Shown: positions 1 through 64,000 of the stretch, one piece after another
Layout of the letters: the number at the start of each line of letters is the position of its first letter
Numbering within the stretch: the first letter of the stretch is position 1
Assembly: GCF_000718785.1 (NCBI RefSeq)
Contig: NZ_JOCA01000001.1
Span: forward strand, 496,001-560,000
Reading direction: 5' to 3'
DNA length: 64,000 nucleotides
Source of the DNA: Streptomyces sp. NRRL WC-3626
Lineage (GTDB): Bacteria; Actinomycetota; Actinomycetes; Streptomycetales; Streptomycetaceae
Notes under the pieces: generated by a model
The model's database searches: none
The model's input: the letters and a program-made list of their open reading frames with translations, nothing else
Told to the model about the DNA's origin: nothing
Translations under genes and position numbers: made by a program

Positions 1-589
1 GCAGAAGATCGTTGGGCAGGTCGATGTCGCTCTTGTCCAGCTCGTCGACCAGCAGCACACGCGGGCGGTCGTAGGGCAGCAGCGCGGTGCCCAGCGGTCC
101 CAGGGTGATGAAGTCGCCGAGGGCCGGGGGCGGGCCCCCGTCGGCCGGCGTCCGCTGTTCGGCGCCCTGCCAGGCGGCGATGGCCTGGGCCCGCCCGATG
201 GCGTCGTAGGCGTACAGGCCGTCGCGCAGGGTCGTACGGCTGACGATGTTCCACTGCAGGACCCTGCCCAGGCGGAGTTCCCGGGAGAGGAGGTACGCGA
301 GGGTGGACTTGCCGATGCCGGGCGGTCCGGTGATGAGCAGCGGGCGGCGTAACAGCAGGGCGGCGTTGACCGTGTCGATCTGTTCCGGGCCGAGCTGCGG
401 AACATGGTCGCCGGGGCCCAGACGGCGCAGCGCGGCCTCGGGGTCGTCGGGCGGCGGGAGCAGGGGCGGGCCGCCGCCGAAGCGGCGCCACGGCGGAGGT
501 CCGGGCAGCCGGGACGGCTCGCCCGGGGCGCGGCCCGTCGCGCGGAACACACGCCAGTCGGTGCTGTCAGGGGCGTCCGGCCCGCTCAT
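1..589 (-). CDS. MoxR-type AAA ATPase of a VMAP conflict module (3' part outside window)
   Basis: The first 196 residues are visible; the gene continues beyond base 1. A proline-rich lead (residues 1-65) is followed by an AAA core with Walker A GPPGIGKST and Walker B VLLVDELDKSD, the form seen in MoxR/RavA-like ATPases that remodel partners using ATP. The ATG at 587-589 overlaps the TGA of the upstream gene (ATGA), so the two are translationally coupled. That upstream gene encodes a VMAP protein, which places this ATPase in the vWA-MoxR-VMAP ternary systems described computationally as NTP-dependent conflict systems; the vWA partner would be expected further left. Family is clear; role is inferred from context. 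Confidence 0.85.
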   Translation of the reverse strand, partial: MSGPDAPDSTDWRVFRATGRAPGEPSRLPGPPPWRRFGGGPPLLPPPDDPEAALRRLGPGDHVPQLGPEQIDTVNAALLLRRPLLITGPPGIGKSTLAYLLSRELRLGRVLQWNIVSRTTLRDGLYAYDAIGRAQAIAAWQGAEQRTPADGGPPPALGDFITLGPLGTALLPYDRPRVLLVDELDKSDIDLPNDLL

Positions 590-2127
590 AACCCGTCCTC
601 CTCGCTGTCGTGGTCGTCGAAGCCGTAGTCGTCGTCGGTCTGGATGTCGACCAGCCGGTGGGGGTCGTCCCAGAGGAAGGCGATGTGCCGCCCCAGGAGC
701 AGGGGCCCCGCCTCATCGAGTCCGGCCGTGCGCCGCAGCCGGTGGATGGCGAGCGGGATCTGGGTCGGGGTGGGGACGGAGGAGAACACGGCGGTCACCA
801 CTTCGCGGCGCTCCTCGCTGAACTCGCCGCGGCGGTCCCAGACGGCGAGGCCGAGCCCTTCGGCGATGGCCGCCTTCACCGCCTCGGTCGACGCGCCCCC
901 GTCGGGGGCGTCGAGCACCGCGGCCGTACGGCTGGGTTCGGAGGCCAGCGCGGCCTGCCAGGCGTCCGGTCCGGTACGGTCCGACGTCCGCCAGCCGTGG
1001 ACTCCGATCCCCCCGCTGCGCAGGGTCTCCCAGCGCTCCAGCCACTGCTCCCGGACCAGCAGGTCGTCGGCGCGCATCCGTTCCAGACTGCGCAGATGGA
1101 CGCCGTACTTCAGGCCGAGGGGCTCGGGCCTGCCGTCCACGGAGCTGACGGTCAGCCCGGCCATGTCGTGGTTGAGCAGGTCGTAGGGGAGTACGAACTC
1201 GACGTAGGGCGGTGTCCGTCCCGACAGGGCGGGGGGCTGGGCGTTCGGCGCGGGTGTGAGACGTACGACCTGGCGCAGCACGCGTTCGACGGCCTGGCCG
1301 AGACGGTCCAGGCTCGTCGTCTCGGGTTCCGCGGCCCGGGGCTGCCAGCGGCCCGGGACGGTGTTCAGCCAGGGGCGCACCACGACGTCGTCGGAGCCGT
1401 CGCGGGCCGGTTCCACGGCCACGACCAGGCAGCGCGGGATCGTCGGGTCCGCGGTGGTCTCGGCGCGCTCGGCCCGCCGGCGTTCCAGGGCGGCGAGCAG
1501 GCCCGCCCGGCGTGCCCAGCCGCTCGCCCATTCACGCAGGGCGAGGCGCCGGTCCGGCGACGGCGTCAGCTCCGCGGCGTGCTCGATCAGGAGGACCGCG
1601 GGCGGCAGTCCGTCCGGCTGTACGTTCAACTCCGTGGCGTAGGTGAAGAGCTGGACCGGTGAGAGGCCGGGCGGCAGGTCGAGGTGCAGGTCGCTCGCCA
1701 GCACGTTGCGCAGCGCGCCGGCGGGGAGAGCGCCCTGCACGGTGCGCAGCAGCGCGCAGGCGGTGTCCAGGTCCTGGTGATCGACGGGGCCGGGCAGGGG
1801 GTCGGTGTGTGTCTCACCGGGGCTCAGCAGTTCCTCGAACGCGGCGGCGGCCGGGGCGCCTTCGAAGACGCGGACGACGTCGACGAGGATCCGCTCCCCC
1901 TCGCGGACGCTCAACGCCGCGCGCACCAGCGCGACGACGTCCTCGCGCAGTTTGGCGCCGCGCAGGTCGACGTGCTGGTTGAGCTCCTCGGACAGCATGC
2001 CGGCGAAGTACGAGCGCCCCGCCTGGTCCTCGAGGCAGCTCAGCCCGCACAGCGCCTCGGTCAGACGGAACAACAGATCCCTGCCCGGCGCGCGCCCCAC
2101 CCCGTCCCATCCCGACGCTGTCTCCAC
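586..2127 (-). CDS. VMAP protein (vWA-MoxR-associated protein) with N-terminal effector-associated-like domain
   Basis: A 513-residue protein. Residues 1 to about 100 form a small helical domain resembling the effector-associated domains (EAD) of ternary conflict systems. The region from about 230 to the end resembles the VMAP C-terminal domain: a strand RCLVVAVEP, then PYVEFVLPYDLLNHD and a conserved IAFLWDDP near the end. The tail is very acidic (DDDYGFDDHDSEEDG). A longer reading frame opens at 2274, but I chose the GTG at 2127 because a GGGGGAAGG ribosome site lies just upstream and the longer N-terminus is Arg/Cys-rich non-coding-like sequence. The stop overlaps the MoxR start. In these systems the VMAP protein is thought to link sensing to an effector; the effector is not identifiable in the window. 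Confidence 0.8.
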   Translation of the reverse strand: METASGWDGVGRAPGRDLLFRLTEALCGLSCLEDQAGRSYFAGMLSEELNQHVDLRGAKLREDVVALVRAALSVREGERILVDVVRVFEGAPAAAAFEELLSPGETHTDPLPGPVDHQDLDTACALLRTVQGALPAGALRNVLASDLHLDLPPGLSPVQLFTYATELNVQPDGLPPAVLLIEHAAELTPSPDRRLALREWASGWARRAGLLAALERRRAERAETTADPTIPRCLVVAVEPARDGSDDVVVRPWLNTVPGRWQPRAAEPETTSLDRLGQAVERVLRQVVRLTPAPNAQPPALSGRTPPYVEFVLPYDLLNHDMAGLTVSSVDGRPEPLGLKYGVHLRSLERMRADDLLVREQWLERWETLRSGGIGVHGWRTSDRTGPDAWQAALASEPSRTAAVLDAPDGGASTEAVKAAIAEGLGLAVWDRRGEFSEERREVVTAVFSSVPTPTQIPLAIHRLRRTAGLDEAGPLLLGRHIAFLWDDPHRLVDIQTDDDYGFDDHDSEEDGL

Positions 2128-2218
2128 CGACCTTCCCCCGCGAGCCGGTTCACCTGACGGACCAGCGAAGCTAGCACGCGAACTGCCGCGAACCAAGGGA
2201 CGCCGACATACACCGGCC

Positions 2219-2255
2219 CGGTCCGGACAGGTTCTCGCAGAACCTGTCCGGACCG
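2219..2255 (-). terminator. Strong hairpin terminator after the pnkp 3' fragment
   Basis: A perfect 17-bp inverted repeat (arms 2219-2235 and 2239-2255, CGC loop) lies 22 bp past the stop of the integrase-Pnkp reading frame and before the VMAP gene. It should insulate the VMAP module from RNA-repair transcription. There is no T-run, as is usual in streptomycetes. Confidence 0.8.
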
Positions 2256-2277
2256 GTCGGCACCATGCGTTCACCCG

Positions 2278-4086
2278 CTACAGCCGCGGGTCCACCGGCT
2301 CCGATTCCAGGGCCAGTACGGCGAAGACCGGCTCGTGGACGCGCCACAGGGGTTCGCCTTCGGCGAGGCGGTCCAGGGCTTCCAGGCCGAGGGCGTACTC
2401 GCGCAGGGCGAGGGAGCGCTTGTGGTTGAGGAAGCGGTTGCGCAGGCGGGCCAGGTTCTCCGGGCGGGTGTATTCGGGGCCGTAGATGATGCGCAGGTAC
2501 TCGCGGCCGCGGCACTTGATGCCGGGCTGCACGGGGCGGCCCTTGGCGTCGTGGGCCAGGGCGCCGGCCGGTTTGACGACCATGCCCTCGCCGCCCCGGC
2601 CGGTCATCTCCAGCCACCAGTCGATTCCGGCGCGCACCGACTCGGGGTCGGCGGTGTCGACGTGGAGACGGCGGGTGGTCTGCAGCAGGCTGGTGGTGTC
2701 GTGCTCGACCAGGCGGTCGATGAGGGCGAGCTGTTCGTCGTGGGGCAGGGCGGCGAGGCTTCGGCCCTGGACGGCGAGGATCTGGAACGGGGCCAGGCGG
2801 ACACCGTCCAGGCCGTCGGTGGTCCAGCAGTAGCGGCGGTACGCCTCGGTGAACGCCGAGGCGGAGTCGGCGCGTTCGCGGTGGCGGGCGAGGAGTTCCC
2901 TGACGTCCACACCGCGGGCCGACGCGCCTTCCAGGGCCGCCAGGGCGCCCGGGAAGACCGCTCCGGAGGCGGCGCCGACCGCCGCGTACTGGGTACGCAG
3001 CAGGCCGGACGCCTTCAGCGACCACGGCATGAGTTCGGCGTCCAGCAGAAGCCAGTCGGTGGCGAGTTCCTCCCAGAGGCCGGCCTCGGTGACGGCCGTG
3101 CGCAGCCTGCCGAGGATCTCCTCGGTGACGGAGGCGTCGTCGAAGAAGGGCCGGCCGGTACGGGTGTAGAGCGAGCCGGTCGTACCGCCGGTGGTGCCGA
3201 AGCGCGCCGCGGCCGTGTCGGCGTCGCGGCAGACCAGGGCGACCGCGCGGGAGCCCATGTGCTTCTCCTCGCAGACGACCCGGGCGACGCCGTCCTGGGC
3301 GTACTGGGCGAACGCCTCGGCCGGGTGCTCGAGATAGCCGTCGAGGTGCGAGGTGGCGGTGGGTGCCATGGTCGGCGGCAGGTACGGCAGCAGACGCGGG
3401 TCGATCGCGAAGCGGCTCATGACCTCCAGGGCAGCGGCGGCGTTCTCCTCCCGGATCGATATCCGGCCGTGGTGCCGGGTCTCGACGAACCGCCGGCCGT
3501 GCACGTCCGCCAGGTCCAGCGGACGGCCGTCGTGGCCGCCGGGGGCCTCGGTCCGCAGCGGACGGGCCGGCTCGTACCAGACCTGCTCGGCCGGGACGTC
3601 GACGAGTTCCCGCTCCGGCCAGCGCAGGGCGGTGAGCTTGCCGCCGAAGACGGCGCCGGTGTCCAGGCAGATGGTGTTGTTGAGCCAGGTCGCCTCCGGG
3701 ACGGGTGTGTGGCCGTAGACGACGGCGGCCCGGCCCCGGTAGTCCTCGGCCCACGGGTAGCGCACGGGGAGGCCGAACTCGTCGGTCTCCCCGGTGGTGT
3801 CGCCGTACAGGGCGTGGCTGCGGACCCGGCCGGAGGTGCGGCCGTGGTACTTCTCCGGCAGTCCGGCGTGGCAGACCACCAGCCGGCCGCCGTCGAGGAC
3901 GTAGTGGCTGACGAGTCCGTCGATGAACTCCCGTACCTCGGCGCGGAACTCCTCGCTCTGCCGGTCCATCTGCCCGATGGTCTCGGCGAGTCCGTGGGTG
4001 TGCTGCACGTTGCGGCCCTTGAGGTAGCGGCCGAACTTGTTCTCGTGGTTGCCGGGGACGCACAGCGCGCTGCCGGACTTCACCAT
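2278..4086 (-). pseudogene. pnkp: pnkp 3' fragment (rest of phosphatase plus ligase domain) cut off from its own start
   Basis: This is host sequence encoding residues 250 onward of bacterial Pnkp; the 5' part is at 17.7-18.5 kb. Joined, the two give about 851 residues, the usual size of clostridial/actinobacterial Pnkp, which heals and seals broken RNA together with Hen1. The insertion splits the phosphatase active site: the DxH and GDxVDRG metal-binding motifs are on the other fragment, GNHE and the GHT histidine here. The ligase domain is intact but has no promoter or start of its own and is expressed, if at all, as the C-terminus of the integrase. Confidence 0.9.
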
Positions 4087-6063
4087 AGGTGTTTTCGCAG
4101 GTGATTCCTCGTGCCGGATAGGCAGAATGCGCGGGTCCACGCGGCCCTCAATCTTGAGCGGCGGCAGCAAGGGCATCCCTGCCGGAAGGGTGCCGTCGTT
4201 GGGGATGACCTTCATGATGTCATCCCACACGCCAGCGCGAAGCCAGCGGTTGAACCGGGAATGCACGGTCTTCCACAGGACATCGCCCGACACCTCGATG
4301 CCGTGCCAGCCACACCCGGTACGCGCCTTGTACAGAATGCCGTCGACTACCGTGCGACCGTCGATGAGGCGATGGTTCGGTGGCTCCCACGCCTTGACGA
4401 CCGGTTCCACCAGGGCCCACACCTCATCGGTCAGCGGTGGTGGCACCAGCCGTCCCGAGTCGGCAAACCACTTGGTGAGGGTGCAACCCTTGTTGGTTTT
4501 GCGCTCGGGCCTCGCCCCCACAACCGTGACCCGCACATCCAGCAACGCGAGGATCTCGCCCTGTTCCTCGGGTGTCATGTCGGCCAGTCGCGTGCGCGCC
4601 AGTTCGGCCAGCGCTGCGAGGTCGTTCGCGCGCTGCTCGGCGGCCTGGGTCTCCTCCATCCAGCGCTGCGCCTCGTCGCGCAACTCCTTGAGCTTCTCCA
4701 GCTCGGTCTTGGCGTCGGCCAGCTCCTCGTTCAGCAACTCGACGGGCAGCCCTGACCGCATGTAGACCTTGATGGTGTTCTTGATGGACTGTTCACGTGC
4801 GGCAACCTGCTGACTGAGGTCGGTCACCCGCGCGCGCTGCGCATCCTGATCGGTGTCAGCCATGCCGACCCACTCAGCCGCCATCGCCTTGAGTTGCTCA
4901 GGGTCACCCAGAAGCTTCACGACCTCGGCCCACACGCTGGCCTCAAGTTCAGCCGCCGGAATCTGCGGGTCACTGCACGTCGGACCGTTCGCGTACTCCT
5001 CCTGTCGGCCCTTGCAGCGGTACCAACGACCCGGTCCCTTGTGGCGCTTGCCGCCGATGTAGTGCTTGCCGCACTGGGCCGTGACACGCTTCGACAGCGG
5101 GTACACCCCGGCCTGTCCCTTGGGCTTGCCGGAAGGTTCGCCGACAGCCGCCTTCAGGTCGGTCACCTCCTCCGGCGTGAAGATGGTGTCCAGCGGGATG
5201 CGGACGGTTTCGCCGTAGAGCGGCTTGCCCTCCTGGTCCAGCTTGGGCCCTCGGCCGTTCTTCACCTCGGTGTTGCGGAAGATGAACACGGCTTCGAGGG
5301 TGGCCGTGGACATCAACCGCTTGCGCAGGTTCTGATGCGACCAGGGTCGGCCCGAGCGAGTGAACAGACCCTCGGCGTTCAGGCGGGTGGCGGTGGCCCG
5401 CATGTTGAGTCGCTCGATGACCAGCAGCTCGCGCGCTCGGCGCAACACCTTGACCTCGGCCGGGCACAACCTGAGCCGGGACAGGCCCTTCTTGCCCTGG
5501 TCCTCGATCTCGTACCCGAATGGGGGCGGACCGCCGACCCAACCGCCCTCCTCGGCCTTCTCCTGCAAGCCGCCCTGGGTGCGGTCCCGGATGAGTTCCC
5601 ATTCGGTCTCGGCGTAGTTGGCATCCTCGCGCATCTTCCGGCGACCCTCGGCGGTGGTGTTGTCGTAATCGCCCTGGACCACCGCCACGAACACGCCGAT
5701 TTCCTCAAGACTCCACACCCACCGCCAGAAGGCACGACCGGTCCGGCCGATGGCGCGGCCCTCCTTCACGACGACGATGTCGAAGGGGCGCGGCTTGCTG
5801 TGAGCGTCCTCCATCAGCCGCTTCAGGTCGGGACGGTCGGCGGCCTCCAACGACCCCGAGATGCCCTCGTCCACGTAGGTGCCGACGTGCTGCCACTCCT
5901 TCTTGGCGATGTAGCGGGTGGCTCGCTTGCCCTGGTAGTCGATGCCGTAGCCCTTGGCCTGGTCCTCGGTCGACACCCTCAGGTAATCAACGGCCCGGAG
6001 CTGGCCGCCCACCGTCACGCGCTCGATCACCCCGGTGGCGATGGCTGTGGTTTGCTGGGTCAT
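2278..6063 (-). CDS. Serine integrase fused in frame to the C-terminal half of Pnkp (1261 aa chimera)
   Basis: Residues 1-659 are an element-encoded large serine integrase. They comprise a resolvase catalytic domain with nucleophile Ser31 (YLRVSTEDQ), a recombinase domain (about 190-300), a zinc ribbon around 335-375 (Cys-rich, CGKHY...YRCKG...C), a long coiled coil (about 400-500), and from about 544 to 620 a segment like the DUF4096/IS5 transposase N-terminal domain (LTDEVWALVEP, VVDGILYKARTGCGW, RWLRAGVWD). Residues 660-1261 are host polynucleotide kinase-phosphatase: the second half of the metallophosphatase (GNHENK, VVYGHTP) and the ligase-like adenylyltransferase with KxxG motif EKHMG (Lys934). 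The ATG at 6063 has an AGAGGAG ribosome site. The fusion exists only in the integrated state: in an excised circle the ORF would end after 16 further residues ([16 protein letters not shown]). Whether the chimera is stable or active as recombinase or ligase is unknown. Confidence 0.9.
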   Translation of the reverse strand: MTQQTTAIATGVIERVTVGGQLRAVDYLRVSTEDQAKGYGIDYQGKRATRYIAKKEWQHVGTYVDEGISGSLEAADRPDLKRLMEDAHSKPRPFDIVVVKEGRAIGRTGRAFWRWVWSLEEIGVFVAVVQGDYDNTTAEGRRKMREDANYAETEWELIRDRTQGGLQEKAEEGGWVGGPPPFGYEIEDQGKKGLSRLRLCPAEVKVLRRARELLVIERLNMRATATRLNAEGLFTRSGRPWSHQNLRKRLMSTATLEAVFIFRNTEVKNGRGPKLDQEGKPLYGETVRIPLDTIFTPEEVTDLKAAVGEPSGKPKGQAGVYPLSKRVTAQCGKHYIGGKRHKGPGRWYRCKGRQEEYANGPTCSDPQIPAAELEASVWAEVVKLLGDPEQLKAMAAEWVGMADTDQDAQRARVTDLSQQVAAREQSIKNTIKVYMRSGLPVELLNEELADAKTELEKLKELRDEAQRWMEETQAAEQRANDLAALAELARTRLADMTPEEQGEILALLDVRVTVVGARPERKTNKGCTLTKWFADSGRLVPPPLTDEVWALVEPVVKAWEPPNHRLIDGRTVVDGILYKARTGCGWHGIEVSGDVLWKTVHSRFNRWLRAGVWDDIMKVIPNDGTLPAGMPLLPPLKIEGRVDPRILPIRHEESPAKTPMVKSGSALCVPGNHENKFGRYLKGRNVQHTHGLAETIGQMDRQSEEFRAEVREFIDGLVSHYVLDGGRLVVCHAGLPEKYHGRTSGRVRSHALYGDTTGETDEFGLPVRYPWAEDYRGRAAVVYGHTPVPEATWLNNTICLDTGAVFGGKLTALRWPERELVDVPAEQVWYEPARPLRTEAPGGHDGRPLDLADVHGRRFVETRHHGRISIREENAAAALEVMSRFAIDPRLLPYLPPTMAPTATSHLDGYLEHPAEAFAQYAQDGVARVVCEEKHMGSRAVALVCRDADTAAARFGTTGGTTGSLYTRTGRPFFDDASVTEEILGRLRTAVTEAGLWEELATDWLLLDAELMPWSLKASGLLRTQYAAVGAASGAVFPGALAALEGASARGVDVRELLARHRERADSASAFTEAYRRYCWTTDGLDGVRLAPFQILAVQGRSLAALPHDEQLALIDRLVEHDTTSLLQTTRRLHVDTADPESVRAGIDWWLEMTGRGGEGMVVKPAGALAHDAKGRPVQPGIKCRGREYLRIIYGPEYTRPENLARLRNRFLNHKRSLALREYALGLEALDRLAEGEPLWRVHEPVFAVLALESEPVDPRL
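4082..4086. other. Left attachment site core (junction of integrase and pnkp 3' part)
   Basis: In pnkp sense the element arm reads AAAACACCT, then core ATGGT, then host GAAGTCCGGC. The crossover lies within this core; serine integrases need only a 2-bp overlap. The core corresponds to Met250-Val251 codons of Pnkp. Confidence 0.85.
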
Positions 6064-6136
6064 AGCTGGGTTTCTCCTCTTAGTTCTCAGCGTTGCGGTC
6101 CGGCCGGGGGCGCCACCCCGGCCGGGCTCGTTCGTC

Positions 6137-6343
6137 TTAACGAATGAAGTCGTCGGTGCACTCGGCCCAGATGAAATCGCCGGTGATCTCGTCGGCGGCC
6201 ACCTCGCGCACCCGGAGCTGACAGACGCGGGCGTCGGGCACGTCCTGCCGGGCCTTGTCGGCGAGCTTCTGGATCTTGACGCGGTCGAAGGGCTGGGCGG
6301 TGACCACGCGCCCGGCCGCGTTGCGGAACTGGATCTTGAACAC
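6137..6343 (-). CDS. Small protein of unknown function, upstream of the integrase
   Basis: A 68-residue soluble protein starting at a GTG with a GAGAGGAG ribosome site six bases upstream. It is mixed alpha/beta by eye (FKIQFRNAAGRVVTAQ, then KIQKLADKAR, then VCQLRVREV) and ends acidic. No family recognised. It lies 73 bp before the integrase in the same transcript; a position next to a serine integrase is where recombination directionality factors often occur, but nothing in the sequence proves that role. Confidence 0.7.
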   Translation of the reverse strand: MFKIQFRNAAGRVVTAQPFDRVKIQKLADKARQDVPDARVCQLRVREVAADEITGDFIWAECTDDFIR

Positions 6344-6399
6344 TGGGGCTCCTCTCGGAGCCGGGCGGCCTGAGCCGACCGCCCGGCGGTGCGGGTCGG

Positions 6400-6888
6400 T
6401 CAGACGGCCTGGAACTTGAGGGTCCGGCGCTCCTTGCCCTTCACCTCGTAGACGAAGTGGTCGCCGTCCATCCGGCCGGTGAAGGTCGCGCGCCCGACCT
6501 TGGCCGTGACCTTCTTGGGCTGCTTCGGGCGGGCGGTCCGGCCCTCGGCCTTCGCGGCGGCCTTGGCCTCCAGCCGCTCCGCCTTTTTCCGGGCCTTCTC
6601 ACCGGCCAGGGCCACCCCCGCGATGACCATGTGGCCGAACGCGAACTTCTGGGCGTGGGTCAGGGCGTCGGCCGGGCTGGCGATGCCGTCCACGGTGCGG
6701 ATGACCTCGGCGCCGTCGGCCCCCATGCGGATCAGGAAGGACTTGAGCTTGGCGTCGTGGCCGGGGGCGAACAGCCGCTTGGTGGTGGCGGTGCAGCCGG
6801 TCGTCTGGCCGTCGGCGGTGGCGAACTGCGAGCAGGTGCAGGCGTGCAGGTCGGTGGTGGTTTCGTCCTGCGCGGTCTTGGCGGCCAT
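6400..6888 (-). CDS. Element protein with CxC and FAPGHDAKLK motif
   Basis: A 162-residue protein with a clear AGGAG site. The N-terminal third has a CxC pair, TTGCTATT and the signature LFAPGHDAKLKSFLI, shared with the shorter protein at the other end of the element (17187-17498). The cysteines and histidine suggest a small metal-binding fold. The middle is alanine/lysine-rich and basic (KARKKAERLEAKAAAKAEG), and the C-terminus is a small beta-rich module (ATFTGRMDGDHFVYEVKG). It is the first gene of the short transcript leading to the integrase. Function unknown; a nucleic-acid or regulatory role would fit the basic stretch. Confidence 0.8.
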   Translation of the reverse strand: MAAKTAQDETTTDLHACTCSQFATADGQTTGCTATTKRLFAPGHDAKLKSFLIRMGADGAEVIRTVDGIASPADALTHAQKFAFGHMVIAGVALAGEKARKKAERLEAKAAAKAEGRTARPKQPKKVTAKVGRATFTGRMDGDHFVYEVKGKERRTLKFQAV

Positions 6889-6956
6889 TTCCAGTCTCCT
6901 AATAACGAATTCCGAACCCCGGCGGAATTGCCGAGAATTCGATTAAATCAGGGGAT

Positions 6957-6971
6957 TTGCGCAGCGCGCAA
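6957..6971. promoter_or_regulatory. Palindromic operator candidate in front of the integrase module
   Basis: A perfect inverted repeat, TTGCGC-AGC-GCGCAA, in an unusually A+T-rich stretch (about 6890-6995) upstream of the leftward gene starting at 6888. On the minus strand its left half can serve as a -35 (TTGCGC) with TTTAAT about 18 bp downstream as a -10. A repressor bound here would block transcription of 6888, 6343 and the integrase. Which regulator binds is unknown; the XRE proteins of the element are candidates. Confidence 0.45.
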
Positions 6972-6993
6972 TTACTGAAATTCGGCCGAAACT

Positions 6994-7037
6994 AAAAAGG
7001 TGCGCGAAATGGGCGTGACCACACCCATCCGCGCACC
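6994..7037 (-). terminator. Classical intrinsic terminator (hairpin plus U-tract)
   Basis: Arms 6999-7006 and 7030-7037 (GGTGCGCG / CGCGCACC), with an inner ATGGG/CCCAT pairing, are followed on the minus strand by CCTTTTTAG. It ends the long leftward transcript of the element before the integrase module and is the only terminator in the window with an obvious U-tract. Confidence 0.75.
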
Positions 7038-7077
7038 GCCATTCACGGCAAGTGATGACCGTCTTTTGTCACCACCC

Positions 7078-7206
7078 GTAATTGTGACTGTGATTGTGAC
7101 TGGAACTGGAACACCCCCGGGACACCCCCCGTGCCTGGGCACGCCCCCGGTGGGAGGGGGTCTCTGCCACAGTCACAATCACAGTTCCAGTTACAGTTCC
7201 AATTAC
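7078..7206. repeat. Inverted arrays of degenerate hexamers around a G/C-rich centre
   Basis: The left block (7078-7112) consists of successive TGTGAC, TGTGAT, TGTGAC, TGGAAC, TGGAAC units. The right block (7168-7206) is the same kind of array in opposite orientation, CAGTCA, CAATCA, CAGTTC, CAGTTA, CAGTTC. Both outer ends carry GTAATTG/CAATTAC. The centre holds CGTGCC-TG-GGCACG and G/C runs. The blocks are far more A+T-rich than their surroundings. Iteron-like origin, transfer or packaging site, or a recombination product are all possible; no gene covers it. Confidence 0.7.
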
Positions 7207-7223
7207 GAGAGGTGATCGCCGGC

Positions 7224-7676
7224 TCAGGGTCGACTGACCGTGTCGGCCGGGATGCGCTCGCCCGGCTCCAGCCCCAGCGCGCTGGCCTCGTCCACCTCGG
7301 CCGGGCGGTGGCCACCCCTGATCTGGCGGGCCTTGCTGGCGAAGTAGGCCCACTCCCCCGCCGTCCAGCGCACGACGCGGTATCCCGCGCAGAGACCTGC
7401 GCCGACGACCAGGCCGCCGGGCACGGGGCCCAGCTCGTGGACCGCATACGCCCCACCCACGGCCACCGAGTTCACGCCCAGCACCGCCCAGGGCACCCAG
7501 CGCCGAGGACGCCGGACGACCGTGCCAGCGCCCACGGTGGCCACCCGGGGGCGACCGGCCTTGGTGAGTCCCGCCCTGCGCTTTGCCTTGGTGTCGTGGG
7601 TGTAGTTCGCGCCGAAGCTGACGCGCTTCCCGTCGCGTGTCTTGAATTCCGGCCGGAACGCTTTGGCGGTAGCCAT
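7224..7676 (-). CDS. Small membrane protein of unknown function
   Basis: A 150-residue protein. The N-terminus (1-55) is basic and soluble (KAKRRAGLTKAGRPR). Residues about 62-103 form two hydrophobic segments (WVPWAVLGVNSVAVGGAYAV and PVPGGLVVGAGLCAGYRVV), and the C-terminus is acidic/hydrophilic. Start chosen at the ATG with a GGAAGGGA site rather than the frame opening at 7745. It is the last gene of the leftward element operon, before the U-tract terminator. No family recognised; small membrane proteins of this type occur on many actinomycete plasmids. Confidence 0.75.
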   Translation of the reverse strand: MATAKAFRPEFKTRDGKRVSFGANYTHDTKAKRRAGLTKAGRPRVATVGAGTVVRRPRRWVPWAVLGVNSVAVGGAYAVHELGPVPGGLVVGAGLCAGYRVVRWTAGEWAYFASKARQIRGGHRPAEVDEASALGLEPGERIPADTVSRP

Positions 7677-7838
7677 TGGTGGTCCCTTCCGGCCACCCGC
7701 CGCCCCGTGTTTTGCTGGGTGGGAACCGGTGGCCTCTGAGGTCATTTGGTGGGCGGTGGACCCCGGAATTCGCTTGGCGGTGAGATCCGGGGTTCACCTG
7801 TGTTCGGATCCGGCGGACCCGGCTTGCTGGGTCGTCAT

Positions 7839-7883
7839 GGTCGGGCCGGATCTGCGGACCCTGAATTCAGATCCGGCCCGACC
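7839..7883. terminator. 15-bp perfect stem-loop within a GATCC-rich spacer
   Basis: Arms 7839-7853 and 7869-7883 (GGTCGGGCCGGATCT and its complement) enclose a 15-base loop containing GAATTC. The spacer 7740-7935 repeats GGATC/GATCCGG many times. It probably attenuates transcription between the genes at 8422-7937 and 7676-7224; a protein-binding array cannot be excluded. Confidence 0.55.
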
Positions 7884-7936
7884 TGATCCGGATTCGGCGT
7901 GCGTGGTCGGCAAGGCCGGGCGGATCCGATCCGGAC

Positions 7937-8422
7937 CTACGACCGGCGGGCGCGCTCCACGGGTGTGGTCCGGGGCAGGGGTCCGCCGTCGGCGTTCAGG
8001 GTCGTGATCAGCCGCCCGAGATCGGAGTCCCGGGTCCGGACCTTACTGGCGGCCAGGGCGGTCGCTCGCGCCAGCAGCTCGCGGGCGGGGGTGCGCTGGG
8101 CGTCCGGGACCTGTGCCACTGCCAGGGCGGGCGCGTGCTGCCGGATCAGGTCGTTGCGGGTGCACGCCGCCCCGGCCAGGTCGACCAGGGCGGCCACCGC
8201 CGCATCGAACTTGTCGGCCAGGTCGGACAGGGTGACGCCCTCGGCCGACAGTGCGGCCTCGGCATCCGCCTTGAGCCGCTCGCGCCGGGCCTGCTGCTCG
8301 GCCTCCAGCCGGGCGCGCTCGTCGTCCGTCGCCAGCTCGGCGGCCTTGGCCTCCAGGCGGGCGGCCTCCTCGTCGGCGAGGGCCTGCCGGGCCCGGTTCA
8401 TCAGGTCGTCGGTGCTGTTCAT
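7937..8422 (-). CDS. Coiled-coil protein of unknown function
   Basis: A 161-residue, charged, largely helical protein. Residues 8-65 are a Glu/Arg/Ala-rich coiled coil (ARLEAKAAELATDDERARLEAEQQ), followed by a helical domain (LSDLADKFDAAVAALVDLAGA). GAAGAGGACC precedes the ATG. It belongs to the leftward element operon. No enzyme motif seen and no family recognised; the coiled coil suggests oligomerisation or a scaffolding role. Confidence 0.75.
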   Translation of the reverse strand: MNSTDDLMNRARQALADEEAARLEAKAAELATDDERARLEAEQQARRERLKADAEAALSAEGVTLSDLADKFDAAVAALVDLAGAACTRNDLIRQHAPALAVAQVPDAQRTPARELLARATALAASKVRTRDSDLGRLITTLNADGGPLPRTTPVERARRS

Positions 8423-8613
8423 GGGGTCCTCTTCTCGTGTGTCATACGGTGGGGTGGGAAACGAGCCTGGGCATCCGCGTTTCGCGTGTCCTCGTGTGCC
8501 GGGCTCCCGGCGGCTCTCCCCGGGGCTCTCGTGGGCTGGCCGGGCCCCGTGGCCCCGGGCGGGACGGGAGGCCGTCCGTACCCCCGTCCCGGACCGTCGT
8601 GGGCCGTAGCCAG

Positions 8614-8985
8614 CTACGACGCGCTGCCGCGCCAGCGGCTGGCCGGGCGGGTCTCATCCACCAGCTCGGTGCGGTCGTCCTCCCAGGCCCGGACCACGCC
8701 GCCGGTCGTCAGGTCGCGCCGGTCGCTGTACGCCTTGGCGGCCTGGGCCTGGTGGTTCTCGCGTCCGATCCCGGCGGCCCTGCGGATCTCGGCCATCTGG
8801 TCCTCGCTGATCGCGCCGTCACCGGGGACGGACTCGCCCTGGATCACGGCCGAGTCCAGCGGGGTCCGGCCGTCGCGGTGGTGGAAGCTGCCGGATCCCT
8901 GGCGCATGGCCCGGATCTCGTCCACGCTCGGGCCGTCCGGGGTCATCGGGCCCTGCACGACCTCGCCGAAATTACGGTTGCTCAT
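8614..8985 (-). CDS. Hydrophilic element protein of unknown function
   Basis: A 123-residue, polar, probably partly disordered protein with repeated Asp/Arg/Gly segments (GPSVDEIRAMRQGSGSFHH, ISEDQMAEIRRAAG). The ATG overlaps the TGA of the upstream helix-turn-helix gene (ATGA), showing translational coupling, so the two probably act together. It resembles small proteins next to terminase-small-subunit-like or replication-accessory genes in actinophage-type elements, but no domain can be assigned. Confidence 0.75.
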   Translation of the reverse strand: MSNRNFGEVVQGPMTPDGPSVDEIRAMRQGSGSFHHRDGRTPLDSAVIQGESVPGDGAISEDQMAEIRRAAGIGRENHQAQAAKAYSDRRDLTTGGVVRAWEDDRTELVDETRPASRWRGSAS

Positions 8986-9542
8986 TGCTGCTGCCCTTCG
9001 ATGATTTGGCGTGCCTCTTCGCTGCCGAATGGCACGCCGTGCTGTGCCTCGAATCCGTCACGGACCGCGCGCATGCTTTCGCGCAGGCCGATCAAGAAGT
9101 CCTTGGCCTCTTCGACGCTCTCTTCCTCGGTGCCTCGGCTGAGCAGCTCGGACGATTCGATGATGTCTCGAAGCGCCTTGGCCACGAGCTGCCCATCCTT
9201 CGGCGTGCCGACCCCCGAAAGGGCGTCCGCGTAAAGCTCGGCGTTATCGAGGAGTTGCACGGCCAGCCGCTGCTTTCGCTCCTTGAGCTGAGCGGCACGG
9301 GTGGCATTGGCCACCTCCAGCCACGCCACCCGGCCGAAGTAGTGGCCGTGCTTTGCGGCAACCGTGCTGACTTTCCAGGTGGACAAGCCCGTCAGTTTGG
9401 CGATTTCATTTCGCCCCTTGCCCTCACGGCAATATTCAAGGATTTGCTGTTCCTCGTACGTGAGGTCTACCAGTCGTTCGTCAGACCCCGGACCCTTCTC
9501 CGGCTCCGGCTGGAACGGGATCAGTTCAGCCGTCATCGCCAC
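8982..9542 (-). CDS. Helix-turn-helix protein, possibly terminase-small-subunit-like
   Basis: A 186-residue protein (GTG start; an ATG two codons later is an alternative). Residues 28-70 form a HTH of the type DEEQQILEYCREGKGRNEIAKLTG...WKVSTVAAKHG. The rest is helical and charged, with a C-terminal segment ending GQQQ. The layout, an N-terminal HTH followed by a helical oligomerisation region, matches both phage terminase small subunits and plasmid replication-accessory proteins. No large terminase is present, so a packaging role would need a helper phage. Coupled to the following gene. Confidence 0.7.
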   Translation of the reverse strand: MAMTAELIPFQPEPEKGPGSDERLVDLTYEEQQILEYCREGKGRNEIAKLTGLSTWKVSTVAAKHGHYFGRVAWLEVANATRAAQLKERKQRLAVQLLDNAELYADALSGVGTPKDGQLVAKALRDIIESSELLSRGTEEESVEEAKDFLIGLRESMRAVRDGFEAQHGVPFGSEEARQIIEGQQQ

Positions 9543-9876
9543 CCGCCAGGCTCAGCCCCGGGTCACCCGGCTGCCAGTCGGCCAGCCAGTCGGCGATCTT
9601 CTTGAGATCGGCCCGCGCTTCGTCGGTCGTGCACCGGTCGGCCACGCCCACCAGCTTGTGCATCCACGCCAGCTTGGCCGCGTGCAGCGGGTCCGTCCTG
9701 ATGACCTCGACCGTCTCGGGTCCCGGCTCCCAGAACACCCCGTCGTGGTCCTTGACCAGCGGCCTCACGCCCTGGTCTCCCACCTCGAAGAACCCCACGC
9801 GCTTCACGCTGACGCAGCCGGTCACGTCGTCCCGCCCGATGGCCACCCACCCGGGCTCGGCAATCTCAAAGCTCAT
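9526..9876 (-). CDS. Small element protein of unknown function
   Basis: A 116-residue protein; the ATG at 9876 overlaps the TGA of the NUMOD4 gene. The N-terminal half is beta-rich (FEIAEPGWVAIGRDDVTG, VKRVGFFEVGDQGVRPLVKDHDG) and the C-terminal half helical (HAAKLAWMHKLVGVADRCTTDEARADLKKIADWLADW). It overlaps the following HTH gene by 17 bases. No family recognised. Codon use and the two overlaps support coding. Confidence 0.75.
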   Translation of the reverse strand: MSFEIAEPGWVAIGRDDVTGCVSVKRVGFFEVGDQGVRPLVKDHDGVFWEPGPETVEVIRTDPLHAAKLAWMHKLVGVADRCTTDEARADLKKIADWLADWQPGDPGLSLAGGDDG

Positions 9877-10112
9877 TTCTCCTCCTCCGGGAATGCCAGG
9901 GTCACCAGGCTGTGCACGTAACACCAGATCCGCCGACCACTTTTGTAGATGTGGACCTGGGGAAACCCGGTGAACTTGTGAATCCTCGGCTTCAGCGTGC
10001 GCCCTCGGGCTGCGCGGCTGTGGCTTCGCACCTGTCCCCATGAGCTGACTTCGTACATCGACGGAAAGCCCGGGATCCTTCTCCACTCCTCGGTGATGAC
10101 CGACTGCCTCAC
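9873..10112 (-). CDS. NUMOD4-domain protein lacking a visible HNH nuclease
   Basis: A 79-residue protein whose body is a NUMOD4 motif (EEWRRIPGF, YEVSSWGQVRSH, HSLVTLAFPEE), the module usually found N-terminal to HNH homing endonucleases, where it helps bind DNA. The protein stops just after NUMOD4, and the HNH Cys/His residues do not follow in any frame I inspected, so it is either a shortened homing-endonuclease relic or a free-standing DNA-binding adaptor. The GTG at 10112 overlaps the XRE stop (GTGA); an upstream ATG at 10136 is possible. Confidence 0.7.
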   Translation of the reverse strand: MRQSVITEEWRRIPGFPSMYEVSSWGQVRSHSRAARGRTLKPRIHKFTGFPQVHIYKSGRRIWCYVHSLVTLAFPEEEK

Positions 10113-10324
10113 GTCGTCACCTCTTCCAATTCGCATCCGAGCGCCCTCAGCAGAAGCACCATGTTCACGCCGTTCGGCGCGTACCGGTCGTTTTCCCAGT
10201 AGCTGAGGTAAAGGCCACTGACGCCCATCCGGGCGGCCACCTGCGCCTGACTCAGCCCCCGCTTATTGCGGGCGTCCTTGAGCTTCTGACCTGAGAACAC
10301 CGGGCTCTTCACTGCCCTGTCCAT
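10109..10324 (-). CDS. XRE-family DNA-binding regulator
   Basis: A 71-residue single-domain HTH_3 protein (LKDARNKRGLSQAQVAARMGVS...YLSYWENDRYAP). It is the size of a Cro-like repressor with no ligand domain. It is the first gene of the leftward block 10324-7224 and overlaps the NUMOD4 gene. The stretch upstream (10325-10400) contains partly repeated CCATA/CATATG motifs that could be its own operator. Likely controls this block. Confidence 0.85.
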   Translation of the reverse strand: MDRAVKSPVFSGQKLKDARNKRGLSQAQVAARMGVSGLYLSYWENDRYAPNGVNMVLLLRALGCELEEVTT

Positions 10325-10769
10325 ACCCCAATTAGAGCCCCCACATATGGGCCTATGGAATACCAGTGAGGGGTTGCGTTTTCGGCAAATAGACAGCGGT
10401 CCCGTCGGCTGCTTTTCTGGGGTGTGTCAGAAGGTGTGGACCACCTGCTGATCGCCTGAGGGGCACGCGCCCGGCCGGTCAACCCTGGCCGGGCCTTCCC
10501 GCTCAGTTCGAAGGCCCAGGCGCCCCCTCCCAAAACGCAGCGACCCCGACCAGCCTGCTCACCTGGTCGGGGTCGCTCCATGTGGCCCGGCGACTGGCGC
10601 CGCTCGGGCGGGTTGGCGGCAAGGTGCTCGCCGGCCTTCACCGGACGCTGGCGCTCTCCGGGGCCACCTGCCGCCGCGCCCTGCTGTCGTCCCGGCCTCC
10701 GGCGGTATCTCCCGTGGCCCCTCGTGCCGCCCGGCCGCTCTCGTGCCCTCCTGAGTACCGTCCCGGGCC
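10325..10769. other. Non-coding stretch, promoter side of XRE operon and a hairpin
   Basis: About 445 bp without a convincing gene. The right half of the XRE promoter region is comparatively A+T-rich (TATGGGCCTATGG, TTGCGTTTTCGGC). The middle holds the terminator at 10539-10577. The remainder (10580-10769) has only short frames with unnatural composition; I see nothing else in it. Confidence 0.5.
10539..10577 (-). terminator. Hairpin terminator
   Basis: Perfect 15-bp stem (AGCGACCCCGACCAG and its complement; arms 10539-10553 and 10563-10577, 9-base loop), about 190 bp downstream of the gene ending at 10770. It separates that gene from the XRE operon to its left. Confidence 0.7.
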
Positions 10770-11324
10770 TCAGTACTGCTGATAGCCCAAGGCGCGCACC
10801 GACTCCGGTGAGGGCTCCATCACCTCGATGACGTCAGTACGCCACATCAGCACCTGCGTGGAGCCGATGCCGTACCAGCCCTGGCCGCCGAGGACTACCG
10901 CCAGCCGGGGGTCTTCGTTCACCCACCACTGGAATCGAGCATGCTCCTCGTCGCGGATGCCGTAGGAGGCCGACGTCAGGGCCACCGGCTGCCCGTCGAG
11001 CACCCAGCCGACCCCGTGCTCCAGCCAGCGGTAGTCGACCGCACCACCGCCGAGCGCGGTGCAACGGTCGATCATGCATCGCCTGCTGACCTTGCGCGTG
11101 AGCCAGCCGGGGCAGCAGGCCTTCTTCGCCTGCCTGAGGCCGTACCACTCGGCCCACTCGACGATGACCCGCTGGGCGTCGGCCTGCTCAGCCATCTCGC
11201 GCTCGTACCGCTCCGGTTCCCTGCGCTTCATCAGTCGGTACGGGCTGTCTACCCCAGACGGCCAATCCACCTCCCCGTCCACTCGGCCGAAGATCCTGCT
11301 GCCGCGCCTGTCCAAGTCGTTCAC
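10770..11324 (-). CDS. Element protein of unknown function downstream of the primase-helicase
   Basis: A 184-residue protein starting at a GTG with GGGGAGGGG upstream. The C-terminal half is beta-rich with many Trp/Tyr (WLEHGVGWVLDGQPVALTSAS, GGQGWYGIGSTQVLMWRTDVIEVM). The middle contains a positively charged helix (YERE...WYGLRQAKKACCPGW) with a CC pair and a further Cys (SRRCMIDRC) that could bind metal. The frame opens further upstream, but the added residues are repeat-derived. No family recognised. It follows the replication gene after a 260-bp repeat-rich gap. Confidence 0.7.
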   Translation of the reverse strand: MNDLDRRGSRIFGRVDGEVDWPSGVDSPYRLMKRREPERYEREMAEQADAQRVIVEWAEWYGLRQAKKACCPGWLTRKVSRRCMIDRCTALGGGAVDYRWLEHGVGWVLDGQPVALTSASYGIRDEEHARFQWWVNEDPRLAVVLGGQGWYGIGSTQVLMWRTDVIEVMEPSPESVRALGYQQY

Positions 11325-11406
11325 TGCGTTGCCCCTCCCCTGAGTTTGGTTGTTGCGGTGAGTGTCGCGCGGGTCAGGTGCAACGTGCGGCGGAGGTGTG
11401 TGCCGG

Positions 11407-11582
11407 GGGGTGTGCGTCTCTCCCTCCCCAGAGGGGAGACGCACACCCCGCACACCCCCTGTGCGCATACTGTGCGCACACCCCGCACACCTGCTCTGAC
11501 CGGCGACGGAGCACTATGCAGGGGGGGTATGCGCAGGGGTGTGCGTGCATACCCCCTCGGTGGGGGCCCTGCGCATACCCCC
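11407..11582. repeat. Stacked inverted repeats of GTGTGCG/GTATGCGC type next to the primase-helicase gene
   Basis: Hairpin A has a 14-bp stem (arms 11407-11420 and 11436-11449, GGGGTGTGCGTCTC). Then comes the direct repeat TGTGCGCA-TAC-TGTGCGCA. Hairpin B has a 16-bp perfect stem (arms 11523-11538 and 11567-11582, GGGGGTATGCGCAGGG), nested with further GCATACCCCC copies, and ends three bases before the primase-helicase stop codon. Hairpin B can act as its terminator. The density of related short repeats beside the replication gene also fits a replication origin. Confidence 0.65.
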
Positions 11583-11585
11583 GGG

Positions 11586-13919
11586 TCACTTCAGCCGCCG
11601 GTACGACTTGGGTCCGTCGCCCAACTTCCAGCCCGGCTTTTCGGCCAGGTATCCGGCATCAATGAGCTTGCCGATCGACTTGGTAACCGACGTGGCGTGT
11701 CGCTTGTCCGCCTTGTCGATCTCGGTTTTGGTGATCCAGACGTCCTCAGACCCGAGTGTCGGCTTGAGCAGCTTGAGGATGCCGAGTTCAGCGCCCTTGA
11801 TGCCGTCGATGCCGTCAGGTTCAGCAGAGCCGCCGCCGCCCTGGCCCTTGACGCCCTCGTCGGCCCACTCGATGCGGAACGGCTCGTCGCCCCGCCGCAC
11901 GATCACATCGCCGCGCCAGGTGTGCCCGGTGCTCTCGCCGTTCCGGTGCTTGTGCACCTTGACCTTGATCTGTCCGTTGCGGTCTCGGGCGAACTTGGCC
12001 ACCGACGAGACCTGAAGGACGACCGACGACATCTGAGCCTTGCCGGTTGCACCCCGGGCGTGGCCCCCGCCGTTGTGGCCCTGGTGGTCGATCAGCAGGA
12101 CCGCCACTTGCGGGTACTTCGCCGCGAACCGCTCGAAGACGGTCCACAGCGCGACCGCGCCGGGGTTGTCTTCCTCCAGCCCCGCCAGCTTGGTGATCTT
12201 CATGATCGAGTCGACGATCAGCAGCGTCGTGCGCGGATGCCTCTCCATGAGGGCGTCGAGCATCTCGGGCGTGGCCACCAGGTTCCAGCCCTGGTAGTTG
12301 TACGGCTGGAAGCGGTCTTCCTCCTCCTCGGTGAGGCAGAAGGCGTCGACCTTGCCCCACGTCTGGTCGGCGGCCTCGTCCTCCTGGATCACGACGACCT
12401 CTTCGCCCTTGCGCAGCCGGTCAGCCGCCAGCGAATAGGCCAGCATGGTCTTGCCGACCTCGTAGTCGGCCATGAACAGCGTGATCCATCCCGGCTGGAT
12501 GAACAAACCCGGCGCAGTCGCGTCGTAGACCACCCCAGTGCAGTCCTTCCGACGCGACGGCCGACCAAGCTCCTTGTTGCCGGGGGCGGCCAGGACCTTG
12601 GCCTTCTCCTCGGCCCGTGCACGGTTGATCTGCCGCAGCAGCTCGGTGCGCGCGAACGGAGTCGCGTCGAACGCCTCGGGGTCGGTCTCCGCCAGCTTCA
12701 GCAGCGGCCCGTAGTAACGCTCCTGGGCCACATTGCTGATGTGGATGCCCGCAACATCGTCGAAGACCCGCTCGTTGAAGTCGCTCCACGACTCCACGGC
12801 TTCGACCGGGTCTATCTCGCCCTTCGCGAGCTGGGCGGCCAGTGCGATCTTGGAGCCGCTGTTCTTCCGGCCGTCCTCTTCCCACTTGTGTTCGAGGACC
12901 TCGAAGAACTTCGCCTCGTCGTACGGCAGGCGAGGGCTGTCCGACGCGGCGTCGTGGCTGATGACGCGGGCGATGTAGTCGGCTTGGTTGGGCTTAGGCT
13001 TCAGCCACTCGGCGCGCGACTCGTGACCCGCGACCTTCTGGAGCCAGGGCCACGTGCTGCGCTCCGGATGCCCCGTCGGCATCGACAGCAGGTCCGCCAG
13101 CGTCCTGCACTCGGCCAGGCTGTCCGGCGCATCCGGCGCGACCCACGCGGCAGCCTCGTCCCGGCCTCCCGTGGGGGTCTCCTGGGCTTCCGGGAGCGTC
13201 CGGGCCAGCTCTGCCGGGTCCCAGCCTGCGAAGCCCTCCGGGCACGTCTCCAGGACCACGGGGCGGCTCGGGTCCGTCTTGTGGTTGAAGGTGCCGGGGA
13301 ACCGCAGAACCGAGCTGGCGTTCTCCTTCGAGCTATCGCCAGCGAACGCGGCCGTGAGCTGCGCGTTCAACCGGTCGATGACCTCGCGCGGGGTGTCCCG
13401 GTCGAGCTTCACGTAGGCGTGGAAGTTGCCGTTCGTGCCGGACTTCACCACCGCCGCGTTCAGGTCCTTGAGCAGAGCCAGGCGGGTGGCCTTCTCCTGC
13501 TCGTCCCACTCGTCGGTGTGGTCGGCGTCGACCTGGCAGATGCGACCGTTGACGGTGGCGTTGTGCGCCTTGCGGTCCTCCGAGTCGAGGAGGGCGGGCG
13601 TGAACCACACCTCGCGGCTGTTCATGACCATCTCGGCGTAGGCCGGGATCTTCTCCCGGTCCTCCGGCCACCGGTACCACTGCGCATTGCGGAAGTCGCT
13701 CGACTTGCGTCCGGACTTGAGGTCACGGATGCGGTGGTCAGTGGCCAGGCAGACCCACCCGGGCCGGTCGTCCCACAGCCAGTCGAACAGGGTCAGCGCC
13801 GTGTCGAGCCCGGATTGCGGCGTGCTCAAATCGCGTGCTTCGCTGGGGGTGACGGGAAGTTCGTTCTCCTGGCAGCCCTCGGCCTGGTCCGCCGGGGGCT
13901 GCTGCGTGTTCGTGGTCAC
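11586..13919 (-). CDS. Primase-helicase replication protein
   Basis: A 777-residue protein. Residues about 40-260 resemble an archaeo-eukaryotic-type primase (prim-pol) domain: VDADHTD (acidic metal motif), GNFHAYVKLD (His and Asp motifs) and LRFPGTFNHK, typical of mobile-element primases. Residues about 460-700 are a RecA/DnaB-like ATPase with Walker A MADYEVGKT, Walker B TLLIVDSI and LLIDHQGH. The C-terminal 70 residues are a winged-helix-like module (KADKRHATSVTKSIGKLIDAGYL). This is the usual design of replication initiator/primase-helicases of phage satellites, plasmids and integrative elements, and implies the element replicates after excision. The GTG at 13919 overlaps the preceding small ORF (GTGA). 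Confidence 0.85.
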   Translation of the reverse strand: MTTNTQQPPADQAEGCQENELPVTPSEARDLSTPQSGLDTALTLFDWLWDDRPGWVCLATDHRIRDLKSGRKSSDFRNAQWYRWPEDREKIPAYAEMVMNSREVWFTPALLDSEDRKAHNATVNGRICQVDADHTDEWDEQEKATRLALLKDLNAAVVKSGTNGNFHAYVKLDRDTPREVIDRLNAQLTAAFAGDSSKENASSVLRFPGTFNHKTDPSRPVVLETCPEGFAGWDPAELARTLPEAQETPTGGRDEAAAWVAPDAPDSLAECRTLADLLSMPTGHPERSTWPWLQKVAGHESRAEWLKPKPNQADYIARVISHDAASDSPRLPYDEAKFFEVLEHKWEEDGRKNSGSKIALAAQLAKGEIDPVEAVESWSDFNERVFDDVAGIHISNVAQERYYGPLLKLAETDPEAFDATPFARTELLRQINRARAEEKAKVLAAPGNKELGRPSRRKDCTGVVYDATAPGLFIQPGWITLFMADYEVGKTMLAYSLAADRLRKGEEVVVIQEDEAADQTWGKVDAFCLTEEEEDRFQPYNYQGWNLVATPEMLDALMERHPRTTLLIVDSIMKITKLAGLEEDNPGAVALWTVFERFAAKYPQVAVLLIDHQGHNGGGHARGATGKAQMSSVVLQVSSVAKFARDRNGQIKVKVHKHRNGESTGHTWRGDVIVRRGDEPFRIEWADEGVKGQGGGGSAEPDGIDGIKGAELGILKLLKPTLGSEDVWITKTEIDKADKRHATSVTKSIGKLIDAGYLAEKPGWKLGDGPKSYRRLK

Positions 13920-14032
13920 TTGTCCTGGCCACCGCCGTCCTGGTCCTTGGGCGTGCGGTTGCCGAACAGCAGGCGCAGCAGGCGTCGGCGCTCCGCTTCG
14001 GTGAGCTGTCGGGCGTCCTTGGGGATCTCCAT
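13916..14032 (-). CDS. 38-residue ORF between XRE regulator and primase-helicase
   Basis: Reads MEIPKDARQLTEAERRRLLR then LLFGNRTPKDQDGGGQDK and stop. The ATG shares a base with the XRE stop (TGATG) and its TGA overlaps the primase-helicase GTG (GTGA), so it is wedged exactly between two coupled genes, which argues that it is translated. It has one amphipathic basic helix and a polar tail. No family recognised; it may tune translation of, or bind to, the primase-helicase. Confidence 0.6.
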   Translation of the reverse strand: MEIPKDARQLTEAERRRLLRLLFGNRTPKDQDGGGQDK

Positions 14033-14274
14033 CACGCCGACACCTCCTCGCGGTCGGCGCGGGTCATGAAGTCGTCCATGGACGCGCCCAGGGCGTCGGC
14101 GATGGCGGCCAGCGTCGTCACCGAGGGCCCGCAGTGGCCGTTCTCGAACAGCGACAGGGCCCGGCTGTTAAGGCCGATCTGAGCGGCCAGCTTCGTCTGG
14201 CTCAGGCCACGGGCCTGGCGACGCTGGCGCAGCGCAGCAGGGTCGAAAGTGCGTGTCTGCACGGCAGTTCCCAT
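14032..14274 (-). CDS. XRE-family repressor heading the replication operon
   Basis: An 80-residue HTH_3 protein (ALRQRRQARGLSQTKLAAQIGLNSRALSLFENG, then DALGASMDDFM). The ATG at 14274 has no obvious ribosome site, so it may be leaderless; a GTG four codons later follows GGGAA and is an alternative start. It is first in the operon XRE-38 aa ORF-primase-helicase, and direct and inverted repeats 90-160 bp upstream look like operators. A copy-number or excision/replication switch is the natural reading. Confidence 0.85.
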   Translation of the reverse strand: MGTAVQTRTFDPAALRQRRQARGLSQTKLAAQIGLNSRALSLFENGHCGPSVTTLAAIADALGASMDDFMTRADREEVSA

Positions 14275-14996
14275 CAGAGATGCGGTCGGGAGTGCCGAAC
14301 ACGGCGGGGAACTTGGGGCCGCACCGCCGAAGCGGGGCCCTGACCGGGGGCTGTGCCGCCCGGCGTGCTCCTAGCAGAACACGGGATTTCCTAGCGCCAC
14401 AAGCCCCGTCTGACCTTGCGTTATAGGCAAGGTGGAGAGTGTCAGCGGGCACCCTCGGCCGGGGGTCGCCAACCCTCTCCGCGGCTGTCACGAGACGTTA
14501 TCGCCAAGCACGGGAGGTTATGGCCGGCGAGCGTCCGGGGTCTCAACATGACGCCCGGCCGTCCGGCGGCGCGGCCTGCGGGCGCGGGCATATATCGTCC
14601 CGGGCTTCCGTGGGGTCTCCGGCGGCCTCTCGTACCCGCCCGGGGCGTCCGGCCGTCCCCGCCAGCACGAGGTCCCGGGAGAGCCAGGGGAAGCACTGCA
14701 CATTCGGCATGCCATCAACGCCCCTCTCATCCGGTACAGTTGGCGCTTCCCGCTAACGAGATCTGAAACCGTGGGCCGAAGTCCGACGTCTTCGGCAGGG
14801 CGTGGGGTTACCCCAGTCCGTCCACGTCCTTTCACGACTTAGGTAGGTGTTGCAGGGTCACCGCAGGCGGTCCTGACCCGTCCGACTCTGAGTCCTGTAC
14901 GTCGGCATGGCCTCAGCTTGATCACACGTATACACGTGGTGGTCGGGCTGAGGTCTGCGCGCCACAGGTCCGATCACCGGGAAGGTAATCGGACCG
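14275..14996. promoter_or_regulatory. Non-coding control region of the element
   Basis: About 720 bp without a convincing gene between the leftward replication operon and the rightward genes. It contains direct repeats TCCTAGC at 14369-14375 and 14389-14395, exactly 20 bp (two helical turns) apart; an inverted repeat CCTTGC-GTTATAG-GCAAGG at 14414-14432; and a nested palindrome at 14911-14953 (CCTCAGC/GCTGAGG around ACACGTATACACGTG). These are good candidates for XRE/GntR operators and divergent promoters. The stretch 14440-14900 otherwise shows nothing recognisable. Confidence 0.5.
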
Positions 14997-15194
14997 TTGA
15001 ATCTCTCTCTCGGCGTCAAGGTGCTGATCGTCGTCATCTGCGCCCTGTTCTCCGTCATCGTCGGAGGGCTGGCAGCCCTCCTCAATCACGACCCGGGAAC
15101 GCCCAAGCGCAAGTCGGTGATCTTTGGCGGCGGCGTGTTCGGGGGTTCGCTGACGCTGGCCGTGGTAGTGCTGTCAGCGCTCGGCGTGCTGTGA
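14997..15194 (+). CDS. Small two-helix membrane protein
   Basis: A 65-residue protein read from a TTG with GGGAAGG 12-18 bases upstream. It has two hydrophobic helices (VKVLIVVICALFSVIVGGLAAL and VFGGSLTLAVVVLSALGVL) separated by a short basic loop (HDPGTPKRKS). No family recognised. It is the first rightward gene of the element and is followed by a good terminator. Similar tiny membrane proteins on actinomycete plasmids are often linked to spread or entry exclusion, but nothing here proves that. Confidence 0.6.
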   Translation: MNLSLGVKVLIVVICALFSVIVGGLAALLNHDPGTPKRKSVIFGGGVFGGSLTLAVVVLSALGVL

Positions 15195-15203
15195 ACGTGC
15201 AGG

Positions 15204-15235
15204 AGCCCCGGAGGCCACGACGGCTCTCCGGGGCT
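15204..15235 (+). terminator. Hairpin terminator
   Basis: Arms 15204-15213 and 15226-15235 (AGCCCCGGAG / CTCCGGGGCT) with a 12-base loop, ten bases after the stop of the small membrane protein gene. Confidence 0.75.
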
Positions 15236-15283
15236 TCGCCCGATTCACCTGCGTGGCGTCCCGCCCGTGCCTACGCTGCCGCA

Positions 15284-15829
15284 ATGACGATCACACCGGT
15301 TGTGGCCGGACTCATTGGCACCGTGATCGGGGCCGTCGCTTCGCTCGCTGCGTCAGTGCTGACCCAGCGAGCGACCAACGCCCGGGAACGTGAGCACAGG
15401 CTGTGGGAACGCCGAGCCGATGCGCTGGAGGAGATCCACCGGTTCGCCTTTGCTCGCAGCCGCGCACGCCCCATGGTCTTGAGCAGCAGACGACTGCCGG
15501 ACGACTGGGACCCCGGCCGACCTCAGGAGCCGGTACGCCTGCTCGAAACGAGAGTGGCGCTTTACGCCCCCCGCGCGATCTCTGAAGCTCACAAGGAGTG
15601 GGGCAAGACCATCATCGGTTTCGTGGTGGCCGTGGCCAGCTATCAGCACGAAGTCGACAGGTTGGCCAACTCATCAGAGCCGGAGGGCGCACAAGTACTC
15701 ATCGAAGCAGCCTGGGCTCTGGCCGAACACAGATCCCGGGAATGGGAGCAGGCCGAAGGGCGCCTGTTCGATGCTCTGCGCGATGCATCGACCCTGCGCA
15801 CTGAACAACGGTGGCGGCTCCGTCGCTGA
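15284..15829 (+). CDS. Membrane-anchored coiled-coil protein
   Basis: A 181-residue protein. Residues 5-27 form one transmembrane helix (VVAGLIGTVIGAVASLAASV), then comes a long charged helical region (RATNAREREHRLWERRADALEEIHRF) and a mostly helical C-terminal domain ending RTEQRWRLRR. This topology, one helix plus a cytoplasmic coiled coil, is common in uncharacterised actinomycete proteins. No ribosome site stands out before the ATG. Function unknown. Confidence 0.65.
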   Translation: MTITPVVAGLIGTVIGAVASLAASVLTQRATNAREREHRLWERRADALEEIHRFAFARSRARPMVLSSRRLPDDWDPGRPQEPVRLLETRVALYAPRAISEAHKEWGKTIIGFVVAVASYQHEVDRLANSSEPEGAQVLIEAAWALAEHRSREWEQAEGRLFDALRDASTLRTEQRWRLRR

Positions 15830-15959
15830 CGGATCTTCCAACACGCCAACGTGAGCCGGCCCGCTGACCCGACGCTCCGTCAGCTCGCACAAGTCGTGTG
15901 TCTCCCGGACCACTTGTGTTCTCAACCACCGTGCCGCTTGTCGGTCTGCGCTATCATTG

Positions 15960-16240
15960 ACGCAGGAGGGATGAAAGTTGCCCCTTCTTACCTGGACAAC
16001 TTCGGTGCTCGGCACCGAGGTGCCAGGACGAGCCCCGTCCGAGCTGGCGAGCCCTCTTTGGTCCGACAAAGAAGGGGGCTTGGATGCACCAAGCTGGGAA
16101 GACGGGGCTTGGCTGCCGAAGAGCGAAAAGACTTGGGCTGGCACAGTGCCAGCTCGCTCCGAGAACACTTTGTGCCTAGTGCATCCAGCGCAGGTGTCTC
16201 GGTCCGAACCGTAGGGTTCGGATCGAGGCTGCCTGCGCGC
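15960..16240. repeat. Dense cluster of hairpins (structured RNA or origin candidate)
   Basis: Within 280 bp there are TCGGTGC-TCG-GCACCGA (16002-16018), TCTTTG-GTCCGA-CAAAGA, GCTTGG-ATGCA-CCAAGC, a palindrome GCTGGCAC-A-GTGCCAGC (about 16137-16153) framed by GAGCGA/TCGCTC, CCGAACC-GTAG-GGTTCGG (about 16204-16221) and CTGCGCGCAG. A long-range 9-bp complement TGGATGCAC (16081-16089) / GTGCATCCA (16179-16187) encloses the middle. This is much more pairing than random G/C-rich coding sequence should show. A 78-codon frame crosses it, so coding and structure may overlap. Confidence 0.6.
15978..16214 (+). CDS. Possible 78-residue protein within the hairpin cluster
   Basis: A TTG start stands eight bases after a perfect AGGAGG, the best ribosome site in the element. 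The frame runs 78 codons (LPLLTWTTSVLGTEVPGRAP...). Composition is unremarkable and no family is recognised. Because the DNA is full of inverted repeats, the AGGAGG could instead belong to a regulatory RNA, or to the ATG that directly follows it, which would be too close for efficient initiation. Kept as a doubtful gene. Confidence 0.4.
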   Translation: MPLLTWTTSVLGTEVPGRAPSELASPLWSDKEGGLDAPSWEDGAWLPKSEKTWAGTVPARSENTLCLVHPAQVSRSEP

Positions 16241-16281
16241 AGACCCACCGATCCGGCCCACGACAGAAGGGCTAAGGATCG

Positions 16282-16527
16282 GTGGACGGCACTGCCATCC
16301 TCTTCATTCTCGCCGTCGCTGGCGTGGCTTCGATCTGCCTCTTCACCACGAAGGGGTTGCTCGACCAGGTCCCGGACGTGATCAGGTCCGCCGGACAGGT
16401 GCGCGATGAATGGGAACGCTTCAAGAAGAAGCACGACGAGGCCCCCAAGCCCGACGACACCGAGGAGCCGCCGCCCCCTGTGACGGTCCTGGCGGACGAC
16501 GAGCAGGAGCCGCCCGCCGCCGCATAG
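16282..16527 (+). CDS. Small single-helix membrane protein with acidic tail
   Basis: An 81-residue protein from a GTG preceded by AAGGGCTAAGGA. There is an N-terminal transmembrane helix (AILFILAVAGVASICLFTT), then a charged helix (VRDEWERFKKKHDEA) and a Pro/Glu/Asp-rich tail (PPPPVTVLADDEQEPPAAA). No family recognised. It lies between the hairpin cluster and a bidirectional terminator. Confidence 0.7.
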   Translation: MDGTAILFILAVAGVASICLFTTKGLLDQVPDVIRSAGQVRDEWERFKKKHDEAPKPDDTEEPPPPVTVLADDEQEPPAAA

Positions 16528-16563
16528 GTCGTCGCGGCCCGGGACGGTACCTCCGGACGCACA

Positions 16564-16603
16564 GAGAGCCGCCCCCCGGCGTCTGGCCGTGGGGGCGGCT
16601 CTC
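16564..16603. terminator. Bidirectional terminator between the rightward gene and gntR
   Basis: Perfect 13-bp stem GAGAGCCGCCCCC (arms 16564-16576 and 16591-16603) between converging transcription units ending at 16527 (+) and 16640 (-). Confidence 0.8.
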
Positions 16604-16639
16604 GTGGTCTCCCGTACCCCGTCCCGGGGCGCGGGCTGT

Positions 16640-16890
16640 CTAACCCTGCTGACGTTCGGCCGGAGGCACCGGCCACGTGCCCAGTCCAAGCTCGACGCGG
16701 ACGCGCCCGGTGGTCTTCAGGTGAGTGATCGCCTTCTGGATCGTGGACACCGCGACGCCGTACCGCGTCGACAGCTCGACCAGGCCCGGTAGCCGCTCGC
16801 CAGCCCACTCCCCGCGTCGATCCGGCGTGCCAGATCTTCGCTGATCTGCTTCCAGATCGGTCGGCTGCGGTCCAGCTCAAGATCACCCAT
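16640..16890 (-). pseudogene. GntR-family regulator gene with a one-base deletion
   Basis: Frame 1 gives the start of a GntR winged helix (LELDRSRPIWKQISEDLARR then IDAG). Frame 2 continues it perfectly (EWAGERLPGLVELSTRYGVA then VSTIQKAITHLKTTGRV) to a TAG at 16640. The two join at a run of four C (16810-16813, G on the coding strand) where one base appears to be missing. The repaired protein would be about 83 residues: a GntR DNA-binding domain without a ligand domain, as in pSAM2/KorA-type element regulators. It is divergent from the gene at 17005. Either a natural loss of the regulator or a homopolymer sequencing error. Confidence 0.8.
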
Positions 16891-17004
16891 GTCGCGAACA
16901 TACGAACACTCACTACGGTGTGCTACCGCGAGTACCAGAGCACGCGTACACTCGATCACGCGATAGGCGCGATAAGTCCTGGTCAATGCGATGAGGGGGT
17001 CACC

Positions 17005-17190
17005 ATGACGGGGCTGAGCATTCGGGTTCTCAAGTACGACGCCGCCACCAAGGAGATGCACGAGGTCAGCGCACGGGAATGGTCGATCGACACCATGCCG
17101 AATCTGCCGCTGCTCGATGCGCGGTGGCCGCTCTGCGAGTGCTACCGCTGCCGGGGCGAGGGCACGCCGGGTGAGCTGCGCCGGGGCTAA
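17005..17190 (+). CDS. Small protein with C-terminal CxCYRC motif
   Basis: A 61-residue protein divergent from the GntR gene. The N-terminus is beta-like (LSIRVLKYDAATKEMHEVSA), followed by a conserved-looking WPLCECYRCRGEGTPGELRR C-terminus whose three cysteines could bind zinc. The ATG is preceded by GAGGGGGTCACC. Its stop overlaps, tail to tail, the gene at 17187-17498 by four bases. No family recognised. Confidence 0.65.
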   Translation: MTGLSIRVLKYDAATKEMHEVSAREWSIDTMPNLPLLDARWPLCECYRCRGEGTPGELRRG

Positions 17191-17498
17191 CGGGTCCCCT
17201 TGGCGATGGCCTCGCGGACGATGTCTTCCCACCCCAGCTCGGCGGCCACCCGCGCCGCGTCCTTGGTTACCACCGTGTCGCGGGCGACCTCGCGGACGCG
17301 GTGGCCGCCCACTCCGGCGGCAATGAGCAGTGACTTGAGCTTGGCGTCATGGCCCGGTGCGAACGTGCTCTGAGTCGTGGCGTCGCACCCGGTGGTCTTC
17401 TGCTGCCACACCTTGTCGCCGCCGACGTTCTCGTGAATGAGCACCTCGAACGAGTAACTACCGCACAGGCAAGGGCGGTTGGGGTTCTGTGTCGTCAT
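17187..17498 (-). CDS. Element protein with CxC and FAPGHDAKLK motif, short paralogue
   Basis: A 103-residue protein sharing with 6400-6888 the sequence of motifs CxC, TTGCxATT and FAPGHDAKLKS-LI, then a helical C-terminus (KDAARVAAELGWEDIVREAI). It lacks the basic middle and beta-rich C-terminus of the longer copy. It is the gene nearest the right end of the element, in the same orientation as the integrase, so in the excised circle it would lie directly upstream of the attP-integrase end. Function unknown. Confidence 0.75.
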   Translation of the reverse strand: MTTQNPNRPCLCGSYSFEVLIHENVGGDKVWQQKTTGCDATTQSTFAPGHDAKLKSLLIAAGVGGHRVREVARDTVVTKDAARVAAELGWEDIVREAIAKGTR

Positions 17499-17605
17499 GG
17501 CGAGGATCATAAGGCCGGAACGTACCGGTCTGTACAGCGATCCCCCGGAATGGCGGGATCGGGCCGGGGTGGGCCCGCCGTGGGGTCTCCGTCGCTCTCC
17601 CTGGA

Positions 17606-17652
17606 CACAGAAGACCGCCCCGGGCACTCGGGCCCCGGGGCGGTCTTCTGTG
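17606..17652. terminator. Very strong hairpin terminator near the right end of the element
   Basis: Perfect 19-bp stem (arms 17606-17624 and 17634-17652, starting CACAGAAGACCGCCCC) with a 9-base loop. It lies 26 bp beyond the stop codon of the truncated pnkp, so it ends host hen1-pnkp transcription before it enters the element. Confidence 0.85.
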
Positions 17653-17677
17653 CAGCGGGAGGGCCGTCCGTGGCCTT

Positions 17678-18481
17678 CTACGCGGCGACCATGATCCGGA
17701 ACGGAATGATGCCCCGGGAAACGGCTGTGACCATGGTCATCACCCGGCGCAGCACGGCGGGGCTGTCCGGGCCGCGGTCGACCAGGTCGCCGACGAACAC
17801 GGCGGTACGGCCGTCGGGGTGCACGCCGTCGGCGTAGCCCAACTTCGCCAGCAGTGCCTCGAGTTCCGACGAGCAGCCGTGGATGTCGCCGATGATGTCG
17901 AAGGGGCCGGTGAGGTGGGTGAGGTCGTTGAAGCGCTTCTCGGTGACGACGGTGGCGTGCTCGACCTCCTCGACTCCGCGCAGGACGTGCACCTTGCGAA
18001 AGCCCTCGCGTTCCAAGTGGCGCAGGGAGCGGCGGAGTTCGCGGGTGTGGCGCTGGATGACCCGGCGGGGCATGTCGGCCCGGTCGGTGCGGGCCGCGTT
18101 GCGTTCGGCGCACACCTGCTCGGGTACGTCGAGGACGACGGCGATGGGCAGTACGTCGTGTGCCCTGGCCAGTTCGATGAGCTGCCGCCGGCCGTCCTGC
18201 TGGACGTTGGTCGCGTCGACGACGGTGCGGCGGCCGGCGGCCAGCCGCTTGCCGGCGATGTAGTGCAGCACGTCGAAGGCGTCGCGGGACGCGCTCTGGT
18301 CGTTCTCGTCGTCGGCGACCAGGCCCCGGCAGAAGTCGGAGGAGATCACCTCGGTCGGCTTGAAGTGGCGGCGGGCGAAGGTCGACTTGCCCGAGCCGGA
18401 GGCGCCGACGAGCACCACGAGGGAGAGGTCGGTGACGGGCAGGGTACGGACTCGCGGCTGCGGGGTCCCGGTGGTGGTCAT
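17678..18481 (-). CDS. pnkp: Truncated Pnkp: kinase domain plus first part of phosphatase, with 16-residue element tail
   Basis: 267 residues. The P-loop kinase domain (about 12-180; [20 protein letters not shown], Asp/Arg motifs around [11 protein letters not shown] and ERNAARTDR) should still be able to phosphorylate RNA 5'-OH ends. The phosphatase starts at about 195 with GDIHGC and [10 protein letters not shown] and is cut after Met250-Val251. The last 16 residues ([16 protein letters not shown]) come from the element. The ATG overlaps the hen1 stop (ATGA) when hen1 is read in its native frame. Ligase and half of the phosphatase are 13.6 kb away, so coordinated end-healing and sealing is broken unless the element excises. 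Confidence 0.9.
17730..17734. other. Right attachment site core (junction of pnkp 5' part and element)
   Basis: In pnkp sense the host arm reads CGGGTGATGACC, then core ATGGT, then element CACAGCCGTTTCCC. Joining the two element arms gives an attP with imperfect dyad features around the core (GAAA on the left, TTTC on the right; GGAAT and ATTCC further out), as expected for serine-integrase sites. Joining the host arms restores an uninterrupted pnkp. Confidence 0.85.
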
Positions 18482-19942
18482 GCGGCCTTCGCCTCCTTCA
18501 CGGTGCCGGCCGTGAACACGGCCATCTGGGTGGGCGGTCCGACCTCGGGGTCGTCCGGTCCCACGGGTACGAAAGCGACGTCGTAGCCGTGCCGTTCCGC
18601 CACACGCGGCGGCCCAGGCGCGGAACTCGTCGCGGGTCCACTCGAAGCGGTGGTCGCCGTGCCGGACATGGCCGGCCGGCAGGGTCTCCCAGCGGACGTT
18701 GTACTCGACGTTGGGGGTGGTCACCAGGACCGTACGGGGGCGGGCGGCGCCGAAGACGGCGTACTCCAGGGCGGGCAGCCTGGGCAGGTCGAGGTGCTCG
18801 ATCACCTCGCTGAGCACGGCGGCGTCGTAGCCCCTCAGGCGCTTGTCGGTGTAGGCCAGCGATCCCTGGAAGAGCTGGACGCGTGAGGCCTGCCGCTCCC
18901 CCATCCGGTCCAGTTTGAGCCGGCGGGAGGCGATGGTGAGCGCGCGCATCGACACGTCGACGCCGACGATCTCGGTGAAGGACGGGTCCTTGAGCAGCGC
19001 CTGGACGAGCTGGCCCTGGCCGCAGCCGAGGTCGAGCACCCGGGCGGCGCCGGCGGCGCGGAGCGCGGTGAGGATCGCCTCCCGGCGCCGCACGGCGAGC
19101 GGGGTGGGCTTCTCCTCGGTGTCGGTCTCGTCGGCGACGGCGTTGTCGATCTCCTCGACGTCGCTGTCGTCGGCCTCGGCCAGCCGGACCAGTTCGAGGC
19201 GCTCCATGGCCTGCCGGGTCAGCGACCAGCGGCGGGAGAGGTAACGGCTGGTGATCAGCTTCTGCTCCGGGTGCGCGGGCAGCCAGCCCTCGCCGGCGCG
19301 CAGCAGCTTGTCCACCTCGTCCGGGGAGACCCAGTAGTGCTTGGCGTCGTCCAGGACGGGGAGCAGGACGTACAGGTGGCGCAGGGCCTCGGCGAGGGTG
19401 AGGGTGTCCGCTTCGAGGGTGAGGCGTACGTACCTGGAGTCGCCCCAGTCGGGAAACTCGGTGTCCAGCGGGACGGGTTCGGCGGTGACGGTCCAGCCGA
19501 GCGGCTCGAAGAGCCGGCGGACGAGTCCGGGGCCGCCGCGCGCGGGGAGCGCGGGCACCTCCACGCGCAGGGGGCGCGGCTGCGCGGGCAGCTCCGGGCG
19601 GGCGGCGCAGGCGCCGCGCATCGCGCTGGAGAAGACCGCGCTGAGCGCGACGGCGAGCAGGGAGGACGCCGCGTACGGGCGGTCGTTGACGTACTGCGCG
19701 AGTGCCGCGTCGGGGGCGCCGCCACGGCCCTTGCCCTTGCCGCGCCGGACCAGTGCCACCGCGTCCACCTCCAGCAGCAGCGCCGCCGTGCAGCGCTCGG
19801 CGTCCGCCTCGGGATAGAGGACGTGGGCCGTGCCGTAGGACGTGGAGAACGCCTGCGCCTTCTCGGGATGCTTGTGCAGCAGGAAACCGAGGTCGGTCGC
19901 GGGGCGCTCCGCGGAGCCGGTGGTACTGATCGTCAGGAACAC
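18478..19942 (-). pseudogene. hen1: Hen1 3'-terminal RNA ribose 2'-O-methyltransferase with a +1 frameshift
   Basis: Start at a GTG with GAGGTG upstream. Residues 1-240 are the bacterial Hen1 N-terminal domain; 255-470 are the methyltransferase with the SAM loop [10 protein letters not shown] and the metal-binding [10 protein letters not shown]. Near the C-terminus the frame changes: after EFRAWAA the native continuation ([18 protein letters not shown]...) is found one base over and ends at the TGA overlapping pnkp. The extra base lies in GCCGCCGCGTG near 18604-18614. As given, Hen1 reads on in frame into pnkp as an artificial fusion and loses its normal last 40 residues or so. The catalytic core is upstream of the shift. 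Real mutation or sequencing error cannot be told apart here. Confidence 0.85.
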
Positions 19943-20064
19943 GGTGGTTACACCTCGAAATACCTTCTGAGCTGGGGATACGCGCCGGATTCGGGCGTGT
20001 GGTGCCAACGTACCGGGAACGGTCGGGGGTGTTCCGGGAATTTCGGGTGGGGTGGGCATGGGGC

Positions 20065-20096
20065 GGGGCCGCCGTCGTGTGGGGACGGGCGGCCCC
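20065..20096. terminator. Hairpin terminator after the F420-type oxidoreductase gene
   Basis: Stem GGGGCCGCC / GGCGGCCCC (20065-20073 and 20088-20096), 28 bp past the stop of the gene at 20124-21047. Confidence 0.6.
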
Positions 20097-20123
20097 GGGT
20101 CCCGTGCGTGGGGGTGCGACGCG

Positions 20124-21047
20124 CTACGACAGCTGGGACTGGACCTCGGCGGAGATCAGTTCCAGGTGGTCGAGGTCGTGCAGGTCGAGGATCTGGAGGT
20201 AGAAGCGGGTGGAGCCGGTCTCGGCGTAGCGGCCGATCTTGTCGACGACCTCGGCCGGGGAGCCCGCCAGGCCGTTGGTCCTGAGTTCGTCGGCCTCGCG
20301 GCCGATCGCCGCGGCGCGGCGGGCGACCTCCTGGTCGTCCTTGCCGACGCAGGCGACGAGCGCGTTGGAGTAGACGAGGTCGCCCGGGTCGCGGCCGGCC
20401 TCCTTCGCGGCGTCGCGGACCCGGCCGAACTGGCGTGCGGTGTCCTCGACGGAGGCGAAGGGCATGTTGAACTCGTCCGCGTAGCGGGCCGCGAGGCGCG
20501 GGGTGCGGGTGGCGCCGTGGCCGCCGATGAGGACCGGGACCTTGGGCTGGGCGGGCTTGGGGAGCGCCGGGGAGTCGGTGAGGTCGTAGTGGGTGCCGTG
20601 GTGGTCGAAGGTCTGGCCCGTCCCCGTGGCCCACAGGCCGGTGACGATCTCCAGCTGCTCCTCCAGGCGGGCGAACTTCTCCTTGGGGAAGGGGATGCCG
20701 TACGCCTTGTGCTCCTCCTCGAACCATCCCGCTCCGAGGCCGAGTTCGACGCGGCCGCCGGACATCTGGTCGACCTGGGCGACCTGGATGGCGAGGACGC
20801 CGGGGAGGCGGAAGGTGGCGGCGGTCATGAGGGTGCCGAGGCGGATGCGGGAGGTTTCGCGGGCGAGGCCGGCGAGGGTGATCCAGGCGTCCGTGGGGCC
20901 GGGGAGGCCGGTGCTGTCGCCCATGGCGAGGTAGTGGTCCGAGCGGAAGAAGGCGTCGAAGCCGAGGGATTCTGTGGCTTTGGCCACGGTGAGGAGGGTG
21001 TCGTAGGTGGCGCCTTGCTGGGGCTCGGTGAAGATGCGGAGGTCCAT
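20124..21047 (-). CDS. LLM-class F420-dependent oxidoreductase
   Basis: A 307-residue luciferase-like TIM-barrel protein. Landmarks are [14 protein letters not shown] near the N-terminus, [18 protein letters not shown], and [21 protein letters not shown], all typical of the F420-using branch abundant in actinomycetes. Full length compared with the family. The substrate cannot be told from sequence. It lies upstream of hen1 in the same direction, separated by a terminator, so it is not part of the RNA-repair operon. Confidence 0.85.
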
Positions 21048-21176
21048 GGGTCCATCCTGCACGGTTGTGCGCGGGGCGGGGTTCGTGGGGCGGGGCGGCG
21101 GGGGTGTTGCGCGGCGCGGCGCCCAGGGGGCGGGCCGGGGGAGGTTGCGCAGCCCGGCGCTCGCGGGGTGCCGTCG

Positions 21177-21255
21177 CGCCCACCCGTGCCGCCCTGCGGC
21201 ACGATTGCCCGCGGGAACGGAGGGAGCCGGCGGGAACGGAGGGAGCCGGCGGGGG
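21177..21255. repeat. Streptomyces-type intergenic repeat with 19-bp tandem units
   Basis: CGTGCCGCCCTGCGGCACG hairpin followed by GATTGCCCGCGGGAACGG, a motif seen in many Streptomyces intergenic regions. The 19-bp unit CGGGAACGGAGGGAGCCGG occurs twice in tandem (21212-21230, 21231-21249) and then degenerates. The rest of 21048-21322 is G/C-rich non-coding. Confidence 0.6.
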
Positions 21256-21322
21256 TGGGACCGCCGCCCTGCGGCGCGGGTGCCGGGGATTGGTGGTGGC
21301 GTGTGGGCGGGCTTGGCGTGCG

Positions 21323-21778
21323 TCAGCTGGGTTCTCGTTCTCGGGTTGTCAGGGTGTGCAGCATGTGCCGGGTTCTGTCTCGGGCTTCGTCCGCCGCGTC
21401 TATGGCTTCCATGCATTGCCAGTAGGTCGACTCGTCCTCGGCCGAGCAGGCCAGGCCCACCAGGACGATGCCCACCTCGCCCAGCAGACCGCCCAGGTGC
21501 AGCAGGACCGGGCGGGGGTCGCCCAGTTCGGTGAGGTGGGCCGCGCGCAGTTCTCCCGGGGCCAGTTCCGGTGTGCCCAGTACTCCGCAGCCGCGGCCCG
21601 CCAGTTCGGTCAGCCCCAGTGCCTCACCTCTCAGTTCGGGCGGCCCGGCGACGGCGAGGCGGCTCCCTATCGCCTGCGCCAGAGCCTGCGCCTGCCACAC
21701 CTCCGTCCGCAGTTCCCGTACGTCGCCGCTCACGGCCAGGGCGCGTCTGCTCGTCACGATGAGCCGCACAGCGTCCAT
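21323..21778 (-). CDS. DUF6099-like actinobacterial protein
   Basis: A 151-residue, mostly helical protein that begins MDAVRLIVTSRRALA and contains the segments VWQAQALAQAIGSRLA and DESTYWQCMEAIDAADEARD. It resembles the conserved streptomycete family DUF6099, of unknown function. The ATG at 21778 follows GGGGGCAG; the frame opens 11 codons earlier. No enzyme motif visible. Family assignment is from memory of the N-terminal pattern and is moderate. Confidence 0.65.
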   Translation of the reverse strand: MDAVRLIVTSRRALAVSGDVRELRTEVWQAQALAQAIGSRLAVAGPPELRGEALGLTELAGRGCGVLGTPELAPGELRAAHLTELGDPRPVLLHLGGLLGEVGIVLVGLACSAEDESTYWQCMEAIDAADEARDRTRHMLHTLTTREREPS

Positions 21779-21927
21779 GCGCTGCCCCCGTCTGTCCGAC
21801 GCGCTGCCCACGCGTCCGCATCCGTTGAACTCCCTAGTTCACTACCCAGAGTTAAGGCATCTGATACTAGAAGCCAGTGGAAGACCGAAATCTTCGGACA
21901 ATGACATGGGTGGATTTCGATTGATTG

Positions 21928-22275
21928 TTACTCAGAGTAGCCATTCGGGGTGTCCGCCGGGAACCTTCGCTCGTTGCGGTCGATCTTCGCGGACAGTGCT
22001 TCCAGTGGGTCGACGCCCAGCACCTCGCAGAACTGGAGGAGATACGCGAGGACATCGGCGACCTCGTCGTGGACGCGGTGCGCGGTGTCCGGGTCGTCCA
22101 GGACACGGGCCGATTCCTCCGGCGTCAACCACTGGAAGATCTCCAGGAGTTCGGACGCCTCCACGCTGAGCGCGGCGGCGAGGTTCTTCGGGGTGTGGTA
22201 CGGCTGCCAGTTCCGGGCGGCGGCGAATTCGGCGAGCCGGAGCCGGAGTGCGGCGAGGTCGTGGGGATCAGTCAC
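21928..22275 (-). CDS. MazG-like nucleotide pyrophosphohydrolase
   Basis: A 115-residue single-domain MazG/RS21-C6-type protein with the EExxE...ExxD metal-binding pattern (EASELLEIFQWLTPEE and HDEVADVLAYLLQFCE). The family hydrolyses non-canonical or damaged NTPs to NMP and pyrophosphate. The length is right for the small dimer/tetramer class (dCTPase-like). It overlaps the stop of the upstream ATPase gene by eight bases, so the two are co-translated. Confidence 0.9.
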   Translation of the reverse strand: MTDPHDLAALRLRLAEFAAARNWQPYHTPKNLAAALSVEASELLEIFQWLTPEESARVLDDPDTAHRVHDEVADVLAYLLQFCEVLGVDPLEALSAKIDRNERRFPADTPNGYSE

Positions 22276-23419
22276 GGTTCAGGTGTACCACCGTCACTCC
22301 GCTCACCCCCGCCGCCCAGGAGGCGTCGCTCGACGCCCCCATCAGCCGGATGTGCCCGCGCTCGCACATCCGCGCCGCCAGCCGCAGCAGTTCGCCCCGC
22401 TGTGCCGGATCGAGCGCCCGGTCGAGCTCGTCGGCGAGGACCGTGAGGGTCTGGAGCGCGGCGGGGACCTCGCCGGGCGCGTCGACCTCCAGCACACCGG
22501 GGCCGGTGAGCAGCACCAGGGCAAGGGCGGTGTACCGGAGTTCGCCGTCGCCGAGGCGGCGCAGTTCCGTGCGGCTGCCGTCGCCCCGGTCGAGGAGGGC
22601 GCGGACCAGGCGACCGGCGTCGTACGGCTCGGCGAGCAGGTCGGTCACGGGGCCGGCGCATCCCGCGCGCACCGCCTCGACGAGCAGGGCGTGCCGGCGT
22701 CCGCACTCGGCCCGGGTGCGCCACAGGACGTCGGCGAGGTTGTCGCAGCCGCCGAGCAGCCGGCCGGTGCCGGCCGGGACGGGGCCGCGCATCCGCTCGG
22801 GGCGGGGGTCGCAGGGGAAGACGGAGCGCAGGGCGACGACCATCTGCTCGGCGGCGGCGAGCACCCTGCGCTGTCCGGGGGTCTTGCCGGCGACGCGCAG
22901 CGGCAGCAGCGCGGTGCCGAGCCGGTCGTCGGGCAGCGGGGCACGGGTCACCGGCGCGGCCCCCGCCGTGTGCCAGGCCGCCTGCACGGTGCGCCGGCCG
23001 GGGTCGCGCAGGGCGGTCTCCAGCAGGGTCGTCCCGTCCGCGGTGAGCCGCTCCCCCGCGATCCGCAGCGCGGGTTCGGCCTGTACGGCGACCTCCAGCC
23101 GGACGGGCCCCTCGGGTCCGTCGGCCGTACAGCCGATGCGGAAGCCGCGGCGGCGCTGGGCGTCGGCGCGGGCCCGCTCCGGGACGCAGGCGCCGGGTTC
23201 CGGGAACGCCTCGCCCAGTTCGGCGCCGCCGCCTAGGCGGGCGAGGGCCTCGTACGCCCGTAACGCGCTGGTCTTGCCGCTTCCGCTGGGGCCGGTGAGC
23301 AGGGTGAGCGGGCCGAGGGGGAGGCGGGCGGCGCGATGGGTGGCGAAGGCGGACAGCCGCAGTTCGGTGACGCGCGGAAGCGTGGGGCGGCTGCTGCGGT
23401 GCGGTGGGGCCGTGGTCAT
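22268..23419 (-). CDS. SMC/OLD-like AAA ATPase
   Basis: A 383-residue protein with Walker A LLTGPSGSGKTSAL near residue 42, a signature-like LRRLGDGELRYTALALVLL, a Walker B-region VLEVDAPGEVP and a D-loop/H-switch region at the C-terminus (IRLMGASSDASW). It belongs to the AAA_21 or OLD-like ABC ATPases that act on DNA or in defence. The Walker B glutamate after the aspartate is not obvious, so catalytic competence is uncertain. Translationally coupled to the MazG-like gene. Start taken at the ATG at 23419. Confidence 0.75.
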   Translation of the reverse strand: MTTAPPHRSSRPTLPRVTELRLSAFATHRAARLPLGPLTLLTGPSGSGKTSALRAYEALARLGGGAELGEAFPEPGACVPERARADAQRRRGFRIGCTADGPEGPVRLEVAVQAEPALRIAGERLTADGTTLLETALRDPGRRTVQAAWHTAGAAPVTRAPLPDDRLGTALLPLRVAGKTPGQRRVLAAAEQMVVALRSVFPCDPRPERMRGPVPAGTGRLLGGCDNLADVLWRTRAECGRRHALLVEAVRAGCAGPVTDLLAEPYDAGRLVRALLDRGDGSRTELRRLGDGELRYTALALVLLTGPGVLEVDAPGEVPAALQTLTVLADELDRALDPAQRGELLRLAARMCERGHIRLMGASSDASWAAGVSGVTVVHLNRD

Positions 23420-23494
23420 GGGCGGGACGCTACGGGGCCGGGGGTGAGGCGAACCGTTCCGCTTGGCGTCCCGTCCCACGATCGGAGGACGTGC

Positions 23495-23890
23495 TCAGGC
23501 TCCCGGGCTTCCCAGGCCCTCCATCAGGCCCGTGACCTCGGTGCCGGCGGGGGTGAGCAGGAAGACGTTGCGGTCGACCCGGTGCATGCCGCTGGCGAGG
23601 CCGAAGACGACGCCCGTGCTGAAGTCGAGGACGCGTTTGGCGGTTTCGGATTCCGCGCCGGTGAGATCGAGGAGGACCGGTATGCCGGACATCAGGGTCT
23701 CGGCCACGTCCCGGGCGTCGGCGAAGACGTTGACGCGCAGGACCACGAAGCGGCGGCGGGCCTCTGTCTCCGCTTCGGGGAGGGCGCGGTGGGTCACGGC
23801 GGACGGCCAGGCGTCTCGGCCTCTCAGGGGGACGACCTGGGCCAGGCCCTGCCACTGTTCGTCGGTGACATCGTGGCTGTTCACCGGCAT
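23495..23890 (-). CDS. SepF paralogue (cell-division protein family)
   Basis: A 131-residue protein matching the SepF C-terminal fold: RFVVLRVNVFADARDVAETL, IPVLLDLTGAESETAKRVLDFSTGVVFGL and MHRVDRNVFLLTPAG. It lacks the long N-terminal membrane-targeting and linker region of the main SepF, as do the SepF-like (Sfl) proteins of Streptomyces. It lies alone, away from the dcw cluster. Likely binds FtsZ or SepF during sporulation septation; inferred from family. Confidence 0.85.
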   Translation of the reverse strand: MPVNSHDVTDEQWQGLAQVVPLRGRDAWPSAVTHRALPEAETEARRRFVVLRVNVFADARDVAETLMSGIPVLLDLTGAESETAKRVLDFSTGVVFGLASGMHRVDRNVFLLTPAGTEVTGLMEGLGSPGA

Positions 23891-24044
23891 GCTCCGTCCC
23901 CTGTGGTGCTGGCTGTCTGCATCGGGCAATTCTTACGCATGGTCACCCGATCGGCCCAATATGACACGCTCCGCCATCGTGGGGGGCGGGGGGGGTGGGC
24001 TGTGTGGGGGTTTTTCGCCCCCGCCGCCCCTTCCCGTTCCCGTC

Positions 24045-24115
24045 CCCCGGGGGCGCTGCCCCCGGACCCCCGCTCCTCAAACGCCGGAGGGGCTGGAGTC
24101 AGCTGGGGGCGGCAG
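24045..24115. repeat. Common Streptomyces G/C-rich intergenic element
   Basis: A palindromic CCCCCGGGGGCGCTGCCCCCGG followed by ACCCCCGCTCCTCAAACGCCGG and GAGGGGCTG, a repeat found scattered between genes in streptomycetes. It may serve as a terminator between the divergent genes at 23890 and 24166. The remaining 23891-24044 contains G-runs only. Confidence 0.6.
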
Positions 24116-24165
24116 GGGCGAAGAACCTCGTTGACCCCCGCCGGCCGGGCCGGTTGCATAGGCGT

Positions 24166-24756
24166 ATGGCTGGTGACGTGAGCGGGATCGCAGGGCCGGT
24201 GCTCGGCTTCGGGACGCAGGCCGAGTGGGAGGCGTGGCTCGAGGAGCATCAGGGGGACGTCGACGGGGTGTGGTTGCGGATTCCCAGGAAGGGGTCCGGG
24301 ATCACCGGGGTCGACTACCCGACCGCGCTCGAGTCCGCGCTCTGCTACGGGTGGATCGACGGCCACAAGAAGGGGCTCGACGACACTCACTGGATCCAGC
24401 GCTTCACCCCGCGCCGCGCGCGCAGCCGCTGGTCCGCGGTCAACCGGCAGAAGGCCCTCGATCTGATCGAGCGCGGCCGTATGCGCCCCGCCGGCCTCCG
24501 CGAGGTCGAGCGTGCCCGGGCGGACGGCCGCTGGGAGGCCGCCTACGCGAGCCAGAGCACGGCGACCGTCCCCGACGACCTCCGGGCCGCGCTGGACGCG
24601 ACACCGGAAGCCGCCGACTTCTTCGGCACCCTCGACAGCCGCAACCGCTACGCGATCCTGCACCGGATCCAGGAGGCCAAGCGCCCCGGGACCCGCGCGG
24701 CCCGGATCGAGAAGTTCGTCGCCATGCTCGCCGAGGGAGGGAAGATCCACCCCTGA
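24166..24756 (+). CDS. YdeI/OmdA-family protein
   Basis: A 196-residue protein with the family hallmarks: an N-terminal EWEAWLEEHQGDVDGVWL, then SALCYGWIDG followed by HWIQRFTPRRARSRWS, and a helical C-terminal domain (NRYAILHRIQEAKRPGTRAAR) ending KIHP. These bacteriocin-protection (YdeI/OmpD-associated) proteins are cytoplasmic and widespread in actinomycetes; molecular role unclear. The stop is seven bases from the convergent dasD stop. Confidence 0.85.
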   Translation: MAGDVSGIAGPVLGFGTQAEWEAWLEEHQGDVDGVWLRIPRKGSGITGVDYPTALESALCYGWIDGHKKGLDDTHWIQRFTPRRARSRWSAVNRQKALDLIERGRMRPAGLREVERARADGRWEAAYASQSTATVPDDLRAALDATPEAADFFGTLDSRNRYAILHRIQEAKRPGTRAARIEKFVAMLAEGGKIHP

Positions 24757-24763
24757 CGGTCTC

Positions 24764-26254
24764 CTAACCCGCCACGACCGCCTCCGCTCCGGCCACCCCG
24801 CACACCCGTGCCGCCCCGTACGTCGCGATGTGCGCGGCGCCCCGCGGCGGTGACTGCGGTACGCCCATCTCCACGACCACCGTGGAGGGGTCGGCGGCGA
24901 GCAGGGTGTCCACGGCCGTACGCATCCACGCGTGCCGGTGTTCGTCACGGACCACGGCGACGACGCGCCGCCCCGCCGCGGCCTCCAGCGCCTGCTCGCC
25001 GGCGCCGGGACCCGTGAAGGACCCGGTGACCGTGCCCGGCAGCAGCCGCTCCAGCTCCGCTGCGACACCCCACGGCGTCTCGTCGCCGACGGCGATGTTC
25101 GGGGCCGGGTTGAAGGTGGCCACGTACACCGGTCCCGTCACCGGGGCGGAGCCCGCGGCGCGGGTGACGGTCACCGCGCGGCGGGCCGCGGTGAGGCCGA
25201 TCCCGGGTTCGGGTGCGACGGCCGCGGCCGGGGAGCGCCGTACGCCCGCGGTCCAGTCGGCCAGCGCACGCACCCGCGCGGCCGCGTCGGCGAGCCGCTC
25301 CTCGGGGAGTTCACCGGAGCGTACGGCGCCGACCAGGGCGTCCTGGAGACTCTGGACGGTGCCCTCGTCGCACAGTCCGCCGCCCACGCAGATCGCGTCG
25401 GCGCCGGCCGCGATGGCGAGGACCACCCCGTGTTCGAGGCCGTACGTGCCGGAGATGGCGCGCATCTCCATGCCGTCGGTGACGATGAGGCCCTCGTAGC
25501 CGAGTTCGCCGCGCAGCAGATCGGTGAGGATGCGGCGGGAGAGCGTGGCCGGGCGGTCCGGGTCGAGGACCGGGACGCGGATGTGCGCGCTCATGACGGC
25601 GCGGGTGCCGGCCGCGATCGCCGCCCGGAACGGCTGGAGTTCACGCTCGTGCAGCGTGGTGGCGTCGAGGTCGATGTGCGGGATCGCGTGGTGCGAGTCG
25701 ACGCTGGTGTCGCCGTGCCCGGGGAAGTGCTTGGTGCAGGCGGCGACGCCGGTCGACTGCAGGCCTTCGACGTAGGCGGCGGTGTGCCGGGCGACCAGGG
25801 CGGTGTCGCCGCCGAAGGACCGTACGCCGATCACCGGGTTGTCCGGGTTGGCGTTGACGTCCGCGGACGGGGCCCAGTTGAAGTTGACACCGCATTCGGC
25901 GAGCCGGCGGCCCAGTTCGCGGGCGACGCCACGGGTCAGGCCGGTGTCGTCGACCGCGCCGAGGGCGTGGTTGCCGGGGAAGGAGGAGCCGGTACGGACC
26001 TCCAGGCGGGTGACGTCGCCGGACTCCTCGTCGATGGCGACCAGCAGGTCGTCCCGCTCGGCGCGCAGTTGGGCGGTGAGGGCGGTGACCTGCTCGGCGG
26101 TGGCGACGTTGCGGCCGAAGAGGGCGACGGAGGCGAGGCCCTCGGAGAGCCGGCGGAGGATCCAGTCGGGCGCGGTGGTGCCGGCGAAGCCCGGCTGCAG
26201 TACGGCGAGCGCGTCCCGGGTGAGGGTGTCGGTGCCGGTGGTGAATGTCGTCAT
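24764..26254 (-). CDS. dasD: GH3 beta-N-acetylhexosaminidase of the das operon
   Basis: A 496-residue, NagZ-type GH3 enzyme: LFGRNVATAEQ, DEESGDVTRLE and the diagnostic loop KHFPGHGDTSVDSH carrying the catalytic Asp-His pair, with nucleophile Asp in LIVTDGMEMRA. A C-terminal domain of about 150 residues follows the barrel. No signal peptide, so cytoplasmic: it would split imported chitobiose to GlcNAc. Last gene of dasABCD, nine bases after dasC. The gene order dasR/dasABC/dasD matches Streptomyces coelicolor. Confidence 0.85.
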   Translation of the reverse strand: MTTFTTGTDTLTRDALAVLQPGFAGTTAPDWILRRLSEGLASVALFGRNVATAEQVTALTAQLRAERDDLLVAIDEESGDVTRLEVRTGSSFPGNHALGAVDDTGLTRGVARELGRRLAECGVNFNWAPSADVNANPDNPVIGVRSFGGDTALVARHTAAYVEGLQSTGVAACTKHFPGHGDTSVDSHHAIPHIDLDATTLHERELQPFRAAIAAGTRAVMSAHIRVPVLDPDRPATLSRRILTDLLRGELGYEGLIVTDGMEMRAISGTYGLEHGVVLAIAAGADAICVGGGLCDEGTVQSLQDALVGAVRSGELPEERLADAAARVRALADWTAGVRRSPAAAVAPEPGIGLTAARRAVTVTRAAGSAPVTGPVYVATFNPAPNIAVGDETPWGVAAELERLLPGTVTGSFTGPGAGEQALEAAAGRRVVAVVRDEHRHAWMRTAVDTLLAADPSTVVVEMGVPQSPPRGAAHIATYGAARVCGVAGAEAVVAG

Positions 26255-26263
26255 CGGGTGGCG

Positions 26264-27097
26264 TTATCCCTTCACGGCGCCCGCGGTGAGGCCGCTGACG
26301 GCCTTGCGCTGCAGGAAGACGAAGAGGATCAGGATCGGGATGGCGAACAGGGAGGAGGCGGCCATGGTCGCGCCCCAGTCGTCGCCGAACTGGGTCTGGA
26401 AGCTGGACAGCCACAGCGGCAGGGTCTGCGCGCCCCCGGACTCCTTGCTGAGGACCAGGACGAGGGGGAACTCGTTCCACGCGGTGATGAAGCCGAACAT
26501 GGAGGTCGACATCAGTCCCGGCGCGAGCAGCGGCAGGATGACCCGGCGGAACGCCTGGCCGCGGGTGCAGCCGTCGACCATCGCCGACTCCTCCAGTTCC
26601 TTCGGCACGGCGGCGACGAAGCCGCGCAGCGTCAGGATGGTGAAGGGGAGGATCATCATCATGTAGAACGCGGTGAGCGGCACCAGGCTGTTCAGCATCG
26701 AGCCGTCGCGCACGATCATGTAGATCGCGATGACCATGACCTCCCAGGGCGCCATCTGGGCGAGCATGAAGCCGATGATGAAGCCGCGCCGGCCCTTGAA
26801 CCGCATACGGGCCAGGGCGAAGGAGCCGGCCAGCGCGATGATCAGGGAGAAGAGGACGGCCAGGCAGGTGACGGTCAGCGAGTTGCGGACGAACGTCCAG
26901 AAGTGCTCGGCCTCCGTCGCCGTCCTGAAGTGCTCGAACGTGATGTTCGTCGGGAACCAGACGGGGGTCTCCGAGATGATGTCGCCGGTCGGCTTGAACG
27001 CCGTGGAGAACATCCAGTACACGGGGAAGAGGCAGACGGCGAACAGGACGACGGCCGTGACGTTGGGCCACACGCGGCCGAAGAGCGAGCGCTTCAC
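26264..27097 (-). CDS. dasC: Chitobiose ABC transporter permease (second permease)
   Basis: A 277-residue MalG-type permease with six hydrophobic segments and the EAA loop (EESAMVDGCTRGQAFRRVILPLL) that docks the shared ATPase MsiK, encoded elsewhere. The GTG start overlaps the dasB stop (GTGA). It ends in the usual VSGLTAGAVKG. Expected to import N,N'-diacetylchitobiose with DasA and DasB. Confidence 0.85.
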   Translation of the reverse strand: MKRSLFGRVWPNVTAVVLFAVCLFPVYWMFSTAFKPTGDIISETPVWFPTNITFEHFRTATEAEHFWTFVRNSLTVTCLAVLFSLIIALAGSFALARMRFKGRRGFIIGFMLAQMAPWEVMVIAIYMIVRDGSMLNSLVPLTAFYMMMILPFTILTLRGFVAAVPKELEESAMVDGCTRGQAFRRVILPLLAPGLMSTSMFGFITAWNEFPLVLVLSKESGGAQTLPLWLSSFQTQFGDDWGATMAASSLFAIPILILFVFLQRKAVSGLTAGAVKG

Positions 27098-28080
27098 AGC
27101 TCGTCCTCCTCTTGCTTGAGCACGATCCTGAGGTAGTAGGCGGTCAGGCCGAGCATGATCAGGATGGTCAGTACGGCGATGGCGGCACCCATGCCGTAGT
27201 GCTGGTTGCCGACGCCCTCGACATAGGCGTAGACGGGCAGGATCTCGGTGAGCCGGTCGGGGCCGCCGCCGTTGAAGGTGAAGACCTGGACGAACGCCTT
27301 GAAGATCCAGATGACCTCGAGGAACGTGGTGGCGTAGAGGAACGGCCGCAGGAACGGCAGGGTGACCGTGGTGAAGCTGCGCCAGGCGCCGGCGCCGTCG
27401 AGGGAGGCCGCCTCGTACAGTTCGCCGGGGATGGTGGTGGTCGCCGCGTAGAGGTTGATCGCGACGAACGGGACGGACATCCAGACGATCAGCAGGGTGA
27501 CGACGAAGAACGTCGACATCTGGCTGCTGGTCCAGCTGTAGTCGGCCATGGAGTGCCAGCCGAGCTTGTCCAGGACCCAGTTGACGACGCCGAAGCGCTG
27601 CGCGAACAGCCACTGATAGACGGTGGTGGCGGCGACCACGGGCATGGCCCAGGCGAGCACCAGGCCCAGCATCAGGGTGAACCGCATGCGCTTGCCGAGG
27701 CGGGCGAGCAGCAGACCGGCGAGCGCTCCGAAGATCATGGTCAGGGCGACGTTGACCGCCGTGAACAGGATGGAGCGTACGGTGACCCGCCAGAAGTCCT
27801 CGCCGGTGAGGACCTGCTTGTAGTTCTCGACGCCGTTCCACTCGGTGACGTGCTGGATCAGCTGCGCCATGTTGAGGTTCTGGAACGACAGCAGTACGTC
27901 CTTCAGCAGCGGCCAGCCGAGCAGCAGCACGGTGGCCGCGACGGCGGGCAGCAGCAGGAGGTACGGGGCGAGGGCGCCGGCACGCGACGCGGCTCTCGGT
28001 TTCGGCCCGCCAGGTCCTCCGTCGTCCGCCTTGCGGACGTCCGCCGGGCCGGAGGGTGGCCGTTCGGTCTGCACGGTCAT
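27094..28080 (-). CDS. dasB: Chitobiose ABC transporter permease (first permease)
   Basis: A 328-residue MalF-type permease with a Pro/Gly-rich cytoplasmic N-terminus, six to seven membrane spans (from PYLLLLPAVAATVLLLGW) and the EAA loop YEAASLDGAGAWRSFTTVTLP. Start at the ATG at 28080. Follows dasA by 87 bp and overlaps dasC. Confidence 0.85.
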   Translation of the reverse strand: MTVQTERPPSGPADVRKADDGGPGGPKPRAASRAGALAPYLLLLPAVAATVLLLGWPLLKDVLLSFQNLNMAQLIQHVTEWNGVENYKQVLTGEDFWRVTVRSILFTAVNVALTMIFGALAGLLLARLGKRMRFTLMLGLVLAWAMPVVAATTVYQWLFAQRFGVVNWVLDKLGWHSMADYSWTSSQMSTFFVVTLLIVWMSVPFVAINLYAATTTIPGELYEAASLDGAGAWRSFTTVTLPFLRPFLYATTFLEVIWIFKAFVQVFTFNGGGPDRLTEILPVYAYVEGVGNQHYGMGAAIAVLTILIMLGLTAYYLRIVLKQEEDEL

Positions 28081-28167
28081 GCTCGCGATCTCTCTTCTCG
28101 GCGTGCTCAACGCGGGGCGGGGGCCGTCGCGTGGCCGGCCCCCGCCCCGGTCGGAGCGCGTGCGCTG

Positions 28168-29445
28168 TTACTGCTGCTGCGCCAGGCGCTTGTTGAACTC
28201 GCCCTCGACCTGCCCCGCGGCCTCGGCCGGGGACTTGCCGTTCAGGACGGCGGTGAGGTACGTCTTGATCGGGTTGGGGGCGTTCTCGACGGCGGCCCAC
28301 TCGGGGATCAGCGGCGTGGTGCCGCCGACGGCGGCGGCCGGCGCGGCTGCCTCGGCGGGCGCGTTGCCCTTGAGGTTGCTCTGCAGCGACTCCTTGTTGG
28401 GGATGACGCCGTTGAGCTTGGCCAGCTGGCCCTCGTACTTGTCGGAGAGGGCGAGCTTCAGGAACTCCTTGGCGAGGTCCTGCTTCTTGCTGCCCGCGGC
28501 GACGGCGAGGTTGGAGCCGCCGAGGAAGACGCCCTCGGGCTTGTCGGCCGTGACACCGGGAATGGTGAAGTAGCCGATCTCCTTCTCGATGGCCGGGTTG
28601 GCCTTGATCGCGATGCCGGCTTCCCAGCCCATGCCGATGAAGGAGCCGGTCTTGCCCTTGGCGAAGACCTCTCCCTGCTGGGGGGTGGCCTCGTCCTTGT
28701 CCTTGGGGGCCTTGGACAGCGCCTGGAACTTCTTGTACGTCTCGGCGGCCGCGGCGACCTTCGGGTCGTCGAGGTTGGAGACGTACTTGTCGCCGTCCTT
28801 CTTGACCAGTTCGCCGCCCTCGCCGATCACCAGGCCGACGAAGTGGTACCAGTTCTGGCCCGGCAGGTAGATGGGCTCGGCGTCGGTCTTCTCACCGATC
28901 GTCTTGAGCGCGTCGTAGAACTCGTCGCGGGTCTTGGGGGTGTCCTTGATCCCCGCGTCCGCCCACACCTTCTTGTTGTAGAGGACGACACGGTTGGCGA
29001 AGTACCACGGCGCCGCGTACTGCTTGCCCTCGAAGACGGACGAGTTGTTGAGGGACTCGGTCCACTCGCCGCCGATCTCGGACTTGAGGTCGGCGAGGTC
29101 GGCGAGGCCGCCGGTCTTGGCGTAGGCCGGGGTCTGCGTGTTGCCGATCTCGAAGACGTCGGGCGGGTTCTCCTCGGACAGCGCGGTGGTCAGCTTCTGC
29201 TGGATGCCGTTCCACTGCTGGACCTCGAACTTGACCTTCGCCTTGGTCTTCTTCTCGAACTCGGCGCCCAGGTCCTTCTGCCACTGGTCCGGCGACGAGC
29301 CGTCCATCACCCATACGGTGAGCGTCTCGCCGGCGTACCCGTCCGCACCGGCCTTCTTGCCGTCGTCACCGTCGTCGCCGCCGCACGCCGCGACGGAGAA
29401 CAGCATGCCCGCGACCCCGATCGCGGCTATCAGCTTGCGCTTCAC
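28168..29445 (-). CDS. dasA: Chitobiose-binding lipoprotein
   Basis: A 425-residue family-1 sugar-binding protein. It has a lipoprotein signal (KRKLIAAIGVAGMLFSVAAC, lipobox Cys20 or 21), then the Glu/Lys-rich bilobal body with ETLTVWVMDGSSP, PDVFEIGNTQTPAYA, FIGMGWEAGIAI and LGGSNLAVAAG. The GTG is preceded by GAGGAGGGG. It faces dasR across a 372-bp region holding three dre palindromes, so it should be repressed by DasR and induced by GlcN-6-P. No ATPase gene in the operon, as expected for MsiK-dependent systems. Confidence 0.9.
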   Translation of the reverse strand: MKRKLIAAIGVAGMLFSVAACGGDDGDDGKKAGADGYAGETLTVWVMDGSSPDQWQKDLGAEFEKKTKAKVKFEVQQWNGIQQKLTTALSEENPPDVFEIGNTQTPAYAKTGGLADLADLKSEIGGEWTESLNNSSVFEGKQYAAPWYFANRVVLYNKKVWADAGIKDTPKTRDEFYDALKTIGEKTDAEPIYLPGQNWYHFVGLVIGEGGELVKKDGDKYVSNLDDPKVAAAAETYKKFQALSKAPKDKDEATPQQGEVFAKGKTGSFIGMGWEAGIAIKANPAIEKEIGYFTIPGVTADKPEGVFLGGSNLAVAAGSKKQDLAKEFLKLALSDKYEGQLAKLNGVIPNKESLQSNLKGNAPAEAAAPAAAVGGTTPLIPEWAAVENAPNPIKTYLTAVLNGKSPAEAAGQVEGEFNKRLAQQQ

Positions 29446-29817
29446 GCGCCACCCCTCCTCAGGAATGCCTTCCACACCCACGCCCTCGGCGGCGACCCCC
29501 ACAGCGGCGCAACAGCTCGGCGGGCTGGGACCCGGCTTCCTCTAAATGGTTTAGACCAGCAAGGGGAGCTTGGCCTAGACCTATGGCTCTGTCAAGGGTC
29601 GTGAACTCACGCCTGGATAACGGCTTCGTCACCCCTGGTGAGGGCCAGAACTCCGCACAAACAGGGACGGGTTGACGCTTGGACTAGACCAAAGCGAGAA
29701 CGCACCGTTATAACGGGATCGCCGAGCGTGCGGCGCCGAGACCCGGCCGTCCGCCGACGTGCACCGCGGCCGGCACCTGCCGTCCGCGCGCCGCACACCG
29801 CAGCCGGAAGGCAGGTC
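29446..29817. promoter_or_regulatory. dasA-dasR divergent control region with three dre sites
   Basis: DasR-responsive elements resembling TGGTCTAGACCA: TGGTTTAGACCA at 29547-29558, TGGCCTAGACCT at 29571-29582, and TGGACTAGACCA at 29680-29691. The first two lie on the dasA side, the third midway. DasR binding is relieved by glucosamine-6-phosphate in characterised Streptomyces. No other feature seen in the stretch. Confidence 0.9.
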
Positions 29818-30582
29818 ATGAGCACGGACGTCAGCAGCGCCCAGGCCGACACGGGGGCGCCGGGCCGTATCGGGCGCGTTCCGAAGTACTACCGCATCAA
29901 ACAGCGGTTACTGCAGATGACCGACGAGCGCGCGCCGGGCGCACCGATGCCGGCCGAGCGCCTGCTCGCCGTCGAGTTCCGCACCTCCCGCACCACCATC
30001 CGCAAGGCACTCCAGGAACTGGTCGGCGAGGGCCGCCTCGACCGGATCCAGGGCAAGGGCACGTTCGTCGCGCGCCCGAAGGTCTACCGCACGCTCCAGC
30101 TGACCTCGTACACGGAGGACATGCGGGCGCAGGGGCTGCACCCGGCCTCCCAGGTGCTGGACATCGGATACATCGCGGCCGACGCGGAGCTCGCGGCGCT
30201 GCTGGAGGTGGAGCCGCGGGACAAGGTGCTGCGCATCGAACGGCTGCGGCTGGCCGGCGGGGAGCCGATGGCGATCGAGGCGACCCATCTGTCCGACCGG
30301 CGCTTCCCCGAGCTGCGCCGCAACCTCGGCCGGTATACCTCGCTCTACACCACGCTCGCCGAGGTGTACGGGGTACGGCCGGCGGAGGCCGACGAGACGA
30401 TCGAGACCTCACCGGCGACACCCCGGGAGGCGGGCCTGCTCGCCACGGACGTGGGGCTGCCGATGCTGCTGCTGTCCCGCCACTCGCGGGACGAGACCGG
30501 AACGCCGGTGGAGTGGGTCCGCTCGGTGTACCGGGGGTCGCGCTACAAATTCACGGCGACGCTGACGCGGCCGGGTCCCTGA
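29818..30582 (+). CDS. dasR: DasR, GntR/HutC-family regulator of aminosugar metabolism
   Basis: A 254-residue protein. The winged HTH occupies residues about 22-88 ([42 protein letters not shown]); the UTRA ligand domain about 105-245 ([35 protein letters not shown] end). The frame is open earlier, but the ATG at 29818 follows GGAAGG and gives the standard length. As a global regulator it links GlcNAc to development and antibiotic production in the genus. Confidence 0.92.
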
Positions 30583-30663
30583 CCGGGCGGTTCTCACCCA
30601 ACGCCCTTCTCTTACGGGGCTGTTCGGCCGCCGCGCCGAAAGGGCATTCCTTGACACGGCCCA

Positions 30664-30697
30664 TTGGTCCAGTCCAACATCCCAGTGGTCTGAACCA
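30664..30697. promoter_or_regulatory. Two dre-like sites upstream of the second GH3 gene
   Basis: TTGGTCCAGTCCAA (30664-30677) and TGGTCTGAACCA (30686-30697) are close to the DasR consensus and lie 60-90 bp before the GH3 start, so DasR probably represses this gene as well. Confidence 0.75.
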
Positions 30698-30755
30698 GTC
30701 GTGGCGGGTTCCTCCCGAAAACCGCCGCGTGCGCAACCCTGCACGGAGGCACCGC

Positions 30756-32291
30756 ATGGCCGAGAGCAGCCACCCGCGACTGCTGCGGTGGGCGCACTCC
30801 GTGCTCCAGCCGGGCTTCGAGGGAACGACGGCGCCCGACTGGGTGCGCCGCCGGATCTCCGAGGGGCTCGCCTCGGTCGTCCTGTTCGGGCGCAACATCC
30901 ACGGCCCCGAGCAGGTGGCGGCACTCACCGCCGCCCTGTACGCCGAGAACCCGGAACTCGTCGTCGCCGTCGACGAGGAGGCCGGCGACGTCACCCGGCT
31001 CGAGGCCCGTACCGGGGCGTCCCGGCCGGGCAATCTGGCGCTCGGCACACTGGACGACATCGATGTCACCGAGCAGGTGGCGCGGGACGTCGGCCGGGAA
31101 CTGCACGGTCTCGGCGTCACCTTGAACTACGCGCCGAGTGCCGACGTCAACACCAATCCGCTCAATCCGGTGATCGGGGTGCGCTCCTTCGGGGCGCGCC
31201 CCGATGTCGTCTCCCGGCATGCCGCCGCGTGGGTGCGGGGGCTGCAGTCGGCGGGGGTCGCCGCGTGCGCCAAGCACTTCCCGGGCCACGGCGACACCGT
31301 GGTCGACTCCCATCTGGGGCTGCCGCGGGTCTCGGCCGACGCCGGGACCCTGGCGCTGACCGCGCTGCCGCCGTTCATCGCCGCGATGGACGCCGGGGTG
31401 CGGGCCGTGATGACGGCGCATCTCCTCGTGCCCGCCTACGACGACCGGTGGCCGGCGACCCTGAGCCGCCCCGTCGTGGGCGATCTGCTGCGCGGTGAAC
31501 TCGGTTTCACCGGGCTGATCGTGACCGACGCCGTCGAGATGGGTGCCGTGGCCGACCGCTACGGCGTACCGGGCGCCGCCGTCCGGGCCGTCGCCGCCGG
31601 TGCGGACGCGGTCTGCGTCGGCGGCGGGAGCACCGGCGAGGAGACCACGGCGCTGCTGGCCGACGCGCTGGTGGACGCCGTACGGGACGGGCGGCTGCCG
31701 GAGCGGCGGCTCGCCGAGGCGGCGGGCCGGGTGGAGGAGTTCGCGAGGTGGGCGGGCACGCTGCGCCGCGACGCACCCGGGCCCTCCGGCGTCCTGGGCA
31801 CGTCCGGTCTCGGACTCGCGGCGGCCCGGCGGGCCGTCCGGGTGCACCAACAGCCCGGCCGCGACACCGGGTTCCCGCTCGTGGGCACGCCCCATGTGGT
31901 GGAGCTCTCCCCCGCGACCACCCCCGCCATCGACCCCACGACCCCGTGGGGTGTGGCGGAACCGCTGCGGACGATGTGCCCGGGCACCACGTCCGTACGA
32001 CTGAGTGAACAGCAACTCCTGTACGGCGAAGTTGAGTTGCTGGACCGGCTCGTACTGCGGCCGGCGGACGGCCGTCCGCTGGTCGTGGTGGTCCGGGACG
32101 CCGCCCGCTACGGCTGGATGTCCCGCGCGCTCACCGGTCTGGTCCGCAGCCGGCCCGACGCCTTCGTCGTGGAGATGGGCGTTCCCGCCGGCCGGCGCCC
32201 CGGCGCGGTGTATCTGGCGACGCACGGCGCGACGCGGGTGTCGGGCATCGCCGCCGCCGAGGTGCTGACGGGGCGCACGGGTCCGTCGTAG
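30756..32291 (+). CDS. Second GH3 beta-N-acetylhexosaminidase, DasD-like
   Basis: A 511-residue, NagZ-type GH3 enzyme closely similar in layout to DasD: VLFGRNIHGPEQV, DEEAGDVTRLEA, AKHFPGHGDTVVDSH and LIVTDAVEMGAVADRY. Cytoplasmic, with no signal peptide. The ATG follows GGAGG. Together with the two dre-like sites in front this points to a DasR-controlled enzyme for GlcNAc-containing oligomers, perhaps with different linkage or chain preference, or cell-wall fragment recycling. Confidence 0.85.
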   Translation: MAESSHPRLLRWAHSVLQPGFEGTTAPDWVRRRISEGLASVVLFGRNIHGPEQVAALTAALYAENPELVVAVDEEAGDVTRLEARTGASRPGNLALGTLDDIDVTEQVARDVGRELHGLGVTLNYAPSADVNTNPLNPVIGVRSFGARPDVVSRHAAAWVRGLQSAGVAACAKHFPGHGDTVVDSHLGLPRVSADAGTLALTALPPFIAAMDAGVRAVMTAHLLVPAYDDRWPATLSRPVVGDLLRGELGFTGLIVTDAVEMGAVADRYGVPGAAVRAVAAGADAVCVGGGSTGEETTALLADALVDAVRDGRLPERRLAEAAGRVEEFARWAGTLRRDAPGPSGVLGTSGLGLAAARRAVRVHQQPGRDTGFPLVGTPHVVELSPATTPAIDPTTPWGVAEPLRTMCPGTTSVRLSEQQLLYGEVELLDRLVLRPADGRPLVVVVRDAARYGWMSRALTGLVRSRPDAFVVEMGVPAGRRPGAVYLATHGATRVSGIAAAEVLTGRTGPS

Positions 32292-32365
32292 CACCGGCCG
32301 GCCACCCGCTTCATCCCTTCCTACTGTCCGCATGCCGTGAGAGATCCCGATCTTCGGAGTACCGC

Positions 32366-33391
32366 ATGACGACGCACCACCGCTTTTTACATCGCGCCGC
32401 TTCCGGGCGCCCCTACTTCAGCGCCGACGGTGAGGCCTATCTCGCCGGGACGCAGCTGCGGCATCTGAGCAAGGACCTGCCGCTGCGGGTGCTCTCCGAG
32501 GAGCAGTTCGCGTCCTGGCAGAACCACGGCTATGTCGTGGTGCCGGAGGCCATCACCCCCGACGCGGCCAAGCTGCTGCTGGAGTTCGCCTGGGACTTCC
32601 AGGGCCTCGACCCGCAGCGCCCCGAAACCTGGTACGAGGAGCGCACGTTCCGCTCGGACCTCGACCGTGACCTGTTCGTCTACGGCTTCGTCGAGGCGTA
32701 CCAGCACCAGCTGATCTGGGACAGCAGGCAGGCCCGCCGGGTCTACGACGCCTTCGTGGACGTCTGGGACTGCGAGGAGCTGTGGGTCACCCTGGACCGG
32801 CTCAACCTCAACCCGCCCAATGTCGGGAACCGTTCCCGTTCCCTGATCGATCCCACGGACGAGGGGTTCGACATCGAACTGCACTGGGACGTGGACACCA
32901 CGGCGAGCGTGCCGCCGCAGCGGGTGCAGGGCATCATCGCGCTCACCGACACTCAGCCGGACGAGGGCGGCTTCCAGTGCTCCCCGGAGCTCTTCCGCCG
33001 GTTCGAGGAGTGGAAGGTGGGCCAGCCCGCCGACCGGGACCCCATCCGTCCCGGCGCCGACCGCACCGAATTCCCCGTGGTACGCCCCCAGTTGAAGGCC
33101 GGTGATCTGCTGATCTTCAACGGGATGCTGGCGCACGGCGTGGCGCCCAACAGCTCGGCCGACGGGGTGCGCGCGGTGCAGTACCTGTCGATGATGCCGG
33201 CCCTCGAGGAGCACGAGGAGCTGCGCCGCTCCCGGGTGGAGTCCTGGCGCACGCTGAGCACCCCGGAGTGGAACGGGACCCTGCTCGGCGACGCGGTGAA
33301 GCACGAGTCCCTGCGCTACGGGCCCGCCGAACTGGACGAGCTGGGACGCAAGTTGCTGGGCCTGGACGCCTGGCACGAGCGGACACGATGA
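32366..33391 (+). CDS. Phytanoyl-CoA dioxygenase (PhyH)-family Fe(II)/2-oxoglutarate oxygenase
   Basis: A 341-residue protein with the double-stranded beta-helix of PhyH enzymes: an N-terminal SEEQFASWQNHGYVVVPEAI, the iron-binding HxD in ELHWDVDT, and the distal His in NGMLAHGVAPNSS with a following Arg (GVRAVQYLS). Expected to hydroxylate a small molecule using O2 and 2-oxoglutarate. First of four genes with overlapping or near-touching ends, so it is likely a tailoring enzyme of a small pathway. Its ATGA overlap with the next gene indicates coupling. Confidence 0.85.
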   Translation: MTTHHRFLHRAASGRPYFSADGEAYLAGTQLRHLSKDLPLRVLSEEQFASWQNHGYVVVPEAITPDAAKLLLEFAWDFQGLDPQRPETWYEERTFRSDLDRDLFVYGFVEAYQHQLIWDSRQARRVYDAFVDVWDCEELWVTLDRLNLNPPNVGNRSRSLIDPTDEGFDIELHWDVDTTASVPPQRVQGIIALTDTQPDEGGFQCSPELFRRFEEWKVGQPADRDPIRPGADRTEFPVVRPQLKAGDLLIFNGMLAHGVAPNSSADGVRAVQYLSMMPALEEHEELRRSRVESWRTLSTPEWNGTLLGDAVKHESLRYGPAELDELGRKLLGLDAWHERTR

Positions 33392-34704
33392 GGCGGGGAA
33401 CCGACATGGACCGGATATGCCTGAGCCTCCCGACCAACCGGGAGTGCTCCGCGACCATCACCGCCATCGGGGCGGAAGCCGCCTACGCCGCACAGAACTT
33501 CGGCGTCGAGGTGCGGCTGCTGATCCTCGACTCCTCCGACGAGGGGACCCGCGCGGCCCACGCCCGTACGGTCGCCGCCCTCCCCGAGGTGCCGGGCGTC
33601 GTCGTGCACCACCTCGACGAGGCGGCCCAGCGGGACGTCCTGCGCCGCGCCGTCGACGGGGCCGCGCTTCCGGAGCCGGAGCGGGTCCTCGACCTGATGC
33701 TCCCGGAGAAGCTGTCGTACGGCGCCTGCACCAACCGGGCGTTCCTCCTCGCGGCGGCGCTCGGCTGCCGTTCGGTGCACCGGCGCGACTCCGACTGCGG
33801 CTACCAGGTCTTCGACGGCGAGCCCGTCTACCCGATCCACCACGAGCTGGCCTCCCTGAGCAGGCCCGCCGCCGAGGTGACCGGCGGTGTGACGGAGGTG
33901 ACGCTCGACCCGGCGATCGCGCACCGGCCCGTGTCGATGGTGGGCGCCTCCTTCATCGGCGAGCTCTCCGTCGACATCGGCGGCATCCAGGAGCTGGACA
34001 AGGAGGTGTACGACGAGGTCGTGGGCCTGTGGGCGCCCGGCCACTGGTCGGCCGAGCAGAGGCGGGAGCTGGCCGAGGAGTCCTTCAAGGGCGCCGGGAT
34101 GCTGCCCTTCACGGGCGACCGCTCGACGCTGACGCTGGTCGACCCGATGCGGGTCGACATGTCCAACATCGCGTTCGACCGGGGCGTGTACGAGCGGCTG
34201 CCGCTGCCGCCCGCCACCGACACGATCGGCAGCGACTACTTCCTCATCCACGCCGTGTACGACGCCGCCCTGCCCGGTGTCCTGCACAACCGGCACATCG
34301 AGAACTACTACACCGGCGAACGCCGCACCCACGCCGGATTCCTGGCGTACCAGACACGGTTCGTGAAGTTCCTGCTGTCGATGCTCTACCTGCACTACGT
34401 GTACGAGCGGATGGCCGACGCGGGCGACACGCTGCTGGACGAGAGCGGACGCCTCGACCCGGTGCCGTTCGCCGCGTTCCTCGCAGAGAGCGTGCGCCTG
34501 GACCGTACGGGGAACGAGCGGCGCCTGGACACGGTCGCGGCGGCGTACGGCCGGCTCGGCGGAAAGTACGCCGAGTTCGCGCGGGAGATGACGGCGGACC
34601 GGGAGCGGCTGCTGGACGAGGCCGCGCTGGACACCGAGGACTTCGTGGTGCTGATCGGCGCCTGGGAGGCCCTCGTGCACGCGAGCCGGGGCGCGCTCCG
34701 GTGA
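33388..34704 (+). CDS. DUF6271-like protein with glycosyltransferase-like features
   Basis: A 438-residue soluble protein. The N-terminus (RICLSLPTNRECSATITAIG...VRLLILDSSD) looks like a GT-A nucleotide-sugar-binding Rossmann half, followed by HRRDSDCGYQVFDG with a DxD-like motif and a helical C-terminal half (YEVVGLWAPGHWSAEQRRELAEE; HNRHIENYYTG). I associate it with DUF6271, an uncharacterised family of streptomycete metabolite clusters; that name is from memory. Start at 33388 (overlap with PhyH) or the ATG at 33406. The downstream gene starts at an overlapping GTG. Confidence 0.65.
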   Translation: MRRGTDMDRICLSLPTNRECSATITAIGAEAAYAAQNFGVEVRLLILDSSDEGTRAAHARTVAALPEVPGVVVHHLDEAAQRDVLRRAVDGAALPEPERVLDLMLPEKLSYGACTNRAFLLAAALGCRSVHRRDSDCGYQVFDGEPVYPIHHELASLSRPAAEVTGGVTEVTLDPAIAHRPVSMVGASFIGELSVDIGGIQELDKEVYDEVVGLWAPGHWSAEQRRELAEESFKGAGMLPFTGDRSTLTLVDPMRVDMSNIAFDRGVYERLPLPPATDTIGSDYFLIHAVYDAALPGVLHNRHIENYYTGERRTHAGFLAYQTRFVKFLLSMLYLHYVYERMADAGDTLLDESGRLDPVPFAAFLAESVRLDRTGNERRLDTVAAAYGRLGGKYAEFAREMTADRERLLDEAALDTEDFVVLIGAWEALVHASRGALR

Positions 34705-36398
34705 ACGCGGCCCTGCGCGCCGCCCTCGCGGCCGGCACCGAGGACGCGCTCGTCTACGACCTCGACGGGATCGCCGGCCAGTACGACGCGCTGGCGGCCG
34801 AACTGCCCGGCGCGGACGTGCGGTTCGCGATGAAGGCGTGTCCCGTGGAGGAGGTGCTGGAGCGGCTGGCGCGCTGTGGCGCCGGTTTCGACGCGGCGAG
34901 TCCCCGGGAGATCTCCCGGGCGCTGGCGACGGGTGTGCCCGTGCACCGGATCCACTACGGCAACACCGTGAAGTCGGACCGGGACATCGTGCGGGCGTAC
35001 CGGCTCGGTGTCCGGGACTTCGCCACGGACAGTGTGGAGGACGTGGCGGCGCTGGCCGAGCACGCCCCGGGTGCCCGGGTGTTCTGCCGGCTGGCGACCA
35101 GCGGCGAGGGCGCGCTGTGGGGGCTGAGCCGTAAGTTCGGATGCTCGGCGGACGACGCCGTACGGGTGCTGACGGCCGCGCGGGACGCGGGACTGGTGCC
35201 GTCGGGGCTGTCGGTGCACGTCGGGTCGCAGCAGATGACCGCCGAGGCGTGGCAGCAGGCGTTCGTGACGCTCGCCGACGTCCTCACGGCGCTGCACGGC
35301 CACGGGATCGTGCCGGACCATGTGAACCTCGGCGGCGGTCTGCCGGCGCTCGGCTACTCCGACCGGCGGGGTGAACGGCTCGACCCTCCGCTGGACAAGA
35401 TCTTCGCCGTGCTCCGGGAGGGCATGGAGCGGCTGACGGAACTGTCGCCCCGGCCACTGGGGTTCGTCATCGAACCGGGGCGCCATCTGGTGGCCGACCA
35501 CGGCGCGATCCGGGCGCACGTCGCCCGGCTGACGTCCCGGTTCGGGCCGGACGGGGAGCGGGAGCACTGGCTGTATCTGAGCTGCGGCAAGTTCAACGGC
35601 CTGTACGAGATGGACGAGGTGCGCTACCCGCTCGTCTTCCCGGGCCATCCGGACCCGGCCGCCGCCGACCTGGTGCCGGTCGTGGTGGCGGGCCCCACCT
35701 GCGACAGCGACGACGCCTACGCCCATGAGCACCGGCGGGTGAGGGTGCCGAGCGCGGTCGCGTCGGGCGACCCGGTGTGGGTGCTGTCCGCCGGCGCGTA
35801 CGCCGCCAGTTATACGACCGAGGGCTTCAACGGCTTCGGCCCGCTCCCCCGGATCTGCGTGGGCGGTGACGGCCCCGACGTGCGGATACGCCGGATCGCC
35901 GAGGACGACTGGCCGCGCATCGCCGCCCTGGAGGCCGAGGTGTACGCGTCGGCCTCGCTGTCCGAGGGCGTCGAGGCGCTGCGGTCCCGGGGGCGGGTCT
36001 CCCCGGGGACGTGTTTCGTCCTGGAGGCCGGTGACCGGGTCGCCGGCTATGTGCTCGCCCTGCCCTACCCCCGCTTCCGCTACCCGGATCTGTCCCGGCC
36101 GGAGGAGCGGGCGTACGACTCCCGCAATCTGCATCTGCACGACCTCGTGATCGCGGACGATCTGCGCGGCAGGGGGCTGGGCAGCAGACTGCTGCGGCGG
36201 CTCACGGTGACGGCGGCGCGGTCGTCCTTCGAGCGGATCTCCCTGGTCGCCGTCGGCGGCACGGGCGGCTTCTGGTCCGGGCACGGCTTCGCGCCCGAAC
36301 CGGCGGTCGAGCTGCACGGAGAGTACGGCGACGGCGCCGTCTACATGTCCTGCCCGGTCCAGTACGACCGCTCCGGCGGCCCGGAAGAGGGGTCCTGA
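34701..36398 (+). CDS. Fold-III PLP-dependent amino-acid decarboxylase fused to a GNAT acetyltransferase
   Basis: 565 residues. Residues 1 to about 385 are an ornithine/diaminopimelate-decarboxylase-type domain: PLP lysine in RFAMKACP (Lys45), HVGSQ, a glycine loop (VNLGGGLPALGYSD), the catalytic Cys in GPTCDSDD and FNGF near the end. Residues about 385-555 are a GNAT with acetyl-CoA motif RGRGLGSRLLRR and a C-terminal GFWSGHGF. Both halves look intact, so one polypeptide could decarboxylate a basic amino acid and acylate the amine. The GTG overlaps the preceding stop (GTGA). The substrate is unknown. Confidence 0.85.
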   Translation: MNAALRAALAAGTEDALVYDLDGIAGQYDALAAELPGADVRFAMKACPVEEVLERLARCGAGFDAASPREISRALATGVPVHRIHYGNTVKSDRDIVRAYRLGVRDFATDSVEDVAALAEHAPGARVFCRLATSGEGALWGLSRKFGCSADDAVRVLTAARDAGLVPSGLSVHVGSQQMTAEAWQQAFVTLADVLTALHGHGIVPDHVNLGGGLPALGYSDRRGERLDPPLDKIFAVLREGMERLTELSPRPLGFVIEPGRHLVADHGAIRAHVARLTSRFGPDGEREHWLYLSCGKFNGLYEMDEVRYPLVFPGHPDPAAADLVPVVVAGPTCDSDDAYAHEHRRVRVPSAVASGDPVWVLSAGAYAASYTTEGFNGFGPLPRICVGGDGPDVRIRRIAEDDWPRIAALEAEVYASASLSEGVEALRSRGRVSPGTCFVLEAGDRVAGYVLALPYPRFRYPDLSRPEERAYDSRNLHLHDLVIADDLRGRGLGSRLLRRLTVTAARSSFERISLVAVGGTGGFWSGHGFAPEPAVELHGEYGDGAVYMSCPVQYDRSGGPEEGS

Positions 36399-36404
36399 AC
36401 GCCC

Positions 36405-37598
36405 ATGCTGCCCACCCTCGGCGATTTCCGCCGTGACCAACTGGCGATCGCCACCCTGTTCTTCTTCCTCGGCTTCCAGTACGCCACCTGGGCGTCCCGG
36501 CTGCCCGCCCTCAAGGACCGCTTCGATCTGAGCGGCACGGAAGTGGGGCTGCTGCTGATGGCCGCCGGGGTCGGGGCGGCGGTGTCGTTCCCGCTGGTCG
36601 CACCGCTGATGGCGCGGCTGGGGGCGCGGCGGCTGGCGCTCTTCTCCGCGCTGGGCCTCGCGGCGGTGCTGCCCGTGCTGGCCGTGACGAGCAGCTATCC
36701 GCTCGCCCTGCTGGTGATCCTGGTCGACGGGATCGCCGTCGGCTGCCTCAACGTCGCCATGAACGCGCAGGGTGCGGCGCTGGAGGCCCATTACGGGCGG
36801 GCCGCGATGGCCCAGTTGCACGCGACGTTCAGCGGAGGGTCGCTCGGGGGCGCGCTGCTGGCCTCCGGGGTGAACACCGTCACGCACTCGGTGACCGCGC
36901 ACTTCACGGTGGCGGCGGGGGTGGGGGTGCTGCTGCTGGCGGGGTCGAAGCCGCGGGTGCTCGCGGACGCGCCGGCCTCCCCGGACACCGCCGTGAAGGA
37001 GGAGAAGAAGGGGCTCAGGAGCCTGTCCGGTGCCTCGCGCACGGCGCTCGTCCTGGGCTGTGCCATGGTGTTCGGCACGGTCGTCGAGGGGGCCATGAAC
37101 GACTGGTCGGCGCTCTATCTGACGGAGGAGACCGGTGCGTCGGGCCGGCTGGCGCCGCTGGGGATCGCGGTCGTCTCCGTGATGATGGTGCTGGCCCGCC
37201 TCCTGGGCGACGGCTGGCGGAACCGCTGGGGCGACCCGGTCATGGTGCGGGTGGGCAGCACGATGGCCGGCACCGGTCTCGCCCTCGCCCTGCTGGCCGG
37301 CGGTACCTGGCCGGCGCTCATCGGCTTCGCGTGCGTCGGCCTGGGCATGGCGACGGTGACGCCCTGTCTCTACGTCGCCGCGGCCGCGGAGGGTCCGGGC
37401 GCGCTGGCCCTGGTCGCCGCGATGGGCACCACGGGCCTGCTGGCGGGCCCCGCTCTGATCGGTTTCATCGCCGGCCACACCGATCTGACCACCGGCATGG
37501 CGGTGGTCGCGGTCTGCGCGGTCCTGGTGGCGGTGTGCTCCCGCTGGGTCGGCTGGAAGACGGAACCCGCGAAGACCGTGCCCGTCACCGCGGAGTAG
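36405..37598 (+). CDS. MFS exporter
   Basis: A 397-residue, 12-span major facilitator resembling the fucose-permease/YbjJ-type subgroup (FFFLGFQYATWASRLPAL, GLLLMAAGVGAAVSF, a cytoplasmic basic loop about 200-215). It follows the decarboxylase-GNAT gene by six bases and is the natural exporter (or precursor importer) of the pathway product. A strong terminator follows. Confidence 0.85.
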   Translation: MLPTLGDFRRDQLAIATLFFFLGFQYATWASRLPALKDRFDLSGTEVGLLLMAAGVGAAVSFPLVAPLMARLGARRLALFSALGLAAVLPVLAVTSSYPLALLVILVDGIAVGCLNVAMNAQGAALEAHYGRAAMAQLHATFSGGSLGGALLASGVNTVTHSVTAHFTVAAGVGVLLLAGSKPRVLADAPASPDTAVKEEKKGLRSLSGASRTALVLGCAMVFGTVVEGAMNDWSALYLTEETGASGRLAPLGIAVVSVMMVLARLLGDGWRNRWGDPVMVRVGSTMAGTGLALALLAGGTWPALIGFACVGLGMATVTPCLYVAAAAEGPGALALVAAMGTTGLLAGPALIGFIAGHTDLTTGMAVVAVCAVLVAVCSRWVGWKTEPAKTVPVTAE

Positions 37599-37624
37599 CG
37601 CACTCGCTGCGGAACACGGGAGAG

Positions 37625-37649
37625 GGCCCGGGTCGCGACGACCCGGGCC
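37625..37649 (+). terminator. Hairpin terminator ending the PhyH-MFS unit
   Basis: 11-bp perfect stem GGCCCGGGTCG / CGACCCGGGCC (37625-37635, 37639-37649) with a 3-base loop, 27 bp after the MFS stop. Confidence 0.8.
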
Positions 37650-37713
37650 GGCCCGTCGTACCGCCGCGTGGGCGAACCGCCCGGGGACGACACGGCGCCG
37701 CTGTGCTGACGGG

Positions 37714-38457
37714 TCAGCCGGCGTCGTCCGGTGTTCCGGGTGACCGGGCGATCTCCTCCTCGGCGGATTCGATGATCGCCAGTACGGCGGCCGCGGCCGC
37801 CTCGGGGTCGCGGGCCTCGACGGCCCGCACGACGGCGCGGTGCCCCGGCAGCGAGGCCTCCACCGCGCCCGGGGTCCGGGTACTGACGACGAAGCTGTGC
37901 TCCAGCGCGATCTCGACGGCGCGGCCCAGTGAGCCGAGGAGGCGGTTGCCGCCGGCGTCGAGCAGCGCCCGGTGGAAGGCGATGTCGGCCTCGACATAGC
38001 CGCTGCGGCCCGGTGCCGCCGCCGCGGCCTCCATGGCGGCCAGGGCCTCGTAGAGGGCGCGCACGTCGTCGGGGCCGGCCCGCCCGGCGGCGAGCCGGGC
38101 CGCCTCGGGCTCGATGATCCGCCGCAGTTCGCCCGTGTCGCGCAGCAGGGCCGCGGCGTCCCCGGCCTGTTTCCAGCGCAGTACGTCGCGGTCCAGGTGG
38201 TTCCAGTGCTCCGGCGGCAGCACGCGCGTACCGGTGCGCGGCCTCACGTGCAGCATCCCCTTGGCCACCAGGGACTTGACCGCCTCCCGCAACACCCCGC
38301 GGCTGACGCCGATCTCCGCCGCGAGGGCGTCCTCGACCGGCAGCGGGTCCCCCGGCCCCCACCTTCCGCCCACGATGCGCCGGCCGAGCTCGTCGGCCAC
38401 GCGCTGGTGCAGGGTCCGGAAGTCCACCACGATCTCCGTTCGCCCTCTGGACGCCAT
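37714..38457 (-). CDS. GntR/FadR-family regulator
   Basis: 247 residues. The HTH (residues about 10-75; LHQRVADELGRRIVGGRWGPG, VSRGVLREAVKSLVAKGML) is followed by an all-helical FCD ligand domain with the metal-binding His/Asp pattern (ADIAFHRALLDAGGN...PGHRAVVRAV). It is divergent from the dehydratase gene and probably senses a sugar acid. It probably binds the palindrome at 38464-38478. Confidence 0.88.
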   Translation of the reverse strand: MASRGRTEIVVDFRTLHQRVADELGRRIVGGRWGPGDPLPVEDALAAEIGVSRGVLREAVKSLVAKGMLHVRPRTGTRVLPPEHWNHLDRDVLRWKQAGDAAALLRDTGELRRIIEPEAARLAAGRAGPDDVRALYEALAAMEAAAAAPGRSGYVEADIAFHRALLDAGGNRLLGSLGRAVEIALEHSFVVSTRTPGAVEASLPGHRAVVRAVEARDPEAAAAAVLAIIESAEEEIARSPGTPDDAG

Positions 38458-38463
38458 TCATCG

Positions 38464-38478
38464 AATCATTTAATGATT
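38464..38478. promoter_or_regulatory. Palindromic operator for the GntR/FadR regulator
   Basis: AATCAT-TTA-ATGATT, a perfect inverted repeat and one of the few A+T-rich spots in the area, lies between the divergent regulator and dehydratase genes, seven bases before the regulator ATG. This indicates autoregulation and control of the catabolic genes. Confidence 0.7.
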
Positions 38479-38561
38479 GAGTCCCAGGGTAGGGCCAGCG
38501 GGCACGCGCCCGCCGACGCCCCACCGCGCCACGGCCGACACCGACGCCACGGGAGTCCCCT

Positions 38562-40298
38562 ATGACCGACGGTACGAGGACGGACCGCCGCAGTCAGGCA
38601 TGGTTCGGCGCACAGGGCCGCAGCGGGATGGTGTACCGCTCCTGGATGCGCAACCAGGGGTTCGGGCACGAGGTGTTCGACGGGCGTCCCGTCATCGGCA
38701 TCGCGACCAGTGCCTCCGAACTCGCCCCGTGCAACGCCCATCTGACGCGCGTCGCCGAAGCCGTCAAGCGGGGGGTGTGGCAGGCGGGCGGTCTGCCGCT
38801 GCAGTTCCCCACCATGGCCACCGGCGAGACCCTGATGCGCCCCACGGCCATGCTGTACCGCAACCTCATGGCCATGGAGGTCGAGGAGCTGATCCGGGCC
38901 AACCCGCTCGACGGTGTGGTGCTGCTGTCCGGCTGCGACAAGACGACCCCGGCCATGCTGATGGGCGCCGCCAGCGTCGACCTGCCCGCCGTCATGGTCA
39001 CCGGCGGGCCCATGCTCAACGGCAAGTACCGCGGGCAGGACGTGGGGTCCGGCACGCATGTGTGGAAGTTCGAGGAGGACCTGAAGACCGGCCGGATGAC
39101 CGAGGAGGAGTGTTTCTTCGCCGAGGGATGCATGGCCCGTTCGAACGGGCACTGCATGACGATGGGAACCGCCTCGACGATGGCCTGCCTGGCCGAGGCG
39201 CTCGGCATGCAGCTGCCGGGGTCGGCCGCCTGGCCCGCCGTCGACTCCCGGCGGATGGAGACGGCGCAGGAGGCGGGGCGGCGCATCGTGGGGATGGTGG
39301 AGGAGGAGCTGCGCCCCTCACGGATCCTGACCCGGGAGGCGTTCGAGAACGCCGTACGGGTCAACGCGGCCATCGGCGGCTCCACCAACGCCGTCATCCA
39401 CCTCATCGCCATCGCCGGACGCGTCGGCGTGGAACTGGGCCTCGACGACTTCGACGAGCTGGTCCGCGCGGTGCCGACGCTGGTCAACCTGATGCCCAGC
39501 GGCACGTACCTCATGGAGGACTTCTGCTACGCGGGCGGGCTGCCCGCCGTGCTGGCCGAACTGCTGGCCGGCGAGCTGCTGCACGGCGGACCGGTCACGG
39601 TCACCGGGCGCACCGTCGCCGAGAACACCGAGCACGCCGAACGCTTCGGCTCCGACGTCATCACCCCCCTCGGCGCCCCCTTCCAGCCGGCCGGTACCGG
39701 AATCGCCGTCCTCCGCGGCAACCTGTGTCCCGACGGCGCCGTGATCAAGCAGTCCGCCGCGTCACCGCATCTGCTCACCCATCGCGGCCCCGCGCGCGTC
39801 TTCGACTCCCCGGAGGCGTACCACGAGGTGGCCGACGACCCGGACCTCGACATCGACGAGAACACCGTCGTCGTCATCCGCAACGCCGGGCCCAAGGGCT
39901 ACCCCGGCATGCCCGAGGTCTCCAACGTGCCGCTGCCCGCCAAGCTGTTGAAGGCCGGCGTCACGGACATGGTGCGCGTGTGCGACGGCCGGATGAGCGG
40001 CACCGGCTACGGGACGGTGGTCCTGCACGTGGCGCCCGAGGCCGCCGTCGGCGGACCGCTCGCCCTGGTGCGCGACGGGGACCCCGTCGTCCTCGACGTC
40101 CCGAACCGTATCCTGCGCCTGGACGTGGACGACACCGAACTCGCCCAGCGACGTGAGGCGTTGACGCCACCCGCCGAGCGGTACAGCGGCGGCTACACCT
40201 GGCTCTACACCCAGAACGTCGAACAGGCCGACCGGGGAGCCGACTTCGGATTCCTGCGCGGCGGCCGCGGACACGAGGTCCCCCGCGACTCCCACTGA
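38562..40298 (+). CDS. IlvD/Edd-family sugar-acid dehydratase (arabonate/xylonate type)
   Basis: A 578-residue Fe-S dehydratase. It carries the cluster cysteines of the family (LAPCNAHL, LSGCDKTTPAMLMGAA, FFAEGCMARSNGHCMTMGTAS) and a C-terminal domain with GPKGYPGMPEV and CDGRMSGTGYGT. It lacks the DHAD-specific pattern and matches the pentonate dehydratases that convert L-arabonate or D-xylonate to 2-keto-3-deoxy acids. Followed by a FAH-fold enzyme fitting the next step. Confidence 0.85.
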   Translation: MTDGTRTDRRSQAWFGAQGRSGMVYRSWMRNQGFGHEVFDGRPVIGIATSASELAPCNAHLTRVAEAVKRGVWQAGGLPLQFPTMATGETLMRPTAMLYRNLMAMEVEELIRANPLDGVVLLSGCDKTTPAMLMGAASVDLPAVMVTGGPMLNGKYRGQDVGSGTHVWKFEEDLKTGRMTEEECFFAEGCMARSNGHCMTMGTASTMACLAEALGMQLPGSAAWPAVDSRRMETAQEAGRRIVGMVEEELRPSRILTREAFENAVRVNAAIGGSTNAVIHLIAIAGRVGVELGLDDFDELVRAVPTLVNLMPSGTYLMEDFCYAGGLPAVLAELLAGELLHGGPVTVTGRTVAENTEHAERFGSDVITPLGAPFQPAGTGIAVLRGNLCPDGAVIKQSAASPHLLTHRGPARVFDSPEAYHEVADDPDLDIDENTVVVIRNAGPKGYPGMPEVSNVPLPAKLLKAGVTDMVRVCDGRMSGTGYGTVVLHVAPEAAVGGPLALVRDGDPVVLDVPNRILRLDVDDTELAQRREALTPPAERYSGGYTWLYTQNVEQADRGADFGFLRGGRGHEVPRDSH

Positions 40299-40331
40299 GC
40301 CCGTCCCCCTGCCTCCAGGAGAGCATCGATC

Positions 40332-41519
40332 GTGGAATCAGCGGCGGCACGCCCCCGTCCCGTCCTCACCGCCGGCTCCGTCCTTCCGGAGGACGCCGGC
40401 CGGGCCGCCCTCGTCGCGCGCGTCCACGACCCGGAGGGGGACGGGCCGTGTGTGGCCGCGGTCCGCGGCGAGCACGTCGTCGACCTGACGGCTCACGCGC
40501 CCACCGTCTCCGACCTGATGGAGCGCGACAACGCGGCGGCCGTCGTCCGCGATGCCGACGGCGGACGCGCCTGGCTCCTGGACGACCTGCTGCGTGCCGT
40601 GCCGGGCCGCCGTGACATGCCGCGGCTGCTCGCCCCGGTCGACCTCCAGGTGATCAAGGCGGCGGGTGTCACCTTCGCCCGGAGCCTGCTGGAACGCGTC
40701 ATCGAGGAGCGCACGGGCGGCGATCCGGCGCAGGCCGCGCGGGTGCGGGCCCGCGTCGGGAAGGTGGTGGGCGGCAGGCTCGACGGGGTCCGCCCCGGGT
40801 CACCGGAAGCGGCCAGGGCCAAGGAACTGCTCGTCGCCGAAGGACTGTGGTCGCAGTACCTGGAGGTCGGGATCGGCCCGGACCCGGAGGTGTTCACCAA
40901 GGCCCCCGTGCTGTCCGCGGTCGGCACCGGCGCCGACATCGGAGTACTCGGTTCGTCCGTGTGGAACAACCCCGAGCCCGAGGCCGTCCTCGTCGTGGAC
41001 TCGCGCGGGCGGGTACGCGGCGCCACGCTCGGCAACGACGTCAACCTCCGGGACGTCGAGGGACGCAGCGCCCTGCTGCTGTCCCGCGCGAAGGACAACA
41101 ACGCCTCCTGCGCGATCGGCCCGTTCGTCCGCCTGCTCGACGACGGCTTCGGCCTCGACGACGTACGCGGGCTCCACATCGGTCTGCGGATCGACGGCCC
41201 GGACGGCTATGTACTGCGGGGCGGCAGTTCGCTGCGCGAGATCAGCCGCGACGTGCTCGACCTGGTGGCCGCCACACGGGGCGCGCACCATCAGTACCCG
41301 GACGGCTTCGTCCTCTTCACGGGCACGCTGTTCGCCCCGACCGAGGACCGGCGGACGCCCGGCGGGGGCTTCACCCACGAGTACGGCGACGTCGTACGGA
41401 TCTCCAGCCCGCCACTCGGTGCCCTGGTCAACACCGTCGTGGCCAGCGAGGAGGCCGCACCGTGGACCTTCGGCGTGGGAGCGCTGATGCGCAGCCTCGC
41501 CCGGCGCGGCCTGCTGTGA
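40332..41519 (+). CDS. FAH-fold enzyme, GguC/2-keto-3-deoxypentonate dehydratase-like
   Basis: A 395-residue fumarylacetoacetate-hydrolase-fold protein. The GguC/AraD1-type pattern includes AGVTFARSLLERV, WNNPEPEAVLVVDSRG, GNDVNLRDVEGRSALLLSRAKD and NNASCAIGP, with FTGTLFAPTEDR near the end. In the non-phosphorylative arabinose/xylose route such enzymes dehydrate 2-keto-3-deoxypentonate to alpha-ketoglutarate semialdehyde. The GTG start follows GGAGAGC, 33 bases after the dehydratase. Confidence 0.8.
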   Translation: MESAAARPRPVLTAGSVLPEDAGRAALVARVHDPEGDGPCVAAVRGEHVVDLTAHAPTVSDLMERDNAAAVVRDADGGRAWLLDDLLRAVPGRRDMPRLLAPVDLQVIKAAGVTFARSLLERVIEERTGGDPAQAARVRARVGKVVGGRLDGVRPGSPEAARAKELLVAEGLWSQYLEVGIGPDPEVFTKAPVLSAVGTGADIGVLGSSVWNNPEPEAVLVVDSRGRVRGATLGNDVNLRDVEGRSALLLSRAKDNNASCAIGPFVRLLDDGFGLDDVRGLHIGLRIDGPDGYVLRGGSSLREISRDVLDLVAATRGAHHQYPDGFVLFTGTLFAPTEDRRTPGGGFTHEYGDVVRISSPPLGALVNTVVASEEAAPWTFGVGALMRSLARRGLL

Positions 41520-41525
41520 TGCCTG

Positions 41526-41568
41526 CCGGGGGTGCGCGGCGCCCCTGACGTGCGCCGCGCGCCCCCGG
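41526..41568. terminator. Bidirectional terminator between convergent units
   Basis: A 17-bp stem with one T-G mismatch (arms 41526-41542 and 41552-41568, starting CCGGGGG) between the FAH gene (+, stop 41519) and the GH3 gene (-, stop 41570). Confidence 0.8.
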
Positions 41569-41569
41569 T

Positions 41570-43730
41570 TCAGGTGACCTGCGGCTCCTTCACGATCGTG
41601 GCGTACAGGCGCCGTGTGTGGTCCACGTGGCGTTCGGCTCCGGTCAGCGCGACCCTGGCCGTCAGGCGCGGATCCGTGCTCGAGGCGGACAGCCGCAGCT
41701 CCAGCTCGCCCGGCTCGACGATCCGCCGGCCGTCGCGGCCGGTGAAGGAGGCGAGGTCCGCCGGGACCGTGACACCGAGGCGCCTGGCCTCGCCCGGCTC
41801 CAGCGCGACCCGGGCGTAGCCGACGAGGCGCTGCACCGGCTGGACGACGGAGGCCACCGGGTCGTGCAGATAGAGCTGGACGACCTCGGTGCCGGGCCGC
41901 CCGCCGGTGTTGCGGACGGTGAAGGAGAGGGCCAACTCCCCGTCCGTCGGGGCCTCCTGGACCGGCACCGTCAGATCGGTCCACTCGAAGCGCGTGTAGG
42001 ACAGCCCGTGGCCGAAGGCGAACGCGGGGGTCGGGTCGATGCTGGACACCCGAGTGGCGTGCGCGAGCCGCGCCCCGAGGTAGGTGCCCGGCTGGGAGCC
42101 CGGTCCGCGCGGCACGCCGACCGGTAGCCGCCCGGAGGGATTGACCCGGCCGCTGAGCACCCCGGCGATCGCGTGCGTGCCCTCCTCGCCCGGGAAGAAG
42201 GACTGCACGATCGCCGCGGACTCCGCCACGGCGCGGCCGAGGGCGTACGGCCGTCCGGCGAGCAGCACGGTGACCACGGGGGTCCCGCAGTCGAGCACGG
42301 CATCGAGCAGCTGCTGCTGCGCGCCGGGCAGGGCCAGGCTCGCGACATCGCAGCCCTCACCGCTGGTGCCCCGGCCGAAGAGTCCGGCGCGGTCGCCGAG
42401 CACCACCAGGGCGACATCGGCCCCGCTTGCCGCCCGTGCCGCCTCGTCGAGGCCGGAGAGATCCCCGTCGTCGACGCCGGTGCCGCGGGCGAACGTGACC
42501 TCCGCGTCGGGGAACTCCGCGGCGAGTGTCTCGCGCAGGGTGGGCAGCTCGATGCCGAGGGGTGTCCCCGGGTGGCGGACTCCGATGTGCTGGGGGAAGG
42601 AGTAGCAGCCGAGGACCGCGACGGGGTCGTCGGCGTTGGGGCCGATCAGGGCGATACGGCGCGGCCGGCCGAGCGGCAGGGTGCCGTCGTTGCTCAGCAG
42701 CACGACGGCTTCCTCGGCGAGCGTACGGGCCAGTGCGCGGTTCTGCGGCCCGTCCAGGTCGATCCGGCCGCGCAGCGTCTCCGGATCGTCCGGGTCCGCC
42801 CCGTCGAGCGCCGCCGGCACGAGGGGGCGGTCCGGGTCGAGCAGGCCGAGCATCACCTTCTGGGTGAGCACCCGGCGCACGGCGCGGTCGACCAGCTCCT
42901 CCGGGACGCGGCCGTCGGTGACGGCCTCGGTCAGGGGTGCGCCGTAGGTCCTGACGTTGGGCAGTTCGACGTCGACGCCGGCGCGCAGTGCCGTGCCGGC
43001 GGCGTCCGCCCAGTCGGCGGCGACGCCGTGCAGGGTCTTGAGGAAGGCGATGGCGAAGTAGTCGGCGACGACGGTGCCGTCGAAGCCCCAGGTGTCGCGG
43101 AGCAGCCCGGTGAGCAGTTCCTCGTCCGCCGCGGAGGGCATGCCGTCGGTGTCGGTGTAGGCGTTCATCACGGACCGGGCCCCGCCGTCGCGGACCGCCA
43201 TCTCGAAGGGGGGCAGCAGCACGTCGGCGCGCTCACGCGGACCGACGGAGGAGGGGGCGAGGTTGCGTCCCGCGCGGGAGGCGGAGTAGCCGGCGAAGTG
43301 CTTGAGGGTGGCGACGATCCCGGCGGACTCCAGGCCCTGGACGTACGGGGATGCCGAACCGGTTCGACGCGGCGATACGGCTCTGGGTGCGGGCCAGGGA
43401 GAGCGCGCCCAGGGCGGGGTCGACCGGGACCGTGCCGAAGGGCCGGGTGAGCTGGCCGAGTCCGCTGGGCAGGAGCGCCTCGAGGTCGACGGGCTCCTCC
43501 ATGTCGTGCTGGTGCGGGGCCACTTCACCGCCCTCGTCGGAGGCGCCCACCCACACTCCGTACAGCTGGGCGGTCTTCTCCTGGAGGGTCATCGCGTCGA
43601 TCAACGCGTCGACCCTCGCGGTGACGGGGGCCGTGGGGTCGTTCCAGAGGGGGTTCGCGGGGGTGTTCTCTGCGGCCACGTCGGCGTTCGCCTTCCGGTG
43701 GGCGAGTGGGTCCGTGTCTGCGCCGGTCAT
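41570..43730 (-). pseudogene. GH3 beta-xylosidase/glucosidase gene broken by an internal deletion
   Basis: The N-terminal part (from ATG 43730: MTGADTDPL ... ARTQSRIAASNRFGIP) is in one frame. From YVQGLESAGIVATLKHFAGYS to the end the protein continues in another frame. The junction is at about 43349. Between those two landmarks, intact family members have roughly 70 residues of the barrel (the usual AVAHEE...GEDPYL stretch) that are absent here, so the lesion is a deletion of about 200 bp that also shifts the frame. The remaining part has the nucleophile Asp in VVADYFAI, the second domain and the fibronectin-III-like C-terminus. The ATG overlaps the permease stop. In the intact state it would process the imported disaccharide. 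Confidence 0.85.
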
Positions 43731-44623
43731 CGGCCGAACCCCGCGGTCAGACCGCTCAGCAGCTGGCGGCGTCCGAAGGCGTACAGCACCAGGACGGGCA
43801 GGGTGGTGAGGACGACGGCGGCGAGCACGGCGGGGACATTGACCCCGTACTGGCCCTGGAAGGTCCACAGGGCGAGCGGCAGGGTCCGGCGTTCCGGGCT
43901 CTGGGTGAGGACCAGCGGCAGCAGGAACCCGTTCCAGATGGTCAGTGAGTTGAAGATGGTCACGGTGAGGATGGCCGGCCGGGTGAGCGGCGCCGCCAGC
44001 CGCCACAGCGTCGTCCATTCGGTGGCGCCGTCGACCCGCATCGAGTCGAAGAGCTCCTTGGGCACGTCGCGGATGAAGTTGGCGAGCACCAGCACGGAGA
44101 GCGGGACGGCGAAGGCGATCGACGGGAGGATCAGGGCCGGCAGACTGTCGTACAGGCGCAGTTTGATGATGATGAGGTAGACCGGGATCACCGTCGCCTG
44201 CAGCGGGATGGCCAGCCCCATGAGGAACAGCCCGTTCACGGCACGCAGGACCCGCATGCGCCGGCCTCGGACGATCGCGTAGGCGGCCATGAAGGAGAAC
44301 ACGACCGCCGGCACCACCGCGCCGGCGGTCACCACGACGCTGTTCAGGAAGTAGCGCAGGAAGTCGGACTCGATGACCAGCCGGTAGTTCTCCAGGGTCG
44401 GGTCGCCCGTCGGCACCAGCGGGTTGCTCGCGTAGTAGCGGGTGCGGTCCTTGAGGCTGGTGATGAGGGTCCAGTACAGGGGTACGGCGACGACGGCGAG
44501 CCAGAGCCATCCGGCCAGCCCCCCGGCCCAGTTGGGCCGGCGGGCCGACGGGCGGGAGCGGGGTCGCTCCTCCCGGCGGGCGGACTTGTGCCCTCGCCGC
44601 GTCAGGGTCGGCGTGGTGGTCAT
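43727..44623 (-). CDS. Sugar ABC transporter permease, MalG-type (bxlG-like)
   Basis: 298 residues: a basic N-terminus, six membrane spans and the EAA loop FDSMRVDGATEWTTLWRLAAP, ending LLSGLTAGFGR. One base separates it from the upstream permease stop; its stop overlaps the GH3 ATG. No ATPase gene in the operon, so MsiK is the likely energiser. Confidence 0.85.
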   Translation of the reverse strand: MTTTPTLTRRGHKSARREERPRSRPSARRPNWAGGLAGWLWLAVVAVPLYWTLITSLKDRTRYYASNPLVPTGDPTLENYRLVIESDFLRYFLNSVVVTAGAVVPAVVFSFMAAYAIVRGRRMRVLRAVNGLFLMGLAIPLQATVIPVYLIIIKLRLYDSLPALILPSIAFAVPLSVLVLANFIRDVPKELFDSMRVDGATEWTTLWRLAAPLTRPAILTVTIFNSLTIWNGFLLPLVLTQSPERRTLPLALWTFQGQYGVNVPAVLAAVVLTTLPVLVLYAFGRRQLLSGLTAGFGR

Positions 44624-44624
44624 G

Positions 44625-45527
44625 TCAGGCCCCCTCGAGTTGGCTCGCGCCCGCGTCCCGGCCTCCGAGACGGCGCAGCAGCAGGGCGAGGGCGAGGCCC
44701 ACGAGGACCAGGATGACCGCGATGACGCTGGCCGGTCCCATCAGGCTGGCCTGGAATCCCCGCTTGTACATGTCCAGTGCGAGTACCCGGGTGGCGTCGC
44801 CGGGACCGCCCTCGGTCAGGACGAAGATGAGGTCGAAGAAGGTCAGCGACCCGACGACCATCAGCGTGGACGAGGTGATGACGGTGTACTTCAGCTGCGG
44901 CAGGGTGATGGCGAAGAACTGCCGGATCCGTCCGGCGCCGTCCAACTGGGCCGCTTCGTAGAGGGACTTGGGGATCTGCTGGACACCGCCCTGGTAGATC
45001 AGGGAGTGGAACGGGACGAACTGCCAGGAGACGACGAAGACGACGACCCCGAACGCGAGCCACGGCCGGCCCAGCCAGTCCTGGCTGAGCGCCTGGATCC
45101 TCAGCCCGGCACCGAGTCCGAAGTTGGGGTCCAGCAGTGCCTCGTAGGCGATCGCGATCGCCGCGGAGCTGAGCATCAGCGGGACGAAGTACACCACTCC
45201 CAGCACCGCGCGGTAGCGCTGGCGGCCGGCCAGGAACGTGCCGAGCAGAATGCTCAGCGGCGTCTGCACGATCCAGGACACGGCCATCACCAGGAACGTG
45301 ACCCACAGGGCGTGCGGCAGTCCGGGGTCGGTGAGCACCGCACGCCAACTGGTCAGTCCCGAGGGGCGGATGGAGCCGATACCGTCCCAGGTGGTGAAGC
45401 TCAGGGCGAAGACACCGATGAGCGGGACCACGGCGAATCCGACGAAGACCACCAGCGCGGGCACCGCCAGCCACGGCAGGACGCTGCGCGGCCGGCGACC
45501 GCGCGGCCGGCCGGTGAGTGCGCTCAT
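44625..45527 (-). CDS. Sugar ABC transporter permease, MalF-type (bxlF-like)
   Basis: 300 residues, six to seven spans (LPWLAVPALVVFVGFAVVPL first), EAA loop YEAAQLDGAGRIRQFFAITLP. The ATG overlaps the stop of the binding-protein gene. A plain partner of the downstream permease. Confidence 0.85.
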   Translation of the reverse strand: MSALTGRPRGRRPRSVLPWLAVPALVVFVGFAVVPLIGVFALSFTTWDGIGSIRPSGLTSWRAVLTDPGLPHALWVTFLVMAVSWIVQTPLSILLGTFLAGRQRYRAVLGVVYFVPLMLSSAAIAIAYEALLDPNFGLGAGLRIQALSQDWLGRPWLAFGVVVFVVSWQFVPFHSLIYQGGVQQIPKSLYEAAQLDGAGRIRQFFAITLPQLKYTVITSSTLMVVGSLTFFDLIFVLTEGGPGDATRVLALDMYKRGFQASLMGPASVIAVILVLVGLALALLLRRLGGRDAGASQLEGA

Positions 45528-46834
45528 GCGCCGGTGACCGCGTTGAGGTTGTCGGCGAACTGCCGGGGCGGGATGGACAGCTGGAACAGCTTGACGATGT
45601 TGTCCAGCAGGGTCTCGGCGGCCGTCGGACTGAGCGCCTGGTCCCAGGACTGCACGAACACCTTGGCCTTGCTGGCGATGTCGTACGTGAACTGGAGGAA
45701 GTCGGCGTTCTCGGAGGCGGCCAGCAGCTTCTCCGTGCCCAGCCGGATCGGGACCGACCCGTTGCCGATCCACTTCTTCACCTCCTCCTCCTGGAGGATG
45801 CCCGTGGCGAAGAAGTCCTTCGCGGTCTTCTTCTGCGCGGCACTCGCCTTCGAGGAGATGGACAGGTACTGCGCGGGATTGCCGACCGTGTCGCTCTGAT
45901 CGCCCTTGCCGCCCTCGACGGGCGGGAAGGTCATGTAGCCCAGCGAGCCGCTGGGGACGAAGTCCCCGCCGTCGGTCTGCTGGATGCCGTACGACCAGGC
46001 GCCGTGCAGCATCATGGCGGCCCGGTCGGTGTACAGCAGTGCCTGATCGGCATTGGAGTCCGCGGTGATCGAGGAGAAGCCCTTGACGAACCCGCCGGCC
46101 TTGACCAGGTCCTGCAGCCTGGTCAGCGCCTTGATGGCGTCCGGGTGGGACCAGGCGTTCTTCTCGCCCTCGACGGCGGCCTGGAAGACCTCGGAACCGC
46201 CGATGCGGTCGAACAGGAACTCGAGCCACATCATGTTCGTCCACCGGGACTGGCCGCCCAGGGCGAACGGCGCTATGCCCTTCGCGTTGAACCGGGGCAC
46301 GAGCGCCATGATGTCGTCCCAGGACTGCGGCGGTTCCACCCCGACCCGCTCGAACACCCTGTTGTTGTAGTAGAGGATGATCGGCTGCACGGCCTCGCAC
46401 GGCATCGCGTAGATCCTGCCGTCGACGGTCGCCGCGCCGAACGAGGACGGGAACAGCCCCTTCCTGAGCTCGGAGTGCTCGTCGAACCACGAGGTGAGGT
46501 CCTCGACCTGGTCCGCCTCCGCGTAGGCGCGCAGTGTCCCGCCGCCCCAGCCCCAGATGACCGTGGGCGCCTGTCCGGCACCGATCGCGGTCTTGATCTT
46601 CGTCTTGTACGCGTCGTTCTGGAAGGTCGTGTCGTCGATCTCGTTGTCGGGGTGGGCCTTGTTGAACGCGTCGACGGCGCCGGCCCTGACTCCTTCCTGC
46701 GGCTGTCCGTTGAGGTACCAGTACGTGGCACCACCGCCCTTGCCGGGTCCTGACGAGCCGCCGCAGCCGGCCAGCGCCGCGGAGACCGGCACACCGGCCG
46801 CCAGGCCGAGGAGGGTACGTCGAGAGAGCGCCAT
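45524..46834 (-). CDS. Sugar-binding lipoprotein (bxlE-like)
   Basis: 436 residues. A twin-arginine-like signal (LSRRTLLGLAAGVPVSAALAGC) ends in a lipobox, so it is exported and lipid-anchored. The body is a family-1 binding protein (APTVIWGWGGGTLRAYAEADQ; DRAAMMLHGAWSYGIQQ). It is the first gene of an operon with two permeases and GH3, divergent from a LacI regulator whose site TTTTCGAAAA sits just upstream. Gene order and operator type resemble the xylobiose system bxlREFGA of Streptomyces, but the ligand is not proven. Confidence 0.85.
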   Translation of the reverse strand: MALSRRTLLGLAAGVPVSAALAGCGGSSGPGKGGGATYWYLNGQPQEGVRAGAVDAFNKAHPDNEIDDTTFQNDAYKTKIKTAIGAGQAPTVIWGWGGGTLRAYAEADQVEDLTSWFDEHSELRKGLFPSSFGAATVDGRIYAMPCEAVQPIILYYNNRVFERVGVEPPQSWDDIMALVPRFNAKGIAPFALGGQSRWTNMMWLEFLFDRIGGSEVFQAAVEGEKNAWSHPDAIKALTRLQDLVKAGGFVKGFSSITADSNADQALLYTDRAAMMLHGAWSYGIQQTDGGDFVPSGSLGYMTFPPVEGGKGDQSDTVGNPAQYLSISSKASAAQKKTAKDFFATGILQEEEVKKWIGNGSVPIRLGTEKLLAASENADFLQFTYDIASKAKVFVQSWDQALSPTAAETLLDNIVKLFQLSIPPRQFADNLNAVTGA

Positions 46835-47139
46835 GATGTTCTCCGCACTCGAGAGCCGTCGGCATCTCGTGAGTCATGGTGAAAGGTTTTCGAAAATTCC
46901 TTCTTCTTGCTCTGGTGGAGCAAGCTAGGTTTCGATCTGATGCGGTGTCAATACGTGTGCAGCGGCGTTGCGGTGCGGACGGAGAACCGGCACAGCCTGG
47001 GCGATCAAGCCGTCCCGGGGAGCCCGGCAGGCTTCGAAACTGTTTCGAAAGGAACCGGATCAAGGTGGTGATGACGCGGTGGCGACGGGCTGACAGACTG
47101 TCGGTGCAGGTCATACCGGGCCCCAGCCGAGAGGAAGCG
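46835..47139. promoter_or_regulatory. Divergent control region with two LacI-type operators
   Basis: TTTTCGAAAA at 46887-46896, about 50 bp from the binding-protein start, and the 17-bp perfect palindrome TTCGAAAC-T-GTTTCGAA at 47033-47049 on the regulator side. Both contain the CGAA-TTCG inverted pattern reported for BxlR-type repressors. Nothing else is visible in the 305 bp. Confidence 0.8.
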
Positions 47140-48168
47140 ATGCGACCGAACGCCAGGCGCACCACGTTGGCGGACATCGCCCGAGCGGCCGGGGTCTCCG
47201 TCGCGACGGTGTCCAAGGTGGTCAACGGCCGCGGTGACGTGGCGCCGCACACCCGCGTCCGTGTGCAGGAACTGCTGCATCAGCACGACTACCTCGCGCC
47301 CGTGTTCCGGCACACCGAGGCCGTCGAGAACCCGACCATCGAGGTGCAGTTCCAGGGCGGCCTCAAGTCGTACGTCGCGGAGACCCTGGAGGGCATCGTC
47401 GACTCGGCCGCCGCGTCAGGGGCCTCGGTGGTGGTCAGCAAGGCGTCCAGTGCCCCGCACTGGGCCCGGGACCTGGTCTCGGCCGGGCGCCGCGCCGTCA
47501 TCGCGGTCACCAGCGTGTACACGGCGGCTCATCTCGGCGAGCTGGCCCGGTCCGGGCTGCCGCTGGTCGTGCTGGACCCGCTGCATCTGCCGGACAGCCG
47601 GGTCAACAGCGTCGGGGCAACCAACTTCGCCGGCGGACTGTCCGCGACCCGGCACCTGCTCTCCCTGGGCCACCGCCGCGTCGCCTATCTCGGCGGACCG
47701 GCCATGGCCGTCTGCAACCAGGCACGTATGCACGGCTACCGCGCCGCCATGGAGGCGGAGGGAGCGCGGGTACCGGACGGCTACGTCCGGCCCGGAGAGT
47801 TCACGTACGAGACCGGACTGCTCGGCGCCGCGGCGCTGCTGGACCTGGACGAACCTCCGACGGCGGTCTTCGCGGGGAACGACGAGATCGCGCTCGGCGT
47901 CATCGAGACCGCTCGCGCCCGGGGCCTGCGCGTTCCCGAGGACCTGAGCGTGGTCGGCTTCGACGACACGAGCCTCGCCCAGATGTCCTCACCGCCCCTG
48001 ACCACCGTGCGCCAGCCGCTCCGGGAGATGGGCGCCGCGGCCCTGCGCACCGCCCTGCGACTGGCCAGTGGCGAGAAGGCCGAGTCCCACCACATCGAGC
48101 TCGCCACCGAACTCGTGGTACGCGCCTCGACGGCACCGCCTCGCGAGGGGACGCCGGCGCACGGGTGA
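47140..48168 (+). CDS. LacI-family sugar-responsive repressor (BxlR-like)
   Basis: 342 residues. N-terminal HTH TTLADIARAAGVSVATVSKV and hinge, then a periplasmic-binding-protein-like sensor domain (RVNSVGATNFAGGLSATRHL; FAGNDEIALGVIETARARGL; SVVGFDDTSLAQMSSPPLTT). The ATG at 47140 has GAGGAAG; upstream starts in the same frame are less well placed. Likely represses the adjacent ABC operon and itself through the two palindromes. Confidence 0.88.
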   Translation: MRPNARRTTLADIARAAGVSVATVSKVVNGRGDVAPHTRVRVQELLHQHDYLAPVFRHTEAVENPTIEVQFQGGLKSYVAETLEGIVDSAAASGASVVVSKASSAPHWARDLVSAGRRAVIAVTSVYTAAHLGELARSGLPLVVLDPLHLPDSRVNSVGATNFAGGLSATRHLLSLGHRRVAYLGGPAMAVCNQARMHGYRAAMEAEGARVPDGYVRPGEFTYETGLLGAAALLDLDEPPTAVFAGNDEIALGVIETARARGLRVPEDLSVVGFDDTSLAQMSSPPLTTVRQPLREMGAAALRTALRLASGEKAESHHIELATELVVRASTAPPREGTPAHG

Positions 48169-48187
48169 GCACGGACGACGGCGTACC

Positions 48188-48226
48188 GGTCCCGGGGCCC
48201 GCGGTGCGCCGCGGGCCCCCGGGACC
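48188..48226. terminator. Bidirectional terminator between lacI and the giant gene
   Basis: A stem of about 17 bp (arms 48188-48204 and 48209-48226, GGTCCCGGGGCCC...) between the LacI stop and the stop of the 3067-codon gene. Confidence 0.8.
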
Positions 48227-48231
48227 GCCCG

Positions 48232-51200
48232 TCAGGTGTCCCGCCCCGAGGCCGTCGGGAGGAACAGCAGACCCGGCATCACCACCCGGCGCGCGTCCAG
48301 CAGGACGGCCCGGAACACCGTGGCGAGGAAGGCGGTCTGGGCCGGGTCGAGCCTGTCCTGCGCCCTCGCCCTGCCTCTCGGCACGGCCAGGGCACGGCCG
48401 AGGCGAGACAGTTCCGTCAGGATTCCGGCCGGTTCCAGCAGCGGGGCGGGATCGACCCGCTCCCCCACCGACAGCAGGAGTCCCCGGGCGACCCGCTCCA
48501 GCTCGGGATCCTGTTCCGCCGCCGCCCGGTACAGCCTGGACCGCCCGAAGATCACCAGGCGCTCCAGCTCGTCCGGCTCCATCAGCGCCGTCACCGTCGG
48601 GATCCTCCCCCACAGACCGGCCCGGCCCCGCTCACCGCCCAGCCAGGGGACGATCATGGGGTCGACATGGACGGCCCGCAGGGCCCGTTCCCCCACGTTG
48701 TACGCCAGGTCGACGGCGAACCCCGCCTCCTCCGGGTCGGTGGCGCTCCTCGCCGCGCTGAGCAGCGTCGCCCCGAGGAGCGGCAGGAGGTCCACCTCCC
48801 GCTCCTCCCAGTCCTCCTTCATACAGACGTCGATCCAGTCGTCCAGGGCCCGCGCCGCCTCGTCGGACAGGCCCCCGGTGCCACCGGAGTCCAGATGGTG
48901 CGCCGCCGCCCGCACGACCCGCTGCCCGGCGGGCGTCTCCCCGGCGCCGACGATCTCGAGGTCCGGGTCGAGACACAGCTCCCGGTAGCGCTCGAAGGAC
49001 GTGTCACCGGTTCCCGCGGCGACGGACAGCACGGAACGGGGCAGGTCGGGCACCGTACCGCGCTGGTTCCGCGGGACGGTGCGCACCTGCGTCATGCCGT
49101 CGTCGGGGCGGTCGGTCAGCGCCTCCACCTCTCCGACGAGCCGCTCGTTCTCATGGTGCTTGGACGACCGGCTGAGGAAGGACACGATGATGTCGTTGCT
49201 CTCCAGCCGGGCCAGATACTCGTGCCGGCCGTGGCGCGGTCCGCGGTGCGTGATGCCGAGCACGAGCAGACGGACCGGCTGGCCGATGTCCAGGTGCCGG
49301 AAGTGGCTGAGCGCCGACGCCGAGGTGGTGCACGAGACATGTCCGCCGGAACCCACCTGGGCCCAGACCGGCCGCCGCGGCCGGACCAGGCACTCGTGCA
49401 GCTGCTTGCCCGTCAGCTCCGCCCAGGCCGCGTGCGCCGTGGGCAGCCAGCGCAGGGCGCCGGAGCCGCTCTCCTGGCACAGCACGCCCGCCGGACGCCG
49501 TTCGCCGCCGTCCCCGCGGATCACGGCGACCGGCAGCACCCGCCGCTCGGCCGCCTCCCGCAGGCGCAGTCCGCTCACCGTCGTCCCGTCGGCCGTACGG
49601 TGCAGCCACAGCGCGTGGTCACCGACGACGGGCCGCTCCCGGTCGGTCAGCGCCTCGGCCACCGGGACGGCGGCATCGGCCGGCAGACCGGGAACCAGTT
49701 CGGCGGGGTGAAGGGCGAGCAGGGCCCCGCCGCTGCGCAGCACGAGCCGGCCGTCCGCCAGCCGCCCCGCGGGCCACGCCCGCGTCTGCCACACCTCCCC
49801 GGGGCCGGACGGCAGTCGCGGCTGGGCCGAACGGGACACCGTCAGGGTGCCGTCGGGCCCGGTCTCCTCGACGGTCACGGGCAGCGCGCCGTCGGTCATG
49901 GCCAGCAGCGACGAGACCCGTTCCGGGCCCCCCTCGAGCTCCCGGCGGATCCAGGCGTCGTCCGCCCAGCCCTCGTCGGCGAGCAGGACGGCCCCCGCCG
50001 GCACCCCGTGGACGAGGAGGACGCCCGACGCGTCGCACCCCAGCAGTACGGCGTCGCCGCGCTCGGGGGCCCCGGACCACCGAGCGAGCCGGTTGTCCGG
50101 GGTGAGACGCACCGTGTGGCCCTCCGCGTGGCGTTCCGCCGCCGCGCGGGTGACCGGATACTGCAGCTCCCGTCCGGCGCCGCCCAGACGCAGCGCGCCG
50201 TACTCCGGATCGCTTCCGAGCACCGTCAGCACCGCCGGTACGTCTCCCAGCGCCCCGCGCAGTCCCGGACGCCAGTCGTGCAGGACGACACAGGTGGGCT
50301 CCGTCAGCCCGCGGTGGTGGGCGGACACCCGCACCGTGTCGCCGGGCCGGAACAGTTCCCAGCACAGCCCCTCCAGGGACTCCGGGCTGCCGCTGTGCAG
50401 GGTGTGCATCAGGCCGCCGGGCAGCTCGACCAGACGGCCGGGCGACAGCTCGAGCCACAGCCCGTCGGCCCCGTGTACCCCGTCGGAGTGCCGTGCCGGG
50501 CCCGCGACGGTGTACCAGTGCGCCGTATGCGCCGTGGCCGCCCGGCCGGTCCCGGCGCCGGGCGTGCCGGGACGGTCGGTGAGGTGACCGGCGGGGAAGC
50601 CGAAACGGCGGCCCTGATCCGGCGGGTACCGCAGGGAGGGACCGGCGGCGGGGACCACCGGCGGCACGCCGCCCCCGCGGTCCAGTGACTCGGGCACCAC
50701 GGACTCGGGACGTCCGTCGGGCCAGCGTCCGGTACGGCTGTCGTGCGGCACCTCGCGGGCGCCGGCGTGCCGCCCGGCGATCCAGCGGGTGTCGCGGTCC
50801 GCGAAGGACAGCTGCGCCGGATCGATCGGCGTCCCCCTCGCCTCCTCCTCCCCGGCCGGGGGAACCACCGGGGTCAGCCGCGCCTCGAACGTGCCGGGGT
50901 CGACGGAGAGCCACGACACCGAGGACCCGCCGGCCCCCGGGGCCACGATCTCGAAGTCCTTCCCCCGTACGCGCAGCCGGCCGGTCTTCGGGTGCCGGTG
51001 CCGCATCACCTGGGCGACGGAGCCGGCGACGGCCTCCCCGGGCTCGGCCGACGGCGCCATCAGTTCCACGTTGGGCAGCCCGGAGACGACGAACAACGGC
51101 TGGCTCAGCTGTCTGGCGTCTGGCCGCCGTCCGCTCAGGAGGGGGTTCTTGGGGAACACCACGGCCTCGCGGCCGTCGACCGCGTAGGCGGAGTCGCCCG

Positions 51201-54200
51201 GCAGTGCCACACGGAGCCGGAACCGGTCGTCGGCGGTCCGGGTGACGCGCACCACCATGCCCGGTTCCACGTCGCTCCACCCGGCGATGTCGGCGTGGCC
51301 CAGGACGACGTGGATGCCCGCCCGCAACTCCAGCCGGATGTCCGGCTCGTGCTGCGTCACCGTGGCGAAGCACGAGGGGTCGCGCGCGGTGAGCCGGCTG
51401 AGCAGCGCCTTGGCACGCCGGGCCGGCGAGTTGGTCAGCCGCCCCTCGAAGGCGCCGTCGCTCTCCCGCCGGCCGCGCAGCTCGACCAGATAGGGCGTGT
51501 CCTTGAGGGCGTCCTTCCCGCCGCCGTCGAAGATCCGGCGCAGCAGGTTCTCCCGGTGGGCGAAGGTCCGGCGGGTGACCCGTGCGGTGATCGGCTCCGG
51601 CCGCTGTCTCGAGCCGAGTTCCAGCGTCAGGTCGAGCGTGACGTCGTTGCGGCGGGGCTGGATGGGCCCGGCCCACATGAAGACGTGCTGGCCCCTGTGG
51701 AGCGCGTCCTTGGCCTTGCCGTCGATGACCGGCCGGATGTGCAGGAACTCGACGTCCCGCCCGTTGCTGCGGTCCCAGCGGCCGGTGTCCAGCTTCCCGA
51801 GCACCCTGACGACATCGGGTCCCGAGGGGTAGTGGCGCAGGACGGACGCGGCTCCGGCCCTGGTCATCCGGAGCCGGGGGGTGCTCACCTCCCCCGGGCG
51901 CTCGCCCGCGTCGTCCACGCCGAACGACCCGCCGCGGCTCTGGACCTCGATGACGTGCGCCTCGTTCGCCGCCCGGTCGAGGCGGACCGTCAGCCGTGCG
52001 ACGATGCCGAGGCCGGCGTCGTCGCGCAGTCCCCGTTCGACGGACCAGCGGATCGCGTGTCCGTGCAGACGCAGCCAGAACCGGTCCCTCGCCGCGCCGT
52101 GCTCGCCCTGCCGGGTCTTCGGGGTGACGGTCAGCCGGGTGATCTCGTCGCCGTGGAAGAACGGCAGTTCCTGGGCGGACCGCAGCGGGTGGTCGTCCAG
52201 CATGACGTCGTTGACGTGGACCCGCAGGGTGCGTCCGTAGCCCCATTCGAAGAGGAGCCACTCGAAGGGGTGGCGCACCCGCCCCGGCCGCTCCGGCCGT
52301 TCCACCCGCTCCGGGCCCACGAAGTACAGGGAGGTCTCCGTCTCCCGGCCCTCCACGATGTTCTGCGCCTTCATGAATTCGCCCAGTCCCAGCGGCGGGA
52401 CCTGACGGTAGGAGGCCGTGTGGGTCGCGGTGCCCGCGGCCGGACCGGAGGCCGGCCGCACCACGACACGGACGTGCTTGGGGGAATAGGCCGCCCCCTC
52501 GACATGGGGCCGCTCGTCCGGTTCGAGGGGTACCGGCGGCAGGCTGACGCGGCGGGTGCCGCCGTCGACGGGGACGGGGAGCAGCACGGCCTTCCCGTCG
52601 CGCAGTTCGGCGTTCCAGCCGTACCTCTTCATGACCACAGGCCACGCCTTGTCGTGCAGACCGTCGGCGTCGGCGGTGCGCGCCTCGGTGAGGACGAAGA
52701 TCCGGCGCACCTCGCACAGATCCGTACCGCCGACCGGCCGGATCCGCAGGTTCACCGCGTCCACCTGCCACGCCTGGTCGGTGTCGTGGGCTCCCTCGGT
52801 GAGGCCCCAGGCCGAGCGGCCGCGGTCCAGCCGCACCTCGGCACGCTGCCGGAGCACGGGCTCCCGGCCTCCTCCCTGCTCGCCCCACTCGCGGAAGGAG
52901 GGCCCGAGCGACACCTGCGCGGACGCGAACTCGTCCCGGCCCCGCTGCCGCGGCGAGGACAGTTCGGCCAGCTCGCCCGGCCGGCCGTGGGTCTGCCAGT
53001 AGGTGGACCGCCGCGCCGACGCGTCGAGGGAGGCGCCCACATAGGTGTGGCCGCCCGTGACCGTCTTGGTGACGCGCCACAGGCAGCGGGTGAAGACGCG
53101 GCGCCGGCACGGGGTGAAGACCCAGTGCCGGCCCGACCGGAAGGCCCGGACCTGGTCGCCGCCGGCGCTTCGGGACTCGGTGAAGGCGTCCCACGGGACG
53201 TGCACGTCGAGCACGCGGTGGCCCACCCGCAGCCACACCCGCGGCGCCTCCCCCGAATGGGCCGGGGGCGCCGACAGCAGCACCCCGTCGAGACGCTCCC
53301 TCGTCTCGAGCACCGCGCCGGCCTCGGCGGCCGCCCGGTCGTCCAGCCCGGCGAGCAGGTCGTCGGTGGAGACGGCGGCGCGCACATCGCGCGGGCCGGC
53401 CGGCCCGGGGTCGCGGTTGCCCCAGGTGACTCGGGTGACGACCGCCTCCCGGCCCCGGACCGCGCGCCGCCAGTCGTCGGTGTCGCGGGCGGGCCGCAGT
53501 ATGACGGACTCCGCCTCGACGGAGACGAGGGCGTTCCCGTCGGCCGTCCAGGCGCCGTACGAGCCGTTGCGGGGCGCGGCCGACGCGCCCGCGCGCAGCC
53601 GGACGAGGTGGCCCTTGCGCAGGCCGTGGAGCGCGTTGAACGCCTCGATGGTCGCCTGCTGGCCGACGAGGTGCGGATTCTCGCGGGCCTTGACGCGGCC
53701 CGTGCGCATCGCCTTCTCGTCCCAGCCGTCGATCGACTGCTCGACGGTGTCCGCCACCTGGGGAGGCATGTCGTACACGACCACGTCGGGGAAGCCGGGG
53801 ATGTCGTGCTCCACCCGCCATCCCCCGTCCTTCCTGGTCACCTGGACGGTGTCCGGGAGACACAGGTCGCGCCAGCGCAGGTTGCGGGTGTCGACACCGT
53901 CCACCGCGGCGTCCGGGTGCCGGCCCGCGGGCTCGTCGCCGGGCGGCCCGGTGACGAGGGCGAGCCGGGGCGGGTGGTCGCCCTCGGGCTCGACCACCCG
54001 TACCCGGCAGCGCAGCCCCTCGGGGTCCTGCGCCTCGGCGATCTCCTCGTGCAGCCGCGCGGCGGACTCCGGTTCCCAGCACCGCTCCGGGAGAAGGTAG
54101 GTGTACCCGGGCCTCGCTGAGAACCGCCACGATCCGGGTTCCGCGCCGGTGTCCCCCATCAGGGTCAGTACGCCCGTCGTCCCGCCGTCGTACGGCAGCC

Positions 54201-57200
54201 GGGCGGCGAGGAACTCGGTGAAGCCGCGGTCGACGGGCTGCCAGCCGTGCTCCTCGTACCGTGCCACCGTCTCGACGACCACCTCGTCCCCCCCGCCGTC
54301 GGCGAACCTCCGGGAGAGGTCGGGGTCCCATTCGGCGAGCGGTCCGTGGTCCTCCTCCGTGAGGGCGGGGGCGTCCGCGAGGACCACACTCGCCGTCGCC
54401 TGCTCCGGGCGCAGGGTGACGCGCACCCGGCGTACGTCACCCGCCCGGTGCGTCACCGGAAGCCGCTGGGGGACGCCCTTGATCTCGATGCCCGTGTAGT
54501 TGTCGTGGCCCAGCTGGAAGCGGACCGGGTCGCCGATCTGGGCCCCTTCGTAGGCGTAGGCCTCCAGGGGGCGCTCCATACCGCAGTTGACCAGCAGCCG
54601 TCCGCCGTCGCCGGTCCGTCCGCACACCACGCCGAGCAGGCTCGGGGACTTGCCCATGGTCGCCTTGCGGACGGCCTCCTCGCACCGCTCCGGTTCCTGG
54701 TAGAGGTCGTAGGTGTCCGGCTGGTCCGGATCGACCGGCAGATGGTGGAACACCACCTCGTCGCTGCTCCGGTACGCGAGCTGGGCCACCACCGTGCGCA
54801 CATCGGGAAACCCCTTCCCGGGGCCGGGCCCGGCCGCGTGGCGCGCGGACATGCCGAGCGGTACGGTCCGTGACCGCAGGACGGGGGTGAGGGCCGAGTT
54901 CTCCCAGGACCTCTCGATGAACTCGCGGTTGTTCCCGCTCTCCGGGACGGCGTCCCGCGTCAGGGTCCGGACCAGCCGGTCGAGCTGACGGCCGAGCGCC
55001 TGCCCGGTCTCCCGGTACATGGCCCGCTCCCAGACGTCCGGCAGGGCACGGCCCCTTCCGGCCACGGTGAGCCGGCCGTCGTAGGACAGGCTGAGCAGGC
55101 GGGTGCGTACGGTGGTGTCGGTGTGGGATGCCAGCCGGTCGAACAGCAGTCGCTGGTCGGTGGGCGTGCGCAGGCCGAACTCCGTGAAGACGTCGAGGAG
55201 TTTGCTCAGTACCCGGCTCTCCTGTTCGTCGTCGCCCCGGATGACGTCGAAGATCTGCAGCTGATACCAGCGGATCAGCCGCGCGAGTTCCCTGGGCTCC
55301 CGGATCCGGTCCATCCGGCCGGCCCAGATCTCGACGAGGCGGCCGAGTTCCGGGTCGGCCGGCCCGCCACGCGACTGCGACAGGGCCTGCAGCAGCCGCA
55401 CCGAGGCCCCCGCGAGCCCGACCGCCGAGTTGCCGCCGTCGACCTTGGCGACCCAGGAGTCGAAGACTTCCCGGTCCTGACGGGTCGCCAGATCGCTCGC
55501 CGGCGTGAGCAGTACCTCCTGGAAGGTCTTCGGTCTGCGGCCCATGTCGCGGTCGCGCGTCACACGGTCGGCGGTGACGTCCCGGCGCAGCAGCAGCCGC
55601 AGGAGCAGCAGCGCGTTGCCGAGCTGATGGCGCCGGACCCATGGGTGGAGTCCGCGCGCGGCCTGGTCCAGCACCCTTTCGGCGAGGGGCGGTTCGCCGT
55701 CGAACCAGCGGCGCTGCGGGCTGCTGTCCTGCGGGCCGGTGGCTCCGGAGAGCGCGTCCAGTACGGCGGACACCAGCACGTTCAGCGCTCCCCCGTCCTG
55801 GTGGAGCAGCTGGGACTGACGGTAGAAGCGCTGGGTGGGGTCCTTCCAGGACCCGGAATCGGCGCCGGCGATGGCCCGGTGCGCGAACACCTCCGGATGC
55901 AGTTCCGGGTACACCCCGCGCAGGGCGTACGTTCCCGTCCGGTAGGCGGCGAGGGCGAGCGGTACCAGCACGGTCGGGAGCGGCGCGTCCTCGTGCTTCT
56001 CGGTGCCGTGGGTGAGGTTCAGCATGTACGCCCCGAGCCGGCCCTCGGCGAGGACCTCGGCGCCGTGCATCACCAGGTCGGCGAGGAAGCGGGACTCCTC
56101 GACGCCGTGCCGCATCAGCCTGACCGCGGTGCGCAGTGACGACAGCAGCCGCAGGAGGACGACCGGATCGTGCACCGCGGGGAAGCGCCCGCTTCCGGCC
56201 GCGGCGTTCGCGCCGGTCCGCGCCCGGTCCAGCCACGGCGAGAAGGCCCAGGCGGACACACCGGGGAGTCTGAGCGTGTCGAGGTGGCCGGTTCTGACCA
56301 CCTGGCCTCCGGTGGAGCCGTTCTCCCCGGCCGGGACCCGCGGTCCGGTGCGCAGCTGCCAGAGGTCGGTGAGCTGACGTGCCCAGGCGCCGCGTTCCCT
56401 GTCCCCGACCGGGCCGCTGAACCGCACCGGATAGCGGGGCTGGCCGCCGGGCGCGCCCCACCGCTCCACCAGGACCGCCGCGGCCTGTGCGGGGTGCAGC
56501 CGGGCCGCCAGGTCCCAGAGGACCTGCTGCCACAGGACGGCGGACAGGGCGGGGGGCGCCGGTTTGCCGGCGGGCAGGCCGAGACGGCCGAGGACACGGT
56601 CGGCCCCGGTCACCGGCCGGATGTCGCCGCGCAGTCTCCGCAGCCGGCGCAGTCCGTCGAGTGTGACGGCGTCGGTGTCCAGGGCGGTGACGGTCCGCTC
56701 CGCGTCCTGGCCGGTGCCGAGGTGCAGCAGCCGTGCCGCGGCGGCCATCAGGTCGGGTTCCAGGTCGGCCCAGCCGACGGCGGGCCTGCCGAGCGCCTTC
56801 AGCAGCCGGTCGCGTTCGGCTTCGGTGGAGCCGATGCCGCCGAGGGCACGCAGGGCGAGCAGGAACGGCAGGCGTCCCCATTCGTGGCGTGCCGCCCGGC
56901 GGGTGAGCTCGTCGAGCCACGAGTTCTCGGCGCGCAGGTCCGAGGCGATGTCCTCGGCCGCGCCGGGCTGCCCGGCGAGGTGCGCGGTCACGGCCAGCAG
57001 GAGGGTTTCCCGCGGGTAGTGGGTGAGTTCGCGGAACGGCTCCTGGGTGGTCCTGGGCGTGGCGTCGCGGCCCCAGACCTGCACGGCGTGGCGCAGCCGT
57101 GCGGCGGCGCGGGAGGGGCGTTCCTCCGCGCAGGCCCGGACCGCGGCGGTGAGGGCCTCGCCGACCGGGCCGCCGCCCGCCGTGCCGACCACCGTCCCGA

Positions 57201-57435
57201 GGAGGTGTTCCATGCAGAGGTCGGCGCTCTCGCCGCCCGCGGTGGCGAGGGTCAGCAGCCGGGGGACGACGTGCAGGGCGGTCCAGGGTTCGCAGCCGTC
57301 CAGCGCTTCCAGGGCGTCCGGAAGCGTCTCGTCCAGTGCCACGGGAGCGTCCAGGACGTCGAGTACGGCCAGGTAGGCGTGGGCGGCGTGCGGCGTGTCG
57401 CGCATCGCGGCGCAGAAGTACCAGTCCTCGATCAT
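48232..57435 (-). CDS. Giant 3067-residue protein of a CHAT-protease operon, helical ends and beta-rich core
   Basis: The ATG at 57435 overlaps the TGA of the CHAT protease gene (ATGA); the frame is open a further 2.2 kb upstream, but that is antisense shadow of the protease gene. By eye: residues about 1-950 are alpha-helical repeats (Leu/Ala/Arg-rich, e.g. GNALLLLRLLLRRDVTADR); about 950-2700 is a chain of beta-rich modules with alternating hydrophobic strands, many VRV/RVRVTL-type strands and repeated GxxV.VRVTRT or PG.VVRV turns that recall OB/SH3/S1-like barrels (e.g. EPGMVVRVTRTADDRFRLRV, RKGHLVRLRAG-like); about 2750-3067 is helical again (ALDDWIDVCMKEDWEEREVD). No catalytic motif, signal peptide or membrane span found, so cytosolic. 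It could be the protease substrate, a sensor/scaffold, or a nucleic-acid-binding trap. I do not recognise a named family. Confidence 0.85.
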   Translation of the reverse strand: MIEDWYFCAAMRDTPHAAHAYLAVLDVLDAPVALDETLPDALEALDGCEPWTALHVVPRLLTLATAGGESADLCMEHLLGTVVGTAGGGPVGEALTAAVRACAEERPSRAAARLRHAVQVWGRDATPRTTQEPFRELTHYPRETLLLAVTAHLAGQPGAAEDIASDLRAENSWLDELTRRAARHEWGRLPFLLALRALGGIGSTEAERDRLLKALGRPAVGWADLEPDLMAAAARLLHLGTGQDAERTVTALDTDAVTLDGLRRLRRLRGDIRPVTGADRVLGRLGLPAGKPAPPALSAVLWQQVLWDLAARLHPAQAAAVLVERWGAPGGQPRYPVRFSGPVGDRERGAWARQLTDLWQLRTGPRVPAGENGSTGGQVVRTGHLDTLRLPGVSAWAFSPWLDRARTGANAAAGSGRFPAVHDPVVLLRLLSSLRTAVRLMRHGVEESRFLADLVMHGAEVLAEGRLGAYMLNLTHGTEKHEDAPLPTVLVPLALAAYRTGTYALRGVYPELHPEVFAHRAIAGADSGSWKDPTQRFYRQSQLLHQDGGALNVLVSAVLDALSGATGPQDSSPQRRWFDGEPPLAERVLDQAARGLHPWVRRHQLGNALLLLRLLLRRDVTADRVTRDRDMGRRPKTFQEVLLTPASDLATRQDREVFDSWVAKVDGGNSAVGLAGASVRLLQALSQSRGGPADPELGRLVEIWAGRMDRIREPRELARLIRWYQLQIFDVIRGDDEQESRVLSKLLDVFTEFGLRTPTDQRLLFDRLASHTDTTVRTRLLSLSYDGRLTVAGRGRALPDVWERAMYRETGQALGRQLDRLVRTLTRDAVPESGNNREFIERSWENSALTPVLRSRTVPLGMSARHAAGPGPGKGFPDVRTVVAQLAYRSSDEVVFHHLPVDPDQPDTYDLYQEPERCEEAVRKATMGKSPSLLGVVCGRTGDGGRLLVNCGMERPLEAYAYEGAQIGDPVRFQLGHDNYTGIEIKGVPQRLPVTHRAGDVRRVRVTLRPEQATASVVLADAPALTEEDHGPLAEWDPDLSRRFADGGGDEVVVETVARYEEHGWQPVDRGFTEFLAARLPYDGGTTGVLTLMGDTGAEPGSWRFSARPGYTYLLPERCWEPESAARLHEEIAEAQDPEGLRCRVRVVEPEGDHPPRLALVTGPPGDEPAGRHPDAAVDGVDTRNLRWRDLCLPDTVQVTRKDGGWRVEHDIPGFPDVVVYDMPPQVADTVEQSIDGWDEKAMRTGRVKARENPHLVGQQATIEAFNALHGLRKGHLVRLRAGASAAPRNGSYGAWTADGNALVSVEAESVILRPARDTDDWRRAVRGREAVVTRVTWGNRDPGPAGPRDVRAAVSTDDLLAGLDDRAAAEAGAVLETRERLDGVLLSAPPAHSGEAPRVWLRVGHRVLDVHVPWDAFTESRSAGGDQVRAFRSGRHWVFTPCRRRVFTRCLWRVTKTVTGGHTYVGASLDASARRSTYWQTHGRPGELAELSSPRQRGRDEFASAQVSLGPSFREWGEQGGGREPVLRQRAEVRLDRGRSAWGLTEGAHDTDQAWQVDAVNLRIRPVGGTDLCEVRRIFVLTEARTADADGLHDKAWPVVMKRYGWNAELRDGKAVLLPVPVDGGTRRVSLPPVPLEPDERPHVEGAAYSPKHVRVVVRPASGPAAGTATHTASYRQVPPLGLGEFMKAQNIVEGRETETSLYFVGPERVERPERPGRVRHPFEWLLFEWGYGRTLRVHVNDVMLDDHPLRSAQELPFFHGDEITRLTVTPKTRQGEHGAARDRFWLRLHGHAIRWSVERGLRDDAGLGIVARLTVRLDRAANEAHVIEVQSRGGSFGVDDAGERPGEVSTPRLRMTRAGAASVLRHYPSGPDVVRVLGKLDTGRWDRSNGRDVEFLHIRPVIDGKAKDALHRGQHVFMWAGPIQPRRNDVTLDLTLELGSRQRPEPITARVTRRTFAHRENLLRRIFDGGGKDALKDTPYLVELRGRRESDGAFEGRLTNSPARRAKALLSRLTARDPSCFATVTQHEPDIRLELRAGIHVVLGHADIAGWSDVEPGMVVRVTRTADDRFRLRVALPGDSAYAVDGREAVVFPKNPLLSGRRPDARQLSQPLFVVSGLPNVELMAPSAEPGEAVAGSVAQVMRHRHPKTGRLRVRGKDFEIVAPGAGGSSVSWLSVDPGTFEARLTPVVPPAGEEEARGTPIDPAQLSFADRDTRWIAGRHAGAREVPHDSRTGRWPDGRPESVVPESLDRGGGVPPVVPAAGPSLRYPPDQGRRFGFPAGHLTDRPGTPGAGTGRAATAHTAHWYTVAGPARHSDGVHGADGLWLELSPGRLVELPGGLMHTLHSGSPESLEGLCWELFRPGDTVRVSAHHRGLTEPTCVVLHDWRPGLRGALGDVPAVLTVLGSDPEYGALRLGGAGRELQYPVTRAAAERHAEGHTVRLTPDNRLARWSGAPERGDAVLLGCDASGVLLVHGVPAGAVLLADEGWADDAWIRRELEGGPERVSSLLAMTDGALPVTVEETGPDGTLTVSRSAQPRLPSGPGEVWQTRAWPAGRLADGRLVLRSGGALLALHPAELVPGLPADAAVPVAEALTDRERPVVGDHALWLHRTADGTTVSGLRLREAAERRVLPVAVIRGDGGERRPAGVLCQESGSGALRWLPTAHAAWAELTGKQLHECLVRPRRPVWAQVGSGGHVSCTTSASALSHFRHLDIGQPVRLLVLGITHRGPRHGRHEYLARLESNDIIVSFLSRSSKHHENERLVGEVEALTDRPDDGMTQVRTVPRNQRGTVPDLPRSVLSVAAGTGDTSFERYRELCLDPDLEIVGAGETPAGQRVVRAAAHHLDSGGTGGLSDEAARALDDWIDVCMKEDWEEREVDLLPLLGATLLSAARSATDPEEAGFAVDLAYNVGERALRAVHVDPMIVPWLGGERGRAGLWGRIPTVTALMEPDELERLVIFGRSRLYRAAAEQDPELERVARGLLLSVGERVDPAPLLEPAGILTELSRLGRALAVPRGRARAQDRLDPAQTAFLATVFRAVLLDARRVVMPGLLFLPTASGRDT

Positions 57436-59951
57436 CGTCTTGCCTTGTCGGTCTCGGAGGAGCGGGTGGCGGTTGCGGGCGCGCGGCCCACCGCGGTCCG
57501 GATGGCTTCGGTGCGCAGGGCCGCGTCGAAGCCCTGCGGTGGCGGGTGCGTACGGTTCAGCCCGAGCGCGTGGCGCTCGAGCGGAGGCAGCAGAAGCAGC
57601 CGGCCCAGGGTCTCGTTGTCGACGCCGACGGCCCGCAGCAGCGGCCACGGTGCCGTGGTGGCGGGCAGCAGGCCGAGGACCTTCCCCGCCAGGACGTCGA
57701 GCCCGGCGCGGGCCGCGGCCGGGGCGCTGTCCGGGTAAACGGCCAGCCAGGCCGCCAGTGCGGACGCGTCGGGCCGGGCGTGGGCCCACCCCTCGCGGAA
57801 CCGGCGTACCAGGCGGCGGACGGGTGGGGACAGCAGGGGGTCGTCCCAGGCGACCAGGTCGCCCGCGGAGAGCTTCGCGACCTGCTTCAGGAGGGCCAGG
57901 GCGATGGTGTCGGCCCGCTCCGAGTCGACGTCCAGCGGCAGGCCACCAGGACGGGGCACCGGCCGGCCGGCGCCGAGCGCCCCGATCCAGGCGCGCATGT
58001 CGTCGTCGTACTCGGCGGCAGCGCTCAGGGAGGCGCGGTGGCCGGGCAGCCGTTCGTCGGCCGCCAGACGCTCCAGCGCTCGTCCGTACCGTCCGGGATC
58101 CCTCCGGCGCAGGTCCGACAGCGCCCTCGCGTCGGCGGGGAGGGCGTCGTCGTCCGGGCGGGCCGTCCCGTCGTCCCGGTACCGCTTGCCGGGGCGGTGG
58201 CGGCTCAGCGCGGTGACCGGTGCCCCGAGACGGTTCTCCAGGTCGTCCCGCACCTGCGCGAGGACGCCGGGCCCCTTGTCCTCCAGGAGTGCGGACGGCC
58301 CTCGCAGGACCACGACGAACGGCCGTCCCAGGCGTCCGTCCCGGTCCCGCAGGCGTTGCAGCCACTCGCCGATCCGTTCCTGCCACGAGTCGTGGGACCA
58401 GGCGGCCAGCTCGGTGCGCAGGACCCAGCCGTCGTCGGCCCTGCGGTCGACGTCGGCCGGGGAGCCGGGGTCGAACCGGGTGAAGAGCTGCCGGAAGTCG
58501 TGCCATTCGCCCTGGGTGGCCGTCGCGTGCTGCTCCCAGGAGGCCTGCGGCTCCGGGGCCCGCTCCACGTCGGTGGCGAACCACCGGCGGGCGGGCAGCC
58601 CGTTCCTGCGGAGCAGCACGGTCCAGGCCTTCTCGTAGTGGTTCAGGTCCTGTGCGAGGTCGTGGTCGGGGACGTCGAGGAGGACACCCGCGAACGGCGC
58701 GCGCTCCAGCCCCCACACCACGTCGAGTCGCGCCCTCCTGCCGTCGGTCCCCCACGCGGTCGTGGTACCGCCGGCCGTGGGACGCGGCACGAGGGGATAG
58801 GCGTGTGCGGGTCCCCGAACCGGCTCCGGCGGGGCCTCGCGCAGACGCAGGTCGCCGCTGCCGGTGTAGAGGGCGGGCACCGCGAGGTTGCCGACGATGT
58901 CCGTGCGGGTCCGCACCTCGGCGAGGCCCCTCGCCATCGCGGCGTGGATCTCGCCGTTCTCCGCCAGCCCGGTGGCCAGGCCGATGAGGAACTCCTGCCC
59001 CAGGTTCTGCCTCACCGGCGCCTGCATGGCCACCACGGCGGGGACGCCGCGGGCCACGATGTAGTGGGCGGCGGTGCCCCAGCCGCTCCGGGAGGCGTTC
59101 AGGCCCGCGGTGTCGCAGGCGATCAGGACGACGAGCTGGGTGCCCGACGCCTGGAACAGATCGGCCAGTTCGGAGGCCGGTACCCAGTCGGGGCCGGTGC
59201 CTTCGGACGCGTGCAGGACGATGCCGCATGCGTCGTCCCGGTCCGTCCAGCCGTGGGCGATGACGCACACGACGTGGGCGGTGGTCCGCAGCCGCTCGGT
59301 GAGCTGCTCGCGGGTGGCGGCGGGCAGCAGTTCGGCTTCGCCGATCTCCTTCAGCCGGCGCACCGCCTCGCCGGCCGCCTCCGCCGTCCAGTCGATCCGG
59401 CTCCGGGGTGTCCCGCCGGCAGCCCGGTCCGCCGGGCGGACGGCGTCCGCCGCCGTGACCACCAGGGAACGCAGGCCGGTCCGGAGCCCGGGGGAGGCGG
59501 CGGATTCGAGGACCCGGGAGACCACGAGCCGGTCCGGGTCGCTGACGAGGTGGGCGTCCCGGCCGGCCCCCGCCGGATCCGACGCCGACAGGGCGAGCGT
59601 CGTCCGGGCCAGTTCCCAGGGCAGCGCGGAGAACACCAGGTTGGCGCACCTGATCCTCATCCGCAGCGGGACGTCGTCCCGCAGGGCGTCGATGTAGGCC
59701 TGCTGGAAGGCCCGTTCGACGCCCTCGGGTAAGAGGAGCGGCCGAAGGGCCCAGCCGAGGTCCTCGGTGTCGCCCACCTTGTTCCGGAACCCGGCGACCA
59801 GCGCGCCGAGGTTCTCGCCGGTGCCCCGCCCCGTGACCCCGCCCTGTCTGCCGGACAGTTCGATGGATGCCGTCCAGAGCTCCGTGCCGTCCGCCAGGTC
59901 CTCCACCCCGGCGTTCGTCAGCGTCAGTTCGACCTCGTGTGCCTCGCCCAC
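57432..59951 (-). CDS. CHAT-domain (caspase-like) cysteine protease
   Basis: 839 residues from a GTG with GGGGG eight bases upstream (the frame opens earlier, at 60257, across the neighbouring gene). Residues 1-110 are beta-rich; about 110-370 are the CHAT fold with catalytic His233 in VVCVIAHGWTDRDD and Cys279 in LVVLIACDTAGLNASR, plus the usual GVPAVVAMQ...FLIGLATGLA and closing LYTGSGDLRL. Residues about 370-839 are an uncharacterised mostly helical region, perhaps sensing or substrate-binding. CHAT proteases act in bacterial immunity and cell death (for example activating gasdermins or as Craspase). Coupled to the giant gene downstream and 25 bp from the membrane-protein gene upstream. 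Confidence 0.88.
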   Translation of the reverse strand: MGEAHEVELTLTNAGVEDLADGTELWTASIELSGRQGGVTGRGTGENLGALVAGFRNKVGDTEDLGWALRPLLLPEGVERAFQQAYIDALRDDVPLRMRIRCANLVFSALPWELARTTLALSASDPAGAGRDAHLVSDPDRLVVSRVLESAASPGLRTGLRSLVVTAADAVRPADRAAGGTPRSRIDWTAEAAGEAVRRLKEIGEAELLPAATREQLTERLRTTAHVVCVIAHGWTDRDDACGIVLHASEGTGPDWVPASELADLFQASGTQLVVLIACDTAGLNASRSGWGTAAHYIVARGVPAVVAMQAPVRQNLGQEFLIGLATGLAENGEIHAAMARGLAEVRTRTDIVGNLAVPALYTGSGDLRLREAPPEPVRGPAHAYPLVPRPTAGGTTTAWGTDGRRARLDVVWGLERAPFAGVLLDVPDHDLAQDLNHYEKAWTVLLRRNGLPARRWFATDVERAPEPQASWEQHATATQGEWHDFRQLFTRFDPGSPADVDRRADDGWVLRTELAAWSHDSWQERIGEWLQRLRDRDGRLGRPFVVVLRGPSALLEDKGPGVLAQVRDDLENRLGAPVTALSRHRPGKRYRDDGTARPDDDALPADARALSDLRRRDPGRYGRALERLAADERLPGHRASLSAAAEYDDDMRAWIGALGAGRPVPRPGGLPLDVDSERADTIALALLKQVAKLSAGDLVAWDDPLLSPPVRRLVRRFREGWAHARPDASALAAWLAVYPDSAPAAARAGLDVLAGKVLGLLPATTAPWPLLRAVGVDNETLGRLLLLPPLERHALGLNRTHPPPQGFDAALRTEAIRTAVGRAPATATRSSETDKARR

Positions 59952-59976
59952 CTTGTGAACCCCCGTGTTCGTTCGT

Positions 59977-60765
59977 TCAGCCCGCGAGGAGCAGCACCGC
60001 CGCCTCGACGACCAGTACGGCTGCGGCGGCCTGCCACTGGAACCTGCGCAGCCGGTCGCCCGTCCGGGCCGGTCGGCCGGGTGCCGGGGGACCTCCGCCG
60101 GCCGGTGCCGGGACCGGTGGCAGGGCGGCGTGCGACACGGCCAGCCAGGCGATCTCGCGGGCGGGGATCGCCAGACGTACATAGACGGCGGGCCAGGTGC
60201 CGTCCCCCGACGCCTGGTCCTCGCGGAACAACTCCACACTCTTGAGGACCAGTTCACGCCGGTCCACCTCGGGGTGGGTGTTCATGGAGTGGAAGAATCC
60301 CGATACACGGTATCCGCCGCTTTTCAACGCGACCACCAGTTTGGGGCGTTTTCCCGCCGGGACGTCGTTGTAGAGCAGCTCGTACCACACGTCGTCGAAG
60401 CTCTGGATGCCTCCGCCGGTCGGCGAGCGGACCAGTCCGACGGCGAGGAGCGCCAGCGCCGTGGCCGCGAAGAGCTCCGCCGCGAGTCCGATCGCGGTGA
60501 GCTCCGGGTGCGCCGTGGCATAGCGGGCCGAGTCGGCCAGCAGTCCGGTGGGACTCGGCAGGCTTCCCGGCCGTATCTCACGCAGGGTGATCAGCAGCGC
60601 GGTCGCGGCGGCCGTGCTCAGGGCTCCGACCAGCACCACCCGGGCGCTCTCCACGAACGGGCTCTCCACGCGGGAGGGGCTGCGGCGGCGCAGACTCAGC
60701 TCGAAGGCCAGCCCCGGCACCACGACGACCAGGAAGACGAGGACGGCCGTGAAGGATGTGGGCAA
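59977..60765 (-). CDS. Multi-pass membrane protein, DUF6338-like
   Basis: 262 residues from a TTG with GGGGTGA nine bases upstream. Transmembrane segments are at about 5-25 (LVFLVVVVPGLAFEL), 42-60 (VVLVGALSTAAATALLITL), 84-108 (IGLAAELFAATALALLAVGL) and 244-262 (WQAAAAVLVVEAAVLLLAG). Residues 115-225 form a cytoplasmic beta-rich domain (PKLVVALKSGGYRVSGFFHS, SVELFREDQAS). The pattern resembles DUF6338, a membrane family of unknown function; assignment from memory. In an operon with a CHAT protease it is the obvious candidate for a membrane effector or anchor. Confidence 0.75.
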   Translation of the reverse strand: MPTSFTAVLVFLVVVVPGLAFELSLRRRSPSRVESPFVESARVVLVGALSTAAATALLITLREIRPGSLPSPTGLLADSARYATAHPELTAIGLAAELFAATALALLAVGLVRSPTGGGIQSFDDVWYELLYNDVPAGKRPKLVVALKSGGYRVSGFFHSMNTHPEVDRRELVLKSVELFREDQASGDGTWPAVYVRLAIPAREIAWLAVSHAALPPVPAPAGGGPPAPGRPARTGDRLRRFQWQAAAAVLVVEAAVLLLAG

Positions 60766-60771
60766 CGGGCG

Positions 60772-61020
60772 TCACCCCGCGGAGTCGTCGGACTGCCGGG
60801 TGGTCTCGGGCGGCGGTGCCGTGGCGGCGGGGGCCGGAGCCCCGATCTCGAAACGCGGCGACACCTCGTCGTGCTGCGGGTCCTCGTGGGAGGGGTCCGC
60901 GCGCACCACGCCGTAGGAGTCGTCGTCGCGGCCGCCGGACAGCCGCACCGGCCTCGGGGGCGCGGAGGACGGCGGTTCCTCGTCCTCGTACGCCTCGTGG
61001 AAGGAATCTGCTGCGGACAT
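60772..61020 (-). CDS. Small acidic, probably disordered protein heading the CHAT operon
   Basis: 82 residues (MSAADSFHEAYEDEEPPSSA...), rich in Asp, Glu, Pro and Ser, with no hydrophobic core. The ATG at 61020 follows GGGGGTGG; the stop is six bases before the next TTG start and overlaps its ribosome site, so it is co-translated with the membrane protein. No family recognised. It might be a regulatory peptide, substrate or inhibitor of the protease. Confidence 0.7.
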   Translation of the reverse strand: MSAADSFHEAYEDEEPPSSAPPRPVRLSGGRDDDSYGVVRADPSHEDPQHDEVSPRFEIGAPAPAATAPPPETTRQSDDSAG

Positions 61021-61066
61021 ACGGCCCACCCCCGTGGAACGTCCAGTGCGGAGGAACAACATATAG

Positions 61067-61140
61067 CGCCCACCGGTCCGTGTCCGGTGGGCGGGGAGGT
61101 TCCATCCGTTCGGGCGGCTCGGTCCGCCGCCCGAACGGAT
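61067..61140. terminator. Two tandem hairpins between the Nramp gene and the CHAT operon
   Basis: Hairpin 1 has a 15-bp perfect stem 61104-61118/61126-61140 (ATCCGTTCGGGCGGC), ten bases past the Nramp stop. Hairpin 2 has a 10-bp stem 61067-61076/61084-61093 (CGCCCACCGG). They end transcription from the right. The CHAT operon promoter must lie in or just after them, and TATATG near 61060 (minus strand) is a possible -10. Confidence 0.75.
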
Positions 61141-61149
61141 CCGGTACGG

Positions 61150-62568
61150 CTACTCCGGCACGGCTCCCAGTGTCTTCAGTACGCCGTACACGCCGACGCA
61201 CAGGATGGCGGTACTGCTGAGCACGAGGGCCGCGGTGAGCCAGGGGTTGGCGCGGAAGCGCGGGGGGACTCCGGTGTGGCGCAGGCGCCAGACGGCGACG
61301 ACCACGGCGAGCAGGAAGACGCCGCCGCCGATGCCGCCGATCTGCACCATCAGCACCGGCGACTGCATCCAGAGGAAGAAGCAGGTCCACAGCAGCGGCA
61401 GGCACCAGGTGAGAATGCGGATGGCGCGGGTGCGGGCGCGGACGTCGCCCCAGTCGACGACGCCGAGCAGGCCGAGGGTGTTGGTCCACAGCCGGGGCAC
61501 AGAGGCGGTGGAGCCGATGAGGGTGGAGAAGAGGACGGCGAACGCGCCGACGAGGAACAGGTACTCGGCCCAGGGGCCCATGGTGTCGGTGTAGATCCGC
61601 GAGAGCGTGGTGATCATCTCGTTGCCCTCGGGCACCAGGCCCTGCGGGTGGAGCACGGCCGCGCCGATGACGTAGAAGGACAGCGTGCACAGCACGCAGA
61701 CGGCGAGGCCGGTGAGGGCGTCCAGGCGCATCACCTTGATCCAGCCCTCGGCACGGCGGGCGCGCTCCTCGCTGCCGTCGTCCGGGCCGGTCCAGCGGGC
61801 GTAGCCCTTCTCCAGGCACCAGTAGGTGTACGTGGTCATCTCGTCGGCGCCGACGCCGGTGATGCCGAAGACGGCGAGCGCGATGCCGACGGTGCCGGCC
61901 GGGATCTCGAAGCCGAAGCCGCTGCCGAATTCGCTGCCGCCGTAGCCGAACTCCGTGCCGGGCAGGCCGACCGCCAGGCTGACGGTGACCAGGGTGAAGA
62001 CGACGACGGAGACGAGGCAGGCGCGTTCGACGAGGCTGTACTTGCCGGACTGCAGCAGCAGGATGGCGGCGACCGTGACGACGACCGCCCACAGGGCCAG
62101 GGAGCCCCAGCTCAGTGGCTCGCCGATGACCGGCCACAGCACCGAACAGGCCGCCGCCGTACCGCCGATGATGCCTCCGCGCTGGAACATCTTGGCGAAG
62201 TCCATGCCGATCCAGAGCCAGTTGATCCAGCTCAGTCGGCCGATGCGCGGGCCGATCTCGCGGTAACCCTCCAGCGCGGTGCGCCCGTTGAGGATGGTCC
62301 ACTGGGCCAGTTCCATCTGGACCCAGACCTTGACCGCGGTGGAGACGATGACCAGCCAGAGCAGGGCGAAGCCGGCCTGGGCGCCGAGTGCGGTGGTGGT
62401 GATCAGCTCGCCGGAGCCGACGACGGCGGCCGACAGGACGAAGCCGGGGCCGAGATGGCGGATCCGTTCGCGGAAGGCGGTGGGTGCCGGGCGGGCGTCC
62501 TCGGGGCGCAGGGCGTACGGATCGGCCTGCGCGTGCTCCGCCGCTGGGGCGGTGGCGGTGGTCGACAT
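61150..62568 (-). CDS. Nramp-family transporter with non-canonical metal motif
   Basis: 472 residues, about 11 membrane spans. The TM1 motif reads LSAAVVGSGELITTTALGAQ: the DPGN of metal-transporting Nramps is replaced by GSGE. TM6 carries FGITGVGADEMTTYTYWC in place of the MxxH motif. Related non-metal Nramp homologues are known, so the substrate may be an organic ion rather than Mn2+/Fe2+. The gene lies downstream of a hydroxyacid dehydrogenase and an aldolase on the same strand, which supports an organic-acid substrate. The specificity is inference. Confidence 0.8.
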   Translation of the reverse strand: MSTTATAPAAEHAQADPYALRPEDARPAPTAFRERIRHLGPGFVLSAAVVGSGELITTTALGAQAGFALLWLVIVSTAVKVWVQMELAQWTILNGRTALEGYREIGPRIGRLSWINWLWIGMDFAKMFQRGGIIGGTAAACSVLWPVIGEPLSWGSLALWAVVVTVAAILLLQSGKYSLVERACLVSVVVFTLVTVSLAVGLPGTEFGYGGSEFGSGFGFEIPAGTVGIALAVFGITGVGADEMTTYTYWCLEKGYARWTGPDDGSEERARRAEGWIKVMRLDALTGLAVCVLCTLSFYVIGAAVLHPQGLVPEGNEMITTLSRIYTDTMGPWAEYLFLVGAFAVLFSTLIGSTASVPRLWTNTLGLLGVVDWGDVRARTRAIRILTWCLPLLWTCFFLWMQSPVLMVQIGGIGGGVFLLAVVVAVWRLRHTGVPPRFRANPWLTAALVLSSTAILCVGVYGVLKTLGAVPE

Positions 62569-62666
62569 GGCGGTGTTCCTTTGCTGGTTCCGGCGCCGTC
62601 GCCGGAGCGGAAGGCAAACAGGGCGGATAAAGGCATGGGGGGTGGGGTGGTGGTTCGGCGGCGGGG

Positions 62667-63617
62667 TCAGCCGGCCGTGTGCCGCGGGGGCTCGCCGGCG
62701 AGGACACGGAGTACGTCCTCGGCGACCATCAGGCCCATCGCGCGGTTGGCCTCCGGGGTGCAGGCGGCCATGTGGGAGGTGAGGGTGAGCCGGGGTGCGC
62801 CGCGCAGGACGTGGCCGGCCGGGAGGGGTTCGACGGCGAAGGCGTCGAGCGCGGCGGCGGCCAGATGTCCGGAGTGCAGGGCGGCGGCGAGCGCGGTGTC
62901 GTCGACGAGGCCGCCGCGGGCGGCGTTGACGAGGATCGCGCCGGGTTTCATCGCGGCCAGCCGGGCGGCGTCGAGGAGCGGTTCACCGGCGGGCGGGAGG
63001 TGCAGGGTGACGACGTCGGCGCGGGCGAGGAGCGCGTCGAGCGTGACGGGCTCGGCGTCCGCCGCGGTCACCGCGTCGTCGGGGACGTACGGGTCGTGGG
63101 CGAGGACGCTCATCCCGAAGGCTCGCGCGTAGCCGGCGACGAGCCGGCCGATGCGGCCGAAGCCGACCACGCCGATCGTCCGGCCGTGCAGTTCGGGGCC
63201 GAACAGCTTGGGCCAGTCGCCCGCGGTGACGGCGGTGTGGGAGGCGCTGATCCGGCGGGCGGCGTCGAGGACGAGTCCGAAGGTGTACTCGGCGACGGCC
63301 CGGGAGTTGGAGCCGGGCGCGAAGACGACGGGGATGCCGCGCTCGCGGGCGGCGGCGACGTCGATGGTGTCGGTGCCGACGCCGTGCTTGGCGATGACCT
63401 TCAGCCGCGGGGCGGCGTCCATGACCTCGGCGGTGACCGGGTCCATGCCGGCGACGAGCGCGTCGGCGCCGGGGATGCGGGCGAGGAGTTCGCCGTACGG
63501 CAGGGCACGGTCGTCGTAGGGGCGGACCGGGCCCGCGCCGCCGTCGGCGAGGAGGGTCCAGGGGTCGGGCGAGTGGCGGGCGAAGGTGGGGGTGGTGACG
63601 AGGGTGGTGGTGCTCAT
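62667..63617 (-). CDS. D-2-hydroxyacid dehydrogenase (SerA-like)
   Basis: 316 residues. NAD-binding GVVGFGRIGRLVAGYARAFG, substrate Arg in NAARGGLVDD, and the catalytic His region near the C-terminus (LTSHMAACTPEANRAMGL). Typical for the D-isomer-specific family that reduces 2-oxo acids to D-2-hydroxy acids or the reverse. The ATG overlaps the stop of the HpcH/HpaI aldolase gene (ATGA), so the two are coupled and probably act on one compound. Confidence 0.88.
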   Translation of the reverse strand: MSTTTLVTTPTFARHSPDPWTLLADGGAGPVRPYDDRALPYGELLARIPGADALVAGMDPVTAEVMDAAPRLKVIAKHGVGTDTIDVAAARERGIPVVFAPGSNSRAVAEYTFGLVLDAARRISASHTAVTAGDWPKLFGPELHGRTIGVVGFGRIGRLVAGYARAFGMSVLAHDPYVPDDAVTAADAEPVTLDALLARADVVTLHLPPAGEPLLDAARLAAMKPGAILVNAARGGLVDDTALAAALHSGHLAAAALDAFAVEPLPAGHVLRGAPRLTLTSHMAACTPEANRAMGLMVAEDVLRVLAGEPPRHTAG

Positions 63618-64000
63618 GCCCGGCCGCCCTTGCGCGCCGCGTCCAGGTGGGTGGCCGCGATCTGCTGGAGATGGACGACGTCGGCGGCGACGGAGGCGAA
63701 GGTGAAGCCCTCGTCGAGCCGGCGGGCGGCGCTCGCCCCGTCGCCGTTGTGGATGCCGGCGGCGATGCCCGCGGCCCCGGCGGCCTCGCGGATGCGGGTG
63801 AGGGCCTGCTCGAAGGCCTCGGCCACCTCCGGGTCGGTGGAGGTCCGGCCGCCGATGGCCAGCCGCAGGTCGGAGGGGCCGACGTAGATCCCGTCGAGTC
63901 CCGGGGTCGCGCAGATCTCCTCCACGTTGGCGAGCCCGTCGGCGGTCTCGATCATGGCGAGTACGGCGGTCTGCTCGTGGGTGTCGGCCGGGTCGGGGCC
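63614..64000 (-). CDS. HpcH/HpaI-family aldolase, 3' part
   Basis: Only the C-terminal part (about 128 residues) is in the window; the gene continues beyond 64000. Signature: AMIETADGLANVEEICATPG with metal ligand Glu, then DGIYVGPSDLRLAIGG with metal ligand Asp, and FTFASVAADVVHLQQIA near the end. Class II pyruvate-dependent aldolases of this type cleave hydroxy-oxo acids to pyruvate and an aldehyde. Operon with the dehydrogenase and perhaps the Nramp-like transporter. Confidence 0.88.
   Translation of the reverse strand, partial: GPDPADTHEQTAVLAMIETADGLANVEEICATPGLDGIYVGPSDLRLAIGGRTSTDPEVAEAFEQALTRIREAAGAAGIAAGIHNGDGASAARRLDEGFTFASVAADVVHLQQIAATHLDAARKGGRA

What the first reader, a model, noticed from the sequence alone, without database searches (positions are those of the whole stretch)
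48232..61020. CHAT protease operon with a 3067-residue partner and a membrane protein: candidate undescribed death/defence system
Four same-strand genes are tightly packed (gaps 6 and 25 bp, then an ATGA overlap): a small acidic protein, a multi-pass membrane protein, a CHAT protease with His233/Cys279 intact, and a giant helical-beta-helical protein. CHAT proteases are known to execute bacterial immunity by cutting a partner. Here the only partners are the membrane protein (possible lytic effector, in the manner of gasdermin) and the giant protein (possible sensor or substrate). The operon is isolated by terminators on both sides, like a defence cassette.
Basis: partly seen in the sequence, partly recalled or inferred. 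Interest (0 to 1): 0.9.

Follow-up and report, generated by a model that had tools for sequence, protein, structure and literature searches.

The report
Giant-sensor CHAT protease membrane-effector cassette
A Streptomyces gene cassette pairs a caspase-like (CHAT) protease with a 3067-residue protein that looks like a string of RNA-binding-type folds and with a membrane protein of a family that, in Streptomyces, mostly sits beside such proteases, which suggests an undescribed protease-triggered cell-death or defence switch.

Summary
The four-gene operon is real as described. CHAT and giant lie side by side in all seven giant loci found in 392 Streptomyces genomes and on two plasmids; His233 and Cys279 are invariant. 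The membrane side is modular: three loci carry an acidic protein plus DUF6338 (as here), the others a second CHAT protease, usually with a small membrane protein. DUF6338 is independently tied to CHAT: of 40 other Streptomyces DUF6338 loci, 35 hold a CHAT gene and one a caspase, 31 of these 36 within 400 bp; the own genome has only five CHAT matches. AlphaFold models of giant residues 861-3067 resemble strings of S1/cold-shock OB folds. Best reading: the giant senses a nucleic acid, probably RNA, and gates the protease, which acts on a membrane effector. Linkage is shown and folds are predicted; sensing, cleavage, killing and phage defence are inferred. Against: metabolic flanks, no PADLOC match beyond the CHAT domain, and no CHAT within 1.5 kb of 16 DUF6338 loci outside Streptomyces. 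A new variant of the protease-plus-membrane-effector theme; my searches of the held library found no description of it.

The parts
61067..61093 (-). terminator-like hairpin upstream of the cassette (probably ends the Nramp gene)
   Evidence: 1 site found in 13.6 kb; 1.8 expected in shuffles
60772..61020 (-). small acidic, proline-rich, low-hydrophobicity protein (82 aa, pI 4.2); start uncertain (an in-frame ATG lies at 61062)
   Evidence: similar small acidic ORFs precede some other DUF6338 genes
59977..60765 (-). DUF6338 membrane protein, 262 aa, 4 hydrophobic segments; proposed effector or substrate
   Evidence: Pfam PF19865 E 2.1e-20; hydropathy; CHAT linkage of the family
57432..59951 (-). 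CHAT protease, 839 aa (CHAT domain about residues 157-343 plus a long C-terminal part)
   Evidence: Pfam PF12770 E 9.1e-19; alignment of 8 relatives
59253..59255 (-). codon of catalytic-type His233
   Evidence: invariant in 8 of 8 CHAT1 proteins aligned
59115..59117 (-). codon of catalytic-type Cys279
   Evidence: invariant in 8 of 8 CHAT1 proteins aligned
48232..57435 (-). giant protein, 3067 aa, no Pfam family; ATGA overlap with the CHAT gene
   Evidence: homologues; conservation fairly even along its length
54451..54699 (-). giant residues about 913-995: cold-shock/OB-like fold (predicted, weak)
53080..53628 (-). giant residues about 1270-1452: S1/OB-like fold with an insertion (predicted, weak)
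51421..51738 (-). giant residues about 1900-2005: S1-type OB fold (predicted)
49063..49323 (-). giant residues about 2705-2791: second S1-type OB fold (predicted)
48298..49038 (-). giant residues about 2800-3046: C-terminal all-helical part (predicted)
48188..48226 (-). long GC hairpin just 3' of the giant's stop codon, possible terminator without a T-run
   Evidence: stretch 48160-48245: z -3.2, 0 of 200 shuffles as stable

Best explanation
A protease-gated membrane-effector switch, most likely for cell death or defence. The giant is a scaffold containing a string of S1/cold-shock-type OB folds that binds single-stranded nucleic acid, probably RNA (fold predicted; binding inferred). Its overlapping, co-inherited CHAT partner is held by the giant and activated when the giant meets its ligand (overlap and co-inheritance shown; activation inferred). 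The active protease cuts the small acidic protein and/or the DUF6338 membrane protein, releasing a membrane-damaging or membrane-signalling activity (linkage of DUF6338 to CHAT/caspase genes shown; cleavage and membrane damage inferred). In related loci the membrane side is replaced by a second CHAT protease, usually with a small membrane protein, giving a two-protease arrangement with the same logic (replacement shown; function inferred).
Confidence: 0.45

Rival explanations
1. Same protease-membrane switch, but endogenous: it controls hyphal differentiation, stress response or programmed death in the colony rather than phage immunity, and the OB-string giant reads a host RNA or ssDNA signal.
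For: No defence-island context; Streptomyces is multicellular (general knowledge) and the CHAT-DUF6338 link was seen in Streptomyces only; DUF6338 is said to occur in biosynthetic gene clusters (PMC10433244, passage).
Against: Only 7 of 392 Streptomyces genomes had the giant and copies lie on plasmids with transposase and recombinase genes 6-10 kb away, unlike a developmental core gene.
Confidence: 0.25
2. The CHAT senses the trigger itself and the giant is a large cleavable inhibitor or titrating scaffold, not a sensor; the membrane modules are alternative substrates.
For: CHAT and giant always paired, overlapping start in the window; in type III-E the CHAT protease cleaves a partner, Csx30 (PMC10028731, passages).
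Against: OB-string models and fairly even conservation along 3000 residues fit a binding scaffold; a cleavable inhibitor need not be this large.
Confidence: 0.15
3. Membrane-proximal signalling rather than killing: the protease releases a signalling fragment from DUF6338 or the acidic protein to change gene expression.
For: Csx30 cleavage relieves a sigma factor in type III-E (PMC10028731, passages); the acidic protein is small and of low hydrophobicity.
Against: No regulator among the four genes; in other loci a different membrane protein takes the place.
Confidence: 0.1
4. Chance neighbourhood: membrane and acidic genes are unrelated passengers beside a CHAT-giant pair.
For: DUF6338 absent from 4 of 7 Streptomyces giant loci.
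Against: 36 of 40 other DUF6338 loci hold a CHAT or caspase gene and DUF6338 recurs beside a 28%-identity giant in L010.
Confidence: 0.05

Closest known systems
Bacterial and fungal gasdermin + protease two-gene clusters
   Same: Protease gene next to a membrane-acting effector gene, CHAT proteases included (PMC10197012, passages)
   Different: DUF6338 is a multi-pass membrane family with no gasdermin match here; a 3067-residue OB-string partner is added
Type III-E CRISPR Craspase (Cas7-11 + TPR-CHAT Csx29 + Csx30)
   Same: A CHAT protease controlled by an RNA-binding partner that cuts a neighbour-encoded protein (PMC10028731, passages)
   Different: No Cas7-11 match, no CRISPR array; the giant resembles S1/OB folds
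EACC1 + caspase membrane two-gene conflict system ('System 4', PMC7159879, section 33 read)
   Same: Actinobacterial pair of a membrane protein and a caspase-superfamily peptidase with variable partners
   Different: EACC1 is described as a single-TM domain; DUF6338 here has four hydrophobic segments, and the presumed sensor is a separate giant
Borvo (listed under CHAT in a table of PMC10952713, passage)
   Same: CHAT protease in an anti-phage setting
   Different: PADLOC BovA match here is E 0.038 only
Ribosomal protein S1 and other S1/CSD multi-OB proteins
   Same: OB-fold resemblance by structure search
   Different: The giant is far larger, lies beside a protease gene, and no sequence similarity to a solved structure was found

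Membership tests
CHAT protease (PF12770) | CHAT domain above Pfam cut-off | tested here: met
   68.4 bits, cut-off 24
CHAT protease (PF12770) | His/Cys catalytic dyad | tested here: met
   H233 and C279 invariant in 8 of 8 aligned proteins
CHAT protease (PF12770) | proteolytic activity | not testable with these tools
   needs an enzyme assay
DUF6338 (PF19865) | domain above Pfam cut-off | tested here: met
   73.6 bits, cut-off 26.5
Gasdermin-protease system | adjacent protease and membrane-protein genes | tested here: met
   linkage in the genus
Gasdermin-protease system | gasdermin-fold effector | tested here: not met
   only Pfam match of the membrane protein is DUF6338; four hydrophobic segments; its fold was not modelled
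Type III-E CRISPR (Craspase) | Cas7-11 effector | tested here: not met
   no Pfam match in the giant up to E 0.5
Type III-E CRISPR (Craspase) | CRISPR array beside the genes | tested here: not met
   only two-copy, 72-79% identical repeats in window 44000-64000
EACC1-caspase two-gene system | EACC1 domain | tested here: inconclusive
   no such match for the acidic, membrane or small membrane proteins scanned; whether Pfam holds EACC1 was not checked
VMAP/MoxR-vWA ternary systems | vWA and MoxR components in the locus | tested here: not met
   no such Pfam match in the four genes or the five flanking genes scanned
Borvo | BovA family protein | tested here: not met
   BovA E 0.038
S1/OB-fold nucleic-acid-binding proteins | S1-type OB folds | tested here: met
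S1/OB-fold nucleic-acid-binding proteins | binds RNA or ssDNA | not testable with these tools
   needs a binding assay

The most novel reading that the evidence does not exclude
A CRISPR-free RNA-activated caspase-like protease: a 3000-residue string of OB folds recognises foreign RNA (or ssDNA) without a guide and switches on its CHAT partner, which fires an exchangeable membrane effector; DUF6338 is the founding member of a large, undescribed class of CHAT/caspase-controlled membrane effectors in Streptomyces.
Probability: 0.3. Interest if true: 0.9.

Novelty: new variant of a known kind. Interest (0 to 1): 0.72.

Why it matters
If true, it shows a guide-free nucleic-acid sensor controlling a caspase-like protease in bacteria, and gives a function to DUF6338, a membrane family that the full-text search found in one paper. 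The CHAT-DUF6338 linkage predicts a protease-effector pair in roughly one in nine Streptomyces genomes (46 of 392 carry DUF6338), testable with ordinary cloning.

Tried and rejected
Whole-genome searches with the giant: 3067 aa was too long; 2900 aa worked for the own genome, one copy, but gave no answer for genus and class. A 600-aa piece worked for genus and class. The N-terminal alignment A2 gave the own genome plus one weak match in class and no answer in genus. A family-level scan gave no answer. Searches were not repeated. The weak class matches L015 (E 6.5e-4, one stop inside) and L017 (E 8.5e-4, 51 positions) were not counted as giants; tblastn of the giant on L015 gave a 45-residue hit only.

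Internal repeats in the giant by profile self-comparison: only weak (best probability 33). Sequence search of PDB with giant and CHAT: nothing useful. Rfam: none. P0036, which looked like a DUF6338-CHAT fusion, does not follow the two proteins' frames in its middle and end by my reading, so I rejected it as a fusion; it was described only. In L013 no small membrane protein was found. tblastn missed the DUF6338 of L010 that Pfam finds, so tblastn absences are weak. Absences from fold lists are not used as evidence.

Rows and limits: one search lists 48 rows above cut-off = 47 loci (G082 split in two). Three are giant loci. Of the other 44, 40 were fetched at about +-6 kb (two, L084 and L111, cut by contig ends) and 4 were seen at +-1.5 kb at most (CHAT in 2 of 4; L068 is cut short). 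Of the 40, L084, L103 and L123 have no candidate; L092 has a weak one (E 4.5e-3). Of 37 candidates, names 35 CHAT and 1 C14; the one unmatched I take to be L092 (the call does not name it). Two of the 16 profile seeds (L030, L037) are the same genes as in L090 and L099; Pfam was the check. The gaps were typed and run from the DUF6338 match edge to the stop-to-stop CHAT frame. The acidic-ORF scan left out L092 and L103 and its start choice is crude: it missed the L001 copy that tblastn finds. One class-level match above cut-off (G441:C143) was not looked at. Only 10 ORFs beside class-level DUF6338 genes were scanned with Pfam.

Full report
Observation. The four genes are present as stated: acidic 61020-60772, membrane 60765-59977, CHAT 59951-57432, giant 57435-48232, all on the minus strand, with gaps of 6 and 25 bp and an ATGA overlap. 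Pfam gives DUF6338 (2.1e-20) for the membrane protein, CHAT (9.1e-19) for the protease and nothing for the other two. PADLOC gives SAVED_CHAT at 9.6e-9 over the CHAT domain, and PtuA 0.019 and BovA 0.038. His233 and Cys279 were checked by position. A terminator-like site lies upstream (no more than shuffles give) and a strong hairpin without a T-run just downstream. Five flanking genes were scanned: Nramp, a 2-hydroxyacid dehydrogenase, a LacI regulator, a solute-binding protein and one without a family, so no defence island is visible.

The conserved core. The giant has 16 matches in a 5.8-billion-protein set, with Streptomyces, Micromonospora, Saccharothrix, Amycolatopsis and Nocardia among the named ones (only the 7976 candidates sharing most words were scored); a profile search added four more. 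In whole genomes it is rare: 7 of 392 Streptomyces genomes including the own one. Two scans of 394 genomes of the class gave the own genome plus one weak partial match each; at this sensitivity distant relatives may be missed. In all 7 Streptomyces loci (window, L001, L010-L014) a CHAT protease gene lies directly beside the giant, and the same pair is on two linear Streptomyces plasmids, near-identical to each other over 22.8 kb. Eight CHAT1 proteins aligned keep His233 and Cys279 and 56 invariant columns. Between the window and L001, dN/dS is 0.39 (giant, residues 1-2277), 0.42 (CHAT), 0.25 (DUF6338) and about 1.0 (acidic).

The membrane side is modular. Acidic + DUF6338 occurs in the window, in L001 (tblastn) and, in divergent orientation, in L010 (DUF6338 5.7e-33; acidic ORF, start uncertain). 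L011-L014 have no DUF6338 match at the giant locus in the profile search of the genus (G248, which holds L011, has one on another contig). L011, L012, L013, L014 and the two plasmids have instead a second CHAT protease of another family, and all of these but L013 also have a small membrane protein. The second-CHAT family with the small membrane protein also occurs in three plasmid stretches of about 20 kb without a giant: L020 (Streptomyces, with a further CHAT protein that looks WD40-like to me), L021 (Rhodococcus, where the CHAT protein is annotated as LRR) and L022 (Streptomyces, 671 aa). So the CHAT-giant core pairs with exchangeable membrane modules.

DUF6338 is tied to CHAT on its own. 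PF19865 is above cut-off in 46 of 392 Streptomyces genomes. I fetched 40 of the 44 non-giant loci at about +-6 kb. A CHAT profile made from 16 seeds, plus one caspase seed, found 37 candidate neighbours; Pfam named 35 of them CHAT and one Peptidase_C14, so 36 of 40 loci. Without the three loci where I first saw the link it is 33 of 37. Of the 36, 31 lie within 400 bp of the DUF6338 match. The own genome has 5 CHAT matches in 7.9 Mb, so by my estimate a random place would have one within a few kb less than 1% of the time; this base rate comes from one genome. The neighbours are not independent: they fall in 10 clusters at 40% identity or 7 at 30%, the largest holding 22 or 25 members including L092. 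Outside Streptomyces the link was not seen: 0 of 16 class-level loci had a CHAT gene within 1.5 kb; among the few neighbours scanned there were HsdM, DUF6602 and HNH genes. Small acidic, proline-rich ORFs precede DUF6338 in 9 of 38 Streptomyces loci examined, L095 only weakly, and were not seen in the other 29; a few class-level loci have them too. In PMC10433244 (passages) three proline-rich small proteins of Pseudomonas stutzeri are predicted to share an operon with a DUF6338 gene, which fits, although the paper says they are not conserved beyond that species.

Mechanism. Shown: gene order, co-inheritance of CHAT and giant, intact dyad, DUF6338-CHAT linkage in Streptomyces, module replacement. 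Predicted: OB-type folds. Inferred: the giant binds RNA or ssDNA; binding activates the CHAT; the CHAT cuts the acidic protein or DUF6338; this harms or signals at the membrane; the purpose is immunity or programmed death. The purpose is the least certain step.

Literature. Searches for DUF6338 (1 paper), CHAT protease with anti-phage and Streptomyces (0 papers), and other CHAT terms (listings) showed no description of this cassette or of a CHAT-DUF6338 link in the held open-access library; subscription papers and preprints are mostly not in it. Nearest published ideas: the EACC1-caspase membrane system (PMC7159879, section 33 and passages), Craspase (PMC10028731, passages), gasdermin-protease clusters including CHAT (PMC10197012, passages), Borvo (PMC10952713, passages). 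Passages of PMC8195603 added nothing.

Verdict. Observation confirmed. Defence is plausible, not shown.

Noticed in passing
L020 2960-10896; L021 7813-11003; L022 8800-11174: A CHAT family with a small membrane protein (about 106-136 aa) occurs on plasmids, LRR-fused, alone or with a WD40-like CHAT, and with no giant in the stretch: a separate module for which I found no family match.
   Followed up: partly
L023 4204-10065 (Calothrix plasmid): Two adjacent CHAT-like proteins by eye (1159 and 738 aa), the second distantly related to the second CHAT of the giant loci.
   Followed up: no
L042 2605-3636: A DUF6338 gene outside Streptomyces lies just before a type I restriction HsdM gene, a possible defence context.
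   Followed up: no
L089 7013-8137 (same gene as L029 2493-3617): DUF6338 followed by a caspase (Peptidase_C14) gene instead of CHAT.
   Followed up: partly
L001 2487-13163 against window 61261-50588: Homology with the window starts inside the last about 110 bp of the Nramp gene; L001 has other genes upstream of that point, suggesting that the cassette moved as a block.
   Followed up: partly
L018/L019 (plasmids NZ_CP108566.1, NZ_CP120984.1): The plasmid copies lie about 2 kb from a putative T7SS-secreted protein gene cluster on one side and 6-10 kb from transposase or recombinase genes on the other.
   Followed up: no
protein P0036 (Streptomyces sp. KM77-8): A DUF6338/CHAT reading whose middle and end leave the proteins' frames; a frameshifted gene or sequencing error rather than a true fusion.
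   Followed up: partly
protein P0037: A CHAT domain fused to a ParA/BcsQ-type ATPase domain.
   Followed up: no
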